From assembly GCF_000732725.1 (NCBI RefSeq), contig NZ_JPNB01000001.1, positions 434,001-498,000 on the forward strand: a DNA stretch of 64,000 nucleotides, read 5' to 3'. Below are positions 1-64,000 of this stretch, piece by piece. The notes under the pieces are model-generated. The model was not told where the DNA came from. It saw nothing but the letters and a program-made list of their open reading frames with translations, and searched no databases. The position numbers and the translations under genes are program-made. Positions within the stretch are counted from its first letter, which is position 1. Each line of letters begins with the position of its first letter. Origin of the DNA: Kineothrix alysoides (GTDB taxonomy: Bacteria > Bacillota > Clostridia > Lachnospirales > Lachnospiraceae).

Positions 1-39
1 TAAATGTAGTATATACGTAAGATAAACGGAGGAAGAAAA

Positions 40-1743
40 ATGAAGCTCAGAACGCAAATTCTATTGTTGGTCAGCATACCGCTTTTGGCATTAGGAGCGA
101 TTACCTATGTGATAGGATCTCAGAGGATAACGGCTATAATGACGGATACAATAGAAAAAGGACTCATTTCGACAACAATAGCGGTAAGGGATACCATCAG
201 CTCAGGAAGGGAAGGAGACTTTCGTCTGGATGAAAATGGGGATATGTGGAAAGGCGACAGCTTGAATATATCCCAGAGCGCAGAAGTCGTGGATGATATC
301 AAGGAAGAAACAGGAATGGAAGTGACAATTTTCTTCGGAGATACGAGATATATGACCTCTGTGAAGGATGACAAGGGAGAGCGCGCCATAGGAACCAAGG
401 CATCGGATAAGGTAATTGAGATTGTATTAACGGGTGGAAATGATTATTTTGCCCAGAGGGTGGATGTGGCAGGTGAAGAATTTTTTGCATATTATCTCCC
501 TATATACAACGGCGATTCCAATACTCCGGTGGGAATGGTGTTCACCGGTATAAGTCAGGAAAAAGCAGAGGCCTCCATCAACAATATCCTCTATAGCTTA
601 TTGGGCATCATATTGATTTCGGTCGTTCTTTTCGTTGCTGTCGCATGGTTAATTTCCAATGGAATTATAAAAGGTGTGAAGGCCGGAGTCGGAGCCATCG
701 AAGAGGTTGCAAACGGAAACCTGACCGTGAACATTGACACGAAGGCGATGAAGCGTAAGGACGAGGTGGGAGAAATGCTTACCGCGATAGCGAAGCTGAA
801 GGAAGAGCTGGTGCGCTTAATCGGACAGATAGCCGATAAAAGCGGGCAGGTACATCGGGAGGCCGAGGTGCTGAGCAAGAAGGCAGAAAGCGCGTCGGAG
901 ATGATGGCACAGGTGGAGAAGGCTACTTCCGATATCGCGGCTGGCGCCGGTTCTCAAGCGGAGGAGACTCAGGAAGCTACGGAAAACATAGTGTTGATGG
1001 GCAGTATGGTGGAGGAAACGAACAGAGAGGTGGGCAGCCTCGCGGATAATTCCTCTCAGATAAAGGAGTCGGGAGACGCGGCTACGGATACGCTTCAGGA
1101 GCTGAATGACATTAACCATAAGGTTACGGAAGCTATTGGCATTATATATCAGCAGACGAATACGACTAACGAATCTGCAATGAAGATTAAGGAAGCTACC
1201 AGCCTGATTACATCCATTGCGGAAGAGACCAATCTATTATCCTTGAATGCGACGATAGAAGCGGCCAGAGCCGGGGAACAAGGCAGAGGCTTTGCAGTGG
1301 TTGCAGCTCAGATTCAGAAACTCGCCGAGCAGTCTGATGAGTCGGCAAGGCAGATTGAGACTATTATCAGCGATTTGATTCACGATTCTCAGGAAGCCGT
1401 GACGACGATGAATGAGATTAAGGAAATCATGAAGGAACAGAATATAAAGGTAACCCGCACAGATGATAACTTCGACGAAGTAAAGGCGGGTATTAGCCAA
1501 TCAATGCTTAGCATCAAAGCAATTGCCGACCAGACGAAGAAACTGGATGAAGCGAGAGTAAAGGTGATCGACGGCGTGCAGAACCTGACTGCCATAGCGC
1601 AGGAAAATGCAGCATCTACGGAGGAAACCTCCGCTTCTGTTATGGAGGTGGGCTCAATCGTGGAGAACATCGCTGCCAGCGCAGGCGGGCTGGAAAAGAT
1701 TGCGGATGAATTGAAGGAAAGCATTGGGACATTTAGGTTGTAA
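40..1743 (+). CDS. Methyl-accepting chemotaxis protein
   Basis: Transmembrane chemoreceptor of 567 aa that would signal to CheA/CheW. A first membrane helix lies at about residues 7-29. It is followed by an extracellular part of roughly 150 residues that resembles a single-Cache (sCache_3) sensor, and a second helix at about 183-206. A HAMP region follows, then a long coiled-coil signalling domain whose hairpin tip ([19 protein letters not shown], from residue 395) is diagnostic of the family. The start has a GGAGGAA ribosome binding site 5-8 nt upstream. No che genes are adjacent, so it is an orphan receptor. The ligand cannot be read from the sequence. Confidence 0.95.
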
Positions 1744-1847
1744 GAGAAATTAAGTAACAACTCGGACGTGATTAACGGACCGTGTGGTATATGCAGACAC
1801 TCATTTTAGGGAAGGGAACCTGAAATGGGTGTTTTGTATGTGTGGGA

Positions 1848-2150
1848 TATGTATTTGTGTATATGGGAATTTGTGTATATGGGAATTGGTGTATATGGGA
1901 ATTGGTGTATATGGGAATTTGTGTATATGAGAATTTGTGTATATGAGAATTTGTGCATGCAGGAATTTGTATATATGGGAATTTGTATATATGGGAATTG
2001 GTGTATGAGGGAATTGGCGTATGCAGGAATTTGTGTATAAGGGAATTTGCGTATGTGGGAATTGGCGTATAAGGGAATTGGTGTATGCAGGTATTTGCGT
2101 ATGGGAATTTGTGTATATGGGAATTGATGTATAAAAGAATTCGTGTATGC
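1848..2150. repeat. Tandem repeat tract, about 17-18 bp unit
   Basis: The stretch is built from imperfect copies of a unit close to GGGAATTTGTGTATAT, with T/G and A/G variants. It fills most of the 600-bp gap after the chemoreceptor. It can be translated as a short repetitive reading frame, but codon use and composition are simply those of the repeat, so I do not call it a gene. The flanks out to 2340 show no other recognisable feature. Confidence 0.85.
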
Positions 2151-2355
2151 TGGTACCTACATATATGAAAGGTTGTGTATAGAATAATTGAGGATGAAGA
2201 GATTTATGTATATGTATTTCTATTTATGAGGCTGGAAGCAAATACTTTTAGGTGTAAATATAGGTTATAAAGTACAGGATGTTATATGATTAGGAGTGAG
2301 TTGTTTTTTATTGGTCGCTCGGTTATAATTTATTATGTAAAAGTTCGTGCAGCAG

Positions 2356-2658
2356 ATGCGGAAAGTGGTGATTAAGGTGATTGACAAGGGGAAATTTCAT
2401 GTTTTGAATTATGTGAAAAGAGAGGAATACCTAGGGAGCATGGAAGGAATGCGCTTTATGCTGAAAAAGAAGGGCGTGGGAGAAGAAACGAAATTAGAGA
2501 CTATCATCTGGCCGGAGCCTTTGGGATATGCCAAAACGCCCGAAAGCAAGAAGCAGCATAAGGAGTTTGAGTTCAGCCAAGCAGGCTTGGAGGAAGCGAT
2601 AGACTGGATGAATGAACAATATGAGCAGCAGAAAGAATTGTGGAATGTTATAAAGTAA
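2356..2658 (+). CDS. Small conserved-looking protein of unknown function
   Basis: About 100 aa, soluble, mixed alpha/beta composition, no signal peptide or membrane segment. I do not recognise a named domain. The sequence reads like a real protein (VIDKGKFHVLNYVKREEYLG, then an acidic C-terminal helix). The start is uncertain: ATG at 2347 or 2356, or GTG at 2368, which has a weak GGAAAG ahead of it. It is followed after about 60 bp by the hydrolase gene on the same strand. Confidence 0.6.
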   Translation: MRKVVIKVIDKGKFHVLNYVKREEYLGSMEGMRFMLKKKGVGEETKLETIIWPEPLGYAKTPESKKQHKEFEFSQAGLEEAIDWMNEQYEQQKELWNVIK

Positions 2659-2718
2659 AGCTTTTTATAGATAGGGGTCGGGTAATAACTTGGACAGGCT
2701 TTTGCGGAAAGGGTGAGT

Positions 2719-3780
2719 ATGGAATTGAGAAAAGGAAAAGAAAATGGGTGTTGGACAAAGGGAGTACGTTCTCTTTGCATAGCGTCGGCATTTTTCATAT
2801 TGCCGGTCTATGTGGTCGCTCGGTTATTGTTTAAGATAGCCGTTGTACGAGATAATGAAATCACATTTTTTAAACATCCGGCGGTAAGGTTTTTCATGGA
2901 CGGCATCGGCGGTAAAATAGATGCCATCAAAAATAATAGGACTGAGGAGCAGCCGGAATCAGGCATGGGATTCAAATGCTTTCGACAGGAAATGGAAGCC
3001 GGGAAAGCATGGTTCCTTTCGCAAAAGAAGGAGAGAATTACGATAACGAGCTTTGATGGTCTAAAGTTGGCGGCATATTATCTGCCGGCAGAGGGAGATT
3101 CCGATAAGGTGATGATTCTGATGCATGGATATCGCAATAATGGATTAGGGGATTTCAGCGGTTTGGTGGAATTCTATCACGGTATGGGCTATCATCTTCT
3201 TGTGCCTCATCAAAGAAGTCATGGGGAAAGTGAAGGTAGTTATATTTGTTACGGCGTGAAGGAGCGGTATGATCTGAAGCAATGGGCGGAATATGTGGTT
3301 AGCCGTTTCGAAGGAAAATGCAGCGTCTTTTTCTCCGGTATCTCCATGGGCGGGGCTACGGTACTCATGGCAACAGATCTGGAGCTGCCGTCTCAGGTGA
3401 AAGCAATCATAGCAGATTGTGCGTTTACTTCGCCATGGGATACTTTTTCTCATGTGATGAAAATGGATTATCATCTACCGAAATTTCCTTTTTTATATGC
3501 AGCTGATTATGTATGCAGAAAGAGGGCGGGATTTCGTTTTAAAGAGTGCAGCACAATTTCGTGCATGAAAAAAAATAAAATTCCGGTATTGTTCATCCAC
3601 GGCGGAAGAGACACCTTCGTGCCCACAGAGATGAGCTATAAAAATTACGAGGCCTGCGCTGCCCCAAAGGAAATACTAATTGTGGATCAGGCGGCTCACG
3701 GAACCAGCAACCTGGTGGAGCCGGAGGCTTACCGGAGTACGGTAATAGAATTTATGGAGAAATGGACCAATGGAAATTAA
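2719..3780 (+). CDS. Alpha/beta hydrolase, membrane-anchored
   Basis: Serine hydrolase of about 353 aa. An N-terminal hydrophobic segment (about residues 15-40) probably anchors it in the membrane. The fold is shown by the oxyanion HGYRNN motif, the nucleophile elbow GISMGG (Ser209), an acid in HGGRDTFVP (Asp298) and the catalytic His327 in QAAHGTS. The substrate is unknown; this BAAT/acyl-hydrolase-like group acts on esters or peptides. ATG 2719 has AAAGGG at good spacing; an in-frame GTG at 2713 is the alternative. The 3' end overlaps the next gene by 11 bp, suggesting translational coupling. Confidence 0.85.
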   Translation: MELRKGKENGCWTKGVRSLCIASAFFILPVYVVARLLFKIAVVRDNEITFFKHPAVRFFMDGIGGKIDAIKNNRTEEQPESGMGFKCFRQEMEAGKAWFLSQKKERITITSFDGLKLAAYYLPAEGDSDKVMILMHGYRNNGLGDFSGLVEFYHGMGYHLLVPHQRSHGESEGSYICYGVKERYDLKQWAEYVVSRFEGKCSVFFSGISMGGATVLMATDLELPSQVKAIIADCAFTSPWDTFSHVMKMDYHLPKFPFLYAADYVCRKRAGFRFKECSTISCMKKNKIPVLFIHGGRDTFVPTEMSYKNYEACAAPKEILIVDQAAHGTSNLVEPEAYRSTVIEFMEKWTNGN

Positions 3781-4345
3781 GGAACTGATACACTTTATAG
3801 GACTGCTGGAAAAGCTGAAATGCAATACGCGGCATTCGTGGACGACCAGCGGCAGAAAGGAAAGTGTGGCGGAGCACAGCTTTATGCTGACTGTTATGGC
3901 ATACATGGTAAAGGATGCTTTTCCGGAAACAGATATAAATAAGGTAATTGTTATGTGTCTTTTGCATGATTTCGGCGAGGCTGTGACCGGAGATATTCCT
4001 GCTTTTGAAAAGACCAAGGGGGATGAAGACACGGAGGAGAAGGCGATTGATGGCCTGCTTAAAGAGCTGCCGGATAAGCAGAAAGCGGAAATGAGAGCCT
4101 TGTTTCAGGAGATGAAAGAGATGAAGACCCCTGAGGCGAAGTTATGCAAGGGGCTGGATAAAATGGAGGCGGTGCTGCAGCATAATGAGGCAGATATTAG
4201 TACGTGGCTGCCTTTAGAATACGATTTGCAGCTTAATTATGGGGAGAAAGAAGTGGCATTTTCTCCTTATCTTGTGGCTTTGAGGGAGCAGTTGAATGAG
4301 GATAGCAGGGAGAAGATTGTTAAGGAGAAAGGGGTAATGGAATAG
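3770..4345 (+). CDS. HD-domain hydrolase, YfbR-like 5'-nucleotidase family
   Basis: Metal-dependent phosphohydrolase of 191 aa, the usual size of YfbR-like 5'-deoxynucleotidases. The HD metal site is complete: His36 (AEHSF), His66-Asp67 (CLLHDFGE), Glu70, Asp75 and a distal Asp130 (GLDKMEA). Members of the family remove phosphate from nucleoside 5'-monophosphates, so a housekeeping nucleotide-pool role is likely; the exact substrate is inferred. It overlaps the upstream hydrolase gene by 11 bp and is probably co-transcribed with it. Confidence 0.85.
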   Translation: MEIKELIHFIGLLEKLKCNTRHSWTTSGRKESVAEHSFMLTVMAYMVKDAFPETDINKVIVMCLLHDFGEAVTGDIPAFEKTKGDEDTEEKAIDGLLKELPDKQKAEMRALFQEMKEMKTPEAKLCKGLDKMEAVLQHNEADISTWLPLEYDLQLNYGEKEVAFSPYLVALREQLNEDSREKIVKEKGVME

Positions 4346-4439
4346 GTAGTTGTAAAAGGGGAGTTTTGGGAGGCTTTTTAAGAATCGTGAGTTTTAGAAA
4401 TGTCTATGAATATTGTTTGGTAAGGACTGTCAAGTAGGA

Positions 4440-4860
4440 GATACAAGGCAAAGAAAACTAAGCAGGAAATGTATGTGCGGAGTGTTGGATTAGAACATTA
4501 GGCAAGGAATATTAGACGAAGGAAGCTAGGCGAGGAATGCTAAGTAAAGGAAGCCAGGCGAGGAATGCTAAGTAAAGGAAGCCAGGCGAGGAATGCTAAG
4601 TAAAGGAAGCTAGGCGAGGAATGCTAAGTAAAGGAAGCTAAGTGAGGAATACTAAGTAAAGGAAGCTAAGAGGGGAATGTTAAGCAATGAATACGAAGTA
4701 AAGAGAGCTAAGCAAAGAATACGAAATAAAGAGAGCTAAGCAATGAATACCAAATAAAGAGAGCTAAGTAAAGAATATGAAGCAAAGAATACGAAGTAAA
4801 GAGTGCTAGGCAAGGAATACTAAGTAAGGAATACCGGGCAAGAAATATTAAGCAGGGAAT
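4440..4860. repeat. Purine-rich tandem repeats, 28-bp core unit
   Basis: The 530-bp gap between two genes is largely made of purine-rich units. Near-perfect copies begin at 4533, 4561, 4589 and 4617 with a 28-bp period (AGGAATGCTAAGTAAAGGAA plus 8 nt). They decay outward into shorter imperfect units. There are no unique spacers, so this is not a CRISPR array. No coding sequence is supported in it. Confidence 0.85.
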
Positions 4861-4877
4861 GCGCAGGAGAAAAGGAA

Positions 4878-5708
4878 ATGGATATTAAGTGCATTGCGTT
4901 GGATTTGGATAGGACGACTTTGGATGCGCGTGGGAGGTTATCTGAGGCGAATAGAGCGGCGTTGGAGCAGGCTATTGATAAGGGAATACATATTGTTGTG
5001 GCAAGCGGACGTTCCTTTTATACTTTGCCGGAGGAAATCAGGAGTTTTCCGGGAATTGAATATGCGGTGACGGGGAACGGTGCAGCGATGTATCATGTTC
5101 CTTCGGGAAGATGCCTTCATAAATATCTGATGGAGCCAGAGGATGTGCTTGCTATTATGAAGGAGACAGAAAGGGATGCCGTATCATATGAAGCCTTTAT
5201 AGATGGAACGGCGTATGCGGGAAAGGAATATATTGAGAATCCGGAGGCCTTCGGTGCTTCTCCGCAAGCTGTAGAATATGTAAGAACGACGAGGCATTTG
5301 GAAGAGGATATTGTATCCTTTATAATGGAAAAGAAGGCAGAGTTGGACAGTATAGACATCATTGTTAACGATGAAAATCAAAAGCGGGATATATGGGAAC
5401 GAGTGGAGAGACGAACGAATAAAGTTTACATAACTTCTTCGATTCGCCAGCTCATTGAAATCTCTCACCAGAATGCGGGGAAGCATTCCGGCATTGCTTA
5501 TTTTATGGATTTGTTAGGATTAAGGCGCGAGGAGGTTGCAGCCTTCGGCGATGGAGATAACGATGTTGACATGCTTCTTCATGTGGGACATGCAATTGCT
5601 ATGGAGAATGCTTCGAGGAGATGCAAAGAAGCAGCGGATTATGTGACGAGACGTCATGACGAGGATGGCGTGGCGTATGGAATGAGAGAAATACTGCGTG
5701 TGATTTGA
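4878..5708 (+). CDS. Cof-type HAD-IIB sugar/nucleotide phosphatase
   Basis: Cytoplasmic HAD-superfamily phosphatase of 276 aa, the usual Cof length. Motif I is DLDRTTLD near the N-terminus: the nucleophile and acid Asp are present, with Arg where most members have Gly. Motif II is VVASGRS, and motif IV is GDGDNDVDML at about 226-235, typical of IIB-capped enzymes. Such proteins dephosphorylate small phosphosugars or cofactors; the substrate is not predictable. GGAGAAAAGG precedes the start. Confidence 0.9.
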   Translation: MDIKCIALDLDRTTLDARGRLSEANRAALEQAIDKGIHIVVASGRSFYTLPEEIRSFPGIEYAVTGNGAAMYHVPSGRCLHKYLMEPEDVLAIMKETERDAVSYEAFIDGTAYAGKEYIENPEAFGASPQAVEYVRTTRHLEEDIVSFIMEKKAELDSIDIIVNDENQKRDIWERVERRTNKVYITSSIRQLIEISHQNAGKHSGIAYFMDLLGLRREEVAAFGDGDNDVDMLLHVGHAIAMENASRRCKEAADYVTRRHDEDGVAYGMREILRVI

Positions 5709-5748
5709 AGGAAGTCAGAAATTAGGAAGAATAGGGAGACGAGGCGCT

Positions 5749-7608
5749 ATGGATATAGGAAGTAAGAGGAATGAAGTCAGGGGAAGCGGAAAGAGAAATG
5801 AGGGACGTAGTAGTAATGGTGCTAAAGGGAAAAGTGTGCAGACAAAGAGTGGAAATAGGAGTGCAAACGTGAGCGGAAAAGGAGATAAGAGTAAATATAA
5901 GGAAAAAGGTAAGTTGGGGGATGAAAATAGGAACTGGGAAAAAAGAGGGAGAGATAATGGTGAGGGTTCGCGGGGAAATGAAGGGAAAGAAGGCAGAGCA
6001 GTAAATAGAAAAGCAAATGAAAAAGTGAATAGAAACGTAGATGGGGAGAGGGATAGACGAAGAAATGAAAGTGTAAATAGAGAGTGGGAAAAACGAAGCA
6101 GAGGTAACGGTGAGGGATTGCAGACAAGTGAAGGGAAAGCAGGCAGAAAAGGGAATGGAAGTACTGATAGGGCGTGGGAAAAGCGAGGGAGAGGTAATGG
6201 CGAGAGCTTGCGGACAGGTGAAGGGAAAGTAAGCAGGAAAGGCAATGCAAACGCTGATAGGGAGAGGAACGGGCGAAGAACTGAAAGCGTAAACGGAGAG
6301 TGGAAAGCACAAAAGAGAGGTACTAGTGATAGTTCGCAGATAAATGGTGTGAAAGGGAATGGTAGGGAGGATAGATCTAAAGATAATTGGAGGAAAGAAG
6401 GTACTAAAGGGGCCTCTGAAAAGGGTGGAAAGTTTAAGATGAAGAACAAAGACAGCCGATGCAAAGTGTCTGAAGAATGCGGCGGCTGCAAAATGATAAA
6501 TGTGCCCTATTCCGAACAGCTCCTATGGAAGCAAAGGGAGACGGAAAAGCTTTTAAAGCCTTTTGTAAAGCTGGAAAGCATTATAGGGATGGAGGAGCCG
6601 GAGCACTATAGAAATAAGGTGAACGCAGCTTTTACACATGATAGAAAGGGCAAACCACTGTCAGGAGTATATAAAGAGGGAACGCATTATATCATTCCTG
6701 TCGAAGAATGTTTGCTTGAAAATAAAAAGGCTGATGAAATCATTGCTTCTATTAGAGAGCTTCTTCCTTCCTTTAAAATTAAGACGTATGATGAAGACAC
6801 GGGCTACGGGCTTCTTCGTCATGTGATGGTGCGCGTGGGGTATACCAGTGGTCAGATTATGGTAGTGCTTGTGCTCGCTTCACCCATTCTGCCATCCAAG
6901 AACAATTTTGTGAAAGCCCTGCTCAATCTTCAGCCGGACATTACTACAATTGTCATAAACGTGAATGACAGGAAGACGAGCATGGTTCTGGGGGATAAGG
7001 AGCAGGTGATATATGGAAAGGGTTATATAGAGGATAGTCTAAATGGAAGATCTTTCAAGATTTCTCCCAAATCCTTTTATCAGGTCAATTCCGTGCAGAC
7101 CCAGAAGCTCTATGGTAAGGCTATAGAATATGCCGGACTCATCGGAAAAGAGACGATACTCGATGCGTACTGCGGCATCGGTACCATCGGCATAATGGCA
7201 GCAGATAAAGCCAAGCAGGTAATTGGCGTAGAGTTAAATAAGGATGCCGTAAAGGACGCTATAATAAATGCCAAACAGAACAAAATATCCAACATCCAGT
7301 TTTATCAGAAGGATGCCGGTGAATTCATGGTGCAGCTTGCGGAGCAGGGGACGCAGATAGATACTGTATTCATGGACCCGCCTCGTGCAGGCAGTGACGA
7401 GGTATTCTTGAATTCATTGGCGGCGTTGAAACCTAAAAAAGTGGTGTATATTTCCTGTAATCCGGAAACGCTGGCTAGAGATTTGGAGTATTTGGTGAAG
7501 AAGGGGTATCGTGGAGTGACGGGAGTCGTGGTGGATATGTTTCCGTTTACGAATCATGTGGAGACGACGGTTCTGTTGCAAAGAAGAGATGCTGCCCCGG
7601 CACATTAA
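5749..7608 (+). CDS. RlmD/RumA-type 23S rRNA uracil-C5 methyltransferase with long low-complexity N-terminus
   Basis: The last 385 or so residues form a class I SAM-dependent RNA m5U methyltransferase. Iron-sulfur ligands are Cys238, Cys244, Cys247 and Cys321, spaced as in RumA. The SAM loop is DAYCGIGTIG (from 472), followed by DPPRAGSDE (543), and the catalytic cysteine is Cys570 in ISCNPETLARD. The first 230 residues are unusual: almost only Lys, Arg, Gly, Asn, Glu and Ser in loose repeats of about 35 residues, such as EWEKRSRGNGEG and AWEKRGRGNGES. No TRAM domain is visible, so this basic tail may replace it as an RNA-binding arm. A start closer to 6439 would give an ordinary-length enzyme. 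Confidence 0.88.
   Translation: MDIGSKRNEVRGSGKRNEGRSSNGAKGKSVQTKSGNRSANVSGKGDKSKYKEKGKLGDENRNWEKRGRDNGEGSRGNEGKEGRAVNRKANEKVNRNVDGERDRRRNESVNREWEKRSRGNGEGLQTSEGKAGRKGNGSTDRAWEKRGRGNGESLRTGEGKVSRKGNANADRERNGRRTESVNGEWKAQKRGTSDSSQINGVKGNGREDRSKDNWRKEGTKGASEKGGKFKMKNKDSRCKVSEECGGCKMINVPYSEQLLWKQRETEKLLKPFVKLESIIGMEEPEHYRNKVNAAFTHDRKGKPLSGVYKEGTHYIIPVEECLLENKKADEIIASIRELLPSFKIKTYDEDTGYGLLRHVMVRVGYTSGQIMVVLVLASPILPSKNNFVKALLNLQPDITTIVINVNDRKTSMVLGDKEQVIYGKGYIEDSLNGRSFKISPKSFYQVNSVQTQKLYGKAIEYAGLIGKETILDAYCGIGTIGIMAADKAKQVIGVELNKDAVKDAIINAKQNKISNIQFYQKDAGEFMVQLAEQGTQIDTVFMDPPRAGSDEVFLNSLAALKPKKVVYISCNPETLARDLEYLVKKGYRGVTGVVVDMFPFTNHVETTVLLQRRDAAPAH
5930..6330 (+). repeat. Degenerate coding repeats in the RlmD-like N-terminal extension
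   Basis: Within the extension, about 105-bp purine-rich units recur: a GAGTGGGAAAA-type segment, then GAGAGGTAATGGCGAG-like, then GTGAAGGGAAA. Three to four copies can be traced. The complementary strand carries long open frames only because the tract is purine-rich; those are not genes. Confidence 0.65.
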
Positions 7609-8200
7609 AGAACGGGTAGAACAAAAAGAAAATAGGGAATAAAGGGAAGACATTATAGTGCAATCATTTTAGGGTGATATAAGAATATCCCTTGGGCAGA
7701 GGGAGGAACATTATTTTTCTTCTACAAATGAAGAGTTAGGACAAGGATGTATTACTTCGAACCCTATTAGCTAATATATATTTAGAGAAAAGGTGGAAAG
7801 AGTATGGGGGATACTGAAATAATACTGCATTTGATTGAAAAAGGTGTAGAAAATGAATGGGTGGATTTCAAACAAGAATATTATTTAAAAGAGAAAAGGG
7901 CTGATTTAATTAAAGATATATGTGCGTTCGCCAATGGTGAAAGTATCGAAGATAAGTATATTATATTTGGTGTCAGTAATCAGGGATGTGAGATCTGTGG
8001 ATTTTCAAGGGATTTAGAAGATGTTTCTGTTATAAACCAATTATTAGAAGAAAATGTAGAGCCTTTTATAAATATATCTATAGGTATGTTTAATTACAAG
8101 GGAAAAAATATTGGATATATTAAAATTCATGATAATAATAATAGACCATTGGTCCTATGTCAAGATTTAGTACAAGTTAAAATGATAAAATAATCCTCCT

Positions 8201-9115
8201 CTAACCTACCAGCTGTAAACCATCCTCGAGTGCCTTTTCATAAAGCTTTTCGAATTCATTGGGCGATATATAATCGCAATGACTATGGATTCGCTTTGTG
8301 TTGTAGAATGCTTCAATGTATTCAAATACTAACCGGTACGCTTGCTCATAATTACCGATTTTGAAGCGATTCAGCCATTCTCTTTTGATTAAGGAATGGA
8401 AGGATTCAATACAGGCGTTGTCCCAGGGAAATGCCTTTTTCGAATAGCTCCGCTGCATATTTGCAGTTGCTTTCCGATATTCGTTTGACACATACTGGCT
8501 TCCGCGATCGCTGTGCAGAATAAGCGGTTGTTCCGTGTTACGTCTGGCTTTTGCTTTGTTAATGGTATCAATAACGCATGCTACACCCATTGAATCAGAT
8601 AAAGTCCATGCGACTATTTTTCTTGAAAATAAGTCCATAATGCTTGTCAGATATGTGAAGCCTTCTGTCGTCCAGATATATGTAATGTCACTGCACCACA
8701 CTGCATTTGGACGCTCTGGGTTGAATTGCTCATTTAATATATTTTGAAGTTCATTGCTGAAATAGGAATCTTTGGTGGTAATTGTCCATGGTTTTACCCA
8801 TTGAGCCCTGATTCCTAGCTGGGACATGTATTTGCCTACCGTGCGTTCAGAAATAATTTCGCCTTCTTGTTGCAACTTTTTTGCAATTTTCGGAGCGCCG
8901 TAGTTCTGTTTGGAATCATCGTAAATGTCCATGATCTTTACTTTAACAGCCTCTCTACGTTGCTGTGTATTAGAAGGCATACGGTTTTGCCATGCACGAT
9001 ATCCAGACCGTGAAACGCCAAGGATTTTCAGCATCCCGGAGACAGAAACCTGGCGATTAGCTTTCATGGCAGCGTCTGTCTTTTCGGAGACTTCAAGGTA
9101 AATGGCTTCTGTCAT
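8201..9115 (-). CDS. IS3-family transposase OrfB (DDE integrase)
   Basis: 304 aa with an HTH_21-like region (about 55-110) and an rve integrase core. The catalytic triad is Asp143 (CSDITYI), Asp203 (HSDRGSQY) and Glu237 (NACIESFHS), with 33 residues between the last two, slightly shorter than the usual 35. The start ATGA overlaps the orfA stop. A GGGAAAATGA run at this junction could support a programmed -1 frameshift that makes the OrfAB fusion transposase, as is known for IS3 elements. Confidence 0.93.
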   Translation of the reverse strand: MTEAIYLEVSEKTDAAMKANRQVSVSGMLKILGVSRSGYRAWQNRMPSNTQQRREAVKVKIMDIYDDSKQNYGAPKIAKKLQQEGEIISERTVGKYMSQLGIRAQWVKPWTITTKDSYFSNELQNILNEQFNPERPNAVWCSDITYIWTTEGFTYLTSIMDLFSRKIVAWTLSDSMGVACVIDTINKAKARRNTEQPLILHSDRGSQYVSNEYRKATANMQRSYSKKAFPWDNACIESFHSLIKREWLNRFKIGNYEQAYRLVFEYIEAFYNTKRIHSHCDYISPNEFEKLYEKALEDGLQLVG

Positions 9116-9396
9116 TTTCCCAGAATGCTGATGGCTTTTTTTAGTACGTCAAGAGCATCCTGAGTATCACGTAGTTCACGCTTGAGATGAGCGATTTCCT
9201 TCGCTTCATCAGAAGAATAATTTCCGGATCCACGGCTTTTAATGTCACCGGTTTCACGTAGTTCTTTTTGCCATCTGGAAAGAGTCTGCTGACTGATTCC
9301 CATATTTGTAGCACAACCGACAAGACCTAGTTCCTTGTGATCCTGATAATACTGAACTGCATCCAGCTTAAACTGCTTGTCAAAATGTTTCGGCAT
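9112..9396 (-). CDS. IS3-family transposase OrfA (HTH)
   Basis: 94 aa. The N-terminal helix-turn-helix (residues 8-50, with TLSRWQKELRE as recognition helix) is followed by a leucine-zipper-like coiled coil (about 63-90, HLKRELRDTQDALDVLKKA). This is the usual layout of IS3/IS911 OrfA, which binds the terminal repeats. GGAGG lies upstream of the start. Confidence 0.92.
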   Translation of the reverse strand: MPKHFDKQFKLDAVQYYQDHKELGLVGCATNMGISQQTLSRWQKELRETGDIKSRGSGNYSSDEAKEIAHLKRELRDTQDALDVLKKAISILGK

Positions 9397-9994
9397 AATG
9401 AAATCCTCCTTAAGTACGATACCTCTATTGTATCATATTTTTCTATATAGGATTTTCTCATTTTGACTTGTACTATTTAGATTCTAGCACCACAGGTGTT
9501 ATTAAGCGATAAATATTTATTTATTGGGTGTGTAAATAATAAGGTGGATTCTTCATTTGAAGCAGGGAATGTACAGATACAGTTTATCAATGAATCGGAT
9601 ATGACAATAGCATTTAAATGGGGATACGTAACTATAGAAAATCAATTTGCGAAAATTGATAGAATGATTTTTAATAAAGAGGGAATTCCACGGTTAGATG
9701 AAAAGCCATATGAATTGAAAGGAAAAACGCAGAAGTCAGAAAACTTTTTATTTGAATTTGGAAGCAGTGATTGCGTAACATTGAATTTTGATGAAGATGG
9801 GAATATGCGTTATCCAACAAAAGCAAAGGTGACTTTTATTGATCTCGAAGAGAATGAATATTCTTGTGCCTTTACAGACATTTCTTTGTTTGCAAAAGGT
9901 GATGTGCTTCATAAGGTAAAAAAAATTAGTTGTTTTAGAAGAAAGGATAGACAAACTTAATACGTTGTATTGTTCAAGATAATAAAAAAGTTAT

Positions 9995-10189
9995 GTAAAA
10001 TTTTAGATGAGGGAGATTTATACTTCTAGCTGGTTCAATCACTATACTGTTTAGGAAATAATAATTTCCCTAAATATCAGATTACATATGAGTTGATAAA
10101 GAGAGCCTTACCGAGGGAGGAGAAAATATTGGCTTTATTTCAACGGCATGGGTTGAGCGAGGCGTTTATCTGGCGAAAAAAAGAGTGAT
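9995..10189 (+). pseudogene. Unidentified gene remnant
   Basis: An in-frame stretch with one internal TAG reads ILDEGDLYF, stop, LVQSLYCLGNNNFPKYQ, TYELIKRALPREEKILALF. It looks like the decayed end of a helical protein. The family was not recognised. It lies between the broken AlbA gene and a terminator. Confidence 0.4.
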
Positions 10190-10288
10190 CAGAAAGATAT
10201 ATGTGTATCTAGGTAGCACACTCGAGGAATTGTGAAGTAATCGTTAAGCTTGAAAAGCAATAGAACGTAGTAATATCAATAGTTTAAG

Positions 10289-10325
10289 CCATTGAGTGTG
10301 TAGATGACATTCAATGGTTTTTTTG
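10289..10325 (+). terminator. Rho-independent terminator
   Basis: An 11-bp stem (CCATTGAGTGT paired with ACATTCAATGG, one G-T wobble) with a 7-nt loop is followed by seven T residues. It would isolate the cas region from transcription coming from the left. Confidence 0.85.
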
Positions 10326-10379
10326 TTCATAGGAACATATCCAATGGATTTTTTGATTTTGTTGTGGTGAACTGGTGAG

Positions 10380-10772
10380 TATGATAATCCTGTTCTTGAA
10401 AGTACAAAAGATACCCTTGCATCTGTTCAAAATAAATTACCCTATGCTGTCACAGGAGGAACTGTTGCAAAGCTTATTTCTGAAAGAGTAAATAGTTTTA
10501 AAGATAGTATGGGGTTGACAGTCACTGACTACCAGACGAGTAGAATGGTATTTTGTTAAAACAAATCAGATAGAACAGTAAACAATCAAAATGTTAGATG
10601 GTTAAAAAACATTGATGGCACTCACACTATGATGGAATGTTACCAGAAAATTATTTTGTGAATATGGAATTGTAAGCAAAAAGGCGATTGCTACAGACCA
10701 TTCATTTTCGGGAATCGGTTCTTATTGGCGTTTAGAAAAATCAAATAAAGAAGTATTTTACAAAATAATATA
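10380..10772 (+). pseudogene. Unidentified decayed gene fragments
   Basis: Two protein-like fragments survive. 10380-10558 reads YDNPVLESTKDTLASVQNKL, then a TGGTVAKLISERV-type helix, ending in a stop. About 10675-10772 reads KKAIATDHSFSGIGSYWRLE and ends in TAA. They are in broken frames and look like the middle and C-terminus of a lost gene. The family was not recognised. The second fragment ends on top of the TATAAT box described next. Confidence 0.4.
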
Positions 10773-10806
10773 ATTGTGATAAAATTATTTTAATAAATTT
10801 TAAGAG
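10769..10806 (+). promoter_or_regulatory. TATAAT promoter overlapped by a candidate Cascade target site
   Basis: 10769-10774 is a perfect TATAAT; the -35 at 17 bp (TAAAGA) is weak. The last three bases, AAT, act as a PAM-like triplet, and 10775 onward is complementary in sense to the pseudo-spacer at 10914. Positions 1-5, 7-11 and 13-18 match (16 of 18) and only positions 6 and 12 differ; matching stops after 18. Every sixth crRNA base is flipped out in Cascade, so this is an effectively perfect 18-nt seed-proximal match. Binding here would cover -10 and +1. The transcript would run toward cas3. Confidence 0.72.
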
Positions 10807-10814
10807 AGAAAAAA

Positions 10815-10823
10815 ATGATATAG
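10815..10823 (+). other. Candidate CreT-like mini-ORF (ATG-ATA-TAG)
   Basis: Thirty-five to forty bases downstream of the targeted TATAAT lies a start codon followed by one ATA and a stop. A weak ribosome binding site (AAGAGAG) sits 6 nt ahead. Published CreT toxin RNAs are tiny ORFs whose rare codons trap a scarce tRNA, and one class uses ATA. A short GGAA/TTCC hairpin follows at about 10829-10846. ATA does not look rare in this genome, and a nine-base ORF can occur by chance, so this is a hypothesis only. Confidence 0.3.
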
Positions 10824-10844
10824 GCAATAGGAAGTTTTTTTCCT

Positions 10845-10874
10845 TTGAAGCAAAAGAAAAAGGTTTGCGATAAT
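10845..10874 (+). promoter_or_regulatory. Possible promoter of the crRNA-like unit
   Basis: TTGAAG (10845-10850) and GATAAT (10869-10874) are separated by 18 bp. Initiation would fall near 10881, a few bases before the first degenerate repeat at 10885. It could give the crRNA-like RNA its own promoter, separate from the targeted TATAAT. Confidence 0.45.
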
Positions 10875-10884
10875 AATGAGTAGA

Positions 10885-10973
10885 ATGTTTCCTGCACTAG
10901 CAGGAGTGATCCATGTGACAAAATAATTTTATAGGAAAGATCAAAGTGTTCCCCGCATATGCGGGGGTGTGAA
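10885..10973 (+). ncRNA. Degenerate mini-CRISPR (CreA/CreR-like guide RNA)
   Basis: Repeat-like R1 (10885-10912), a 33-nt pseudo-spacer (10913-10945) and repeat-like R2 (10946-10973) keep the exact 61-bp period of the main array. R1 has compensatory stem changes (TCCTGC/GCAGGA) and keeps GTGATCC, the Cas6e-generated 5' handle. R2 keeps GTGTT and a perfect CCCCGC-ATAT-GCGGGG hairpin but its handle has mutated to GTGTGAA. Cas6e processing would therefore yield one crRNA-like RNA with handle, guide and 3' hairpin. The guide starts TGTGACAAAATAATTTTA and matches the promoter at 10775. The unit lies 75 bp upstream of cas3. Confidence 0.75.
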
Positions 10974-11047
10974 TAATCTCTATGAATTTTTTGTCTTTTT
11001 AACTGCTTCTAGTCAAAACCCAATTTAATTACTTTGGAGGAAAACCT

Positions 11048-13792
11048 ATGCGTATAAAAACTAACCTATGGGGTAAGAAAAAAGAAAAAGACGGACAATA
11101 CTACTGGCTCCCGCTTGAGCAGCATTTACTGGATACATCGAATGTCATGATCCAATTATGGAACCATTGGCTTAGCGAGGGACAAAGAAAATTTATTCTG
11201 CAGTCCATTTCTGATTCTGAAGAGAATGCTGGAGTAAACATCGTATCCTTTATAGGCTTAACGCATGATCTTGCCAAAGCCACACCCTGTTTTGCTTTGA
11301 GGCCGTCAGGGAACAACCAATCAGCAGATCTGGACAAAATACTGACAGAAAACCTGATAAGATCAGGATTTACCGGACTGGAAAATTGGAGCACAGAATT
11401 ATCATCAAAATCCCCCCATGCCCTGGCAAGTCAGGTCTTACTGGATTCTTATGGTGTTGGCGAAGATATTGCATCAATTATCGGCGGACATCATGGAAAG
11501 CCGGTAGGCGATAAGAAGGAAATCAGTGTGCAGCTGGAGGCTTACACTGCGAACTACTATCAATATGACCATGACGGTGAATGCACTGAGAACTGGAAGA
11601 AGATGCAGCGTAAATTGTTTGAGTGGGCACTGGAGGAGGCCGGATATAAGAATGTTGATGCGCTTCCGAAGATTGAGCAGCCTGCACAGGTTCTTATACA
11701 AGGTCTTCTTATTATGGCTGACTGGATTGCCAGTAATGAGGAGTATTTTCCTTTGTTTCCGATAGATAAGGAGGAAGAGGAGTTTCAAGAAGAACGTTTG
11801 GAATATGGATGGGAGCGTTGGACCAAGACATATCCATGGATCGCTGAGTGCGTTGGTGGTGTTGAGGAGCAATACAACAAAAGATTTCAGTTTCACCCAA
11901 GAGAAATACAGCGGGCATTTTCTGAAGCCATTGATAAAACGCAAAACCCGGGAATTATTATACTGGAAGCGCCTATGGGTATTGGAAAAACAGAAGCCGC
12001 GTTATTGGGGGTTGAACAATTGGCGGAGAAAGGAAAGTGCTCCGGCATGTTTTTTGGCTTACCGACACAGGCGACCTCTGATGGCATTTTCCAAAGGATT
12101 GAGGAATGGATTGAAAAAATTGCCAGAGAAACGGGAGATGATAAATCTATTCAACTCGTGCACGGGAAAGCACAGTTTAACGAGACATTCCAGAACTTGA
12201 AAAATGCAGAGAATATTTATGCGGATGAGGGCAGTGTTGTTATCAATGAATGGTTTATGGGAAGAAAAACTGCCATATTAGATGATTTCGTTGTTGGAAC
12301 TGTGGATCAGTTTTTATTGGCGGGATTAAAGCAGAAACATCTGGCGCTTAGACATTTGGGATTATCCAAGAAGGTCATCGTGATTGACGAAGTACATGCA
12401 TACGATGCTTATATGGGAGAATTTCTATATCGGGTTGTCGAGTGGCTCGGTGCATACCAGGTACCGATAATCATCCTGTCTGCGACGCTGCCGGCATCGA
12501 GACGGACAAGATTAGTCGAAACTTATTGCAGGGGTATGGGGATGAAGAAGCGGAATATAAAGGCAGAATATACCGACTGGGAAGAAACAGAAGCCTATCC
12601 CTTGATTACATACACAGACGGTGACAGGGTCAGCCAGCTGCGGAATTTCCCGTTGGAAGACACAAAAGAAGTAAAAGTGGAATTGATTGGAGAAGATGAT
12701 TTAGTAACAATCCTTCAAAGAACGCTTTCGAAGGGAGGGATTGCAGGGATTATTGTCAATACGGTGAAACGGGCGCAAGAACTTGCTGAGAAATTAGAGC
12801 ACATATTTGGACGAGAAAATATCAGCGTACTGCACTCCGGCTTTCTGGCTCCCCACAGACGGGAAAAAGAAAAGCAGTTGCTAAATGAAATCGGGAAAAA
12901 TGCCAAACGCCCCAAACTGAGAATTGTTATAGGAACACAAGTGCTAGAACAGTCGCTGGACATAGATTTTGATGTACTTTTTACAGATATTGCCCCCATG
13001 GATTTGTTGCTTCAGCGAATCGGACGGCTGCATAGGCATGCGGAAACGATAAGGCCGAAAGACCTGAAGGATCCTGTTGTGTATGTGATGGGCATACAGG
13101 GAATGGCGGAATTTGAGGAGGGGACGAGGACGATATATGGAGATTATTTGCTGACTCGCACACAATTAGTCCTTCCGGAAAAGCTGGTGCTTCCTGAGGA
13201 TATATCCAGACTGGTTCAGAAAGTATATAAAGAAAATTCAAAGGAAGAATTAGATATCCCCGTATCAATAAGAGAAAAATATGAGGAAGTGAAAGAAAAA
13301 GACTGGTCAGAAAGAACGAAAAAGGAAAAAAATGCAGATGTCTTTCGCCTTGCGAAGCCGTATTACCCGGAGAGAGGCAGCCTGATTGGCTGGTTAAGGG
13401 ACGGCATACAAAGTGATACGGAAGCGGCGGGACTGGCTAGAGTTCGGGATGGCTCTGATTCCATGGAGGTCATATTGGTCAAGAGAAAAGAAGACGGATT
13501 GTATCTATTGGATGATACCACAAATATCAGTGGCGATTTAACGCCCGCTCTTGCAAAGAAAATATCCCAACAGACGATTCGTCTTCCTCATATATTCAGC
13601 TTTCAAACGGATGATTTGATTCATGTATTAGAGGAACGTAATAAAGCTGAACTTTCTCACTGGCAAAGTGAACCTTGGTTAAAAGGAAGTCTGGGAATCA
13701 TTCTTGATGAAGAGAATCGTGTCACTCTGATGGGATATAAGCTTCATTATGATCAACAATATGGATTGATGGTTGGAAAGGAGGAAGGATGA
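11048..13792 (+). CDS. cas3: CRISPR-associated nuclease/helicase Cas3 (type I-E)
   Basis: 914 aa effector recruited by target-bound Cascade to nick and degrade foreign DNA. The N-terminal HD nuclease has His26 and His73-Asp74 (GLTHDLAK) with a downstream GGHHGK. The SF2 helicase has Walker A GIGKT at 311-315, DEVH at 447-450, SATLP near 477 and motif VI QRIGRLHRH at 656-664. The length is normal for I-E. TTTGGAGG lies 8 nt before the start. The stop overlaps the cse1 start (ATGA). The 5' UTR holds the degenerate mini-CRISPR, suggesting guide-directed autoregulation. Confidence 0.97.
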   Translation: MRIKTNLWGKKKEKDGQYYWLPLEQHLLDTSNVMIQLWNHWLSEGQRKFILQSISDSEENAGVNIVSFIGLTHDLAKATPCFALRPSGNNQSADLDKILTENLIRSGFTGLENWSTELSSKSPHALASQVLLDSYGVGEDIASIIGGHHGKPVGDKKEISVQLEAYTANYYQYDHDGECTENWKKMQRKLFEWALEEAGYKNVDALPKIEQPAQVLIQGLLIMADWIASNEEYFPLFPIDKEEEEFQEERLEYGWERWTKTYPWIAECVGGVEEQYNKRFQFHPREIQRAFSEAIDKTQNPGIIILEAPMGIGKTEAALLGVEQLAEKGKCSGMFFGLPTQATSDGIFQRIEEWIEKIARETGDDKSIQLVHGKAQFNETFQNLKNAENIYADEGSVVINEWFMGRKTAILDDFVVGTVDQFLLAGLKQKHLALRHLGLSKKVIVIDEVHAYDAYMGEFLYRVVEWLGAYQVPIIILSATLPASRRTRLVETYCRGMGMKKRNIKAEYTDWEETEAYPLITYTDGDRVSQLRNFPLEDTKEVKVELIGEDDLVTILQRTLSKGGIAGIIVNTVKRAQELAEKLEHIFGRENISVLHSGFLAPHRREKEKQLLNEIGKNAKRPKLRIVIGTQVLEQSLDIDFDVLFTDIAPMDLLLQRIGRLHRHAETIRPKDLKDPVVYVMGIQGMAEFEEGTRTIYGDYLLTRTQLVLPEKLVLPEDISRLVQKVYKENSKEELDIPVSIREKYEEVKEKDWSERTKKEKNADVFRLAKPYYPERGSLIGWLRDGIQSDTEAAGLARVRDGSDSMEVILVKRKEDGLYLLDDTTNISGDLTPALAKKISQQTIRLPHIFSFQTDDLIHVLEERNKAELSHWQSEPWLKGSLGIILDEENRVTLMGYKLHYDQQYGLMVGKEEG

Positions 13793-15444
13793 GTCAATTT
13801 AATTTATTGGATGAAAAATGGTTAATGGTTATGATCGGTGAGAAAGGAGAAACAGAAGAAGTATCATTAAAGGAATTGTTCGGGAATGCGCATCAGTATA
13901 AGCGGCTTGTCGGGGAAACACCCACACAGGATTTTGCAGTCTTACGGCTGCTGTTAGCCGTGTTAAATACGGTTTTTACCAGATTTACGGCAATGGGTGA
14001 GTGCTATGAAGGGGTGGCTGTGGATGCGGACACATTTCAAGTCAGGGAAGAAATCGATGAAGATGATATATTGGAATACAAAGAAGATTTATATATGACT
14101 TGGAAAGCTCTTTGGGAAAAAGGGGAATTTCCGGATATTGTGAATGATTATCTGGAAAAATATCGTCATCGTTTTTATTTACTCGATGAAAAATATCCTT
14201 TTTTTCAATTTCCGGAAATTGGAGAACCTGATTATCCCTATAGTGCAACGGATAATGGCATCAACAAATTAAATGGTAAGATTCTAGAGGGGGATCCGAG
14301 GAAACCCAGACTTTTTATGAGCCAGTATCAAACCGGATTACCGTATTCGGCTGCGGCCAGATGGCTGCTATATACCAACGGGTACGCACCTTCAAAGTCG
14401 GGAAATCCAGGCAAGAAGAAAAAGAGAGAATCTACAGGGGTTGCCTATTTAGGAAAGCTGGGCGGCATTTATGCCAGCGGAAAGAATCTCTTTGAAACCT
14501 TGTTACTGAACCTGAATCTTCCTGAGAATGCTTGTGTGCAAAAGCCAATATGGGAAGCGGAACCCAAAATCAATCAGTTCCAGGCAATACCGGATAATCT
14601 GGCCCAGCTCTTCACTTATCCCAGCAGGCAGCTGCTTTTAAAGGCGGATGAGGATCATAAGATTATTGAATACAGGCTGGATCTGGCTGTCAGCAATTTT
14701 GAATATGAGCCAAATTTAAAAATAGAACCGTTTACATTCTGGAGGTATGATACCAAGCTTGATGTCGGAAAATGGAAAGAAAAAGAGGGATTTGTGCCGA
14801 AACGTCATGATCCGGATAAGTATTTCTGGCAGGAGATGCAGACCTTTTCTTCCATTGAAGAAAAGAACTATAATCCGGGTATTATTGAGTGGCTTAGAAG
14901 ACTGCAGGGAGATAAGCTTGTAACAGGTCTGATATCACTCAATGCAGTGGCGGAAAATTATATTCAAAAAGATGGTGTGGTAGACAGACAGGTATACGAT
15001 CAGATTAATGAAAATATTGACTTATTGGACAAGCAGGAAAATGGCTGGCTGACCTGTATTGCAGAGGAGATAAAAAATACAGAGAAAGTCATTGGAAATA
15101 CTGTGATTCGTTTTGCCAGGGATATTGATAAAATACGGAATTTACAAAATGGTGCCACGGAACAAAAAATAAAAACACAGATATTCTTTTCCATCGACCG
15201 CCGCTTTCGTGAGTGGCTAATCAGTATTTCACCGCAGGATGAGAAAAAAGAGCGCACACGGGAATGGAAGAACATACTGCGAGAAGAAATTGCTAAACAG
15301 GGAGGCGAATTAATACAGGAAGCAGGAAGCAGAGATTATCTTGGTTATTACACAGATAAAAACAAGAGCAAGCTGGAAAATATAGAAACGGCTTATATTA
15401 GGTTCAGAACAAATTTGAAAAGAGAATTGGGGGTGAGAGAATGA
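13789..15444 (+). CDS. cse1: Cascade large subunit Cse1/Cas8e
   Basis: 551 aa, somewhat longer than E. coli CasA. It begins with the typical FNLLDEKWLMV and has the ARWLLYTNGYAP region and a helical C-terminal bundle. Cse1 recognises the PAM and recruits Cas3. It overlaps cas3 by 4 bp (ATGA) and cse2 by 4 bp, so translation is likely coupled. Assigned from motifs and its conserved place in the operon. Confidence 0.95.
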   Translation: MSQFNLLDEKWLMVMIGEKGETEEVSLKELFGNAHQYKRLVGETPTQDFAVLRLLLAVLNTVFTRFTAMGECYEGVAVDADTFQVREEIDEDDILEYKEDLYMTWKALWEKGEFPDIVNDYLEKYRHRFYLLDEKYPFFQFPEIGEPDYPYSATDNGINKLNGKILEGDPRKPRLFMSQYQTGLPYSAAARWLLYTNGYAPSKSGNPGKKKKRESTGVAYLGKLGGIYASGKNLFETLLLNLNLPENACVQKPIWEAEPKINQFQAIPDNLAQLFTYPSRQLLLKADEDHKIIEYRLDLAVSNFEYEPNLKIEPFTFWRYDTKLDVGKWKEKEGFVPKRHDPDKYFWQEMQTFSSIEEKNYNPGIIEWLRRLQGDKLVTGLISLNAVAENYIQKDGVVDRQVYDQINENIDLLDKQENGWLTCIAEEIKNTEKVIGNTVIRFARDIDKIRNLQNGATEQKIKTQIFFSIDRRFREWLISISPQDEKKERTREWKNILREEIAKQGGELIQEAGSRDYLGYYTDKNKSKLENIETAYIRFRTNLKRELGVRE

Positions 15445-16022
15445 GCGAAAACTTATACAAAGTAACTGAAAGAATTCTTTGTAAACTGGGGGAGCGGCTG
15501 GAATTATCTGAGACAAGGGCTACTTTATCCCGTCTAAGAAATTCTATAGGCCGGGATATTTCAGAAACACTTGAAATTTGGCCGTTAGTGTTTGAAGAAG
15601 TACCGGTGGAATACTTAAGTAAAAACGGAATACCTACCCATGAGGAAAATGCAATAGTAGCCTCTTTGCAGTTGTATGCACTGCATCAGCAGGGAAAGAA
15701 TAAATCTGTGCATGAATCTTCTTGTAATAGTATTGGAAAAGCCTTACATGAGATTAGGGGTATGGACAATACAACATTAGACAGGCGATTTAATTCACTG
15801 ATTACTTCCGGTAATTTTAAAGAACTGACCACACATTTACGTCATCTCATCAGCATACTCAAACGAGAAGCGGATACAAAAATCGATTATGCTAAATTAG
15901 CAGGGGATTTCTATTGGTATCAGAGTTCGCCGGAATCTGCCAATCGCATGCGTATGTGTTGGGGACAAGATTATTATTTCTATCAAGTAAAAGAGAAAGA
16001 AGGAGAAAAAGATGCAGAATAA
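15441..16022 (+). CDS. cse2: Cascade small subunit Cse2/Cas11e
   Basis: 193 aa, all-helical and basic, the usual size for Cse2, present as a dimer along the Cascade belly. The C-terminus (ANRMRMCWGQDYY) resembles the family signature in which the domain ends close to a Trp-Gly. Four-bp overlap with cse1; 11-bp overlap with cas7e. Confidence 0.93.
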   Translation: MSENLYKVTERILCKLGERLELSETRATLSRLRNSIGRDISETLEIWPLVFEEVPVEYLSKNGIPTHEENAIVASLQLYALHQQGKNKSVHESSCNSIGKALHEIRGMDNTTLDRRFNSLITSGNFKELTTHLRHLISILKREADTKIDYAKLAGDFYWYQSSPESANRMRMCWGQDYYFYQVKEKEGEKDAE

Positions 16023-17070
16023 TATTTATGTTGATTTACATGTGCTTCAGACTGTTCCGCCAAGTAATATTAACCGGGATGATACAGGCAGTCCCAAAAC
16101 TGCCAGGTATGGAGGCGTTACACGGGCCCGGGTATCTTCTCAAAGCTGGAAAAAGGCTATGAGAAAATATTTCAAAGAGCATGAAGATAAAGAAACTCTG
16201 GGAATCAGAACAAAGAAAATTGTACATTCACTTGCAAAAGCTATTATGGAAAAGGAACCGTCAATGGATGAAAGCAGTGCGCTTAAGTTAGCGGAAGAGA
16301 TTTTTAATAAAGCAAAAATATCTACAAAAGACCAGGAGGCTAAGGCACTTTTTTTCCTGGGTGGCAAACAACAGCAAATGCTTGCGTCTTATGGAGTGGA
16401 ACACTTAGGCGATTTACAGGCGAAAGAGATTCAGAGTATCTTAAATGCAAATCAAAGTATTGATGTTGCTTTGTTCGGACGTATGGTCGCAGACGCGCCG
16501 GAATTGAACGTAGATGCAAGCTCACAAGTTGCCCATGCTATATCGACACATGAAATTGCGACAGAGTTTGATTTTTTCACAGCCGTTGATGATTTAACAC
16601 CCGATGATCAGGCAGGCGCGGGTATGCTTGGAACGGTGGAATATAATTCTTCTACCTTATACAGGTATGCGAATGTGGCGGTGCATGAACTGAGTGTTCA
16701 GTTGGGAGACAATAAAGATGCGGTAATTGAGGCGTTAAAACTTTTTGTGAAATCATTTGTGCAGTCCTTACCATCAGGAAAGATCAATACATTTGCCAAT
16801 CAGACGCTTCCTGATGCGTTAATCGTTTCTATTCGCTCGGATCGCCCGGTGAATCTGGTAAATGCCTTTGAAAATCCTGTTAAATCCCAGGGCGGATATG
16901 TAACCGGGTCTATTTCCAGGCTGAAAACAGAATTTGAAAAAATTGACCGTTTTGCGGAGGAACCTATTGCGACGTTTACAGTGGGTGATATAGAGGGACT
17001 GGGAGAAGGCAAGAAGAATTTAAATGAGCTTTTGGAGAAGGTTGGAGAAACTATAGATAGACTGCTATAG
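16012..17070 (+). CDS. cas7: Cascade backbone subunit Cas7e/Cse4
   Basis: 352 aa, the RAMP-type subunit that polymerises along the crRNA and flips every sixth base. The N-terminus (NIYVDLHVLQTVPPSNINRD, then GGVTRARVSSQSWKKAMR) is diagnostic. The finger, palm and thumb organisation is implied by full length. Overlaps cse2 by 11 bp; GAAGGAGAAAAAG serves as ribosome binding site inside cse2. Confidence 0.96.
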   Translation: MQNNIYVDLHVLQTVPPSNINRDDTGSPKTARYGGVTRARVSSQSWKKAMRKYFKEHEDKETLGIRTKKIVHSLAKAIMEKEPSMDESSALKLAEEIFNKAKISTKDQEAKALFFLGGKQQQMLASYGVEHLGDLQAKEIQSILNANQSIDVALFGRMVADAPELNVDASSQVAHAISTHEIATEFDFFTAVDDLTPDDQAGAGMLGTVEYNSSTLYRYANVAVHELSVQLGDNKDAVIEALKLFVKSFVQSLPSGKINTFANQTLPDALIVSIRSDRPVNLVNAFENPVKSQGGYVTGSISRLKTEFEKIDRFAEEPIATFTVGDIEGLGEGKKNLNELLEKVGETIDRLL

Positions 17071-17079
17071 GTGAGGTTC

Positions 17080-17802
17080 ATGATGAAAACAATTATATTA
17101 AAATTTTCGGGTCCGCTGCAATCTTGGGGAACTGGTTCTAATTTTGAAACCAGGGATACGGCAAGATATCCTACAAAAAGTGCAGTCATCGGGTTAATTG
17201 GCGGTGCCTTGGGGTATCGTCGGGATGAAACTGAAAAAATCCAAGAGCTCAATGAATTGTCTTTCGGAGTCCGTATTGAACAAAGGGGCACCTTGTTAAA
17301 GGATTATCATATTGCAAGGTCTGCAAATCAGACTTATGTGACAAATCGATATTACCTGCAAGACGCTGTTTTTCTGGCAATGCTTTCTCATGAAGATTCA
17401 AGTTGGATTGATACTGTGGCAAAAGCACTTGTTTCGCCTGTTTTTCCACTTTATATGGGACGGCGCAGTGTTCCGGTGGACAGTGAATTTTTTCAAGGAG
17501 TTGTAGAAAACGATTTATTATCTACCATTAAATCGTATCATTGGCAGGCGAGTGGGTGGTATCAGAAAAAGCTTTCACGAGAAAGTAAATTGAATAGGAT
17601 TATGTTAGATGCTTATGTAGATGCCAGTTTATTAGATGATTCTTTACCGCCTATGTTTCAACGGGATAGAGTAGAGTCATTTGATTTGATGAATCGGAAC
17701 CATAGTTTTAGGCCGGTAAAATCCATGCAAGTCGAAATTCAAACCGCAGAAATGGGCAAAGACACAGAACATGATGCTTTTCAAGGAATAGGAGGCGTAT
17801 GA
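17080..17802 (+). CDS. cas5e: Cascade subunit Cas5e
   Basis: 240 aa RAMP protein that holds the crRNA 5' handle. It starts MKTIILKFSGPLQSWGTGSN and continues with the conserved TARYPTKSAVIGLIGGALG. ATG 17080 (or 17083) follows GGTGAGG at good spacing, and I prefer it to the upstream in-frame GTG at 17071. The stop overlaps cas6e (ATGATG junction). Confidence 0.95.
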   Translation: MMKTIILKFSGPLQSWGTGSNFETRDTARYPTKSAVIGLIGGALGYRRDETEKIQELNELSFGVRIEQRGTLLKDYHIARSANQTYVTNRYYLQDAVFLAMLSHEDSSWIDTVAKALVSPVFPLYMGRRSVPVDSEFFQGVVENDLLSTIKSYHWQASGWYQKKLSRESKLNRIMLDAYVDASLLDDSLPPMFQRDRVESFDLMNRNHSFRPVKSMQVEIQTAEMGKDTEHDAFQGIGGV

Positions 17803-18431
17803 TGTATTATATTTCGCGAGTGGAAATTGATACAGGAAACCGAAGAAAGATTTCGGAACTTACCCATTTAGGCGCATATCACAATTGGGTTGAGAAAAGC
17901 TTTCCCGAAGAATTTGCTACAGGGGAAAGAAGCCGTAAATTGTGGCGAGTCGATCAACTGAAGGGACGAAGCTATCTGTTGATTGTCAGCCAAGGTGAGC
18001 CGAATATGACACAATTGGAAGCATATGGAGTTCCTGGCACCGGACAATGTAAAACCTATGATGCATTTTTACAGGGCCTGACACATGGTCAGAAAATGTC
18101 ATTTCGATTAACGGCCAATCCTGCAAGAGCGGCTAAGCAAGAGGCTCAAAGAGGAAAGGTTTGTCCACACACTACAGTTGAGAAGCAATTGGAATATCTG
18201 GAAGAACGAGCAGAGAGACTGGGATTTTCTTTGGTGGATTATGACTATCAGATTGTACAAAGAGACTTCCCGATATTGAGGAAAAAAGGCGGAAAAAGTA
18301 TTAAATTAGCCAGGGCAATTTATGAAGGAAGTCTGATTATTGAAAATGATGAGATTTTTAGAAAAACCTTAACTGAGGGTGTGGGAAAAGAGAAAGCATA
18401 TGGTTTTGGAATGATGACCGTAGTACCGTGA
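17799..18431 (+). CDS. cas6e: crRNA endonuclease Cas6e
   Basis: 210 aa two-RRM RNase that cuts each repeat at the 3' base of its hairpin and stays bound. His23 and His28 in the LTHLGAYHNWVEKSFP segment match the region carrying the catalytic His of E. coli CasE. The C-terminus has the Gly-rich loop GVGKEKAYGFGMM typical of the family. In this locus it should leave the 8-nt handle GTGATCC plus one variable base. GGAGG precedes the start. Confidence 0.95.
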   Translation: MMYYISRVEIDTGNRRKISELTHLGAYHNWVEKSFPEEFATGERSRKLWRVDQLKGRSYLLIVSQGEPNMTQLEAYGVPGTGQCKTYDAFLQGLTHGQKMSFRLTANPARAAKQEAQRGKVCPHTTVEKQLEYLEERAERLGFSLVDYDYQIVQRDFPILRKKGGKSIKLARAIYEGSLIIENDEIFRKTLTEGVGKEKAYGFGMMTVVP

Positions 18432-18440
18432 GGAAGATAG

Positions 18441-19376
<936 letters not shown>

Positions 19377-19391
19377 AAGGGGGCTGTGGAT

Positions 19392-20273
19392 ATGCCTATG
19401 ACGGTTGTTACATTGACAAATGTACCCAGTTCGTTAAGAGGAGATTTGACGAAATGGATGCAAGAAATATCTACAGGTGTTTATGTAGGAAATATAAATA
19501 CACGAATCAGAGAAGAGTTATGGAAACGAATCATTGATAACATCAAACAGGGACAGGCAACAATGTCTTATGCTAAACGTAATGAAATAGGTTATGACTT
19601 CGTGGTTCATAATACAAAGAGAGAAGTGATTTATTACGATGGAATACCTCTGGTTTTTCTGCCAAAAGAATTAAGCGCTACGCCACTGCAGCAGTTGGGA
19701 TTCAGCAATGCCGCTAAATATGAAAAAATAAAAAAGGCCAGACAACGCAGAAACGCTATAAGCGAAAATGAGAGTGAGAATTATGTGGTTGTCGATGTAG
19801 AAACAACAGGTATTAATTCAGAGAAAGATCAGATTATTGAGATAGCTGCAATAAAAATGGAAGGCAATGAGATGATTGTTTTTCAGGAATTGGTTAAAAT
19901 TGAAAAAGGACTTCAAAGAGAAATATCTGAGCTAACGGGAATTACGGATGAAATGCTTGCTAATGACGGGAAGGATATAGATGTCGTGCTTGATGAATTC
20001 TTGGATTTTGTGGGAAAGTCAATTCTAGTAGGATATAATGTAAAATTTGATATCAGTTTTCTTAATGCTGGGTTAAAAAAGAATGGTAATGCAGTATTGA
20101 CAAATAAAACGATATGTCTTTTACAAGAGGCGAAAAGGAAACAGAAACTGCTACGAGATTATAAGCTAAGTACTGTTTTAAAGAAATACAATATAAGTAC
20201 AGAAGGTTTGCATCGAGCATATGTAGATGTCAAGGCAGAATATGAATTAGCGGTAAAACTAAATATTTTTTGA
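19392..20273 (+). CDS. cas2: Cas2e fused to a DnaQ-like 3'-5' exonuclease
   Basis: 293 aa. Residues 1-95 are Cas2e (MTVVTLTNVPSSLRGDLTKW). After a basic linker (about 105-128), residues 130-293 form a DEDDh exonuclease with Asp135, Glu137, Asp220, His274 and Asp279 all present. In such fusions, known from several type I-E systems, the DnaQ part trims the 3' ends of prespacers, including the PAM end. ATG 19392 follows AAAGGGGG; an in-frame GTG at 19386 is also possible. The array begins 44 bp after the stop. Confidence 0.96.
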   Translation: MPMTVVTLTNVPSSLRGDLTKWMQEISTGVYVGNINTRIREELWKRIIDNIKQGQATMSYAKRNEIGYDFVVHNTKREVIYYDGIPLVFLPKELSATPLQQLGFSNAAKYEKIKKARQRRNAISENESENYVVVDVETTGINSEKDQIIEIAAIKMEGNEMIVFQELVKIEKGLQREISELTGITDEMLANDGKDIDVVLDEFLDFVGKSILVGYNVKFDISFLNAGLKKNGNAVLTNKTICLLQEAKRKQKLLRDYKLSTVLKKYNISTEGLHRAYVDVKAEYELAVKLNIF

Positions 20274-20317
20274 TACTGTAAGATAGGTGAATGGCGAGAA
20301 ATCAAGGATTTTTAAGT
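20274..20317 (+). promoter_or_regulatory. Short CRISPR leader
   Basis: Only 44 bp separate the cas2 stop from the first repeat. No strong sigma-A promoter is seen inside it, so the array is probably read from the cas operon or from a promoter within cas2. Leader recognition signals for Cas1-Cas2 must lie here or extend into cas2 coding sequence. Confidence 0.6.
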
Positions 20318-23313
20318 GTGTTCCCCGCGTAGGCGGGAGTGATCCCTGTCGCAATACTCTTCTTAAGTGTTTCCTGCGGTGTTCCCCGCGTAGGCGGGAG
20401 TGATCCTACACCCTATTACTTGCATGGATGTACCAAAATGTGTTCCCCGCGTAGGCGGGAGTGATCCCATCCATGAGCAGAGAAAAACTTTTAAGGGAAA
20501 GTGTTCCCCGCGTAGGCGGGAGTGATCCCAGTTGGATACTAACTCTAAAATGGTTATAGAGGTGTTCCCCGCGTAGGCGGGAGTGATCCCATGATCGCAT
20601 TCGGTGTTTACTCGGACGTAGCGTGTTCCCCGCGTAGGCGGGAGTGATCCTGAAACAAATTTACCTGAAGAAGATGTATTGAAGTGTTCCCCGCGTAGGC
20701 GGGAGTGATCCCCAAGGCTTTACATGCTCGTTGTACCATTTATAGTGTTCCCCGCGTAGGCGGGAGTGATCCTACTGGCATTGCGGCTGATTGCATATTC
20801 CCTGAGTGTTCCCCGCGTAGGCGGGAGTGATCCTAATGCAGAACGGTTCATTAAGAGACTGGAAGGGTGTTCCCCGCGTAGGCGGGAGTGATCCTTTCCC
20901 ATCATAGTTATTCAACGTGAAAACCATGTGTTCCCCGCGTAGGCGGGAGTGATCCCTGGAAACTGGCGCGAGTCTTGGCGCTCTCGGCGTGTTCCCCGCG
21001 TAGGCGGGAGTGATCCTGGAGAGTATCAACAATAACGCTACGCCGGAAGGTGTTCCCCGCGTAGGCGGGAGTGATCCTGCTAAAGCTTCAACTTTTGATG
21101 TAAGCTGTGCGTGTTCCCCGCGTAGGCGGGAGTGATCCTTGTTCCATCTGTCAAAACGTTCAGTCCGTGTGGTGTTCCCCGCGTAGGCGGGAGTGATCCT
21201 GAATGCAAGAATGAGCGATTTGGATGCCCTAGGTGTTCCCCGCGTAGGCGGGAGTGATCCTGCAGGAAACGCTTAAGAGGAGTATAGCAACGGGTGTTCC
21301 CCGCGTAGGCGGGAGTGATCCTGTCGGATATGCACTGCTGAAAGTACCATCCGCGTGTTCCCCGCGTAGGCGGGAGTGATCCTCCATGCTTGCTGGTAGT
21401 AATCAGCAATCTTGTGTGTTCCCCGCGTAGGCGGGAGTGATCCCGAAGCATTCCGCAAGCTCCCCACTGGAACAGCGTGTTCCCCGCGTAGGCGGGAGTG
21501 ATCCTCGAAAAAGGAACAATGAAAGTAACAAAAGATGGTGTTCCCCGCGTAGGCGGGAGTGATCCTTGCATTTACAATCGTTGTTACCGTGGTCTTGAGT
21601 GTTCCCCGCGTAGGCGGGAGTGATCCTTTTAAAGGTGATCCGTGATGGATCTGAGAACGGTGTTCCCCGCGTAGGCGGGAGTGATCCTTGACGGTAGAGC
21701 AGTCAGAGAAGCAGCCATGAGTGTTCCCCGCGTAGGCGGGAGTGATCCTGTCCCGGCTCGACATCTTGCCCGATACAATACGTGTTCCCCGCGTAGGCGG
21801 GAGTGATCCTATCATGTACTTCTGTTTCACAATAATTATCTTGTGTTCCCCGCGTAGGCGGGAGTGATCCTCCGGACAACAATCGCATTCGCCTAATCCA
21901 GCAGTGTTCCCCGCGTAGGCGGGAGTGATCCTAAGTTGCCCCACCACCATTTCCAGCTTTATATGTGTTCCCCGCGTAGGCGGGAGTGATCCTTCATTTT
22001 TATAACAGTTCAAGTCCATTTTAATGTGTTCCCCGCGTAGGCGGGAGTGATCCCGGGTTTATGTGGCTTCGATCAGATATAGGCATGTGTTCCCCGCGTA
22101 GGCGGGAGTGATCCACAGGTATTGCAGACAGCCCCCAAACCAGCAAAGTGTTCCCCGCGTAGGCGGGAGTGATCCTAAAATCCGCCACAAGATTTCCATC
22201 TATGGTCCGTGTTCCCCGCGTAGGCGGGAGTGATCCCGCGCTCTTGCAGATATTCTCTGAGATAATGCAGTGTTCCCCGCGTAGGCGGGAGTGATCCTAC
22301 CAGCCTTTTTATTTTTGTAGACATCCACAAGTGTTCCCCGCGTAGGCGGGAGTGATCCTCTCCGTTCTTTGCTTCCATGAAATCCATAGATGTGTTCCCC
22401 GCGTAGGCGGGAGTGATCCTAGTGGAAAAAGCTAAATGTAAATATTGTCAATGTGTTCCCCGCGTAGGCGGGAGTGATCCTATCACAAGAACTAATCAAA
22501 GGAGCAAGTATACGTGTTCCCCGCGTAGGCGGGAGTGATCCTCACCGGTGCCGCGCAGTTTCATATCCTCTTCAGTGTTCCCCGCGTAGGCGGGAGTGAT
22601 CCTATAATGCAACAATCAGAAAATATACACATACAGTGTTCCCCGCGTAGGCGGGAGTGATCCTCTTAGGAGCAACATCATTCTTCCACCAGTCTGGTGT
22701 TCCCCGCGTAGGCGGGAGTGATCCTACCGAATGGGTATCTCAAACGGCACAATGTACGTGTTCCCCGCGTAGGCGGGAGTGATCCTGTGAAAGTTGTGTA
22801 TGCCATAGTGACCGCCTTGTGTTCCCCGCGTAGGCGGGAGTGATCCTGCTGATAGTAGCAGTTGCAGGCTTAGTAGTCGGTGTTCCCCGCGTAGGCGGGA
22901 GTGATCCTTGTGGCCTATTTGTGTCACGGAGAGGAAAAGCGTGTTCCCCGCGTAGGCGGGAGTGATCCTAGATTATACGCAAATATATGCACAGTTCCAT
23001 AGTGTTCCCCGCGTAGGCGGGAGTGATCCTCCAAGCAATCCAGAGGATATTCGCATGCATGGGTGTTCCCCGCGTAGGCGGGAGTGATCCTCCCCGTGGC
23101 GGCTTCCATTTCTTTCATCGTCTGTGTTCCCCGCGTAGGCGGGAGTGATCCTGGTGATTTTCTCACGCAACAACTTACCAATCAGTGCTCCCCGCGTAGG
23201 CGGGGATGATCCTATCCTCCGCGACCAGACGCCCAAGCACCGGGGGTAATCCTTAGGGGATAAGGTGGGGCCATATATCGGTACCGTGTTCCCCGCATGA
23301 GCGGGGGGTAACC
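20318..23313 (+). CRISPR. Type I-E CRISPR array, 47 regular and 3 degenerate repeats
   Basis: Repeats start at 20318 and recur every 61 bp without slippage to 23124 (47 copies, apparently identical by eye). The repeat is 28 bp: GTGTTCCCCGCGTAGGCGGG followed by AGTGATCC. The following base (position 29, repeat- or PAM-derived) is T 37 times, C 9 times and A once, then 32-bp spacers. The hairpin is CCCGC-GTAG-GCGGG. Three decayed repeats close the array at 23185, 23225 and 23286; the spacer after 23185 is shortened to 12 bp. The orientation, leader beside cas2, is supported by decay at the far end and by the handle position. No spacer was seen to match this window. Confidence 0.98.
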
Positions 23314-23973
23314 TTAAGAAAAATGATATCTCTAATATCATTACACCAGAAAAGGCAAATGATATTGGCGGACCAATAGACGGGTAAATCCCCATAAAAG
23401 TTTACTATTTATTGCCACTTCTGATGGTATAGGTAAAAGCAGATGTTACTGGGGAAATGATTAATCCAATTACATCATTTCATTCGTTAATGCCTTAATT
23501 TAGATATCATGACGACAATGCTGTACAATATATTAATAATACTATTGTTGAATTGGAATTAGATAGCAAGTTAACTGCATTTAAAGAAAAATAAAATATA
23601 ATAATATATCCTTATCACAGTATTTAATTATATATTATAATGTGATAACAGTATTATTTTGCAATATACATCAATACACTAGTTCATTGTAATATAGATA
23701 TTGTGAATAAAGTGGAGGCTGAAGAAGAGAAAATAGATAAGGTAGTAAGCTCTATATTTAGATGTTTCTGGTGATTTCAAAGCGGTTTTTAATAAGGCAC
23801 GGGCAGTTATTTATATGGCTGTCTTGCTGTATTATCACAAAAAATTGTATTTCGAGAAAAATGGGATTAGATGGAGTTATAAATTGTAAACATGATTTCT
23901 TTGTACTTCAATCGCAAGGTGCCAGACATTTCAATATGATAATATTAATCTAATCCTGAAGGGAGGTAGATTG

Positions 23974-24330
23974 ATGAATGGGACTGGCAGAATGAACAAT
24001 GCTGTAAACTATATGAATTAAACTTGGCGAATAAAATTCATATGAGAAATTAGCACAGATTGCATGTTGTTCGCAATACTATTTCTAAAGAATGTTTTCA
24101 TTCATTACAGGTGTATCGTTATCTGAGTATATCAGACGTAGATGGTTGACAGCAGCAGCTTTTGAGCTGCAAACAAGTCTTTGCCAGTACATATATGTTG
24201 CTTTAGGGGAAACTGTGAATGCGAGAATTTCTTTTAGCTTGAAGTCTCCTTGGAGGCTATGGATGATTATTCATATCTACCATTATGAAGGAATGGAATT
24301 ATCTGAATTTGCTATGTCCTGACACTTGCC
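23974..24330 (+). pseudogene. AraC-family regulator pseudogene
   Basis: A GGGAGG site and ATG at 23974 lead into a frame-shifted AraC N-terminal HTH domain. Readable pieces are GRMNNAVNY, AQIACCSQYYF, a stop replacing the expected Gln at about 24086, then RMFSFITGVSLSEYIRRRWL and TAAAFELQTS. The sequence then degrades. At least one frameshift, one nonsense change and a truncation are present. The remaining gap from 23314 to 23973 holds only AT-rich sequence with no supported gene. Confidence 0.75.
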
Positions 24331-25089
24331 ATCAAAGAACCAAGAGGTCTTTATGGTATCATTTTTGTCTCCTCAACACATGTTGAGACAGTAGTATTGC
24401 TGTCAAGGGTGGCGAAATAGAGCGGATTGAAAAGGCTTGAAATAAAGGGTTCCATGGATTGGGATTTCTGCAGATTAATAAGAGCGGAAGTTTCGGTATT
24501 GGCTCTCTTATTTTTATTGCTTGAGTGAACATATCCATGACACAATAAATAGATAGAGTTGAGGAGACAGAAAGCTTATATATTTTACTTGGAAGTTTGA
24601 ATACAAATTTTGCGGATTTTTATTAGACATGTATTTTGTCATTTCGTGACACGGGCTATTCTGTAAGCATGTGCATTGGAAAGAAGTGTGAGGTCACACA
24701 ATATAGGTAACATTCTCCCCAATTTCTTGGTAAAGAGTTTCTCCTACAACTCAAGATTTCAAAGCAGGCTGATTGATGTAGTTATAACTCTTGCGGGCTT
24801 TAACAGCGTAAACGAAGCGTTCTTGCATTCTCGCTTCTCGCAATACCTCACGTCAATGACCAGAATATGATGGCTAAGCGACTTGTTTCTATGTATCTGG
24901 AAGTAACAGAGTGCATAAAGGAATTGTCTTCAGAAATAATGAAATTTAAAACGTAAACATTCATTATTGAGAGGAAAATCAGGAAAAATTGCACACAAAT
25001 TTTCCAAAAGATAAAGACTTCTGCTAAGCTTGAACAGACAGTATGGAAACTTGAAAAATATATTGATGCTTGAAAGTAGAAAAATAGTA
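24331..25089. other. Decayed sequence, no intact gene
   Basis: Scattered protein-like scraps occur, for example THVETVVLLSRVAK (24374-24415, like the tail of an RNA/DNA methyltransferase) and LAGFNSVNEAFLHSRFSQYL (about 24790-24850, like an AraC recognition helix). All are in broken frames. I support no gene here. Confidence 0.5.
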
Positions 25090-25640
25090 ATGGAGTTAAA
25101 AAAATCTATGTATGTTATTTGGGACATTTGGAATCTGTACCAAGTACCGGATATGACATAAAAAATACAGTGACAAGGTACTCTCTGGATTTTGTGATGA
25201 AAATTTCGGACATATCTATCCAACATTTAAAATGATGCTGCAGGATGGGATGATTAAAATTGTTTTCAGGGAAAATAATGAAAAGAAAGTCCGATATGTA
25301 ATAACATAAAAGGAAAAGCAGGAACTTGACATATGACTTTTAGAAGAGACTATGCTACAGCCAATACGTCTGAGTTTATACTAAAATTATTGTTTTCAGG
25401 CGCCAGCAGTAGAAAATGTAATCCGAATACTAGAGAATTATAAGGAACATCATTAAAAGAATAGACGAAGTATTTTGTAACGTAAAAGGATTTGGAACAA
25501 GGTATCCAGAAGATATCTAAGGAGTAAGCATGCTTTATCAAAGCGATGCTAAAAAACGGCATAATATACAGTGAGACTGTTATCCATTGGTGTAACGAAA
25601 TAATAGAAGAAATGCAGCAATCCCAAGCTCATAAACACAA
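25090..25640 (+). pseudogene. PadR-family regulator pseudogene
   Basis: Opens MELKKSMYVI; after a one-base slip it continues LGHLESVPSTGYDIKNTV, then (another frame) FCDENFGHIYPTFKMMLQDG and ENNEKKVRYVIT, two in-frame stops, LLEETMLQPI, and a tail KAMLKNGIIYSETVIHWCNE. The order matches the PadR winged helix and C-terminal dimerisation helix. Several frameshifts and stops make it non-functional. Confidence 0.8.
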
Positions 25641-25744
25641 AAAAGAATATGGAGAATTGTATCTGGTAACAGTAGTAGCGTTATGCAACATATCAGTTAT
25701 TTCATACGTCTAATCATAAACAAATTAAAGAAAGGAGATTTTAT

Positions 25745-26032
25745 ATGAATTTTGCTTTCATATTGATTTTAATATCCATAATAGCGATTATAATAACTTT
25801 CATATTAAATCTATTATTTAAGAAAACAAGATATGTGAAATATATACCGGGAATTGTATTATTTCCTTTTATAATATACAATTTTATTACCATGTATAGT
25901 GTAACGAGCGAGGGCTTTGAGTCATTAGGCAGATTTGTAATGGGAATCTTATTGCTGGCTGCATGCGCAAGTTCTCTTATTGCGTCAATCACTTTTGATA
26001 TTATTCATAGGACTATCGGTCGAAAGAAGTAA
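25745..26032 (+). CDS. Small integral membrane protein
   Basis: 95 aa with three predicted membrane helices (about residues 3-24, 35-53 and 60-87) and a basic C-terminus (RTIGRKK). No recognised domain. A very good AAAGGAG lies 8 nt upstream, so it is probably expressed. It lies at the edge of the pseudogene region and precedes the SagB-like gene by 70 bp. Confidence 0.75.
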   Translation: MNFAFILILISIIAIIITFILNLLFKKTRYVKYIPGIVLFPFIIYNFITMYSVTSEGFESLGRFVMGILLLAACASSLIASITFDIIHRTIGRKK

Positions 26033-26101
26033 AGTGATACATTTCTTCCGATTAATAATATGAGGAATTTTGCTTATTTTATAAATAAGGGGAGAATAGA
26101 A

Positions 26102-26869
26102 ATGGGAAAATATGAAGTAGAGAGAAACTTTTTAAAATCTAATTTTTATAAATTGAAGAGTATTAAGACGGATAAAATGAAGGGATTGCCGCAGCCGGAA
26201 GGAATAAAGCGGTATAATCCCGATTCAAAAATAATCAGTTTACCTACCGTCAGTGCTGATATTCTAAAAAAACAGGACATTTTCCAATGTATTGAGGATA
26301 GGAGAAGTATTCGGCAATATAGTGAGGAAGCCATAAGTCTTGCAGAGTTATCATACCTTTTATGGGTAACACAGGGTATAACCGGAACAAATAAAGCGGG
26401 TTTGACTTTTCGGACAGTTCCCTGCAGCGGAGCAACACATACTTTCGAAACCTATCTATTCATAATGAATGTGGTTGGTTTAGAGAAAGGAATTTATAGA
26501 TATTTACCAATGGAGCATGCGTTATTGTTCCTGTTTCCGCTGGAGGATATAGATAAGAAACTGGATGAAATTTCATTAGAACAGCCTTTTATTCCTCATT
26601 TTACAAAAAAATCTGCGATAACCTTTGCATGGAGTACGACACCTTACAGATCGGAATGGAAATTTGATGTGTCAGCGCATAAGAAAATATTAATCGACGT
26701 TGGACATATTTGCGAGAACCTTTATTTGGCCGGTGAATCTCTGGATATGGGCGTTTGTGCTATTGGCATATATGATCAGGATGCGGTTGATAATCTCTTG
26801 CAATTAGATGGGGATGAAGAGTTTATCATATACTTAGCAGCCGTTGGTAAAAAGAAAAGTAAACGGTGA
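26102..26869 (+). CDS. SagB/ThcOx-type nitroreductase-fold oxidoreductase
   Basis: About 255 aa, FMN-dependent oxidoreductase fold. Recognisable are the FMN-phosphate-binding segment RRSIRQYSEEAISLAELSYL, the GLTFRTVPCSGATHTFETYL region and the C-terminal LAAVGKK. SagB enzymes oxidise azolines in peptide natural products, but stand-alone copies are common and no SagC/D cyclase or precursor peptide is next to it. ATG 26102 follows GGGGAGA; an upstream in-frame ATG at 26060 lacks a site. Confidence 0.85.
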   Translation: MGKYEVERNFLKSNFYKLKSIKTDKMKGLPQPEGIKRYNPDSKIISLPTVSADILKKQDIFQCIEDRRSIRQYSEEAISLAELSYLLWVTQGITGTNKAGLTFRTVPCSGATHTFETYLFIMNVVGLEKGIYRYLPMEHALLFLFPLEDIDKKLDEISLEQPFIPHFTKKSAITFAWSTTPYRSEWKFDVSAHKKILIDVGHICENLYLAGESLDMGVCAIGIYDQDAVDNLLQLDGDEEFIIYLAAVGKKKSKR

Positions 26870-26968
26870 TGCTGACTTGGTGTTAATGTCAAAAAGCAAA
26901 GTTCCGAACTATGGCAAACCCACAATATCGTAACAATAAATGTTATAAAAATATAATGGAAGTGAAAT

Positions 26969-27547
26969 ATGATGATATTCGAAAAAATCAAACAAGAAAT
27001 TATGGCTGACCCAATGAACGAATCCTATACCAAAATGGGAATTCCACCATTATTTAAAGCTTCTGTAGATGCTCGCATTGTCATAGTCGGACAAGCACCG
27101 GGACGTAAAGCAGAAGCAACTCAATTGTTCTGGAATGATTTAAGCGGTGACCGATTAAGAGAGTGGATGGGAGTATCCCGCGAGATATTTTATAATACGA
27201 ATAGCATCGCTCATTTGCCTATGGATTTCTATTATCCGGGCAAAGCGAAAACCGGTGATGCCCCGCCTAGAAAAGGCTTTGCAGAAAAATGGCATCCATG
27301 GTTACTAGATGAGATGCCAAATGTTGAAATCGTAATTCTAATCGGCAGCTATGCACAGAAATATTATTTAAATAAAAGACGTGAGAAAAGTTTAACGGAA
27401 ACCGTGAGAAATTTTCAAAAATATTTACCGGAATATTTTCCATTGGTTCATCCTTCTCCTTTAAATCTTGGCTGGCTGAAACAAAATCCATGGTTTGAAA
27501 ATGATGTTTTACCTGTTCTAAAAGAAATAGTGGATAAGAACTTATAA
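26969..27547 (+). CDS. Uracil-DNA glycosylase-family protein
   Basis: 192 aa, UDG superfamily (COG1573-like small members). The motif near residue 40 is IVGQAPGRKA, like the GEAPG motif A; the closing motif LVHPSPLNLGWLKQNPWF is like the HPS motif that intercalates DNA. It probably removes uracil or another damaged base, or is a non-catalytic relative; the exact activity is inferred. GGAAGTG lies upstream of the start. Confidence 0.85.
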   Translation: MMIFEKIKQEIMADPMNESYTKMGIPPLFKASVDARIVIVGQAPGRKAEATQLFWNDLSGDRLREWMGVSREIFYNTNSIAHLPMDFYYPGKAKTGDAPPRKGFAEKWHPWLLDEMPNVEIVILIGSYAQKYYLNKRREKSLTETVRNFQKYLPEYFPLVHPSPLNLGWLKQNPWFENDVLPVLKEIVDKNL

Positions 27548-27642
27548 GGAATCATTAATTAATTTGATGGCGAGTACCAATGACATCAATTCCATCAACT
27601 CGAGCCATGTGGAGAGTTTAATTCTAATGACCAATATTGATT

Positions 27643-27690
27643 TAAGGAGCAAGCAGGAATTTGACATATAATTATTTGGCATGAACTAAA
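27643..27690 (+). pseudogene. Small PadR-like fragment
   Basis: The bases AAGCAGGAATTTGACATATA closely resemble 25317-25336 in the PadR pseudogene (AAGCAGGAACTTGACATATG), and both read KQE-F/L-DI followed by a stop. It is a short duplicate or a second decayed PadR copy. The rest of 27548-27782 shows nothing else. Confidence 0.35.
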
Positions 27691-27782
27691 GATAGACTTA
27701 ATTTAAACCGCTGACATATTCCAATTTATCAGTGAAATAATGAGCATAAAGATGATTTGTGGCTTTAGGGGGAGTGAAGATT

Positions 27783-28166
27783 ATGCAGTATAAGAGAAAC
27801 CAGGTATCTAAATTGACAGGTATTCATATTGAAACCTTACGATATTATGAAAGCTTAGGTTTAATTCCATCACCCAAAAGAGACAGTAATGGTTATAAGC
27901 TATATACTGATGAAACAATAAAAATCCTTATTATGATCAAACAAGCCAAATCCTGCGGATTAACGCTTGAAGAAACCAAGCAGGCGCTGTCCCTCTTATC
28001 GGATATCGATAATATAGATTATAATATAATAGTTGAAATTATAAATCAAAAACCCAATGAACTGGATAAGAAAATAGAAGAGATAAACCGGTGCAAAAGC
28101 ATATTAAACAAAATAAAAAATAATATTGACAATCACGTTGAATGTCCCTTGAAAAAATCTTTTTAA
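27783..28166 (+). CDS. MerR-family transcriptional regulator
   Basis: 127 aa. N-terminal winged HTH (KRNQVSKLTGIHIETLRYYE, then GLIPSPKRDSNGYKLYT), a dimerisation helix (about 80-110) and a short tail with Cys residues (RCKSIL and HVECPLKKS) that could sense metal, thiol or redox state. ATG 27783 follows AGGGGGAG. A textbook MerR operator-promoter lies just downstream of its stop, in front of the nitroreductase gene, so it most likely controls that gene. Confidence 0.92.
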   Translation: MQYKRNQVSKLTGIHIETLRYYESLGLIPSPKRDSNGYKLYTDETIKILIMIKQAKSCGLTLEETKQALSLLSDIDNIDYNIIVEIINQKPNELDKKIEEINRCKSILNKIKNNIDNHVECPLKKSF

Positions 28167-28173
28167 AACTCAC

Positions 28174-28205
28174 TTGACAGTGTAGTATACTACAGGATTT
28201 ATACT
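28174..28205 (+). promoter_or_regulatory. MerR-type promoter with central palindrome
   Basis: TTGACA (28174-28179) and TATACT (28200-28205) are separated by an over-long 20-bp spacer. The spacer contains the perfect 14-bp palindrome TGTAGTATACTACA (28181-28194). Over-long spacers with a dyad between -35 and -10 are the hallmark of MerR-activated promoters, where the regulator untwists the DNA. Confidence 0.88.
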
Positions 28206-28269
28206 GAATCTAAGGATACCATTAATCAATAATTCTTTCAAAAAGAAATAAACAATCCGGGAGGTCAGT

Positions 28270-29109
28270 ATGAATTTGTATGACACAATTCAAAACAGAA
28301 TTTCTGTTAGAGAGTATCAAAACAAGAATTTTGACAGCATGACATTAGATAAAGTCAAGGCTTTGCTTTCACATATCAATCCACTATATAAAGATATAGA
28401 AGTAAGGCTTGAGCTGGTACATGAAGATGTAAAATCAGCAGGTATGGGTTTTATGAATGGATATATAAAAATTCAAGCCCCTTATTGTGTAGCAGCTATT
28501 TCAGAAAAAAGGGACGGTTACATGGAGAATATAGGTTTTATTCAGGAACAGGCAGTTCTTGAATTGACCGGCATGGGAATAGGCAGTTGTTGGCTTGGAA
28601 CTTTTGATAACGAAGTGTTAAGACATCTTTTAAAGGTAAATGATAACGAGGTTATAACCAATGTCATTGCACTAGGCTATCCGGAAGAAAAAAGCTTCCG
28701 TAATGACGGCCTTAGAAAGCTTTTAGGAAGTAAGCGTAAAAAGGAGACAGAAATTGCTTTTTACAAAGAATGGGGAGAAGATGCAGCTATTTTTCTGGAT
28801 AACAAACCCCTTTTAAGGAAAATACTGAAAGCTTCGATATTGGCACCATCGGGCGGAAACAAACAGCCTGTATGTTTAGTTTTTACCGAAGACTCGGTGC
28901 ACTTCTTTGTAAAAAACAAAAAGGATAATATAGTGATAAACCCATGGGCTGCAATAGATGCAGGAATTTTCATTTCACACTTTTACTTTTGCTGCCTTGA
29001 AGAGAGTATTCACATAAATTTTTATAAAGATAGTTCAGAAGAGAAATTCAAAATCCCCTCTGATACGAGCTATATTATTTCGATGAAGTTAGATTATAAA
29101 TATGATTAA
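28270..29109 (+). CDS. TM1586-type nitroreductase-family protein
   Basis: 279 aa made of two nitroreductase-like halves. The first begins YDTIQNRISVREYQNKNFDS and includes IQEQAVLELTGMGIGSCWLG; the second has ILKASILAPSGGNKQPVCLV. This is the putative TM nitroreductase family, FMN-dependent reductases of uncertain substrate. GGGAGG is 7 nt upstream. The MerR operator at 28174 makes it an inducible detoxification or redox gene by inference. Confidence 0.85.
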   Translation: MNLYDTIQNRISVREYQNKNFDSMTLDKVKALLSHINPLYKDIEVRLELVHEDVKSAGMGFMNGYIKIQAPYCVAAISEKRDGYMENIGFIQEQAVLELTGMGIGSCWLGTFDNEVLRHLLKVNDNEVITNVIALGYPEEKSFRNDGLRKLLGSKRKKETEIAFYKEWGEDAAIFLDNKPLLRKILKASILAPSGGNKQPVCLVFTEDSVHFFVKNKKDNIVINPWAAIDAGIFISHFYFCCLEESIHINFYKDSSEEKFKIPSDTSYIISMKLDYKYD

Positions 29110-29453
29110 TAAACCCAACCGGCATCATGTCTGATAGGAATATTTAAATCCTTGGTTTAATAAAGATGGTGAGATAATATGGCTAAGAAATAAAAAAGAT
29201 ATTATACGTGATCTATATTATAAAATAGGATTGTAAAAAGTCATAAATTAAATATAATATGGTTAGAGCGTCAAAAGTCTTTTTTGCGCAAGCACAAATT
29301 TGTACAAAACACTACATGAATTTATTAAAAAATGATTCAGGATATAGCAAGAATCGGATTAAAAACGCTGATTTACTGTGTTTTATTCAGTGCTCAATAT
29401 TGCTGATTTGTGCAAAATAATAAAAATAATGAACACTCTTTTAAAGATTATTT
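29110..29453. other. Non-coding gap with a small gene scrap
   Basis: AT-rich. A short in-frame scrap near 29148-29237 reads PWFNKDGEIIWLRNKKDIIR and ends in a stop; its family was not recognised. No RNA gene or strong hairpin was noticed. Confidence 0.4.
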
Positions 29454-29482
29454 TTGACACTTGAATCATAATCTTGAATAAT
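29454..29482 (+). promoter_or_regulatory. Sigma-A-type promoter of the lipoprotein gene
   Basis: A perfect TTGACA at 29454-29459, a 17-bp spacer and AATAAT at 29477-29482. The predicted start is about 28 nt upstream of the ATG, with AGGAGG in between. Confidence 0.65.
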
Positions 29483-29516
29483 AATATAATAGAACAAGAA
29501 AACTTAGGAGGCCGAC

Positions 29517-30263
29517 ATGAAATACAATCCCTTTCTCAAGAAGACCCTTTCCATTTTGTTCTCATCCGTATTCCTATTTGCTCTCTGCGCTTGTGGACAA
29601 AGCAGTGTCAGCGCTCCGCCAACCACGGCTGCATCACCTGCACCAAATGTGACGGTTACGGAGAATCCTGCCCAACCTTCTGCTGAGAGTTCGCCACAGG
29701 CATCTGATGATATATCTTCTGCATATAATGATGCGCTTGCAGCATATAACAATTTCTTGGCAGGAAATATAAAAGCACAAGATTTAAATCATGAGATAAG
29801 TGATGGAGTCGTTAATATGAAAGATATTTCTTTAGAGCCGGATTTAAAAACTTATTACGCCTTATTTGATATGAACGGGGATGGAATACCGGAGCTTCAT
29901 CTGCGTCCTATAGTGGGCGGCAGCTATGCTATTTTTACCTATCTCGATGGAGAAATTATTTTATGGCACGAAGGTTCTGATTATGAATCTCCACTAAACA
30001 ACGGAGCGATTTTATACGAACGTGATGGTGCAGCACCAACTCACATAAATTATTATTATTTAGTTTTGGACTCCGATGGAAATGAGATTTCAAGAGTATA
30101 TTTCGCAAAGTATCACAGCGTTGATGAAAGTGGTTTGAATGAAAGTGCTGATTATGATGTATTTATATTTGAAGATAAAGACGTTTCCGAAGAGGAATGG
30201 AATGCACTAGTCAATGAATATCTTTCGATACCATCTGACTTAATCATATGGAATGAAACATAA
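29517..30263 (+). CDS. Secreted lipoprotein of unknown function
   Basis: 248 aa. The N-terminus is a lipoprotein signal (positive MKYNPFLKKT, hydrophobic core, lipobox LCAC with the modified Cys followed by GQSS). A Ser/Pro/Thr/Ala-rich linker follows (about 30-60), then a globular domain with an EF-hand-like loop (DMNGDGIPELHL) that could bind calcium. It is anchored on the outer face of the membrane. Own promoter and terminator; monocistronic. Confidence 0.85.
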   Translation: MKYNPFLKKTLSILFSSVFLFALCACGQSSVSAPPTTAASPAPNVTVTENPAQPSAESSPQASDDISSAYNDALAAYNNFLAGNIKAQDLNHEISDGVVNMKDISLEPDLKTYYALFDMNGDGIPELHLRPIVGGSYAIFTYLDGEIILWHEGSDYESPLNNGAILYERDGAAPTHINYYYLVLDSDGNEISRVYFAKYHSVDESGLNESADYDVFIFEDKDVSEEEWNALVNEYLSIPSDLIIWNET

Positions 30264-30269
30264 ACACAA

Positions 30270-30302
30270 TCCCCCGATTTTAATTAATCAGGGGACTTTT
30301 TT
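30270..30302 (+). terminator. Rho-independent terminator
   Basis: CCCCCGATT pairs with AATCAGGGG (one mismatch) around an AT loop, followed by a run of six T after AC. It lies 7 bp after the lipoprotein stop. Confidence 0.85.
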
Positions 30303-30469
30303 ATCCATAAAGGTTTAGAAAATGCTGAATAAACAGATATAACAGATATTGTTATGGAAGTATTATGTAATTTAATGTAATATTATTTTTAGATTGGTAA
30401 CCGGATATTTATCGAATATCTTAACTGCCGGCTATTAGCTGATGGGTAAGCGGCATTTAGTCAGGATAA

Positions 30470-30566
30470 TGGGTTTGCAAATAGTTTGGAATATGTATTT
30501 GCAGAACTTACGGACGGAAGCTATGAGATGTTGGATAAACATATTGAAGAAGCATATTGCCGGTAA
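30470..30566 (+). pseudogene. Unidentified C-terminal gene remnant
   Basis: In-frame text GFANSLEYVFAELTDGSYEM, then LDKHIEEAYCR and a stop, looks like the helical end of a lost protein. It has no start or upstream body. Bases 30303-30469 show nothing else. Confidence 0.4.
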
Positions 30567-30587
30567 CTGTTAAAAAGGAGGCTGATC

Positions 30588-31703
30588 ATGCCTAAGTACA
30601 TTCCCAAACCTACCGGAGAATACCGGGTGGGCATTTATAAAATGGATATGGTCGACAACAGCAGAAAAAACACATATCATATACCCTCCGGAAACCGAAA
30701 GCTTGCTATGTGGTTTTTCTATCCGGCGGATTCTGGGCTTACGGAGAAAATGCACTATGGTATAGAAGAAGACCTGAAGAAATTAAACATACCATGGGAT
30801 GACAACTTTATAGAATGCTATGAAAACATAGAGCCGGTCAGGGGCAGTTTTCCTTGTATCATTTACAGTCACGGATATAATAGTAATTTATACATAAATA
30901 CTGCATTTTGCGCGGATATGGCATCTCATGGTTATATAGTTGTCTCTATAAGCCATCCATACGAAGCGAGTACGATTTATTATCAGGACGGAAGCATAAT
31001 TAATTTTCACGAACCTTTTGCAAAGATTGCAGAGAATCTTAGCATCGCGGAAAGTATAAGATATGCAGGGCTGAACCTTGACTTTATTTCGTCGTATAAG
31101 ACTTTGGCAATGCGGCAGCAGCGTATTTTCAGGAATCATATAAGAGAAGCAAGAGACCATATTGCAGCATGGGCACAGGATAATAGCTTTGTGCTGGATA
31201 AATTAATAGAGCTGAACCAGGAAAGTGATTTTTTTCTAAGTAAACGATTTGACTTTGCTAAGGGAGTCGGTCTGGCAGGGCATTCTTTTGGAGGATGTGC
31301 TGCAGTGAACAGCTGTTATATCGATAAGAGATTTTGCTGTACATTAAATTTTGATGGTCAGGTTTTCGGCGCATGCAGTTTGCAGGATATAAAACGCCCA
31401 TATATGAGAATAGGACAATCTTTATCAAAGTATGCGGCATTAACTCCGCTCGCTTATAGTTCGGCACCAGTTTATGATATATCCATTAAAAATGTGGCTC
31501 ATATGGGTTACACAGATTTGATGTATTTGCCTCACAATAATAAAGGGATGGTCGGAAAATTACCAAATGATATTTTATTTAAAATAACTACACAGCTTTC
31601 GCATTTTTTCTTCAATAAATATCTGCGGGAAAGAGGGGATGTTGTTTTCCCTGAAATCAGCAGGAAATACGCTAAGCTTGAATCATTAAACTTATGTAAA
31701 TAA
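30588..31703 (+). CDS. PAF-acetylhydrolase-like alpha/beta hydrolase
   Basis: 371 aa. The beta-sandwich start (PTGEYRVGIYKMDMVDNSR, then LAMWFFYPAD) and FPCIIYSHGYNSN oxyanion loop are typical of the platelet-activating-factor acetylhydrolase/dienelactone hydrolase group. The nucleophile is Ser233 in GHSFGG; a late His in VAHMGYTD fits the triad. It would cleave short-chain esters; the natural substrate is unknown. No signal peptide. AAAGGAGG lies 7 nt upstream. Confidence 0.85.
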   Translation: MPKYIPKPTGEYRVGIYKMDMVDNSRKNTYHIPSGNRKLAMWFFYPADSGLTEKMHYGIEEDLKKLNIPWDDNFIECYENIEPVRGSFPCIIYSHGYNSNLYINTAFCADMASHGYIVVSISHPYEASTIYYQDGSIINFHEPFAKIAENLSIAESIRYAGLNLDFISSYKTLAMRQQRIFRNHIREARDHIAAWAQDNSFVLDKLIELNQESDFFLSKRFDFAKGVGLAGHSFGGCAAVNSCYIDKRFCCTLNFDGQVFGACSLQDIKRPYMRIGQSLSKYAALTPLAYSSAPVYDISIKNVAHMGYTDLMYLPHNNKGMVGKLPNDILFKITTQLSHFFFNKYLRERGDVVFPEISRKYAKLESLNLCK

Positions 31704-31787
31704 TGGAAGAGCTGATATGTTCTGACATCTGGAAGGCAGTTAAGTCTATAACTCCATTCTTTTGAGTCAAATTGGAAGCATAGCATT

Positions 31788-31885
31788 TGTATCTAAAAAG
31801 AATGATATCCGGAATATAACAAAAAGTATCAAGGGTCTGAAAAGAATGATTTTGGTGTCCAAAAAGAATGATATATGGAGTATAA
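31788..31885. repeat. Imperfect 30-bp direct repeat
   Basis: GTATCTAAAAAGAATGATAT (31788) recurs as GTGTCCAAAAAGAATGATAT (31855), followed in both by similar GGAATATAA/GGAGTATAA. The pair lies just upstream of the HAD gene and extends its frame artificially upstream. Possibly a duplication relic or regulator half-sites. Confidence 0.6.
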
Positions 31886-31902
31886 ACAGAAAGGATAAAG
31901 AG

Positions 31903-32745
31903 ATGAAAACATTATATGTTACAGACTTAGACGGCACATTATTAAACACTCATGACTTTATAAATCCCTACAGCCTTGAAATAATTAATTCTCTGGTCGA
32001 ACAAGGGATGCTTTTTACATATGCAACAGCGAGGTCTTTGGTTTCAGCATCGTCTGTTACAAAAGGGCTCTCTGTGAAAATACCGGTAATTGCTTATAAT
32101 GGAGCTTTTATATTCGATGCTGAGACAGGTGAAATTATTGCATCAGAATTTTTCACAAAGGAAGAAACGGACCGGGTAACAGAGGTTTTAAAAAATTATG
32201 ATATTAGTCCGCTGGTGTATTCCTTTGTGCAAAATGTTGAAAAGGTGTCTTGGGTGACAAGCAGTGAAAATGATGGAATCCGAAGATATTTAGAATTAAG
32301 AAAAGGAGACAAGCGTCTGCGTCCGCTTGATACGGGCAGTTCCTTATATGACGGGGATATGTTTTATTATACTTGCATAGGAGAAAAGGAACAATTGCAG
32401 CCTGTATACGAGATATTTTCGGACGATGACAGATATACTTGTACTTTGCAGCAGGAATTGTACCGTCCGGAATATTGGTGTGAGATTATGCCTAAGAAAG
32501 CGACTAAGGCGACAGCCATTCAGAAATTAAAGAAGCTATGGGATTGCGAGAGAGTGATTTCCTTTGGAGATGCGATCAATGATATTCCGATGTTTCGGAT
32601 TTCAGATGAATGTTATGCAGTAGGAAACGCAGTAGATGAGTTGAAGAAGATAGCTACCGGAGTGATTGGAGGCAATGAGGAAGACGGTGTTGCAAAGTGG
32701 CTGAGAGAGCATGCCAAAATTTACGATACGATAAGGATAAATTAA
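31903..32745 (+). CDS. Cof-type HAD-IIB phosphatase
   Basis: 280 aa. Motif I DLDGTLLNTHD at the N-terminus, motif II TARSLV, Lys in the KKATKATAIQKLKK region, motif IV GDAINDIPMF at about 224-233. Cytoplasmic sugar- or cofactor-phosphate phosphatase. ATG 31903 follows AAAGGATAAAG; in-frame codons upstream come from a direct repeat and are not likely translated. Confidence 0.9.
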   Translation: MKTLYVTDLDGTLLNTHDFINPYSLEIINSLVEQGMLFTYATARSLVSASSVTKGLSVKIPVIAYNGAFIFDAETGEIIASEFFTKEETDRVTEVLKNYDISPLVYSFVQNVEKVSWVTSSENDGIRRYLELRKGDKRLRPLDTGSSLYDGDMFYYTCIGEKEQLQPVYEIFSDDDRYTCTLQQELYRPEYWCEIMPKKATKATAIQKLKKLWDCERVISFGDAINDIPMFRISDECYAVGNAVDELKKIATGVIGGNEEDGVAKWLREHAKIYDTIRIN

Positions 32746-32919
32746 GGAAAACAAACGGAAGACGAAAACAGGAAAGGATTCGTGCCTGTATGCACGATAC
32801 CTTTTATATTTCCGCCCAGTGTTTTCCTGTAGAAATCCAGAGGTTCACTTTTGCGATTTCGCGCATGGATTCACCGGAAACCGCTGTCCTAACAATACGG
32901 AAGAATCAAAGCAATGAAT

Positions 32920-34422
32920 TTACCTTCCCGGGGTACCGGCGAAAAAAAGCATTTGATTTCTGACCGTTTCAGCAAGAACGGGGGATACTCGTTCTAAGTG
33001 GGATAAGACAATGCGCTGTGTATTAGGCTGGGCATCCACAAGCCCCGATGCAATATTATTCGCCAGGTTATTTTTCTCCATATCGGAAAAGGATTCATAC
33101 CTCTGAGTCGCTTGTGTGAAATTGTCCGGATTCGGGATTCCTTCACGCATAATTTCACCGGCGATATATCTGCCGTTTCCGCTGGATACCATAGATGCGG
33201 GAGACCAGTTCGGCTGTTTGTTGACGGGAATATTTCGATAATCAGGCCCCAGCCGATGACGTTGTGCATCCGAATAAATAAAGCTGCGCCCCTGTAATAT
33301 CTTGTCATCTGAAAATTCCAGTCCGGGAACGAGATTTGCCGGATTAAGCGCCAATTTCTCTACCTGCTCGGCATAATTGTCGGGATTGCGGTTTAAAACC
33401 ATCCGCCCAACGGGCAAAAGAGGATACATCGTTTCATCCCATACCTTGGTATCATCCAAAGGGTCGAAAGGAAGCAGCTTTGCATCTTCAGGATTCATGA
33501 GCTGTACACACAGTTCGTATTCTACGGTCTTCCCTTTTGCTATCCAGTCATATAGGTCACGGCCCGAAATGTTAGGGTCCTGGCATGCCAGCCACTGCGC
33601 TTCCTGCTGGTCAATGTATTTTTCCCCGGCTAAAGGGAACCAATGGTATTTCACATAGCGGCGGACACCCTGTGCGTTTTGCCAGACATAGGTGCTCACA
33701 CCATACCCCTTGATATGGCGAAGACTCTTTACCGTTCCCAAATCTGAGAAAAACCACATCATCATATTCGTTGCCTCGGGATACTTGGCAAACAGGCTCC
33801 AAAGTCTCTCCGGATCAGGCAGATTATTCACCGGTGAGGGGGAAAGATGGCTGATGACATCCGGTACGTTAATGGCGTCCCGTATAAAAAAGACAGGGAG
33901 ATGATTGCAGAGCAGGTCAACGATTCCTTCATCGGTATAAAATCTGGTGCTGAACCCGCGCACATTTCTTAAGGTGTCCGGCGTTCCCTGATTGCTCGCG
34001 GCGAGAGAGAAACGCACCGCTACCGGCACCCGTTGATTGGGCGCTTGCAAAAATCCGGCTTTGGTATATTCCCTCATTGAGTGAGTGGTGTAAAAATATC
34101 CGAAAGCGCCATAGCCTTTTGTATGGAGACGTCTTGGCAGTGTGGTGGAGAATACAAAGGTTTCCAAGGTCTCATGCAAAGCGGTATCCTGCACAAGCAC
34201 AGGTCCCCGCACTCCAACTGTCTGGGAATGATAGACATCTGATTTCCCTGTTTGTGGAGATGTTGTGTTTGGGCAGGGGGGTGGGGAAGCCATCGGTTTA
34301 CTGTTATTACAATTACATGGAAAAGATGATTGCGGTTGATTGCGATTCATTTGTTCGTTTTGCCTGCATGTGGTAGATCTAATATTTCCTTTCTCTGATT
34401 GAAAGTATTCGTTATTGTCCAT
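32920..34422 (-). CDS. Heme catalase (clade 3-like)
   Basis: 500 aa monofunctional catalase that disproportionates hydrogen peroxide. Distal His100 (RRLHTKGYGAFGYF) and Asn173 (LLCNHLPVFFIRD) keep the 73-residue spacing of the family; the proximal heme Tyr is in FIYSDAQRHRLG, with the RxFxY core intact. The segment after His is HTKG rather than the usual HAKG. The N-terminal 60 residues are Asn/Ser/Pro/Cys-rich (CNCNNSKPMASPPPC) and not part of the fold. ATG 34422 follows GGAGGG. It is transcribed opposite to its neighbours. In an anaerobe it would give oxygen tolerance. Confidence 0.93.
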   Translation of the reverse strand: MDNNEYFQSEKGNIRSTTCRQNEQMNRNQPQSSFPCNCNNSKPMASPPPCPNTTSPQTGKSDVYHSQTVGVRGPVLVQDTALHETLETFVFSTTLPRRLHTKGYGAFGYFYTTHSMREYTKAGFLQAPNQRVPVAVRFSLAASNQGTPDTLRNVRGFSTRFYTDEGIVDLLCNHLPVFFIRDAINVPDVISHLSPSPVNNLPDPERLWSLFAKYPEATNMMMWFFSDLGTVKSLRHIKGYGVSTYVWQNAQGVRRYVKYHWFPLAGEKYIDQQEAQWLACQDPNISGRDLYDWIAKGKTVEYELCVQLMNPEDAKLLPFDPLDDTKVWDETMYPLLPVGRMVLNRNPDNYAEQVEKLALNPANLVPGLEFSDDKILQGRSFIYSDAQRHRLGPDYRNIPVNKQPNWSPASMVSSGNGRYIAGEIMREGIPNPDNFTQATQRYESFSDMEKNNLANNIASGLVDAQPNTQRIVLSHLERVSPVLAETVRNQMLFFAGTPGR

Positions 34423-34654
34423 TTTTGAGCCCTCCAAAGCGTGTCAAAAACACGAGGATAATATAATACAGTGTATTCATAGTTTCTAAAAAGAGTGTCA
34501 TTGCATCTGCATGCTTTGACTTTCGTTATAATGGCGCATATAAAATAAAAGTAAATATGACAACTCAACGTTATCCTCCGGTATGCATTTATGGAACATA
34601 CAGGGGGATATTTTGGTACAGAGTTCAGTTGAAGAAAGAGAATAGATTATAAAA

Positions 34655-34683
34655 TTTTCATTTGGATGATAATATGCTATAAT
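34655..34683 (+). promoter_or_regulatory. Extended -10 promoter of the glycosidase cluster
   Basis: TGCTATAAT (34675-34683) is an extended -10 with a perfect TATAAT; TTTTCA sits at the -35 position. It reads toward the GH1 gene. The 330-bp divergent gap also holds a 5-bp stem (CGTGT/ACACG) in the catalase leader. No clear CcpA site was seen. Confidence 0.6.
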
Positions 34684-34753
34684 TTAGTAAAATTAGCATA
34701 AGAAATAGTCATATTAATTAAAAATATATTTAAAATATACAAATGGAGGGGAC

Positions 34754-36037
34754 ATGGAGATTAAATTCAAAGATCAATTATCCTTGGGGGTTGCATCGGC
34801 AGCAACTCAGATCGAGGGAGGCAACTGTGAACATAACTGGAATGATTGGTATGTAAAAGGAAATATCAAAGACCATTCCGATCCGGCCCGTGCAACCGAC
34901 CATTATCATCTGTGGAAAGAAGATGCGGAGCTAATGGCTTTGATGAAGATTAAGCATTATCGGATGGGAATTGAGTGGGCGAGAATATGTCCAGAGGAAG
35001 GAGAAGCTGATGAGGAGGTAATTGCACATTATAGAGAGGAACTGCAATATTTAAAGGAACAAGGAATTACAGTTCTTCTTACAATACATCATTTCACCAA
35101 TCCCATGTGGTTTGAGGGAAAAGGGGCCTTCACACAGAAAGAGAACATAAGATATTTCCTCGATTTTGTGAAGCTTGTTGTAAACGCATTCGGAGATCTT
35201 GTTGCTGAGTACATAACAATTAACGAACCTAATGTATATGCAACCAATTCTTATTACTTTGGGGAGTGGCCTCCCGGAGAAAAATCACTTTCGCGAGCGG
35301 TTTCAGTAATGTCAAATCTGGCAGTCTGCCATATTGAAGCCTACCGGATGATACATAGTATTCGTGAATCAATGGGGTATCAGGACACAAAGGTGAGCTT
35401 TGCCAATCATGTCCGCGTTTTTGATCCGCAGAATCCGGGAAATCCATGGCATTGTATTTGCGCTAAGCTATTGGATTGGTTTTTTCAAGGGGCTGTAACC
35501 GAAGCAATATCTACAGGCAATTTCAGATGGCCGTTAAAAAGATCAAGAGATATCTCCCATGGCGAATATCTGGATTTCATCGCAATTAATTACTATACAC
35601 GGAGTACGGTATCGGGGTTTGGCGATGGGGTCAGGCAGGATGCACCGAAGAATGATCTTGGATGGGAGATTTATCCGGAAGGGCTTGTTCGTTGTACTGA
35701 TCATATTTATCAGCTTTTAAAACGACCGATTTATATTACGGAGAATGGCACATGCGATAATCAGGATGCATTTCGATCAAAATATATCTATGAACATTTA
35801 AAAGTAATAAGAGAGTCTAACCTTCCGATAACAAGGTACTATCACTGGTGTTTTTGTGATAATTTTGAATGGGTGGAAGGAGAAAGTGCACGCTTTGGAC
35901 TGATACATGTCAATTATGAGACCCAGAAAAGAACAATCAAAACCTCAGGCAGGTTTTATACCGGGATGATTGAAGAAAATGGTATATCGGAAGAATTATA
36001 TAGGGAATATGTAGAACCGCTAAAATATCATTATTAA
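34754..36037 (+). CDS. Glycoside hydrolase family 1 (beta-glucosidase/beta-galactosidase-like)
   Basis: 427 aa. The GH1 N-terminus LSLGVASAATQIEGG, acid/base Glu158 (TINEPN), nucleophile Glu330 (YITENGT) and C-terminal FEWVEGESARFGLIHV are all present. The retaining mechanism releases terminal beta-linked glucose or galactose. The protein lacks a signal peptide, so it acts on imported sugars. Whether the substrate is phosphorylated cannot be told; no PTS gene is nearby and the cluster has a GPH symporter, favouring unphosphorylated glycosides. GGAGGGG precedes the start. Confidence 0.9.
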   Translation: MEIKFKDQLSLGVASAATQIEGGNCEHNWNDWYVKGNIKDHSDPARATDHYHLWKEDAELMALMKIKHYRMGIEWARICPEEGEADEEVIAHYREELQYLKEQGITVLLTIHHFTNPMWFEGKGAFTQKENIRYFLDFVKLVVNAFGDLVAEYITINEPNVYATNSYYFGEWPPGEKSLSRAVSVMSNLAVCHIEAYRMIHSIRESMGYQDTKVSFANHVRVFDPQNPGNPWHCICAKLLDWFFQGAVTEAISTGNFRWPLKRSRDISHGEYLDFIAINYYTRSTVSGFGDGVRQDAPKNDLGWEIYPEGLVRCTDHIYQLLKRPIYITENGTCDNQDAFRSKYIYEHLKVIRESNLPITRYYHWCFCDNFEWVEGESARFGLIHVNYETQKRTIKTSGRFYTGMIEENGISEELYREYVEPLKYHY

Positions 36038-36082
36038 TATAAATTAAATGAATGAAAATGGTATTAATAAATAGTAGGTAAT

Positions 36083-36350
36083 TGCGAAACAAGTAAGTTG
36101 CGAGAACTTCATGCACAATAAATGAGAATTGTGAGGAAAGATTGTATGGAAGTTTTTTATGCTCTGGTTATGCAATACACGGTGCTGGCCAGGGAAGGAA
36201 TCCTTTTCAGCAGAGGCTTCAAGGATTCCAATGTTTCAGCTTCGCAGCATAAAACGTAAAATCAAAAATTTAAAAAATCTTCCATACAATTCATTCTGAA
36301 TTAAATTTTATAAATTGTACATGAAGTTATAAAAGTTATTGAGTTTCGCA
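36083..36350. repeat. MITE-like element with nested inverted repeats
   Basis: The ends are inverted: TGCGAAAC (36083-36090) and GTTTCGCA (36343-36350), followed inward by AACTTCATG (36105) and its complement (36320), and CACAAT/ATTGTA. Deeper arms are perfect: ATTGTATGGAAG (36141-36152) with its complement at 36279-36290, TTTTATGCT (36155) with 36246, and GGAATCCTT (36197) with 36221. The whole 268 bp could fold into one long hairpin. It has no coding capacity. Clear target duplications were not seen. Confidence 0.7.
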
Positions 36351-36385
36351 TTTGCTAATTAATAAAGATTAAAGGAGAATATGCT

Positions 36386-38719
36386 TTGATTACGATTGAC
36401 GGAACAAGCTTTCGATTAGATACAGATTGTACAACCTATCTTATTAGCCAAACAAAGTACGGGCATTTGGAGCATATTTATTATGGAAATCTATTAGGCA
36501 AAGAGGATGGAGTGGATGTTCTGGCTCAAAAACGGTCCATTATGGTTGGCAGCAGTGTTCTTTACAACAGTGAGGATGATATATATAGTCTGGATGCTAT
36601 GTGTTTAGAATGGTCGGACAATGGAAGGGGTGATTATCGCCATAGTCCAACGGAATTTAAAATGCCTGATGGCAGCTTTGTTACCGATTTCATCTATGAA
36701 AGTCATGAAGTACTGGCGGGCACTGTTGCAATGGAGACAATGCCTGCAGCCTATGGCGGCGATCAGACTCTGCTCATAGTATTAAAGGATAAGGCGTATC
36801 CGATTTTTATTGACTTATATTATACAGTATTTGAGCAAACCAATGTGATTAGCAGGAGAGCGGTTGTAAGGAATGAAGGAAATGTTCCTATCACAATCCG
36901 CCGTATCATGAGTATTTCTATGGACCTGCCGGATGAATGTTTTCAGATGTACACCTTGGATGGCGGCTGGATTAAGGAAGCAAGCTTGCATAAACGACCG
37001 GTTTCCTATGGAGTTACGGTAAATTCTTCCACAACAGGAGCGAGCAGTAATCGTCATAATCCTGCATTTTTATTGGCAGAAGCTGATGCAAATGAAGACT
37101 ATGGAAGCGTATATGCCTTCAATATGATTTATAGCGGTAACCATTATAGCATAGTAGAAAAGAGTGAACGGGATTATGTTCGTGTATGTATGGGAATTAA
37201 TCCTCATCTATTTGAATGGATACTATCTCCGGAGGAGAAGTTTGAAACACCGGAATGCGTGATGAGCTATAGCAGTCACGGATTCAACGGCACAAGCCAT
37301 AATATGCATGATTTCATTAATGAGCATATCGTAAGAGGCGACTATAAGAAGAAGGAAAGACCGATTCTGATTAATAATTGGGAGGCACATTTTTTTGACT
37401 TCAATGAAGGAAAGCTATTGCGGCTCGCCAAGGATGCCAAAAAGCTGGGGATAGAACTATTCGTACTGGATGACGGCTGGTTTGGTGACCGCAATCATGA
37501 TAAAGCAGGGCTTGGAGATTATAGAGTAAACCCTAAGAAATTACCGGACGGAATGAAGGCGTTTGCAGATAAAATAAGAGACATTGGGTTAGATTTTGGC
37601 CTTTGGTTTGAACCGGAGATGGTGAATGAGGACAGTGAGTTGTACAGGAGCCATCCGGAATATGCGATTAAACTGCCGAACCGTCATTCGGTTTTAGGAA
37701 GAAATCAGCTGGTGCTGGATCTATGTAAAAAAGAAGTTCGCGATTATATTGTAGAACAGGTCAGCAGCATTCTGGATGAAGCAAAAGTTTCTTATGTGAA
37801 ATGGGATATGAACCGCCATATTGCGGAAACATTTTCTGAAGCCTTGAAAAACCAGGGGGAGTTCTATCACCGGTACATCCTGGGGCTATATGAGGTGTTG
37901 AACAGAATATTTGAGCCCAGACCCCATATTTTGCTGGAGAGCTGTTCCAGCGGCGGCAATAGGTTCGACTTGGGAATGCTTTGCTATAGTCCGCAAATTT
38001 GGGTCTCTGATGATACGGACCCTATTGAGCGGTTAAAAATTCAGACAGGTTTGTCCTATTTTTATCCGCAGTCCACTATGGGGGCTCATGTTTCTCAGGC
38101 TCCCCATCAGCAGACCTTGCGAGAGACATCCCTTGCAACCCGTTTCCACGTTGCATGCTTCGGATGCCTGGGGTATGAGCTGGACATAAAGTATCTGTCA
38201 CCGGAGCAAAAAAAAGACATTGCAGAGCAAGTAGCATTTTATAAGCAGTACCGGAAGATTTTTCAATATGGAAGATTTTACAGGATTAAATCATATAAAT
38301 CTAATAAGGTGATATGGGAAACGGTAAGCGAGGATAAGGAAACCGCGCTCACTGGCTTTTTTCAAACGTTAGCCACAGCAGCAGAAAGCAGCGACAAACT
38401 AAAGGTAATAGGATTGAAAAAAGGAATGTTTACCCTTCGGACAAGACCGCAAAAGCTTTATATCCAGCGTTTTGGAGGATTGATAAAACACGTTGCGCCT
38501 GTGGAGCTAAATCCCGATGGTGTAATTATGCGGGCAGTTAATCGCCATTATAGTCTGAGGGATTGCGTGGAAACCTACACCTGCTCTTCAGAGGCACTTG
38601 CAGCGGGAATACCGTTATGCGAGCAGTTTATCGGGACAGGTTATCATGAAAGTGTGCGAATGCTTGGTGATTTCGGGTCAAATATGTATATTATAGAAGC
38701 CGAAGACACGTTTCTATAA
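36386..38719 (+). CDS. Alpha-galactosidase, GH36
   Basis: 777 aa, normal for bacterial GH36. An N-terminal beta-sandwich (1-330) is followed by a TIM barrel with FVLDDGWFGDRNHD, nucleophile Asp474 (YVKWDMNRHI) and acid/base Asp542 (WVSDDTDPIERL), plus the LESCSSGGNRFDLG motif. It removes terminal alpha-galactose from melibiose, raffinose and related sugars. No signal peptide: cytoplasmic. The start is TTG at 36386, 8 nt after AAAGGAG; the ATG five bases upstream is out of frame. Confidence 0.94.
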   Translation: MITIDGTSFRLDTDCTTYLISQTKYGHLEHIYYGNLLGKEDGVDVLAQKRSIMVGSSVLYNSEDDIYSLDAMCLEWSDNGRGDYRHSPTEFKMPDGSFVTDFIYESHEVLAGTVAMETMPAAYGGDQTLLIVLKDKAYPIFIDLYYTVFEQTNVISRRAVVRNEGNVPITIRRIMSISMDLPDECFQMYTLDGGWIKEASLHKRPVSYGVTVNSSTTGASSNRHNPAFLLAEADANEDYGSVYAFNMIYSGNHYSIVEKSERDYVRVCMGINPHLFEWILSPEEKFETPECVMSYSSHGFNGTSHNMHDFINEHIVRGDYKKKERPILINNWEAHFFDFNEGKLLRLAKDAKKLGIELFVLDDGWFGDRNHDKAGLGDYRVNPKKLPDGMKAFADKIRDIGLDFGLWFEPEMVNEDSELYRSHPEYAIKLPNRHSVLGRNQLVLDLCKKEVRDYIVEQVSSILDEAKVSYVKWDMNRHIAETFSEALKNQGEFYHRYILGLYEVLNRIFEPRPHILLESCSSGGNRFDLGMLCYSPQIWVSDDTDPIERLKIQTGLSYFYPQSTMGAHVSQAPHQQTLRETSLATRFHVACFGCLGYELDIKYLSPEQKKDIAEQVAFYKQYRKIFQYGRFYRIKSYKSNKVIWETVSEDKETALTGFFQTLATAAESSDKLKVIGLKKGMFTLRTRPQKLYIQRFGGLIKHVAPVELNPDGVIMRAVNRHYSLRDCVETYTCSSEALAAGIPLCEQFIGTGYHESVRMLGDFGSNMYIIEAEDTFL

Positions 38720-38748
38720 TCAGATTGACGTCGCAAAAAGCGCTCCTT

Positions 38749-38780
38749 TTATCAGAAGTTTGAAAAGCAACTTCCGATAA
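38749..38780 (+). promoter_or_regulatory. Intergenic hairpin between GH36 and symporter genes
   Basis: TTATC-A-GAAGTT pairs with AACTTC-C-GATAA around an 8-nt loop. No T-run follows, so it is more likely an RNA processing or stability element than a terminator. Confidence 0.5.
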
Positions 38781-38858
38781 GCTATATTACAGAGAAGGAA
38801 AATGAACAGCAGAAGTAGCATTTATATTCAACAAGTATGCATAGAAAAGAGGGTAACT

Positions 38859-40232
38859 ATGACAGCAAAAACAAAAAGGAATCATAATCGTTATATGTTT
38901 GGCCTTGGAACTATTGGCAGAGATATGCTTTATACAATTGTAAGCATGTATCTTCTATTCTTCCTGACGGATATTTTGGACTTGCCGGATTCCACTATGT
39001 GGTGGATGACGGGAGCGATGACCGTACTTCGTATATTTGATGCGGTAAATGACCCTATTATGGGATTTTTAGTAGATAATACTCACTCACGATTCGGCAA
39101 ATTTAAACCGTGGATTGTGATAGGAGGCATTCTCGGCGGTATTCTTACGGCGTTATTGTTCCATGATTTTGGACTAAAGGGAGCAGGATATGTAACAATG
39201 TTTGTAGTAATATATCTTCTCTGGGACTTAACCTATGGAGCCAATGATATCGCTTACTGGTCAATGCTTCCTTCTCTGACACTCGATCAAAAGGAACGTG
39301 AGAAAACCGGTTCTTTTGCCAGAATATGTGCAAATATCGGTTTATTTACAACCGTAGTTGCCATATTGCCTGTTACCAAAGCCTTGGGCGGAGATAAAAA
39401 AGCCTGGCAGATTACGGCAATCGCAATCGTCTTGATTACATGGGCATTTCTTATGTTTACAGTATTTGGAGTGAAAGAGGATAAGAATATTAAGGTTAAG
39501 CAAGAGTCCACTTCATTAAAGGAAATGTTCAAAATTTTATTCCAGAATGATCAGTTATTATTTACGGCTATATCAATGGCATTATTTATGATTGGTTATT
39601 GCACTACCACCGCTTTTGGAGTCTATTTCTTTAAATATGCTTTTAAAAATGAAGGAATGTACTCGGTGTTTGCTGCGATTCTCGGAGTCTCGCAGTTGGC
39701 AGCCTTATCTGTATTTCCCTTATTCTCAAAAAAGTACAGCAGAAAAACCTTATATGCTTCGGCAACTGTATTGGTAGTAGCCGGGTATGTTATATTCTTC
39801 CTTTCGCCAATGAATATGCTGTTTATCGGTGCAGCAGGCATCCTTCTTTTTACCGGCCAGGCTTTCATACAGTTGTTGATGCTGATGTTTCTGACAGATA
39901 CGGTAGAGTACGGACAGTGGAAGCTGGGGCGCCGTAACGAAAGCATCACCTTCTCCGTACAGCCTTTTATAAATAAAATCGGGGGAGCAATTGCGAATGG
40001 TATTGTCGGTGTGACCTTGATTGTTTCCGGTATTAATGCGGCTGCGACACCGGAGGATGTTACGGATTCCGGACTGTTGATCATGAAGCTGGCAATGTTA
40101 ATTTTACCGCTTATCTTCATTGTGACCGGTTACATAATTTATTATAAGAAGTTCAAGATTGATAAGCAGATGTATGATGAGATAATATCGGAATTGGCTG
40201 CGCGTGGTGAAATAAATAGAGAACAGGAGTGA
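38859..40232 (+). CDS. GPH-family sugar:cation symporter
   Basis: 457 aa, twelve membrane helices, MelB-like. The N-terminal FGLGTIGRDMLYTIVSMYLL and the loop MGFLVDNTHSRFGKFKPWI (cation and sugar gating region) are typical of the glycoside-pentoside-hexuronide family. It probably imports an alpha-galactoside such as melibiose or raffinose with sodium or protons, judging from the flanking GH36 gene. ATG 38859 follows AGAGGG; an upstream in-frame start at 38802 would add a non-helical tail. Confidence 0.92.
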   Translation: MTAKTKRNHNRYMFGLGTIGRDMLYTIVSMYLLFFLTDILDLPDSTMWWMTGAMTVLRIFDAVNDPIMGFLVDNTHSRFGKFKPWIVIGGILGGILTALLFHDFGLKGAGYVTMFVVIYLLWDLTYGANDIAYWSMLPSLTLDQKEREKTGSFARICANIGLFTTVVAILPVTKALGGDKKAWQITAIAIVLITWAFLMFTVFGVKEDKNIKVKQESTSLKEMFKILFQNDQLLFTAISMALFMIGYCTTTAFGVYFFKYAFKNEGMYSVFAAILGVSQLAALSVFPLFSKKYSRKTLYASATVLVVAGYVIFFLSPMNMLFIGAAGILLFTGQAFIQLLMLMFLTDTVEYGQWKLGRRNESITFSVQPFINKIGGAIANGIVGVTLIVSGINAAATPEDVTDSGLLIMKLAMLILPLIFIVTGYIIYYKKFKIDKQMYDEIISELAARGEINREQE

Positions 40233-40238
40233 TGTTCT

Positions 40239-42110
40239 ATGTTAACAAAAAAAAGTCGTATCAAAGATGTGTATGCAAATCCAATTGGACGGGACGTTAT
40301 TGATCGGGTACTCTTACAAATGAATATAAGCAAAAAGGCAGTTACCAATCCGATTGTAGGTAATCTAAAGCTAAAGGTCTTGCCGAAGTTGCCGAAAAGC
40401 CAGCTGGATGAAGGTTTCTTGGATACTTTGCTTACTCTTTTAAACACGGAACAGGAAACAGCAAAGGACAATGAGGAGCAGATTTTAAAAGCTTGGTGGA
40501 AGGAAGCCGTATTTTATCAGATTTACCCCAGAAGCTTTAAGGATAGCAATGGAGACGGCATTGGTGATTTGCAGGGTATCATAAGTAAATTAGATTACTT
40601 AAAAGAGCTGGGGATTGATGCTGTTTGGCTTTCACCAATTTACGATTCTCCTAATGATGATAATGGGTATGATATAAGAGATTATCATAAAATTATGGCT
40701 GAATTTGGAACAATGGAGGACTTTGGCCGGTTATTGACCGAGGTTCATAACCGTGACATGAGGCTTATTATGGATCTTGTGGTGAACCATACCTCGGATG
40801 AACATGAGTGGTACCGGAAGGCCGTTCATGAACAGGATTCCAAGTATGGGGATTATTATATTTTTAAGGATCAGCCTAACAACTGGACATCATTTTTTAG
40901 CGGCAGTGCGTGGAACTATGTAGAAGAACGCGGGCAATATGCACTGCATTTATTCTCAAAGAAACAGATGGATCTCAATTGGGAAAATGAAAAACTGCGC
41001 CATGAAATCCATGATATGGTAATATGGTGGCTGGAAAAGGGTGTGGATGGATTCCGCCTGGATGTCATTAATTATATATCTAAGCGCAGCGGCTTACCGG
41101 ATGGAAATGAAGGCATCGGCAAGCTTATGGGATATTATGGGGTAGAACATTATTTCTATGGACCTCGTCTCCATGAATATCTGCATGAAATGAAAGAAAA
41201 AGTATTTATCCCATATAATGCTTTTTCGGTTGGCGAAACTCCCGGAACAGGAATGGAAATGAGTAAGCTGTTGACTGCTGATTATCGAAATGAGCTGGAC
41301 ATGGTATTCTCCTTTGACCATCTGGAAACGCCGGGGCATACACGTTTTGATGACTATCAATATGACCTTAATTATATAAAAAGCTATATGATTAACTGGA
41401 TGGAAAATTACGGGAATCATTGCCAGCCGTCGCTGTTTTATGAAAACCATGATAATCCGCGTATGATTTCTAAAATAAATCAAGACCCACAGTATCGGAA
41501 TGTCTTAGGTAAGCTTTTGGCCGTAATACAGCTTACGCTACGAGGCACACCGTTTATTTACCAAGGGCAAGAGCTTGGGATGATCAATCAAGACTTCCGG
41601 TCTGCCTCGGACCTGCGTGATGTGGAGTCGCTGAATCTTTATGATGAGCTATGCGGCACCATGAAAAAAGAAGAGGCATTTGCGAAGATATTAGCCGGCT
41701 CCAGAGACCATTCCAGGACGCCGATGCAATGGAACGATCAGCAATATGCAGGCTTTTCTACCGGGAAGCCGTGGATTATGATGGATGAGGATTATAAGAA
41801 TTGCAATGTGGAGGCACAGCTTCAAGACGAAGACTCTATCCTTCGTTTTTTTCAGAAATTGATTGCTTTGCGTAAGGAGCATAGAGTCATCTATTATGGA
41901 GATGTACTATTTACCAATCAAAAAGAAAAAGATCTATTCACCTATTATCGTAAGGATGAAACAGAAACTCTGTATATTGAGATAAATTTGAGTTCATCCG
42001 ATAAGAAACGAACAAAATATCCCGAAGGGATTTGTCTGCTGTCGAATTATACAGGGGAATCATTGCCATTCCTGCGGCCATATGAGGCAAGTATATGGAA
42101 ATATAATTAG
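40239..42110 (+). CDS. Alpha-glucosidase/oligo-1,6-glucosidase, GH13, with N-terminal extension
   Basis: 623 aa. The GH13 barrel begins at WWKEAVFYQIYPRSFKDSNG (about residue 87). Catalytic residues are Asp275 (DGFRLDVIN), Glu333 (SVGETPG) and Asp405 (YENHDNPRM), close to GH13 subfamily 31 (alpha-1,4/1,6-glucosidases, sucrose/isomaltose-type). The first 85 residues (KSRIKDVYANPIGRDVIDRV and following) form a small extra helical domain. Cytoplasmic. It starts 7 bp after the symporter stop with AGGAGTG, so it is in the same operon and would split the glucose-containing core of imported oligosaccharides. Confidence 0.93.
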   Translation: MLTKKSRIKDVYANPIGRDVIDRVLLQMNISKKAVTNPIVGNLKLKVLPKLPKSQLDEGFLDTLLTLLNTEQETAKDNEEQILKAWWKEAVFYQIYPRSFKDSNGDGIGDLQGIISKLDYLKELGIDAVWLSPIYDSPNDDNGYDIRDYHKIMAEFGTMEDFGRLLTEVHNRDMRLIMDLVVNHTSDEHEWYRKAVHEQDSKYGDYYIFKDQPNNWTSFFSGSAWNYVEERGQYALHLFSKKQMDLNWENEKLRHEIHDMVIWWLEKGVDGFRLDVINYISKRSGLPDGNEGIGKLMGYYGVEHYFYGPRLHEYLHEMKEKVFIPYNAFSVGETPGTGMEMSKLLTADYRNELDMVFSFDHLETPGHTRFDDYQYDLNYIKSYMINWMENYGNHCQPSLFYENHDNPRMISKINQDPQYRNVLGKLLAVIQLTLRGTPFIYQGQELGMINQDFRSASDLRDVESLNLYDELCGTMKKEEAFAKILAGSRDHSRTPMQWNDQQYAGFSTGKPWIMMDEDYKNCNVEAQLQDEDSILRFFQKLIALRKEHRVIYYGDVLFTNQKEKDLFTYYRKDETETLYIEINLSSSDKKRTKYPEGICLLSNYTGESLPFLRPYEASIWKYN

Positions 42111-42215
42111 TGAAAAAACCAAAGCAGAAATTAAAGAACCCTGCATAGCCAGGAAATTATTGAGTATGTAAGTTTTGAAGCGTTAAAGGATGACATGAAA
42201 GGAAAGGATATACAC

Positions 42216-42548
42216 TTGAAAACGTATAATAAGCTGGTAAGAGACCGTATACCGGAAATAATCAATAAGGACGGAAAGAATGCGGTTTCTCATGTATTAT
42301 CTGAGGAGGACTATATCGCTGAACTTGATAAAAAAATGATTGAAGAAGTAAATGAATATATAAAAGATAAGAATCTGGAAGAGATGGCAGATATATTGGA
42401 AGTTTTATATGCTATCTGTAAAGCTCGGGGTTATACCATTGAAGATTTAGACAACAAACGGAAAGAAAAGGCAGAAATACGAGGTGGTTTTCAAGAGAAG
42501 ATATTTCTTGAGTATGTAGATGCGCATATTACCTCTAAGAAAAATTGA
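42216..42548 (+). CDS. Phosphoribosyl-ATP pyrophosphohydrolase-like/MazG-like protein
   Basis: About 110 aa, all-alpha NTP pyrophosphatase fold. The opening KTYNKLVRDRIPEII and the metal-binding EEVNEYI and EEMADILEVLYA acidic helices are typical of small house-cleaning members. Likely cleaves an unusual NTP or a PRA-PP-like compound. TTG 42216 gives the family's usual N-terminus and follows GGAAAGG; an in-frame ATG at 42195 is the alternative. Confidence 0.82.
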   Translation: MKTYNKLVRDRIPEIINKDGKNAVSHVLSEEDYIAELDKKMIEEVNEYIKDKNLEEMADILEVLYAICKARGYTIEDLDNKRKEKAEIRGGFQEKIFLEYVDAHITSKKN

Positions 42549-42767
42549 ATGTCTGTAATTAATGTATTGAAAAATGGATTCTTATAAAATAGATTAATCG
42601 ATAATATTTGCACAAAAGAAATAGTAAGGTATAATTAATCTTGTGGTATGATTTTTGTGTGAAAATAAACTAATGTATGAATTCGTTATAAGGCAGACGG
42701 CGGCAAACCGGAAAAATGAGCAAGAAAGGCAAAGAATTTTAAAGTTGCTGGATTGGGGAGATTAAAA

Positions 42768-43697
42768 ATGTGGAAAAAAATTAAAAAAGCCTTGCTTCTA
42801 ATATTTTGCTGTTTGATCATATTTTTTATACTTGCAGCAATATATCATTTTATCATGCTAAAAGTTGAAAAAATTAAAATAAAGAGCATTGGAACATCTG
42901 TTGCAGTTGACGGGTATAATATGAATGTTTACCTTGAAGGTAAAAAAACAAATACGGATGCTACTATTGTGCTGCTCTCCGGATCAGGCGTTGCTTCACC
43001 CATATATGATTATAAAATACTGTATTCTAAACTTACGGATGAATATCAAGTGGCAGTTGTTGAAAAATTTGGATATGGTTATTCAGACGTAAGCAGATTG
43101 CCAAGAGATGTCAAAACTTTAGTGGAGGAAGATAGAAAAGCCTTAAAAGGGGCTGGAATTGAGGCACCATATGTGCTAATGCCGCACTCTATGTCTGCAT
43201 TGGAAGCTATCTACTGGGCGGATACTTATCCTGAAGAAGTAGAGAGAATTATCGGGCTTGATATGGCTGTTCCGGATTCTTATGTGAAAAGCAATATGGC
43301 AGGTATTACTTTTATGAAGACCATGACATACTTCGGAATGCATAGAATCCCAGTTTTCTGTTATGTAAATCAAGATGGTTTATCTGACGGCGAATATGAA
43401 CAGAACAAATTATTAGTGTATAGGAATTCTTTAAATGCTGATGTATATGAAGAATGTAAAATGGTCTTAAATAATGCAAAAACTGTAGGGGAGTTACCTG
43501 TTCCGGATGTACCAATATTAATGTTTACAACTAATTTGGCTCAGGCATCCGGGTATGAAGGCTGGGTAAATGCTCAGGAAGATTTTGCTGAGCATGCGAA
43601 AGACTGTACACAGATTAAACTTGATTGCGGTCATAACTTGCATTATTACAAGTCGGATTATATCGTAGAAGAAATCAAGAAGTTTATGAAGGACTAG
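42768..43697 (+). CDS. Membrane-anchored alpha/beta hydrolase
   Basis: 309 aa with one N-terminal membrane helix (residues 7-29). The fold is shown by VLLSGSGVASP (oxyanion), the nucleophile segment LMPHSMSALEAIYWA (Ser141) and a late Asp/His pair around LDCGHNLHYY. The elbow is P-H-S-M-S rather than G-x-S-x-G, a variant in this subgroup. Substrate unknown. ATG 42768 follows GGGGAG. Confidence 0.83.
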   Translation: MWKKIKKALLLIFCCLIIFFILAAIYHFIMLKVEKIKIKSIGTSVAVDGYNMNVYLEGKKTNTDATIVLLSGSGVASPIYDYKILYSKLTDEYQVAVVEKFGYGYSDVSRLPRDVKTLVEEDRKALKGAGIEAPYVLMPHSMSALEAIYWADTYPEEVERIIGLDMAVPDSYVKSNMAGITFMKTMTYFGMHRIPVFCYVNQDGLSDGEYEQNKLLVYRNSLNADVYEECKMVLNNAKTVGELPVPDVPILMFTTNLAQASGYEGWVNAQEDFAEHAKDCTQIKLDCGHNLHYYKSDYIVEEIKKFMKD

Positions 43698-43737
43698 TGT
43701 CAAATTTGAAACACCTTTATTTTTTCTTGTAATTCTT

Positions 43738-43881
43738 CTATTTGTTTCCCCCTAATTCTTTTTGTTTGATTTCATCAAAATACATTTTAGTATCATATGC
43801 ATGATCAGGACAAAATTCTGTACTATCTGATACATTTTCTCTTTCACATTCAGGACATTTGATAAGTGCCATTGAAATCAT
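43738..43881 (-). CDS. Small zinc-ribbon protein
   Basis: 47 aa, not part of any larger frame. It starts MISMALIKCPECE, and CPEC with FCPDH could bind zinc (three Cys and one His). The C-terminus is charged. AAAGGA lies 5-6 nt ahead of ATG 43881; a second in-frame ATG is at 43872. Zinc ribbons of this kind often head longer Lachnospiraceae proteins, so it may be a stand-alone remnant. Confidence 0.6.
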   Translation of the reverse strand: MISMALIKCPECERENVSDSTEFCPDHAYDTKMYFDEIKQKELGGNK

Positions 43882-43913
43882 TAATTCCTTTCTTAAGCCT
43901 AATATACTAATAG

Positions 43914-44045
43914 TTATTCACTAATTGCAGTAACTATACCGTCTTCAAAATAAAGGTATCTATAATTTGAATAATACCATTGTTCTGTTGTTCCCCATTC
44001 ATAAGTTGTTTTAGTTTTTTCTTAGGGTTTCCCCAATTTGATGGC
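43914..44045 (-). pseudogene. Decayed C-terminal domain beside the zinc ribbon
   Basis: Read on the minus strand it gives TTYEWGTTEQWYYSNYRYLY then FEDGIVTAISE and a stop, preceded by IKLGKP and an in-frame TAA. Short WGTxEQW...LYFxDG tails like this usually follow a zinc ribbon in one protein, so the order here looks like a shuffled or broken relative. Confidence 0.5.
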
Positions 44046-44135
44046 AATACTTCATTAAAAACTTAATATTGATAGTTAGTAAAGACTAGTGTATCCTTAA
44101 CTTAGCAAATCGGATTTTTGTGGAGAAATGATATT

Positions 44136-44927
44136 ATGAGAATTTTAGTTATAAATGCTTGTCCACATAGAGGGAATACTTGGACATTAACAAAGTTTGT
44201 AGAAGAAGAAATGCTTAAATTTGACTCTACGGTAGAGTTTGACGAAATTTATTTGGAAGAGATTAGTATTCCTTTTTGTTGTGGTTGCAGTTTGTGCTTT
44301 CGTATAGGACATCATTTTTGTCCACATAATCAGTATATTCAACCTATTATGGATAAAATTTCTGAAAGTGACAGTTTTATCATTTCTGCATCTTGTTATC
44401 AGGGTGCAGTTCCTGCTATATGTAAAAATCTTACCGACCATTTAGCCTTTTTGATTCACAGACCAAGATATTTCAATAAAAAAGCTCTTGCAATTTCAAC
44501 AACGGGAGGTGTATCGGCAGATAGTGTAACAAAGTCTATTGCCAACACTTTGCACGGATGGGGTATAAATCGTTGCTACCAATTGCCGATTGTAGCATTG
44601 AGTTGGAATGATTATCAACCAACAGAAAAGCATTTGAAATTAATAAGTAAAATTGCAAAAAAATTTTACAAAGATGTTAAATCTCAAAAAATGCATTCAC
44701 CACATATTGGACCGCTTATACCTTTTAATTTATATAGGGCAATGTGTTATGATTACACACCTGATAAAGAATACCCAACACAGGATGGTGTTTTTTGGAA
44801 ACAATATCAAGATATGACTTATGCAAAGGGCATTCCAATGCCGATACATAAAAGAGTTTTTGCAAATCTTGTATACTTAATAGGAAAAAAGCTATCTCCT
44901 AAGATGATCGTTACATATAAAAAATAG
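44136..44927 (+). CDS. NAD(P)H-dependent FMN reductase/flavodoxin-fold protein
   Basis: 263 aa. The flavodoxin-like phosphate loop is INACPHRGNTWTLTKFV at the N-terminus. A cysteine-rich segment (FCCGCSLCFRIGHHFCP, about 50-66) may carry an iron-sulfur cluster or be redox-active. SASCYQGAVPAICKNLTDHL is the FMN isoalloxazine region. Length beyond 190 aa comes from a C-terminal extension (about 185-263). ATG 44136 follows TGGAGAA. Confidence 0.85.
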   Translation: MRILVINACPHRGNTWTLTKFVEEEMLKFDSTVEFDEIYLEEISIPFCCGCSLCFRIGHHFCPHNQYIQPIMDKISESDSFIISASCYQGAVPAICKNLTDHLAFLIHRPRYFNKKALAISTTGGVSADSVTKSIANTLHGWGINRCYQLPIVALSWNDYQPTEKHLKLISKIAKKFYKDVKSQKMHSPHIGPLIPFNLYRAMCYDYTPDKEYPTQDGVFWKQYQDMTYAKGIPMPIHKRVFANLVYLIGKKLSPKMIVTYKK

Positions 44928-44968
44928 ATATAGTTTATTTTAGTAAAATTCCAAGTTAATACAAAAAA

Positions 44969-45122
44969 GGTCAAAAAACTACTAACTATGAAATGCGGTT
45001 ATATAGGGCAGACATTTTATGAGAATTCTCGCTCTGAAAGGGGCCGAATTCAAATGCCGTCTTTTTGACCATTTAAGGAAGTTAAGGCAGTAATACTGAT
45101 GCAGTCCGATGCTTTCGAAAGC
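44969..45122. repeat. Inverted-repeat elements in a 410-bp gap
   Basis: GGTCAAAAA (44969-44977) is mirrored by TTTTTGACC (45062-45070), bounding a 102-bp stretch with the perfect palindrome GAGAATTCTC inside. Forty bases on, GCTTTCGAAAGC (45111-45122) is another perfect palindrome followed by AAAAAG. There is no coding sequence. The rest of the gap to 45339 shows nothing definite. Confidence 0.55.
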
Positions 45123-45339
45123 AAAAAGTAGGATTTAATCTGACAACGTTATGGATTGCATGCTAAAATTAGGGTCCATACCGAATATACATTAGAGAAA
45201 GATATCAGCTACGCCTCCATGAGCTCTGTAGTGATGAAAAGCCTTGCATGAACTGCTCCGCTTTGCTATAATGTCAAAAATATACCTACGCTACATTCAA
45301 CTTACAAGACATATGATAAAAAGGATTTATGAGACCGAT

Positions 45340-46680
45340 ATGAGAAAAAATGAATCTTTTCCTCAAAAAGCAAACCCGCTGCTCGTTGCTCTGGCCGCTG
45401 CCATTATTCTGTTCGCCGTCTGCTTTTCTTTTATTTCGATGGTGCATAATAGTATAAAGCAGAGAGCGGTATTGGAAACAACTGACCGATATATGGTGTT
45501 TGAAAGTAAAGTCCAACGGCTGATTTATTCCAACGTTACGCTGCTTCAGGGCTACGAGGCTTATATTAAGCTGTATCCCGACTTGGACGCAGAGGCCTCC
45601 TACGATTATATGGATAAGCTTCTTTCAACAAACTCAGATTATATCCGCAATGTCGGCGTTCTAAAGGATACGACCATCATATGGAACTATCCGCAGGAGG
45701 ACAATTCTGCGGCGATTGGGGTGGATTTAGCCGGGGTGAAAGAGCAGCAGGACCTTGTGCTGAAAGTAAAGAAAGAACTGAAACCTGTTTTACAGGGACC
45801 GGTGAATCTCGTGCAAGGCGGGTCCGGTTTCATCGTCAGGCTTCCGATTGTCAGGGAAGATACGGGATACTGGGGGCAAATTGCCATTGTGCTGAAGAGT
45901 GATAAAATATTGGAGGAGATTGAGTCCTACGCGAAAGAATCCGGGCTGGATATTGCAGTTTATAATCGTGAGAATAAACTCATTCCATTCCTGGGTTCGA
46001 TAGATTCCGACACAAATTCTAAGCTCGAATTTGCCGTGGATCCGGAATTTATCGATTGGACCATTACGGTCAATTCGTCAAATGGATGGGGGGACAACTT
46101 ATTGTGGTTTGCCCTGCTATTAGTTTTCTCCGTCTGTCTTTGCGCTTCCATGGGCCTTTTGATGTATAAATACATAAAATCCAATAATAAAATTGTTGTG
46201 ATGTCAGTTTATGATTCTTTATCGGGTCTGTTCAACCGGCATTTTCTCAGTAAGTACCAAGCCACTGTTTTTGCGGCAGCAAAGCGAAAAGAAGGTAAAT
46301 TAGGAATCCTGCTCCTCGATCTGGATCGTTTTAAAAAAATTAACGATACATATGGACATAGCGTGGGTGATCTGGTGCTTGTAGAGACAGCGCGCATATT
46401 AAAAGCAAGCGTCGGGAAAAACGAGACAGCTTTTCGCCTGGGTGGGGATGAATTCTTGTTAATATTGCCGGAAGTTGAGAATGCGGAACATCTTTTGCAC
46501 GCAAGAGAAGAACTTCTCGATCGCTTTGAAAAGGAATTTAGTATCTCTGGCTATTCCATCAAAGTATCTCCCAGCATTGGTTATGCAATATTTCCGGAAG
46601 ACGGCGATGACCTTGATGCGCTTTTTCATACGGCAGATAAGCTGATGTATCTGGAAAAGGCGAAAAGGCGATCAGACTGA
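45340..46680 (+). CDS. Membrane diguanylate cyclase (GGDEF)
   Basis: 446 aa. A membrane helix (about 15-38), an extracytoplasmic sensor of about 215 residues that looks CHASE/Cache-like, a second helix (about 255-280) and a C-terminal GGDEF domain. The active loop is RLGGDEF (368-372), with DLDRFKKINDTYGHSVGD upstream. The allosteric RxxD inhibitory site ahead of GGDEF is absent. It makes cyclic di-GMP in response to an external signal. The start is uncertain: ATG 45340 gives a normal topology, and codons back to 45244 are open. Confidence 0.92.
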   Translation: MRKNESFPQKANPLLVALAAAIILFAVCFSFISMVHNSIKQRAVLETTDRYMVFESKVQRLIYSNVTLLQGYEAYIKLYPDLDAEASYDYMDKLLSTNSDYIRNVGVLKDTTIIWNYPQEDNSAAIGVDLAGVKEQQDLVLKVKKELKPVLQGPVNLVQGGSGFIVRLPIVREDTGYWGQIAIVLKSDKILEEIESYAKESGLDIAVYNRENKLIPFLGSIDSDTNSKLEFAVDPEFIDWTITVNSSNGWGDNLLWFALLLVFSVCLCASMGLLMYKYIKSNNKIVVMSVYDSLSGLFNRHFLSKYQATVFAAAKRKEGKLGILLLDLDRFKKINDTYGHSVGDLVLVETARILKASVGKNETAFRLGGDEFLLILPEVENAEHLLHAREELLDRFEKEFSISGYSIKVSPSIGYAIFPEDGDDLDALFHTADKLMYLEKAKRRSD

Positions 46681-46866
46681 ATTGCGACTTTCTGAGCCAT
46701 TACGGTATTTCATTTTAAGTATTTTATTTTAGAAATGGATGCGTGTTGTATCGGAATTTTAAATACTGCGTGGATATGGTAATGCAAAAATGGGATCATA
46801 CAGAAAAGTGAACAGATTCATATTAAAATAGAAAAAATATTTCTACATATAGGAAGGTAATATATC

Positions 46867-47658
46867 ATGGCAAATCGAAAGTTAATATTAAAGCAAGATG
46901 TTAGGGAAGCTCTGAATGCAGTAGGTGTCCGAAACGGTCAGACGCTTATGGTTCATACATCTTTAAACGGTCTGGGCTTTGTGTGCGGTGGCGCACAGGT
47001 TGTGATTGAAGCCTTGGAGGAGAGTGTGGGACCGGAGGGAACTATTATGATGCCTACCCAATCATGGAAGAATCTGGACCCGTCTGCCGGAGTTCACTGG
47101 GAGGAGCCGGAGGAATGGTGGCAGGCTATCAGGGATAACTGGCCCGCCTATAACAAAGATATTACCCCTACGAATACCATGGGAGCGGTAGCCGAGATGT
47201 TCCGCAAATGGCCCGGTGCACTGAGAAGCGCTCACCCGGCACGTTCCGTGGCGGCACTGGGACAGCATGCTGCTTATCTGACAGACAATCATGATTTATC
47301 TAATATTTTTGGCGAGGGTTCTCCTATCGGAAAATTGTATGAGCTGGATGCCAATGTTCTGCTTATCGGTGTCGGGTATGATAAGAATACATCGCTGCAC
47401 TTGGCTGATGTTCGGGCAGAATATCCGGGCAAGCATTTTATTTCTGAAAGCAGTGCGATTTTGGAGAATGAGCAGCGAGTATGGAAGACCTATCAGACGC
47501 TGTATGTGGATGGAGAAGACTTTGAAAAAATCGGGGAGGACTTTGAAATGCAATACTCTGTACAAAAGTCTGTCCTGGGAAATGGAACCCTCCGGTTGAT
47601 GCGCCAGCGGGATTTGGTGGACTTTGCGGTGGAATGGATTGAGAAAAACAGACGGTAA
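46867..47658 (+). CDS. AAC(3)-family aminoglycoside N-acetyltransferase
   Basis: 263 aa, normal family length. Recognisable are VHTSLNGLGFVCGGAQVVIEAL, MMPTQSW, the PTNTMGAVAEMFRKWPGALRSAHP core that binds acetyl-CoA, and SPIGKLYELDANVLLIGVGYDKNTSLH. The family acetylates the 3-amino group of aminoglycosides; chromosomal homologues may act on other amines, so resistance is not certain. AGGAAGG lies 7-8 nt upstream. Confidence 0.9.
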   Translation: MANRKLILKQDVREALNAVGVRNGQTLMVHTSLNGLGFVCGGAQVVIEALEESVGPEGTIMMPTQSWKNLDPSAGVHWEEPEEWWQAIRDNWPAYNKDITPTNTMGAVAEMFRKWPGALRSAHPARSVAALGQHAAYLTDNHDLSNIFGEGSPIGKLYELDANVLLIGVGYDKNTSLHLADVRAEYPGKHFISESSAILENEQRVWKTYQTLYVDGEDFEKIGEDFEMQYSVQKSVLGNGTLRLMRQRDLVDFAVEWIEKNRR

Positions 47659-47780
47659 AGAGGTGCTGCACGTGGCAGGTATACAAACGCCATCGGCCAT
47701 ATGAGGCAAAACCGACCCCTGTTTTTGGATGTTTTCAGATTATGTGCGTGTAACGCTTTTTCTATTTGTATACAGACGAA

Positions 47781-47815
47781 ATGCCCTGATAAATATCAGG
47801 GCATACTTCATTTTC
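47781..47815 (+). terminator. Probable terminator hairpin
   Basis: A perfect 10-bp stem ATGCCCTGAT/ATCAGGGCAT with an AAAT loop is followed by ACTTCATTTT. The T-run is weak, so efficiency is uncertain. It lies 125 bp after the AAC(3) stop. Confidence 0.6.
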
Positions 47816-47898
47816 CATTATACATTTTTTTTAATTGCAAGTCTACTATTTTTTTTCTTTTTTGTTAAGATAGTAAATATAAAAGTTACTATTCATAC

Positions 47899-48000
47899 AG
47901 TAGCTTAACACTTGCTGTTAAGCTGCGTAGGAACGTGATTGAACAAAAGAGTATTTGTGTACTTCCGCAGCCAAATACATTAACAGCACAGCTTTTGTTC
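47899..48000 (+). promoter_or_regulatory. Structured leader upstream of the HelD-like gene
   Basis: AGCTTAACA-CTTGC-TGTTAAGCT is a perfect 9-bp hairpin at about 47901-47923. It is followed by a nested pair: GAACAAAAG (47941) with CTTTTGTTC (47992), enclosing GTATTTG (47951) with CAAATAC (47972). Two to three stacked hairpins 120-220 nt ahead of the start suggest a regulated 5' leader, of no class that I recognise. Confidence 0.55.
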
Positions 48001-48118
48001 TGCGCGCGTAGCTGCGCATTTACATGTAAAATTTTCACATTGCAGAAATCATGCGTTGCTGAGAACGGAGTGGACAGTAACAATATAAAAGGAATGGGAA
48101 GAAGAATGGAGGACAAGC

Positions 48119-51100
48119 ATGAGCCACAAAGGTCAGACAAAAAGATTACCGGGAGTTAGCCTGGAAGAAGAAACAAAAATGCTTTCAGATATTCTTGCTA
48201 TTGCAGACGATAATTTGAACCGGACAAAAGCATTTGTTCAGAATTTGGCAGATGAATTGCATGAATTGAAGGAAGTATATGATGTGGAAGATAAAGAGGG
48301 GTTGGCACTGTGGTTTAATGCTGATGCCAGATTTCAGCAAGTTCGGCAGGAACTGCTTCGCATGGAACGAAGCAGGAAAAAGCCGTATTTTGGAAGAATC
48401 GATTTCAGCGATGCAAATCTGTTAAAACAGGAGTGCTATTATATTGGAAAGTCTGCGATCAGCAAAGAAGCTGCAGAGCTGATTGTCATTGACTGGAGAG
48501 CACCGATTGCATCGGTTTACTATGAAAAATCTCTTGGAGTATGTACTTACTCTGTAAAAGGAGAAGGAGCATTTGAGATAGAGCTTTCCAGAAAGCGTAC
48601 CTATGAAATAGAAAATGATAGACTGAAGGACTTTTTCGATTCTGATGTAGTGGCAAATGACGAGCTGCTGACGAAATACCTTGCCAGAAATAAGCGGGCC
48701 GTTTTAAGCGAGATAATTGCTACGATTCAGCAGGAACAAAATGAAATTATCCGTAAGAAGCCGCAGCACAACGTTATTGTACAGGGCGGAGCCGGTTCCG
48801 GCAAAACAACCGTGGCGATGCACCGCATTTCCTATATTCTGTATAACTATGACTTGGAATTCAAACCGAAGGATTTCTATATTATTGGCAGCAACCGCAT
48901 CCTCCTGAATTATATCACAGGTATTTTGCCTGATTTGGATGTTTACGGTGCTTCACAGATGACGATGGAGCAGCTTTTTATACGACTGCTGTATGAGGAC
49001 TGGGACAAACAGAAGTTTACGGTGAAGAGCCTGAACAAGGGAGACAAACCTGCCTGTGTAAAAGGCAGCTTTTCCTGGTTCCATGATTTGGAAGATTTTT
49101 GCGGGAGATATGAGTGGAATTATATTCCGAGAGAGGATATCTTTACAGAAAAAAAACATCGCTTATTAATGAGCCGGGCCATGATTGAGAAGCTACTTAA
49201 GGAGTTTCATTTCTTATCACTTCCGGATAAACTGGACAAACTGACAGAACACCTTATGGCAAAAGCGGAAAATGAGATATATGGAAAATACCACACCTAT
49301 CCGCTGGAAGAGCAGAAGGCACTTCTTCGTTATTATCAGACATATTTTGGAAAAAGGGAGTGGAAGGGTTCCATTTTTGAATTGTATGACAACTTTCTGC
49401 GTGAACAAAATGTGAAGAGAAATATGAGTTTGTCATTAGGAACGGAGCTTGATCTTTACGATTTGGCGGCACTTGCTTATTTGTATAAACGAATCAAGGA
49501 AACGGAGGTAATTCAGGAAGCCAGTCACGTTGTAATTGATGAGGCTCAGGACTTTGGGATGATGGTCTACGGAGCGTTAAAATATTGCCTTAGTAAATGT
49601 ACCTATACCATTATGGGTGATGTGTCTCAGAACATCTACTTTGATTACGGGCTGACAGACTGGGAAGAATTGAGGAGTCTTATGCTTCCGGGAATGTTTG
49701 ATTATTTCGGAATCCTAAAGAAGAGTTACCGTAATACGGTGGAAATCTCGAGTTTCGCAATCAATATCCTACAGCATGGAAACTTTCCGATATATCCGGT
49801 TGAGCCGATTATCCGCCACGGCAATGAAGTCCGGATTACAAAGTGTGAGGATGAAGAACAACTGGTTTCGGAGACTGCCGACACGATTTTGCAATGGCAG
49901 GAAAAGGAATATGAGACAATTGCAGTTATTTGCAGGGATGAAGAGGAAGCGGCCAAAGTATCGGAAAAATTGAGGAAAAGGGTGGAGCTTCGTGACTTTA
50001 ATTCTGAAACAGAGGAGTTTGGAAGAGGCGTAATGGTTCTTCCGATAGAATATACCAAGGGATTGGAATTCGATGTTGTTCTCCTCTTCAACGCGGACGA
50101 TAAGAACTATCCGGCTGAAGATGGTTTTGCGAAGCTGCTGTATGTCGCAGCTACCAGAGCACTTCATGAAATGGTGGTACTTTATTCAGGGAGGTTAACA
50201 GATTTAATCGCGGCTCCGGTATCGGAAGAGAAGAAGCAGAAATATCTTATGGAACAGCCAAAGCCGGTTATTCCGCTCATGCCCGAAGAACAGCCTAAGA
50301 GCAAAAAGGAAATGGAGTTGGAACTGGCATTGGATGGGCAGCGTGAGATGGAGCTGCGTAACCGGATCGGACCGAAGAGAATTGTAGTTCAGAATTCGGG
50401 GGCCGAGAAGATATCAGAGAAAACACAGGCGAAGTCCGGTATTAGAACGCCGATAAGAAAAATAGCCGCGAGTCAGAACATGAAAAGCAGAACGGAAAAC
50501 TCTGAATTTGGCGGGATGCCGGATACTACCAGCCTAAGGCCATTAGGACATTCCAATTTAAATTTGTCTGTGCGCTGGCTGACCAGCAATAAAAGCTATG
50601 TTGAACTGACCAATTCCTACGGAGTGCTTCGGATCACGCCAATATCTGATGATACGGTTCGAGTCAGCTTTGCAAGGGAGCTATTTGATGATCTTGCGGA
50701 TATTCCGGCAGAAATTGCGGCAACTTCCAGACCTGGCTGGAGTTTCAGAGAGACAAAGGACAGAGTGGAGTTGAGGACAGGAAAGCTGTATTTGTTCATT
50801 GATAAGAAAACAGGTGCGATTTCTTTTTATACGGCAAAAGAAGAGCTTCTTCTTGCCGAGAGCATTCGGCTTCCAAGGCAGATAGAGAAATTACCTAAAA
50901 ATCAAACATGGACTTATTTTAACTGGTCCCCCAAAGAAATATTGAAGGCAAGGGGGCCGTCCGATAAGGAATGGCTTAACCTCAAGGATACCGCAAGATA
51001 TATTTCTCTCGGTGCAAAATCTGAAAGACCGGCCTGTATTATTTCGAACAACGGATATCAAATACTGGTTCCGGCAGGCAGACGGACAATGTGCTGTACG

Positions 51101-51175
51101 TTATCGGTGTATGGTTCTTATTTACACACAGAGGGTGAGGAACAGATAGATTATTTTTTCCGGACTGCATTATAG
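48119..51175 (+). CDS. HelD-like superfamily 1 helicase/RNA polymerase recycling factor with a GH31-N-like tail
   Basis: 1018 aa. Residues 1-760 are HelD-like: N-terminal coiled coil, VIDWRAPIASVYYE, Walker A GAGSGKTT (224-231), the DEAQD box at 474-478, YRNTVEIS and a late VAATRALHEM. HelD proteins bind RNA polymerase and release it from stalled complexes. A Lys/Ser-rich linker follows (about 760-805). The last 205 residues resemble the N-terminal beta-sandwich of GH31 alpha-glucosidases: SYGVLRITPISDDTVRVSFA, ELRTGKLYLFIDKKTGAISF, CTLSVYGSYLHTEGEEQIDY. The catalytic barrel is absent. GGAGG precedes the start. Confidence 0.85.
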   Translation: MSHKGQTKRLPGVSLEEETKMLSDILAIADDNLNRTKAFVQNLADELHELKEVYDVEDKEGLALWFNADARFQQVRQELLRMERSRKKPYFGRIDFSDANLLKQECYYIGKSAISKEAAELIVIDWRAPIASVYYEKSLGVCTYSVKGEGAFEIELSRKRTYEIENDRLKDFFDSDVVANDELLTKYLARNKRAVLSEIIATIQQEQNEIIRKKPQHNVIVQGGAGSGKTTVAMHRISYILYNYDLEFKPKDFYIIGSNRILLNYITGILPDLDVYGASQMTMEQLFIRLLYEDWDKQKFTVKSLNKGDKPACVKGSFSWFHDLEDFCGRYEWNYIPREDIFTEKKHRLLMSRAMIEKLLKEFHFLSLPDKLDKLTEHLMAKAENEIYGKYHTYPLEEQKALLRYYQTYFGKREWKGSIFELYDNFLREQNVKRNMSLSLGTELDLYDLAALAYLYKRIKETEVIQEASHVVIDEAQDFGMMVYGALKYCLSKCTYTIMGDVSQNIYFDYGLTDWEELRSLMLPGMFDYFGILKKSYRNTVEISSFAINILQHGNFPIYPVEPIIRHGNEVRITKCEDEEQLVSETADTILQWQEKEYETIAVICRDEEEAAKVSEKLRKRVELRDFNSETEEFGRGVMVLPIEYTKGLEFDVVLLFNADDKNYPAEDGFAKLLYVAATRALHEMVVLYSGRLTDLIAAPVSEEKKQKYLMEQPKPVIPLMPEEQPKSKKEMELELALDGQREMELRNRIGPKRIVVQNSGAEKISEKTQAKSGIRTPIRKIAASQNMKSRTENSEFGGMPDTTSLRPLGHSNLNLSVRWLTSNKSYVELTNSYGVLRITPISDDTVRVSFARELFDDLADIPAEIAATSRPGWSFRETKDRVELRTGKLYLFIDKKTGAISFYTAKEELLLAESIRLPRQIEKLPKNQTWTYFNWSPKEILKARGPSDKEWLNLKDTARYISLGAKSERPACIISNNGYQILVPAGRRTMCCTLSVYGSYLHTEGEEQIDYFFRTAL

Positions 51176-51425
51176 GCGTATCGGATTCGAACGCTTATCG
51201 GTATAGATTGCACAAAGAGATTTTGTAAAGTCAGAAGTGTAATAGTCAGACTCTTGGATTGATGTTAAGATAAAGATTGATCCAAGAGAAGCAGCGATAA
51301 AAGGTAATGTATTAAAGGAATGAAAAGTCTAAAATATATCGTTATACCAAGGGACTGCCGGATAATTCGGTCATCGGAAATATCTGTATAAGGTATTGCG
51401 GGCTTCAGGTCGAATTGTACCGGAG

Positions 51426-51551
51426 ATGAGGAAAAAAGATGTCCGCAGAAAACTTATGGAATTATACGAGGGTGAAGAGCCGGAGCAGAATATTACATTG
51501 ACAAACAAATACTTCGGTGATAGAATTAAAATAATTCGAAGGAAGAAGTAA
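51426..51551 (+). pseudogene. Possible small ORF or gene tail
   Basis: 41 codons reading MRKKDVRRKLMELYEGEEPE and ending RIKIIRRKK. The open frame extends upstream to 51366 without a start (YKVLRASGRIVPE), so it is more likely the C-terminus of a lost protein. No ribosome binding site at proper spacing. The rest of 51176-51575 holds a CTCTTGGAT/ATCCAAGAG inverted repeat (about 51252-51290). Confidence 0.35.
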
Positions 51552-51575
51552 AAAAACGCAGAAAGGTGGATTGAT

Positions 51576-52061
51576 ATGAAGATTACAAAGGAGCAGTTTG
51601 AAACAGAGATTTTTCAGCATGTAGATCATATCAAGGAATTATTATCCACTAAGATGTGGCAAAATGTTCTTCTGGACTGTTCCAAGAATGAATTGTTTGT
51701 TCTGTGGCTGTTATTTCGCCAAGGGGAGGTGAATATGACACAGATTGCCGACTATGTTGAGATTCCGCTCAATACGGCAACCGGAATCATCAGCAGGATG
51801 GAAAAGCGTGGATTGGTCATTAGGGAGCGCAGTGAGCAGGATAAGCGCATTGTCACGGTTCGTATAGGAGAGGACGGTTTGAACCAGATACAGGCTGTAT
51901 TGTCAGAATTCATGCATTATGCAGGGAAGATAGTGGATACATTTAGTTCTGAGGAGATGGATTTGTTCATCCGCATGCTTCATAAGTTGACAGATATCAT
52001 GAGAGAGGAACGCAGAGAAGAGTCCGGAAAGCCAAAGATTAGGAAAATAATGATAGAATAG
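51576..52061 (+). CDS. MarR-family transcriptional regulator
   Basis: 161 aa. The winged HTH spans about residues 50-110 (MTQIADYVEIPLNTATGIIS, then RMEKRGLVIRERSEQDKRIV), flanked by dimerisation helices. GAAAGGTGG lies upstream. It is followed by a terminator and then the ArsA pair, which it may control; no operator was identified. Confidence 0.92.
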   Translation: MKITKEQFETEIFQHVDHIKELLSTKMWQNVLLDCSKNELFVLWLLFRQGEVNMTQIADYVEIPLNTATGIISRMEKRGLVIRERSEQDKRIVTVRIGEDGLNQIQAVLSEFMHYAGKIVDTFSSEEMDLFIRMLHKLTDIMREERREESGKPKIRKIMIE

Positions 52062-52080
52062 AGTCTTTTATATGAAAAAC

Positions 52081-52112
52081 AGGAATGTATCGGGTACATT
52101 CCTTTTCTTAAA
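52081..52112 (+). terminator. Terminator after marR
   Basis: GGAATGTA-TCGGG-TACATTCC (52082-52102), an 8-bp perfect stem, is followed by TTTTCTT. It separates marR from the ArsA genes, which therefore need their own promoter in 52110-52190. Confidence 0.75.
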
Positions 52113-52203
52113 ACAAATACTTCTTAATCGGAACTATTCGAGCGATGAAATATAATTAATACTATAAAAAACAATATAAAAAGATAGAAAGGAATTGGTG
52201 ATT

Positions 52204-53388
52204 ATGAAAAAACGGATTTATATTTTTACCGGAAAAGGCGGTGTAGGAAAGACAAGTGTGGCAGCAGCCCATGCGATGAAAAGCGCCGGAGATGGTCACA
52301 AGACGATTTTAATCAGTACGGATATGGCGCATAACCTGGGTGACCTTTTTGAAATTCAGCTGGGAAGGGAACCCAAATATATTACGGATAATCTGGATGC
52401 TTATGAAATTGACCCCGAGTATGTGATGGAACATGATTTTAGTGCTATTATGAAAAGCCTGAATGGATTTTTCCCGCAAGGGGAGGGGATAAGTCTTGCA
52501 GATTACGGAATGCTTCCCGGAATGGAAGAATTATTTGCCTTATTGAAGATTAATGAAATCTATCAGAACGGAGCGTATGAAAGAATTATCGTGGACTGTG
52601 CACCGACCGGAGAAACTCTAACTCTGCTTAAGTTTCCGGAGTTGCTTTCCTGGTATATGGAAAAACTGTTCCCGGTCGGAAAAGTAGCGGTCAAAGTATT
52701 ATCTCCCATAGCAAAACAGTTATATAAAGTGGAACTGCCAAACCGCGCAGCGATGAACGATATAGAAAAAATCTACCTGAAGTTTTATGAATTACAGGAA
52801 CTTTTGAAAAATAGGGAAACAACCAGTGTGAGATTAGTCGCACTATCGGAAAAAATGGTAGTGGAGGAGACAAAACGTAATTATATGTATATGAACCTTT
52901 ATAATTACAATGTGGACGGTCTTTACATTAACCGTATTCTGCCGGACAATTTGGATAATCCGTTCTTTGATGAATGGCTGAAGATCCAGCGTAAATACAA
53001 GGAACAGCTTTATGAAAGCTTTGCCGCAGTACCGATATATGAAATCCCCTGGTATGACGAGGAAGTAAGAGGGATGAAAGCGGTTAACAGAATCTGCAGC
53101 GATGCACTCACGGGGGATGAAGTATTTGAAGTCAGGGAGATTACGCAAAGAGAAAGCTTCGAGCAGAACAGCAAAGGATATATGCTGAAGCTGTCGCTGC
53201 CATTCGTTGAAAAATCAGAGGTGGATTTATATCAGTCAGATAGTGAAGTGGTGATAAAAATCGGAAATTTTAAAAGAAGTATTCCTCTGCCCAATGTTCT
53301 CCGGACATATGTTGTTACATCGGCAAAGATGGAAAATGGGATACTGAACATTCAGTTTGAAAAAGGAGAGATGGATTATGAACAGTGA
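52204..53388 (+). CDS. ArsA/Get3-like ATPase (first of a pair)
   Basis: 394 aa. Deviant Walker A GKGGVGKTS at 9-17, switch I STDMAHNLGD, and the family box DCAPTGETLTLLKFPE. A C-terminal HSP20-like beta domain (about 310-385, KLSLPFVEKSEVDLYQSD) is typical of bacterial ArsA_HSP20 proteins. Such ATPases energise an arsenite pump or act in Get3-like chaperoning of membrane proteins. No arsB, arsD or arsR is nearby, so a Get3-like or unknown role is more likely. ATG 52204 gives the canonical N-terminus, with AAAGGA upstream. Confidence 0.9.
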   Translation: MKKRIYIFTGKGGVGKTSVAAAHAMKSAGDGHKTILISTDMAHNLGDLFEIQLGREPKYITDNLDAYEIDPEYVMEHDFSAIMKSLNGFFPQGEGISLADYGMLPGMEELFALLKINEIYQNGAYERIIVDCAPTGETLTLLKFPELLSWYMEKLFPVGKVAVKVLSPIAKQLYKVELPNRAAMNDIEKIYLKFYELQELLKNRETTSVRLVALSEKMVVEETKRNYMYMNLYNYNVDGLYINRILPDNLDNPFFDEWLKIQRKYKEQLYESFAAVPIYEIPWYDEEVRGMKAVNRICSDALTGDEVFEVREITQRESFEQNSKGYMLKLSLPFVEKSEVDLYQSDSEVVIKIGNFKRSIPLPNVLRTYVVTSAKMENGILNIQFEKGEMDYEQ

Positions 53389-53629
53389 TATGATGAATCG
53401 GATAAAAGAAGCCAAAATGTATCAAAAGAAAGCACTTTTTGCCCTGTTTCCGGAAAGCACGGCAGAACATATAGAAGCAATTGGCAAGGAATTGACCGCA
53501 ATTGTTATGGAATGCGCAATTGATTTGATAAAGAGGAATGGTGAAAGCGGCAATACACAGGAGAACCAGAGCGAAGAGCATCGGAGTGAAGAAAAAGAAT
53601 CCAAGGTAAAGAAGGTAAATATTGAATAA
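53378..53629 (+). CDS. Small helical protein between two ArsA-like genes
   Basis: 83 aa. One amphipathic helical region (AKMYQKKALFALFPESTAEH, then IEAIGKELTAIVMECAIDLI) is followed by a highly charged Glu/Lys tail. It overlaps the first ArsA gene by 11 bp and has AAAGGAGAG 7 nt upstream, so it is clearly translated with it. No known domain. Its place suggests an adaptor or regulator of the paired ATPases. Confidence 0.8.
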   Translation: MNSDMMNRIKEAKMYQKKALFALFPESTAEHIEAIGKELTAIVMECAIDLIKRNGESGNTQENQSEEHRSEEKESKVKKVNIE

Positions 53630-53700
53630 ATGAATTTCATACGCAAATTTGTGCCTGCGGTCCAAAGCTTGCAGGTTATGAGAAAGGCATGGTTATTAAT

Positions 53701-54855
53701 ATGAGAGTAATATTATATACGGGAAAAGGCGGAGTCGGTAAGACCAGCGTTGCAGGGGCAAGTGCATTATTGCTGGCACAGACAGGGAAAAAAGTATTGG
53801 TTATGAGTACGGATATGGCGCACAGTTTGGGTGACAGTCTGGATGTAAAGCTCGGCAAGGAACCGAAAGCAGTCGCGGAAAATCTTGATGCCATGGAAAT
53901 CGATGTCGTATATGAAAGTGAAAAAAGCTGGGGACACCTGAAAAACTATATGAAGCAGATGCTCACACTAAAGGGTGATGGAGGAATTGAAGTAGAGGAA
54001 TTGCTCGTATTTCCCGGAATGGAAGAACTTTTTTCCATGTTCAAAATACTGGATTATTATGAACAGGGGCAATATGATGTCATTGTTGTAGATTGTGCAC
54101 CGACCGGAGAGACGCTGTCTCTTTTAAAGTATCCTGAGATGCTTTCCGATTTTATGGCAAAGGTTCTTCCAATAAAAAGAAAAGGCGCAAAATATGCCGG
54201 TCCGGTAGTGGAAAAATTAATGAAAATGCCCATGCCTAAGGATAATGTCTTTGATGATATAGAATATATCATGGATAAGATGGATCGATTGCAAAAATTG
54301 ATGCTGAATAAGGAGGCAGTCAGCCTTCGTATTGTGACAACACCGGAGAAGATAGTTATTCAGGAGGCAAAACGGAACTTTACCTGTCTTCACCTGTATA
54401 ATTATAATGTAGACGCCATCATCGTAAACCGGATTTATCCAGAGGATGCGATGATGGGATATTTCAGCAAGTGGATAGTGATGCAAAAAGAAGGACTGGA
54501 TGAAATCAGAGAAAGCTTTGCTGAAGTGCCTAAGTTCTATCTGGAGCTTCAAAAAGGAGAACTTCGCACGCTTCCGATTCTGGAGGAGGCGGGCAAAAAA
54601 ATGTTTGCAGAGACTGATATAGCAGAAGTATTATTTTGCCGTGAGATTTTTAAGGTAATAAAAACACAAGATGGTACGGCATTAAAAATCTATCTTCCGT
54701 TTGCCGAAAAAAGTGAAATGGATTTAAGACAGAATGGCAATGAAATAATCTTATCTATTAAAAATCAAACAAGACGCTTTATTGTACCGCAGGAGTTTGG
54801 TAATAAGACCGTGAGCAGTGCTAAATTTGAGAATGGATACCTGATGATTCAATAA
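53701..54855 (+). CDS. ArsA/Get3-like ATPase (second of a pair)
   Basis: 384 aa, clearly paralogous to the first: GKGGVGKTS at 8-16, STDMAHSLGDSLD, DCAPTGETLSLLKYPE and the C-terminal HSP20-like segment KIYLPFAEKSEMDLRQNGNE. Get3-type proteins work as dimers, so a heterodimer of the two products is possible. Start at ATG 53701 for the canonical N-terminus; an in-frame ATG at 53689 sits too close to AAAGG. Confidence 0.9.
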   Translation: MRVILYTGKGGVGKTSVAGASALLLAQTGKKVLVMSTDMAHSLGDSLDVKLGKEPKAVAENLDAMEIDVVYESEKSWGHLKNYMKQMLTLKGDGGIEVEELLVFPGMEELFSMFKILDYYEQGQYDVIVVDCAPTGETLSLLKYPEMLSDFMAKVLPIKRKGAKYAGPVVEKLMKMPMPKDNVFDDIEYIMDKMDRLQKLMLNKEAVSLRIVTTPEKIVIQEAKRNFTCLHLYNYNVDAIIVNRIYPEDAMMGYFSKWIVMQKEGLDEIRESFAEVPKFYLELQKGELRTLPILEEAGKKMFAETDIAEVLFCREIFKVIKTQDGTALKIYLPFAEKSEMDLRQNGNEIILSIKNQTRRFIVPQEFGNKTVSSAKFENGYLMIQ

Positions 54856-54968
54856 AGCGTGTTGCAATTTTGCAATAGGGGAAAGCTGCCGTGTTTGTAT
54901 ATAAGGGCTGTTATCGCTTAAGTTTTTATCATAAAGAAAGAGCCGATAACTTATGATTTACTCACATG

Positions 54969-55157
54969 TTATTGGCTCTGCGTCTTAGCGTCCGGCTCTT
55001 TGATAACTGATATATTTAATTCTTTTACTGAAATAATAGTTTCCTGTTTACATTTGGGACAATATAAAGGGAAATTTTCAAGGATTGTGTTTTCCCGTAT
55101 TCTAAGCCTTGTTTTTTTAGAACAGACAGGACATAATATCCAATTTTCTTTAAGCAT
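54969..55157 (-). CDS. Cysteine-rich KTR-domain protein
   Basis: 62 aa. Two CPxC knuckles, ILCPVCSKKTRLRIRENT and YCPKCKQETIISV, form a zinc ribbon with the K-T-R signature after the first. Homologues are common on conjugative transposons but also in chromosomes; the function is unknown. AAGGAGGTG precedes the start. It faces the ArsA genes and lies upstream on the opposite strand. Confidence 0.85.
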   Translation of the reverse strand: MLKENWILCPVCSKKTRLRIRENTILENFPLYCPKCKQETIISVKELNISVIKEPDAKTQSQ

Positions 55158-55190
55158 TATTAACTATTCACCTCCTTCTTTTTCTTATAC

Positions 55191-56438
55191 TTAATGGTCA
55201 ATCCCATAAAAAATGCGGCGGGTAAAGATACTGATCGCTATCATTAGTAATGCTGCCGAATAAAAAGGAAGATATGTGCCGCCTCCTATATGTTCAAAAA
55301 CAAACCCATAAATGAATTGCCCCAAGGGACTTGTGCACATAACAATACACATAAAGCAGGAAACAACTTTTCCAATCAGATTGGATGGCGTTAACAGCTG
55401 CAAGTATGTCATCATCTGAATTTGAAATAATGTATGCAATGCCAGTAACAGACCTGAGCCAGCAAGCAAGATAAAGTAGATTGCCATAGATGTGTTCAGT
55501 GTCTGCAGAGCAAGTCCTTCAAAAAGGATACACAAAGAGCAGCCGATTAAGAGGGCCGGGCTTGCTTTTGCTTTTAGCTTTTTGGACAAGACGCCTGTGA
55601 GCAAGCCGCCCAGAACAGCACCGGATGCGATTACGCCCTGTGCGTAACCGTACAATCGGTTGGCGGTATCCGGAGCAAAGTTCAAATGTTGTGTAATTAA
55701 AACGGGAAGAGCTATCATTATCAATGAAGTCAGCAATAAATTGGAAGAACCGAATATAATAGATATTTTCCAGAGGAAAGGCTGCTCTCTGAACATAAAT
55801 CTAAAGCTTTCCTTTAAATCACTAAGGCCGATATAAAATATATTTCCGGTTACTTTCTTTTTTTCAAACGGAATGCAAATAAAAATTTCCATTACCGCAG
55901 CCACGAAAAAGCAACCGATACTTGCATATAAAATAGGATTCAATCCGAAAACAGAAAATAGCAGACCTCCGATTACCGGTCCCGCCATGCTGGCCATGGA
56001 ATTAATCATATCAACAATCGAATTGGCTTTCATGATATGTTCTGATTCTACTAAAGCAGGCACGCTTGCTTTAACGGCCGGCTGATATGCACCTTGTATT
56101 CCATATAGAATAATCATTGTGATTGCCATAAGCGGAACGATATCCATCGTACCGGACAATAAATAAAACAGAAAAATGAGGATTGCCGTACTAAAGTCCA
56201 AAGCTACCATAATGTTTCTTTTGTTGATACGATCAGCAATAATGCCGCCTACCGGAAATAATAAAATCATTGGGACGAAAGAGGCAGCCATAACGGTTCC
56301 AAACAGAGCAGAGGATCCTGTTTCATTCAGCAGGTAAAGCGGAAGGGCATACCTTAAGATCTGATTGCCGAATATGGAAATAATTTGACCTATCACAACG
56401 AGAATAAAGTCTTTTGATAATATTGTTTTTCTATGCAT
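55191..56438 (-). CDS. MFS transporter (drug-efflux type)
   Basis: 415 aa, twelve predicted helices. The first loop GTVMAASFVPMILLFPVGGI followed by IADRINKRN is the MFS motif A region as in the MdrB/enterobactin exporter-like group. Its start overlaps the stop of the MarR gene upstream on the same strand by 8 bp, a classic regulator-pump operon. Likely exports a toxic compound sensed by that MarR. Confidence 0.92.
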   Translation of the reverse strand: MHRKTILSKDFILVVIGQIISIFGNQILRYALPLYLLNETGSSALFGTVMAASFVPMILLFPVGGIIADRINKRNIMVALDFSTAILIFLFYLLSGTMDIVPLMAITMIILYGIQGAYQPAVKASVPALVESEHIMKANSIVDMINSMASMAGPVIGGLLFSVFGLNPILYASIGCFFVAAVMEIFICIPFEKKKVTGNIFYIGLSDLKESFRFMFREQPFLWKISIIFGSSNLLLTSLIMIALPVLITQHLNFAPDTANRLYGYAQGVIASGAVLGGLLTGVLSKKLKAKASPALLIGCSLCILFEGLALQTLNTSMAIYFILLAGSGLLLALHTLFQIQMMTYLQLLTPSNLIGKVVSCFMCIVMCTSPLGQFIYGFVFEHIGGGTYLPFYSAALLMIAISIFTRRIFYGIDH

Positions 56439-56997
56439 ATGGTTGGTTCTCCTTTTCGTGGTTCTCTGTTTTCTTCTTTAGGAAATGCTGATGGTACTTC
56501 AGCATTTCATTCGCATTGTCCGGATTGTAATCCATGTGTTCTCCAAAGCCGTCCGGCATTATGCCGTCAAAGCGATACAACTTTTCAAGAAGTGTACACA
56601 ATATTTCTAACTCTTCCGGAGTAAAGTTATAGAATATATGCGCTAAAAATTCATCGGTACGTTCGGAACACTTTCTGAAAGCTTGCTCTCCCTCCGGCGT
56701 AATTGTGATATCGACTGCGCGTTTATCCTGTTCGCTCGGTGCGATGGAGAGGTATTTCTTATTTTTCATAGCATCGACAATCTGTTTTGCGCTTTGCTTG
56801 GTTGTGCCCAGTTGCCGTGCGATATGATTGATTGTTGCTTTTCCGCCCGGTGCATGGATAATGGCCGGTATTGCCAGCATTTGACGAATAGTGATATTTT
56901 GCAAATGCTTGTCTCCCTGCATTTGTAATTTGTTCGTCACTGAGAATAATGTTACCAGAGTTCTTTGGGCGAAAAACAATTTTTTTGCGATATCCAT
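56431..56997 (-). CDS. MarR-family regulator of the adjacent MFS pump
   Basis: 188 aa. The winged HTH includes INHIARQLGTTKQSAKQIVD, then KNKKYLSIAPSEQDKRAVDI. Long N- and C-terminal helices serve for dimerisation; the C-terminus after 150 is extended and charged. ATG 56997 has GGAGG 8 nt upstream. A near-perfect palindrome sits immediately upstream at 57013-57040, the likely autoregulatory operator. Confidence 0.92.
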   Translation of the reverse strand: MDIAKKLFFAQRTLVTLFSVTNKLQMQGDKHLQNITIRQMLAIPAIIHAPGGKATINHIARQLGTTKQSAKQIVDAMKNKKYLSIAPSEQDKRAVDITITPEGEQAFRKCSERTDEFLAHIFYNFTPEELEILCTLLEKLYRFDGIMPDGFGEHMDYNPDNANEMLKYHQHFLKKKTENHEKENQPYA

Positions 56998-57012
56998 ATG
57001 ATATGCCTCCTT

Positions 57013-57040
57013 CCATTTGGACATTATACTGTCTAAATGG
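57013..57040 (-). promoter_or_regulatory. MarR operator palindrome
   Basis: CCATTTGGACA and TGTCTAAATGG are inverted around TTATAC, with one mismatched pair in 22. It lies just before the ribosome binding site of the MarR-MFS operon. Another TGTC-type half-site sits at about 57064-57081 (TTGTCAATATACTGTCC), so two dimers may bind. Confidence 0.82.
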
Positions 57041-57312
57041 AATCATAGTGTATTACGGTAATATTGTCAATATACTGTCCAGGATATTTTTAATTTTTTT
57101 ATGCGAAAACCTTTAAACAGAAACGTTACGTATGCCTGGCTGGTAAATTGCTGCCGCAAGGTAAGCTGTTTGTGCTATTACAGCAGACATACCTGAAGTG
57201 ACTATAAGTGATGATTGTCTTGAAGATATAAAAAGATGACTTATATTTTTGTCGTAAAACATGATATAATCAGTTAGACATAAATTACGCATAAAATAAA
57301 CAGGAGGGCCTT

Positions 57313-58122
57313 ATGTTAATTGATATCCATGCTCATGCGGCAGGCGATTACAGCACTGCAGATTCCATAAAAAATATGGCCGAAAAGTACGATATAGAGA
57401 AAATTGTTTTATGTACGAGTCCGAAGAATATTCAAAATCTTCAGAAGCCGCCGAGTATGCCACTTAAACAGAAGCCCGACAGCATATATATGATGAATCG
57501 GATGAACAGACTGGCGTATAACCACTTTTTCAAGGATAATGGTGATGGAAATCAATTTGTCCGTGAATTGAAGAATCAGCTTCCTGAACTGATCATCCAA
57601 TTTCTCTGGGTAGACCCGCTTGATACCGGGTATATGGATAATCTTGAAAATCATATCCATACATATGAGCCAAAGGGAATTAAACTTCATCAGGCATGGA
57701 ACTCTTTTAAAATTGACGGTACTGAATTTAAAAAGCTTGCAGATATTGCTACATCATATAATCTGCCGATATTCATTCATTTGTATTCCAAGAGAGAAGT
57801 CTTGAAACTATTGCGTTTTATAAAGGAAAACCAGAATGCCGTATTTATTATCGGACATTTGACCGGCGGCAATCTTTTCCGTGAAAGCGGTATAAATTTG
57901 AAAAATATTTATTTTGATACTTCAAGTTCTAATAGAATTCAGGGAAGTGATATTAAGGAGGCAATCGACGCTTTTGGGTATGAACATATCGTTTTCGGAA
58001 CGGATACGCCTTATACAAGCTTTGACGAGCAGATATCCAGAATCGAACAGTTGAATCTGTCTGATAATGTAAAGGAGCATATTTATAGTCTAAATGCAAG
58101 AAATATTTTGGCTTTAGACTAA
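57313..58122 (+). CDS. Amidohydrolase-family metal-dependent hydrolase
   Basis: 269 aa TIM-barrel enzyme. Metal ligands appear as DIHAHAAGD at the N-terminus, IKLHQAW (about 120), PIFIHLYSK (about 153), IIGHLTGG (about 180) and FGTDTPYTSF (about 232). This is the amidohydrolase_2/TatD-like order. Substrate unknown. CAGGAGGG lies 7 nt upstream. The 288-bp gap before it holds the MarR operator and otherwise nothing recognised. Confidence 0.87.
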   Translation: MLIDIHAHAAGDYSTADSIKNMAEKYDIEKIVLCTSPKNIQNLQKPPSMPLKQKPDSIYMMNRMNRLAYNHFFKDNGDGNQFVRELKNQLPELIIQFLWVDPLDTGYMDNLENHIHTYEPKGIKLHQAWNSFKIDGTEFKKLADIATSYNLPIFIHLYSKREVLKLLRFIKENQNAVFIIGHLTGGNLFRESGINLKNIYFDTSSSNRIQGSDIKEAIDAFGYEHIVFGTDTPYTSFDEQISRIEQLNLSDNVKEHIYSLNARNILALD

Positions 58123-58292
58123 TAGAAAGCCGACGCAGCCTGCCGGTAAAAGGGAATCTGCTTTATGCGGCAGTATTATTGGCTAATTAAGGTTTGGGGA
58201 CAATGAAAATAATTAATATCGGCTTAAGCCGGTTATAATATTAGGGAGATAATTTGCTATTTTCGGAAGAAGTGAATTTAGAAGAAAAGAGA

Positions 58293-58487
58293 ATGACAGC
58301 ATTTCCCTGTATTATATGAAAAGAGCCTTTTGTCAAAGAATACCACATTATACCACAGGAAGAAGGCGGAACAGACACACATGAACATGCAGCTCCACTA
58401 TGCTCAAGATGTCATGATCTTTTTGGCGATAACGCATCCAAGGGAAAAAATCTGATTCCTGTTGTTAAAAAATTTAAGGAGGAATGA
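58293..58487 (+). pseudogene. HNH-endonuclease-like gene with in-frame TGA
   Basis: Starts MTAFPCII, meets TGA at 58317-58319, and continues KEPFVKEYHIIPQEEGGTDT, HEHAAPLCSRCHDLFGDN to a proper stop. The second half has the HNH core (EYHIIPQ, H-E-H, CSRCH). The stop falls exactly where the second Cys of the first CxxC zinc knuckle is expected. It overlaps the ribosome binding site of the next gene. Most likely a nonsense mutation. Confidence 0.65.
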
Positions 58488-58489
58488 AA

Positions 58490-58954
58490 ATGTCCTATGT
58501 TGTTGATTTTAAAAATGTTTCTACGGTGGGTCTTGAGTCTTCAGCGGTAGGAGAGGCGCTTGCCGGTCTGCGTGCTAATGAAGCACGATACTATATGAAC
58601 AAATATAAACACGAATTTACGGTTGTACCGGTAAGCGAGAGTCAGGAGACGCTTGATTATGTGAGTCGGATTTTAAAAAGAGAACGTGATATTGAATTTT
58701 CGGCAAAGCCTTTAGAAACATCATCTTTTCAAGTGGAAAACATAAAAATGGCCTTTGTTTTTTATGAGGATGGTCTGGCGGTCAATGTCATGTATACGGT
58801 GGATGACCCTAAGAAACGTGCCGTTGGTTTCAAACTTTCTGAAGGAATGGAGGTTCCGAAGGAGTTAGAAGGGAAGTTTAAGTTTGCCAGACAGAAATCG
58901 AAATTGGCCGGAACAATCCGCGGCTCATTTTTTGTAATTAAAGGGGAATATTAA
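58490..58954 (+). CDS. Conserved-looking protein of unknown function
   Basis: 154 aa, soluble, alpha/beta, no signal or membrane helix. It begins SYVVDFKNVSTVGLESSAVG and has a stretch KMAFVFYEDGLAVNVMYTVD that looks like a beta-sheet core, then a basic C-terminus. I recognise no named family. AAGGAGG is 7 nt before ATG 58490. It is immediately downstream of the HNH remnant. Confidence 0.75.
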   Translation: MSYVVDFKNVSTVGLESSAVGEALAGLRANEARYYMNKYKHEFTVVPVSESQETLDYVSRILKRERDIEFSAKPLETSSFQVENIKMAFVFYEDGLAVNVMYTVDDPKKRAVGFKLSEGMEVPKELEGKFKFARQKSKLAGTIRGSFFVIKGEY

Positions 58955-58996
58955 AGTAAGTTAGCGATGTTATAAATGATACATTGCAGGAGCATA

Positions 58997-59118
58997 AGTG
59001 TGAAAAGAAATTCTAAGCTGATAAAATACATCATTTAAGAATTTCTGAAGTTTCAAGTGTGAAAAGAAATTCTAAGCTGATAAAATACATCACCCAAGAA
59101 ATTCTAAAGTTTCACACA
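58997..59118. repeat. Tandem duplication of a 59-bp imperfect palindrome
   Basis: GTGTGAAAAGAAATTCTAAG starts at 58998 and again at 59057; 37 bp are identical and the rest nearly so. Within each unit AGAAATTCT is repeated at both ends and GTGTGAAA/TTTCACAC are inverted. There is no coding frame. Could be a tandem regulator site or a small mobile repeat. Confidence 0.75.
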
Positions 59119-59225
59119 GAAGAAGCCTCTCTGAGTCTTCTTCATGGATTGTTTATGCCGCAGTACGGTATGTTTACAAGGTTGAAAGAGCTTCATACTT
59201 TCGACCGGAGATTTTGTGCTTAGGC

Positions 59226-59245
59226 TGTGCAAGCACACTTGCACA
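59226..59245 (+). promoter_or_regulatory. Perfect hairpin upstream of the AlkD-like gene
   Basis: TGTGCAAG-CACA-CTTGCACA, an 8-bp perfect stem, 35 bp ahead of the start codon. No T-run. Either an operator or a 5'-UTR hairpin. Confidence 0.55.
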
Positions 59246-59280
59246 AAGTCTTCAGGCTTTGAAAGGAGTTGACAATAAAA

Positions 59281-59949
59281 ATGACAAAAAACGAGATACT
59301 CGAAATCCTTCATAATTCAGGCAATGAAAAACGAAAACAGATGTATATAAAAAACGGTGCAGGTGAAAATACTTACGGCGTTTTACTGGGGGAATTACGG
59401 AAGCTGGCAAAACAATCAGGGAAAAATCATGAATTGGCATCAGAGCTTTGGCAAAGTGGAAACACGGATGCACGATGGCTTGCATGTATGCTGTTCGACG
59501 TGAAGAAACTGTCAACAGATGAAGCAAGGAGTATGGCTGCGGAATTAACGTATTCTGATATGATTGATAAATTCATTAGTGAAGTTGTCAGCAGCCATAA
59601 GGATGCAGATATTCTTGCTGAAGAATGGATGGACTCCGGCAAGGATAACTTAGGCAGGGCAGGGTGGAATCTGATCGTCCATAAAATATCTGCCGGTAAA
59701 TTAACTGACCATGAGTTAGAGAAACTGCTTGCAACGATTGAAATTGAATTGCAAACTGCGTCCCCCGGGAAACAATGGGCAATGAATCACGCTATGTGTG
59801 AAATTGGGATACGTTATCCGCAATTTACAGAAAGATGCATCACACTAGGCGAAACGTTAGGAGTATATCGTGATTTGAAAGTTCCCAAAGGCTGTACTTC
59901 TGCTTATGCCCCGGACTGGATTGCAGCGGGTATAAGAAAGAAAAAGTAA
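59281..59949 (+). CDS. DNA alkylation repair protein (AlkD-like HEAT repeats)
   Basis: 222 aa of HEAT-like helices. Motifs include YGVLLGELRKLAKQSG, LWQSGNTDARWLACMLF, EWMDSGKDNLGRAGWNLIVH and NHAMCEIGIRYPQ. AlkD relatives excise bulky or cationic alkylated bases without base flipping; the Trp and Asp needed are plausibly in DARWLA and SGKDNLGRAGWN. ATG 59281 with GAAAGGAG 13 nt upstream. Confidence 0.9.
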   Translation: MTKNEILEILHNSGNEKRKQMYIKNGAGENTYGVLLGELRKLAKQSGKNHELASELWQSGNTDARWLACMLFDVKKLSTDEARSMAAELTYSDMIDKFISEVVSSHKDADILAEEWMDSGKDNLGRAGWNLIVHKISAGKLTDHELEKLLATIEIELQTASPGKQWAMNHAMCEIGIRYPQFTERCITLGETLGVYRDLKVPKGCTSAYAPDWIAAGIRKKK

Positions 59950-60022
59950 AAACGCATTAACACGTTAATATATAAAACATCTTGCTTCCAAACATACGGT
60001 TTGTTATAATGTACATTATTTT

Positions 60023-60058
60023 AAAAGCATTCTTGTAGGTTAGGAATGCTTTTTATTA
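60023..60058 (+). terminator. Rho-independent terminator
   Basis: AAAAGCATTC pairs with GAATGCTTTT around an 11-nt loop, and the pairing T-run continues into TTATT. It lies between the AlkD-like gene and the next diguanylate cyclase. Confidence 0.8.
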
Positions 60059-60130
60059 TGCGATAGAAAAAAGCACACTTTTGTTCTATCTTGGGCGGGA
60101 AGTTATTTTAACATTAAAAAGGACAAATTT

Positions 60131-61624
60131 ATGGAATGGATAAAGGAAGGATTAAGGCTTTTAATAAGTCGTTCTAACGAAGAACAAAAAGAATTCGAAA
60201 AGTACAACAGCATGCTTGTTCTAAACAGAATCCGCCTGATTTCTCTGGCTAATATTTTCCTGTCAATTTTTTGGGCGTATATGGACGTGACAATTATAAA
60301 TAATGGTGCCGATAGGAGATATAGTGCAACCCTTATTGCTATGCATATTATTAGTGTGGTTGTTTCGGCTGTGTTCCTGATTTTCTACAAGTGGGTGTTT
60401 GTCAAGAGAAAGAGTACGAGTTACCGCATCATATACATTACTTCAAGGATATATGTATTTTTGTATATTCTTTTTGGGGCGGTTTCTTCCATCAACAGCC
60501 AAAGATATACCGGCAATATTTATTCTTATATGATACTGGCATTAATTGCGGCAATTGCCTTCACCCTAAAACCGTCTTTTATGCTTTTTGCATTCGCCAT
60601 AAATCATATCATTTTTCTTATAGGTATCGGGATTCTTGGAAATGAAACGAGTCTGCTGCTTACAAAAGTGGTCAATTCCACAGTTTTGTCAGGAGCTGCA
60701 TTTTTGCTTGGATTTATCTTTTACCGTCATAGGATGATGGAGTTTTTTTATAAAAAGAAGTTAATGGAAAACGAGGAGAACTTTAAAAAGCTTTTTTATG
60801 TAAACCCTTATCCGGTATTTATTACAAGGCTGAGGGATGGAAAAATTATAGAAGCAAATAAAAGAGCATGCAGCCTGATGGGAATTAAAGCAGAGAGTCA
60901 GGACAGTTTTAACGGAATTGACTGTTATATTACGGGTGATAGCAGACGGGAGCTTCAGGAAGAGTTGAAGAAAAATAGCAGTACTTTTAACCGGATTGTA
61001 GAGTATAACTTTAACGGCAAGAGGAAGTGGGTTACCGCGAATTATGAAATAATTGATTATCATGGCGAAAAGTCCATTTTAACAGGGATTATGGATATAA
61101 CAGAAATCCGAAAAGCGGAGGAAGAATTGTCCCATTATGCTTCGACTGACTCTTTGACAGGAATTATGAACAGAAGAATAGGGTTTAAGAAACTGGAAGA
61201 GTTGTTAGAGGAAGCAAAAGAAGAATTTTTGGAATTTGTACTCTGTTTTTTGGATATCAATAATTTAAAGCTTGTAAATGATACCTATGGCCACAGCGAG
61301 GGTGACCGTTATATTCAAACCTTATGCGGGATGATTAAAAATAAACTGAAAGAAGAAGACATATTTTTCCGCATGGGTGGTGATGAGTTTATAATAGTAT
61401 TTAAAAAGAAAAATAAAATTCAGGCTGAAAAAATCTGGGACGATATTATAAAACAGTTTAATGAAAGAAATCTTCAAGAAGAATTTTCTTATAATATTGC
61501 GGCAAGCCATGGATTATTTTATTTTTGTACGGGTATGGATATGGATGTAGAGCAGATAATTCAAGAGGCGGATAAACAGATGTATGCGGAAAAGCAATGG
61601 TTCAAGAAGATGGAAATTTCTTAA
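60131..61624 (+). CDS. Membrane PAS-GGDEF diguanylate cyclase
   Basis: 497 aa. Six membrane helices (about residues 30-210) form a 6TM sensor. A PAS domain (about 220-330, NPYPVFITRLRDGKIIEANK, closing with TGIMDITEIRKAEEE) leads to a GGDEF domain with DINNLKLVNDTYGHSEGD and MGGDEF (416-420). No RxxD inhibitory site. It synthesises cyclic di-GMP from membrane or small-ligand input. AAAGGAC lies upstream. Confidence 0.93.
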   Translation: MEWIKEGLRLLISRSNEEQKEFEKYNSMLVLNRIRLISLANIFLSIFWAYMDVTIINNGADRRYSATLIAMHIISVVVSAVFLIFYKWVFVKRKSTSYRIIYITSRIYVFLYILFGAVSSINSQRYTGNIYSYMILALIAAIAFTLKPSFMLFAFAINHIIFLIGIGILGNETSLLLTKVVNSTVLSGAAFLLGFIFYRHRMMEFFYKKKLMENEENFKKLFYVNPYPVFITRLRDGKIIEANKRACSLMGIKAESQDSFNGIDCYITGDSRRELQEELKKNSSTFNRIVEYNFNGKRKWVTANYEIIDYHGEKSILTGIMDITEIRKAEEELSHYASTDSLTGIMNRRIGFKKLEELLEEAKEEFLEFVLCFLDINNLKLVNDTYGHSEGDRYIQTLCGMIKNKLKEEDIFFRMGGDEFIIVFKKKNKIQAEKIWDDIIKQFNERNLQEEFSYNIAASHGLFYFCTGMDMDVEQIIQEADKQMYAEKQWFKKMEIS

Positions 61625-61895
61625 GTATTTTTTACCTTCCTTTTACCTCCTTTACACTTATGCTCCTTAACAATGTGATATTATGATATCAGTAGTGCAA
61701 AGGCGTTTTTCATTCGATTTGTAATATGGACATCTAAGAGGTAACAATGCTTAAGCCCGCAGCTTGAGCTTGAAAGCCGGGCGGTAACCCGTAAGGAAAT
61801 TTTATGGCAGCTTATACACGTATGTTTTCGGGCTTGATATTGTCGGAGCAAAAGTTTTAACAATTTATGGTAAGCGGTAGAAGGAGAAGTGACTT
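61625..61895. other. Gap with possible coding scrap
   Basis: A frame at about 61750-61830 reads LSPQLELESRAVTRKEILWQ and then breaks at a stop; it may be a remnant, with no firm family. No riboswitch that I could recognise. Confidence 0.3.
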
Positions 61896-63146
61896 ATGAA
61901 GTTAAGCAGAGAAGAAAGAGCATGGATAATGGTCGATTGCGGCAATTCAGCATATTCCATGGCGGTTACAACTGCACTGCTGCCAATTATATTTGGCATG
62001 TTTGAAAATGTTAAAAGCAGTATGGATCTCGGATACTTTAATTCATTTGCGAGTATTCTGGTAGCCATTCTGAGCCCCATTTTAGGTACGATTGCCGATT
62101 ACAAGGATAGGAAGAAACGTTTCTTTATATTCTTTACGTTTCTTGGTGTGTTTGCGACAGCCGGACTAGCATTTGTTTCTCCTTCAGGGGGACAATGGCG
62201 GATATTGATTCTCTTTTTTATTTTGTCAGCCATCGGGTTTGCAGGTTCCAATATCTTTTATGATGCATTTTTAGTGGATGTTGCGAGTAATGAAAGAATG
62301 GATAAGGTTTCGTCCCTTGGCTTTGCATTCGGATATATTTCCAGTATCGTTCCGTTTGGCATCAGTCTGGCATTGATATTCTTTATGGGAATGGATAAAG
62401 CGATCGGATATCAGCTCGGGTTTATTATTACGGCGCTTTGGTGGGGGCTTCTGACCATACCTATGCTAAGAGATGTGAAACAGAGACATTACATAGAACC
62501 GGAGCCTAAGCCGGTAGTTAACAGTTTTATGCGTTTGGCGGATACGTTTAAAAATATCAGGCAGCATAAAGTCGTAGTCATCTTCCTTCTTGCATATTTT
62601 TTCTATATCGATGGCGTGGATACAATTATTAAGATGGTGGTACCCTATGCTACTTCCATTTTAGGGGAGGGCGCGCTTGACACTTTCACTTTGCTCGGGA
62701 TTCTGCTGATCATACAGGTGATTGCATTTCCCTGTGCGATTCTCTATGGTAATCTGGCAAAAAGGTTTTCAGCCAGGACGATGATTAGTGTCGGTATCAT
62801 TACCTATATCATTTCTTGTGTTGCGGCATATTTTATATCTTCCTTATGGCATATTTTTATTCTGGGTGCCATGATCGGCTCTGCTCAGGGAGGGATTCAG
62901 GCACTCAGCAGGTCTTATTATGCAAAGATTATTCCTAAGAAAAAGTCGAATGAGTTCTTCGGATTTTATAATATATTCGGTAAATTTTCAGCTATTATAG
63001 GTCCTATGATAATGTCCCTGACAACAACGATTACCGGTAATGCAAGAGTGAGCATATTTGGGATTATTCCGCTGTTTATTATAGGATTTCTTATTTTTAT
63101 TATGCTGCCAAAGGAACAGAAGTACAACTGCGAAATTATGGAGTGA
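61896..63146 (+). CDS. UMF1/Atg22-family MFS transporter
   Basis: 416 aa, about twelve helices. The N-terminus EERAWIMVDCGNSAYSMAVT and the SIMxxxLSPILGTIADYKDRKKRFF-like region are typical of the UMF1 family, related to yeast Atg22 amino-acid effluxers. Substrate unknown. GAAGGAGAAG is upstream. It is followed after 8 bp by the phosphodiesterase gene, so the two are probably one operon. Confidence 0.9.
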   Translation: MKLSREERAWIMVDCGNSAYSMAVTTALLPIIFGMFENVKSSMDLGYFNSFASILVAILSPILGTIADYKDRKKRFFIFFTFLGVFATAGLAFVSPSGGQWRILILFFILSAIGFAGSNIFYDAFLVDVASNERMDKVSSLGFAFGYISSIVPFGISLALIFFMGMDKAIGYQLGFIITALWWGLLTIPMLRDVKQRHYIEPEPKPVVNSFMRLADTFKNIRQHKVVVIFLLAYFFYIDGVDTIIKMVVPYATSILGEGALDTFTLLGILLIIQVIAFPCAILYGNLAKRFSARTMISVGIITYIISCVAAYFISSLWHIFILGAMIGSAQGGIQALSRSYYAKIIPKKKSNEFFGFYNIFGKFSAIIGPMIMSLTTTITGNARVSIFGIIPLFIIGFLIFIMLPKEQKYNCEIME

Positions 63147-63154
63147 AAAAGAAG

Positions 63155-64000
63155 ATGGGTGCAGGGAAAGCAAAATATCTGGTGGTTATCTCCTATGATG
63201 CATTTTCGGAAGATAACTGGGAGAAGGCGAGCAGACTTCCGAATCTTTCTGAATTAATAAAAAACGGAGCGTGCAGCACAAAATTAAAAAGTGTTTATCC
63301 GACCCTTACTTATGTGGTACATACCACGATGGTAACGGGTGTCTATCCGGATAAGCATGGGATATATCATAATAACCCCTTCCAGCCATTTGTAGAGGAA
63401 AAGGAGCAGAGCTGGTTCTGGTTTAAGAAGGATGTCAAGGTACCTGCCATTTATGACGCTTTGAAAGAGAAGCGGATGAAATCGGCCGGAATCCTATGGC
63501 CTGTGACAGGCCGGGCTTCTATCCGTTATAATATACCGGAGATAAGAGCCATCAAAAAAGAAAATCAGGCCCTTAAGATTCTAAAAAATGGAAGTCCCCT
63601 CTTTAGCATAAGAATGGAGAAAAAATTCGGAACATTAAGACGGGGAATTGAACAACCTTATCTGGATAATTTTACAACGATGTGCGCAGTGGATACCATT
63701 AAAAGAAAAAAGCCTAATCTTCTTCTGGTACACTTGATTGACTTAGACGATGCAAAGCATGAATATGGCACGGATAGTCCGGAAATTGAGAGAGTACTTA
63801 CTCGTATGGACAAGCGGCTTGGCGATATTATAGAGGCAGCAGAGAAAGCAGGAATCAAAGAGGACACGGTTTTTCTGGTCTTAGGTGATCATGGGCAGAT
63901 CAATGTCAGATACAAGGTGAAATTGAATCAGTTATTGAAAGAAGAAGGGCTTATTTATGAAGAAAAAGGTGAGATGAAATGGAGAGCCTATATACAGAGT
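63155..64000 (+). CDS. Nucleotide pyrophosphatase/phosphodiesterase-family protein (partial)
   Basis: The first 282 residues are in the window and the frame is still open at the edge. Alkaline-phosphatase fold: SYDAFS metal site near the N-terminus, the nucleophile region YPTLTYVVHTTMVTGVYPDK with HG following, LVHLIDLDDAKHEYG, and LGDHGQI. These match the type I phosphodiesterase/nucleotide pyrophosphatase family, which binds two zinc ions and cleaves phosphodiesters. No signal peptide, so cytoplasmic. Eight bp after the UMF1 gene. Confidence 0.9.
   Translation, partial: MGAGKAKYLVVISYDAFSEDNWEKASRLPNLSELIKNGACSTKLKSVYPTLTYVVHTTMVTGVYPDKHGIYHNNPFQPFVEEKEQSWFWFKKDVKVPAIYDALKEKRMKSAGILWPVTGRASIRYNIPEIRAIKKENQALKILKNGSPLFSIRMEKKFGTLRRGIEQPYLDNFTTMCAVDTIKRKKPNLLLVHLIDLDDAKHEYGTDSPEIERVLTRMDKRLGDIIEAAEKAGIKEDTVFLVLGDHGQINVRYKVKLNQLLKEEGLIYEEKGEMKWRAYIQS

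Follow-up and report, generated by a model that had tools for sequence, protein, structure and literature searches.

Three described systems come closest to the locus analysed here: CreR, the cas-regulating RNA reportedly introduced by Liu et al. in 2023, CreTA, reportedly described by Li et al. in 2021, and CrePA, reportedly described by Shu et al. in 2025. According to the excerpt of one source, types I-B, I-E and V-A show autorepression mediated by CreRs (PMC13131331). An excerpt on CreTA places its pairing at guide positions 1–5 and 7–11, with positions 6 and 12 unread (PMC8501985), and the CrePA protein named in the excerpt of a review is a KilA-N protein (PMC12737573).

The window, i.e. 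the whole stretch of 64,000 nucleotides analysed (Kineothrix alysoides, contig NZ_JPNB01000001.1, positions 434,001 to 498,000), carries a small element with a spacer-like guide ahead of a complete type I-E cas operon (cas3, cse1, cse2, cas7, cas5, cas6e, cas1e and cas2e). Judged from sequence, this element is probably a CreR-type autorepressor (probability about 0.65), through which Cascade would repress its own operon without cutting. CreR in type I-E has already been published, and the window element joins a known class. As in the CreRs of the excerpted source, a crRNA-like guide gene lies beside cas genes and is partially complementary to a PAM-flanked site at a promoter, here a predicted one, before these genes (PMC13131331). 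It differs from them in the 92-nt leader that separates this promoter (P1) from the guide. With CreTA, as far as the excerpts go, the locus shares a spacer-like guide set between two degenerate repeats (PMC8501985, PMC9458426, PMC10097628), a guide gene that follows the targeted promoter and unread positions 6 and 12, but its pairing reaches position 17–18 whereas that of CreTA is given as reaching 11.

A guide element and its target upstream of cas3

The features of the locus are as follows.

10757-10785, + strand: P1, predicted promoter (TTTACA, 17 nt, TAAAAT, TG before the −10)
10772-10774, + strand: PAM AAT, the end of TATAAT at 10769-10774
10775-10792, + strand, the same strand as the guide: target site of the guide (16/18 identical, mismatches at 6 and 12)
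10793-10884, + strand: leader, 92 nt, from P1 to the guide gene, holding ATG ATA TAG and a second promoter-like site
10845-10874, + strand: second promoter-like site (TTGAAG, 18 nt, GATAAT, TG before the −10), weaker than P1
10885-10973, + strand: two-repeat element, alone, outside the array, upstream of the cas operon
10885-10912 plus A10913, + strand: PsiR1, degenerate repeat (from sequence and fold)
10906-10913, + strand: 5' handle GTGATCCA, 8 nt, at the end of PsiR1 and completed by A10913
10914-10945, + strand: spacer-like guide, 32 nt (from sequence)
10946-10973, + strand: PsiR2, second degenerate repeat (from sequence, repeat-pattern search and fold)
11048-13792, + strand: cas3 (TIGR01587, TIGR01596)
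13789-18431, + strand: cse1, cse2, cas7, cas5 and cas6e, encoding Cascade (TIGR02547, TIGR02548, TIGR01869, TIGR01868, TIGR01907)
18441-20273, + strand: cas1e and cas2e, the latter fused to a DnaQ-like exonuclease domain (TIGR03638; TIGR01873 plus DnaQ-type models)
20318-23313, + strand: CRISPR array, with 47 repeats that differ from GTGTTCCCCGCGTAGGCGGGAGTGATCC at no more than 2 positions and, at its far end, 2 degenerate repeats

Re-reading of the sequence bore out the original prediction of a two-repeat pseudo-CRISPR at 10885-10973. PsiR1 and PsiR2 both differ from the array repeat, and each was computed to fold into a 7-pair hairpin with a 4-nt loop. This is the arrangement by which a CreR is recognised, i.e. 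a spacer-like guide between CRISPR-repeat-like hairpins, beside cas genes and outside an array. A search of the organism's own genome with the repeat pattern returned only PsiR2 and 47 array repeats at 0 mismatches and thus no second guide element, although PsiR1 is itself too divergent to be recovered in this way and more degenerate elements could escape. Allowing 2 mismatches added four matches, of which two are repeats at the array end and two lie elsewhere. An 82% match on C2 was rejected as a further element by eye, being A/T-rich and lacking a repeat pair, and the two Rfam matches both lay far below gathering scores. Some repeat sets, including those of the array and of the related locus G461, came from a best-match search that may omit weaker repeats and that skipped PsiR2 once.

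Alignment of guide nucleotides 1–18 with 10775-10792 reproduced the predicted match, with mismatches at 6 and 12 only; by eye the similarity stops after 18, and AAT, the end of TATAAT, directly precedes the target, both as claimed. All 10 seed positions (1–5 and 7–11) match at this AAT-flanked site, which overlaps predicted P1. The pattern AAYTGTGANAAAATNATTTT (PAM AAY, positions 6 and 12 free) occurred once in the 4.68-Mb genome with 0 mismatches, nowhere with 1 and at six sites with 2, so that the genome holds no further target with fewer than 2 mismatches. When 10724-10884 was shuffled preserving dinucleotides, 0/5000 sequences equalled the observed match and 1/5000 reached 10/10 in the seed alone; with shuffled flanks within 600 nt, 0/2000 were as good.

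In type I-E, the base after the repeat derives from the PAM. This base was T or C after 45/46 array repeats in the window, 37/37 in a second genome of the genus (G012) and 17/17 in G461, making AAY the likely PAM, which AAT fits. Searches for protospacers from which to read the PAM matched 0/5 patterns in viral contigs and gave no usable match in phages (one weak match of 69%).

Within 19386-20273 the Cas2e domain is fused to the DnaQ-like exonuclease domain. The DNA upstream of the cas locus includes an IS3 transposase adjoined by a short frame of the Schlafen AlbA_2 kind (PDC-S50-like; 7804-9396), and a 619-aa frame at 5749-7608 has a long, repetitive, highly charged first part followed, by eye, by an apparently RNA-methyltransferase-like part.

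Predicted promoters and a proposed mode of action

P1 (10/12 consensus matches) was the best of four promoter-like sites in 10600-11100, a number not in excess, since shuffles gave 2.2 ± 1.5. The TATAAT at 10769-10774 named in the original prediction is present in the sequence, but as the sole −10 it was rejected, as the −10 of the better-scoring P1 (TAAAAT, ending at 10785) is also covered by the target. A footprint of the PAM plus 32 bp (10772-10806) would extend from about −20 to about +14 relative to predicted P1. P1 is oriented towards cas3, with the second promoter-like site standing between and no terminator-like site found in 10600-11100; the second site is largely conserved in G012.

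Cutting by type I-E systems needs a near-complete R-loop. In the mechanism we propose, Cas6e would cut the transcript of 10885-10973 at both degenerate hairpins, yielding a crRNA-like RNA of about 61 nt that bears the handle. Cascade loaded with this RNA would bind the AAT-flanked site, 15 read bases being paired and every sixth skipped, and its footprint on P1 would block RNA polymerase. Because pairing ends at 18 of 32 nucleotides, Cas3 should not cut there. Since both the guide gene and the cas operon lie in the direction of P1, the complex would limit its own production; whenever crRNAs or anti-CRISPRs draw Cascade away, a rise in expression would be expected. The second promoter-like site could drive the guide and cas genes past a repressed P1.

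Guide and target changed in step in a second genome

Among 16 genomes of the genus, the module with cas3 occurred in two, the organism's own and G012, whose cas3 is 92% identical to that of the window. Conservation of the guide-target pairing in relatives had been set beforehand as a test. At all four differing read positions (2, 5, 9 and 15), guide and target of G012 carry the same substitution relative to the window, and changes out of step fell at positions 6, 12 and 18: at 6 the unlike letters of the window are a matching pair in G012, and at 12 and 18 only the target changed. By eye, both targets begin 40–41 nt before a common ATGAT. In G012, guide and target agree without exception over 17 nt, also at 6 and 12, so part of their likeness may be due to gene conversion. 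We conclude that the guide-target pair is real and very probably under selection.

Recurrence of guide-target pairs in related loci

We sought cas3 in sets of 61, 397, 392, 398, 130, 11 and 1 genomes, which overlap, and scanned the DNA around related cas3 genes in 47 and then 33 stretches, selected by Cas3 similarity alone and in some cases ended by contig ends. Of these 80 stretches, ten hold a guide element together with an AA-PAM site that it matches (window, G012, G150, G123, G068 and G461 in the first scan; G1281, G1302, G1265 and G1205 in the second), most I-E-like loci having no such pair. The guides of the eight loci besides the window and G012 are different ones; every one of them matches a site with an AA PAM close to a candidate promoter, and by eye they do not resemble one another. 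The pairing kept in G012, together with these eight loci, supports the original proposal of a Cascade-guided repressor acting on the promoter before cas3 or on a toxin RNA, the former branch being the better supported.

The number of shuffles as good as the observed match, out of 2000, was 0 for seven loci, 1 for G123, 4 for G068 and 22 for G1205; we regard the G1205 pair as weak and the G068 pair as moderate. Leaving positions 6 and 12 free gave nine matches within 1500 nt in the first set (six judged real) versus 2–5 for eight other position pairs, and six matches in the second (three judged real) versus 0–3 for five other pairs. As the detector leaves 6 and 12 free, mismatch only at these positions is circular for the loci it found and counts as an independent observation for the window and G012 only. 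G1205 came from a control scan with 1 and 7 free and has a mismatch at 1. Matches left out of the count were L121 and L107, which are array spacers, and, by eye, L106, L122, L169, L170, L172, window position 28899 and others in which the preceding sequence was not repeat-like or lay in an array. Seeds matched their own targets at 10/10 positions in 9/10 loci, versus at most 8 in 87 of 90 foreign pairings (two reached 9 and one 10), the loci having been chosen for their match.

A less circular search, blind to targets, for two-repeat elements before cas3 in 36 loci, found isolated pairs in four, all four with a target, and array-like series in two (G1201 and G1209), with a target found in neither; G1205 escaped this search, and single hairpins are seen in several loci. 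G1209 (L188, + strand, about 3810-3850) and G1201 (L183, reverse strand, about 3722-3760) have a guide-like stretch in common, TTGATTRTGATTAAACA, beside degenerate repeats before cas3, for which no target was found. A Sphaerochaetaceae assembly (L030) encodes a cas3 76% identical to that of the window, with a short frame that looks HD-like by eye and a repeat-like remnant upstream (689-1192 and 1143-1170), and no guide pair was found before this cas3.

Genes downstream of the targeted sites

By eye, no protein gene was seen between target and cas3 in G461, G1281, G1302, G1265 and G1205. In the first four of these, the target is flanked by the guide gene and cas3 and is close to the likely cas promoter, and in G1302, by eye, 14 nt separate the end of the site from the likely start of cas3; in G1205 the order is promoter, guide, cas3, as in the window. 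The arrangement in these five loci is the CreR situation.

What we least expected was that in three relatives the targeted promoter stands ahead of a defence- or toxin-like gene. The G150 target (L038, reverse strand, 528-1311) precedes a 174-aa frame and then cas3; this frame matches LPD3 with a score that falls short of the Pfam cut-off (23.4 bits versus 27, E 7.2e-5). In G068 (L061, 7049-8360) the target lies at the predicted transcription start of a DUF1016/YhcG gene (PADLOC PDC-S02), followed by the guide and cas3. Two copies of the site in G123 (L056, 11031-12961), where the region looks duplicated, precede an Abi_2/AbiD-like gene and cse1. Like CrePA, these loci have a guide-targeted promoter in front of a gene for a toxin- or defence-like protein, and they are candidate CrePA-type modules, differing in that their LPD3-like, DUF1016/YhcG and AbiD-like proteins replace the KilA-N protein of the excerpted review (PMC12737573). 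Unlike CrePA, the window shows no protein toxin gene under its targeted promoter, as no ORF of at least 90 aa was found between 10793 and cas3; candidates for such a gene were seen only in these three.

Where sites lie on the opposite strand, the PAM edge is at −44 or −45 of the first-listed promoter in G461 (L098), G1265 (L182) and both G123 copies; this pattern is absent in G1281 and G1205, and in G461 another promoter scores equally.

Alternative explanations

The alternative that survives best, though an unlikely one, is a CreTA in which a small toxic RNA (creT), transcribed from P1, is encoded within 10793-10884 and the guide serves as its antitoxin. Such a creT could tie up tRNA-Ile(CAU) through the minimal frame AUG-AUA-UAG and leave the cell dependent on Cascade; there is precedent in an excerpted account of a CreT that sequesters this tRNA and whose six-codon frame contains two AUA codons (PMC8501985). 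The order of promoter, leader and guide gene is that of CreTA, a separate promoter-like site lies just before PsiR1, and ATG ATA TAG is present at 10815-10823. However, G012 reads ATG ATG TGG at the same place, where it opens a 17-codon frame, and a 2-nt gap shifts the frames; a conserved creT peptide was rejected, as this longer frame is not kept in the window. The usual toxic RNA of CreTA has its mini-ORF behind a strong Shine-Dalgarno sequence, whereas no clear one was seen by eye before the mini-ORF in the window or G012. The predicted folding of the leader does not surpass that of shuffled sequences (z −0.76), and the leader of G1205, which has the same gene order, appears by eye too short for a similar creT. 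A CreR is preferred over CreTA because the mini-ORF is not conserved, a clear Shine-Dalgarno sequence is lacking and the leader folds as shuffles do.

Less probable again is that the guide represses only its own transcription or another P1 product, with the cas genes read mainly from the second or an unrecognised promoter. The promoter-like site at 10845-10874, with its TG before the −10 and largely conserved in G012, is in keeping with this, but the placement of the targets in G461, G1281, G1302 and G1265 next to a likely cas promoter speaks against it. A functionless, worn CRISPR remnant of two-spacer scale beside A/T-rich DNA (66–70% A+T over 10250-11249), or a mere chance likeness, is very improbable, for although both repeats depart from the array repeat and gene conversion can keep short duplicates alike, the shuffles did not reproduce the match, the target site is unique in the genome, mismatches are confined to unread positions, the hairpins are preserved, G012 changed in step and the arrangement recurs elsewhere with other guides.

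Implications for type I-E regulation

The in-step change of an RNA guide and its chromosomal target between two congeneric species provides genetic evidence, from natural variation, for the retention of a CRISPR effector as a gene regulator; the changes between window and G012 obey the every-sixth-base rule. More tentatively, Cascade-guided self-repression in the I-E systems of these bacteria may form a fast-evolving circuit whose passengers are none, AbiD-like, DUF1016/YhcG or LPD3-like, the window and G012 representing the bare form; we consider this possible, although doubtful. The ten pairs provide a test set for guide drift, the placement of sites on promoters and the wiring of toxin-like genes to the switch. 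If the circuit exists, it would be a merged CreR and CrePA switch, with the pairing in the window and G012 kept by compensatory change, and loss of Cascade to anti-CRISPRs would jointly raise expression of the cas genes and of a toxin-like defence gene, both being read from promoters under control of a guide.
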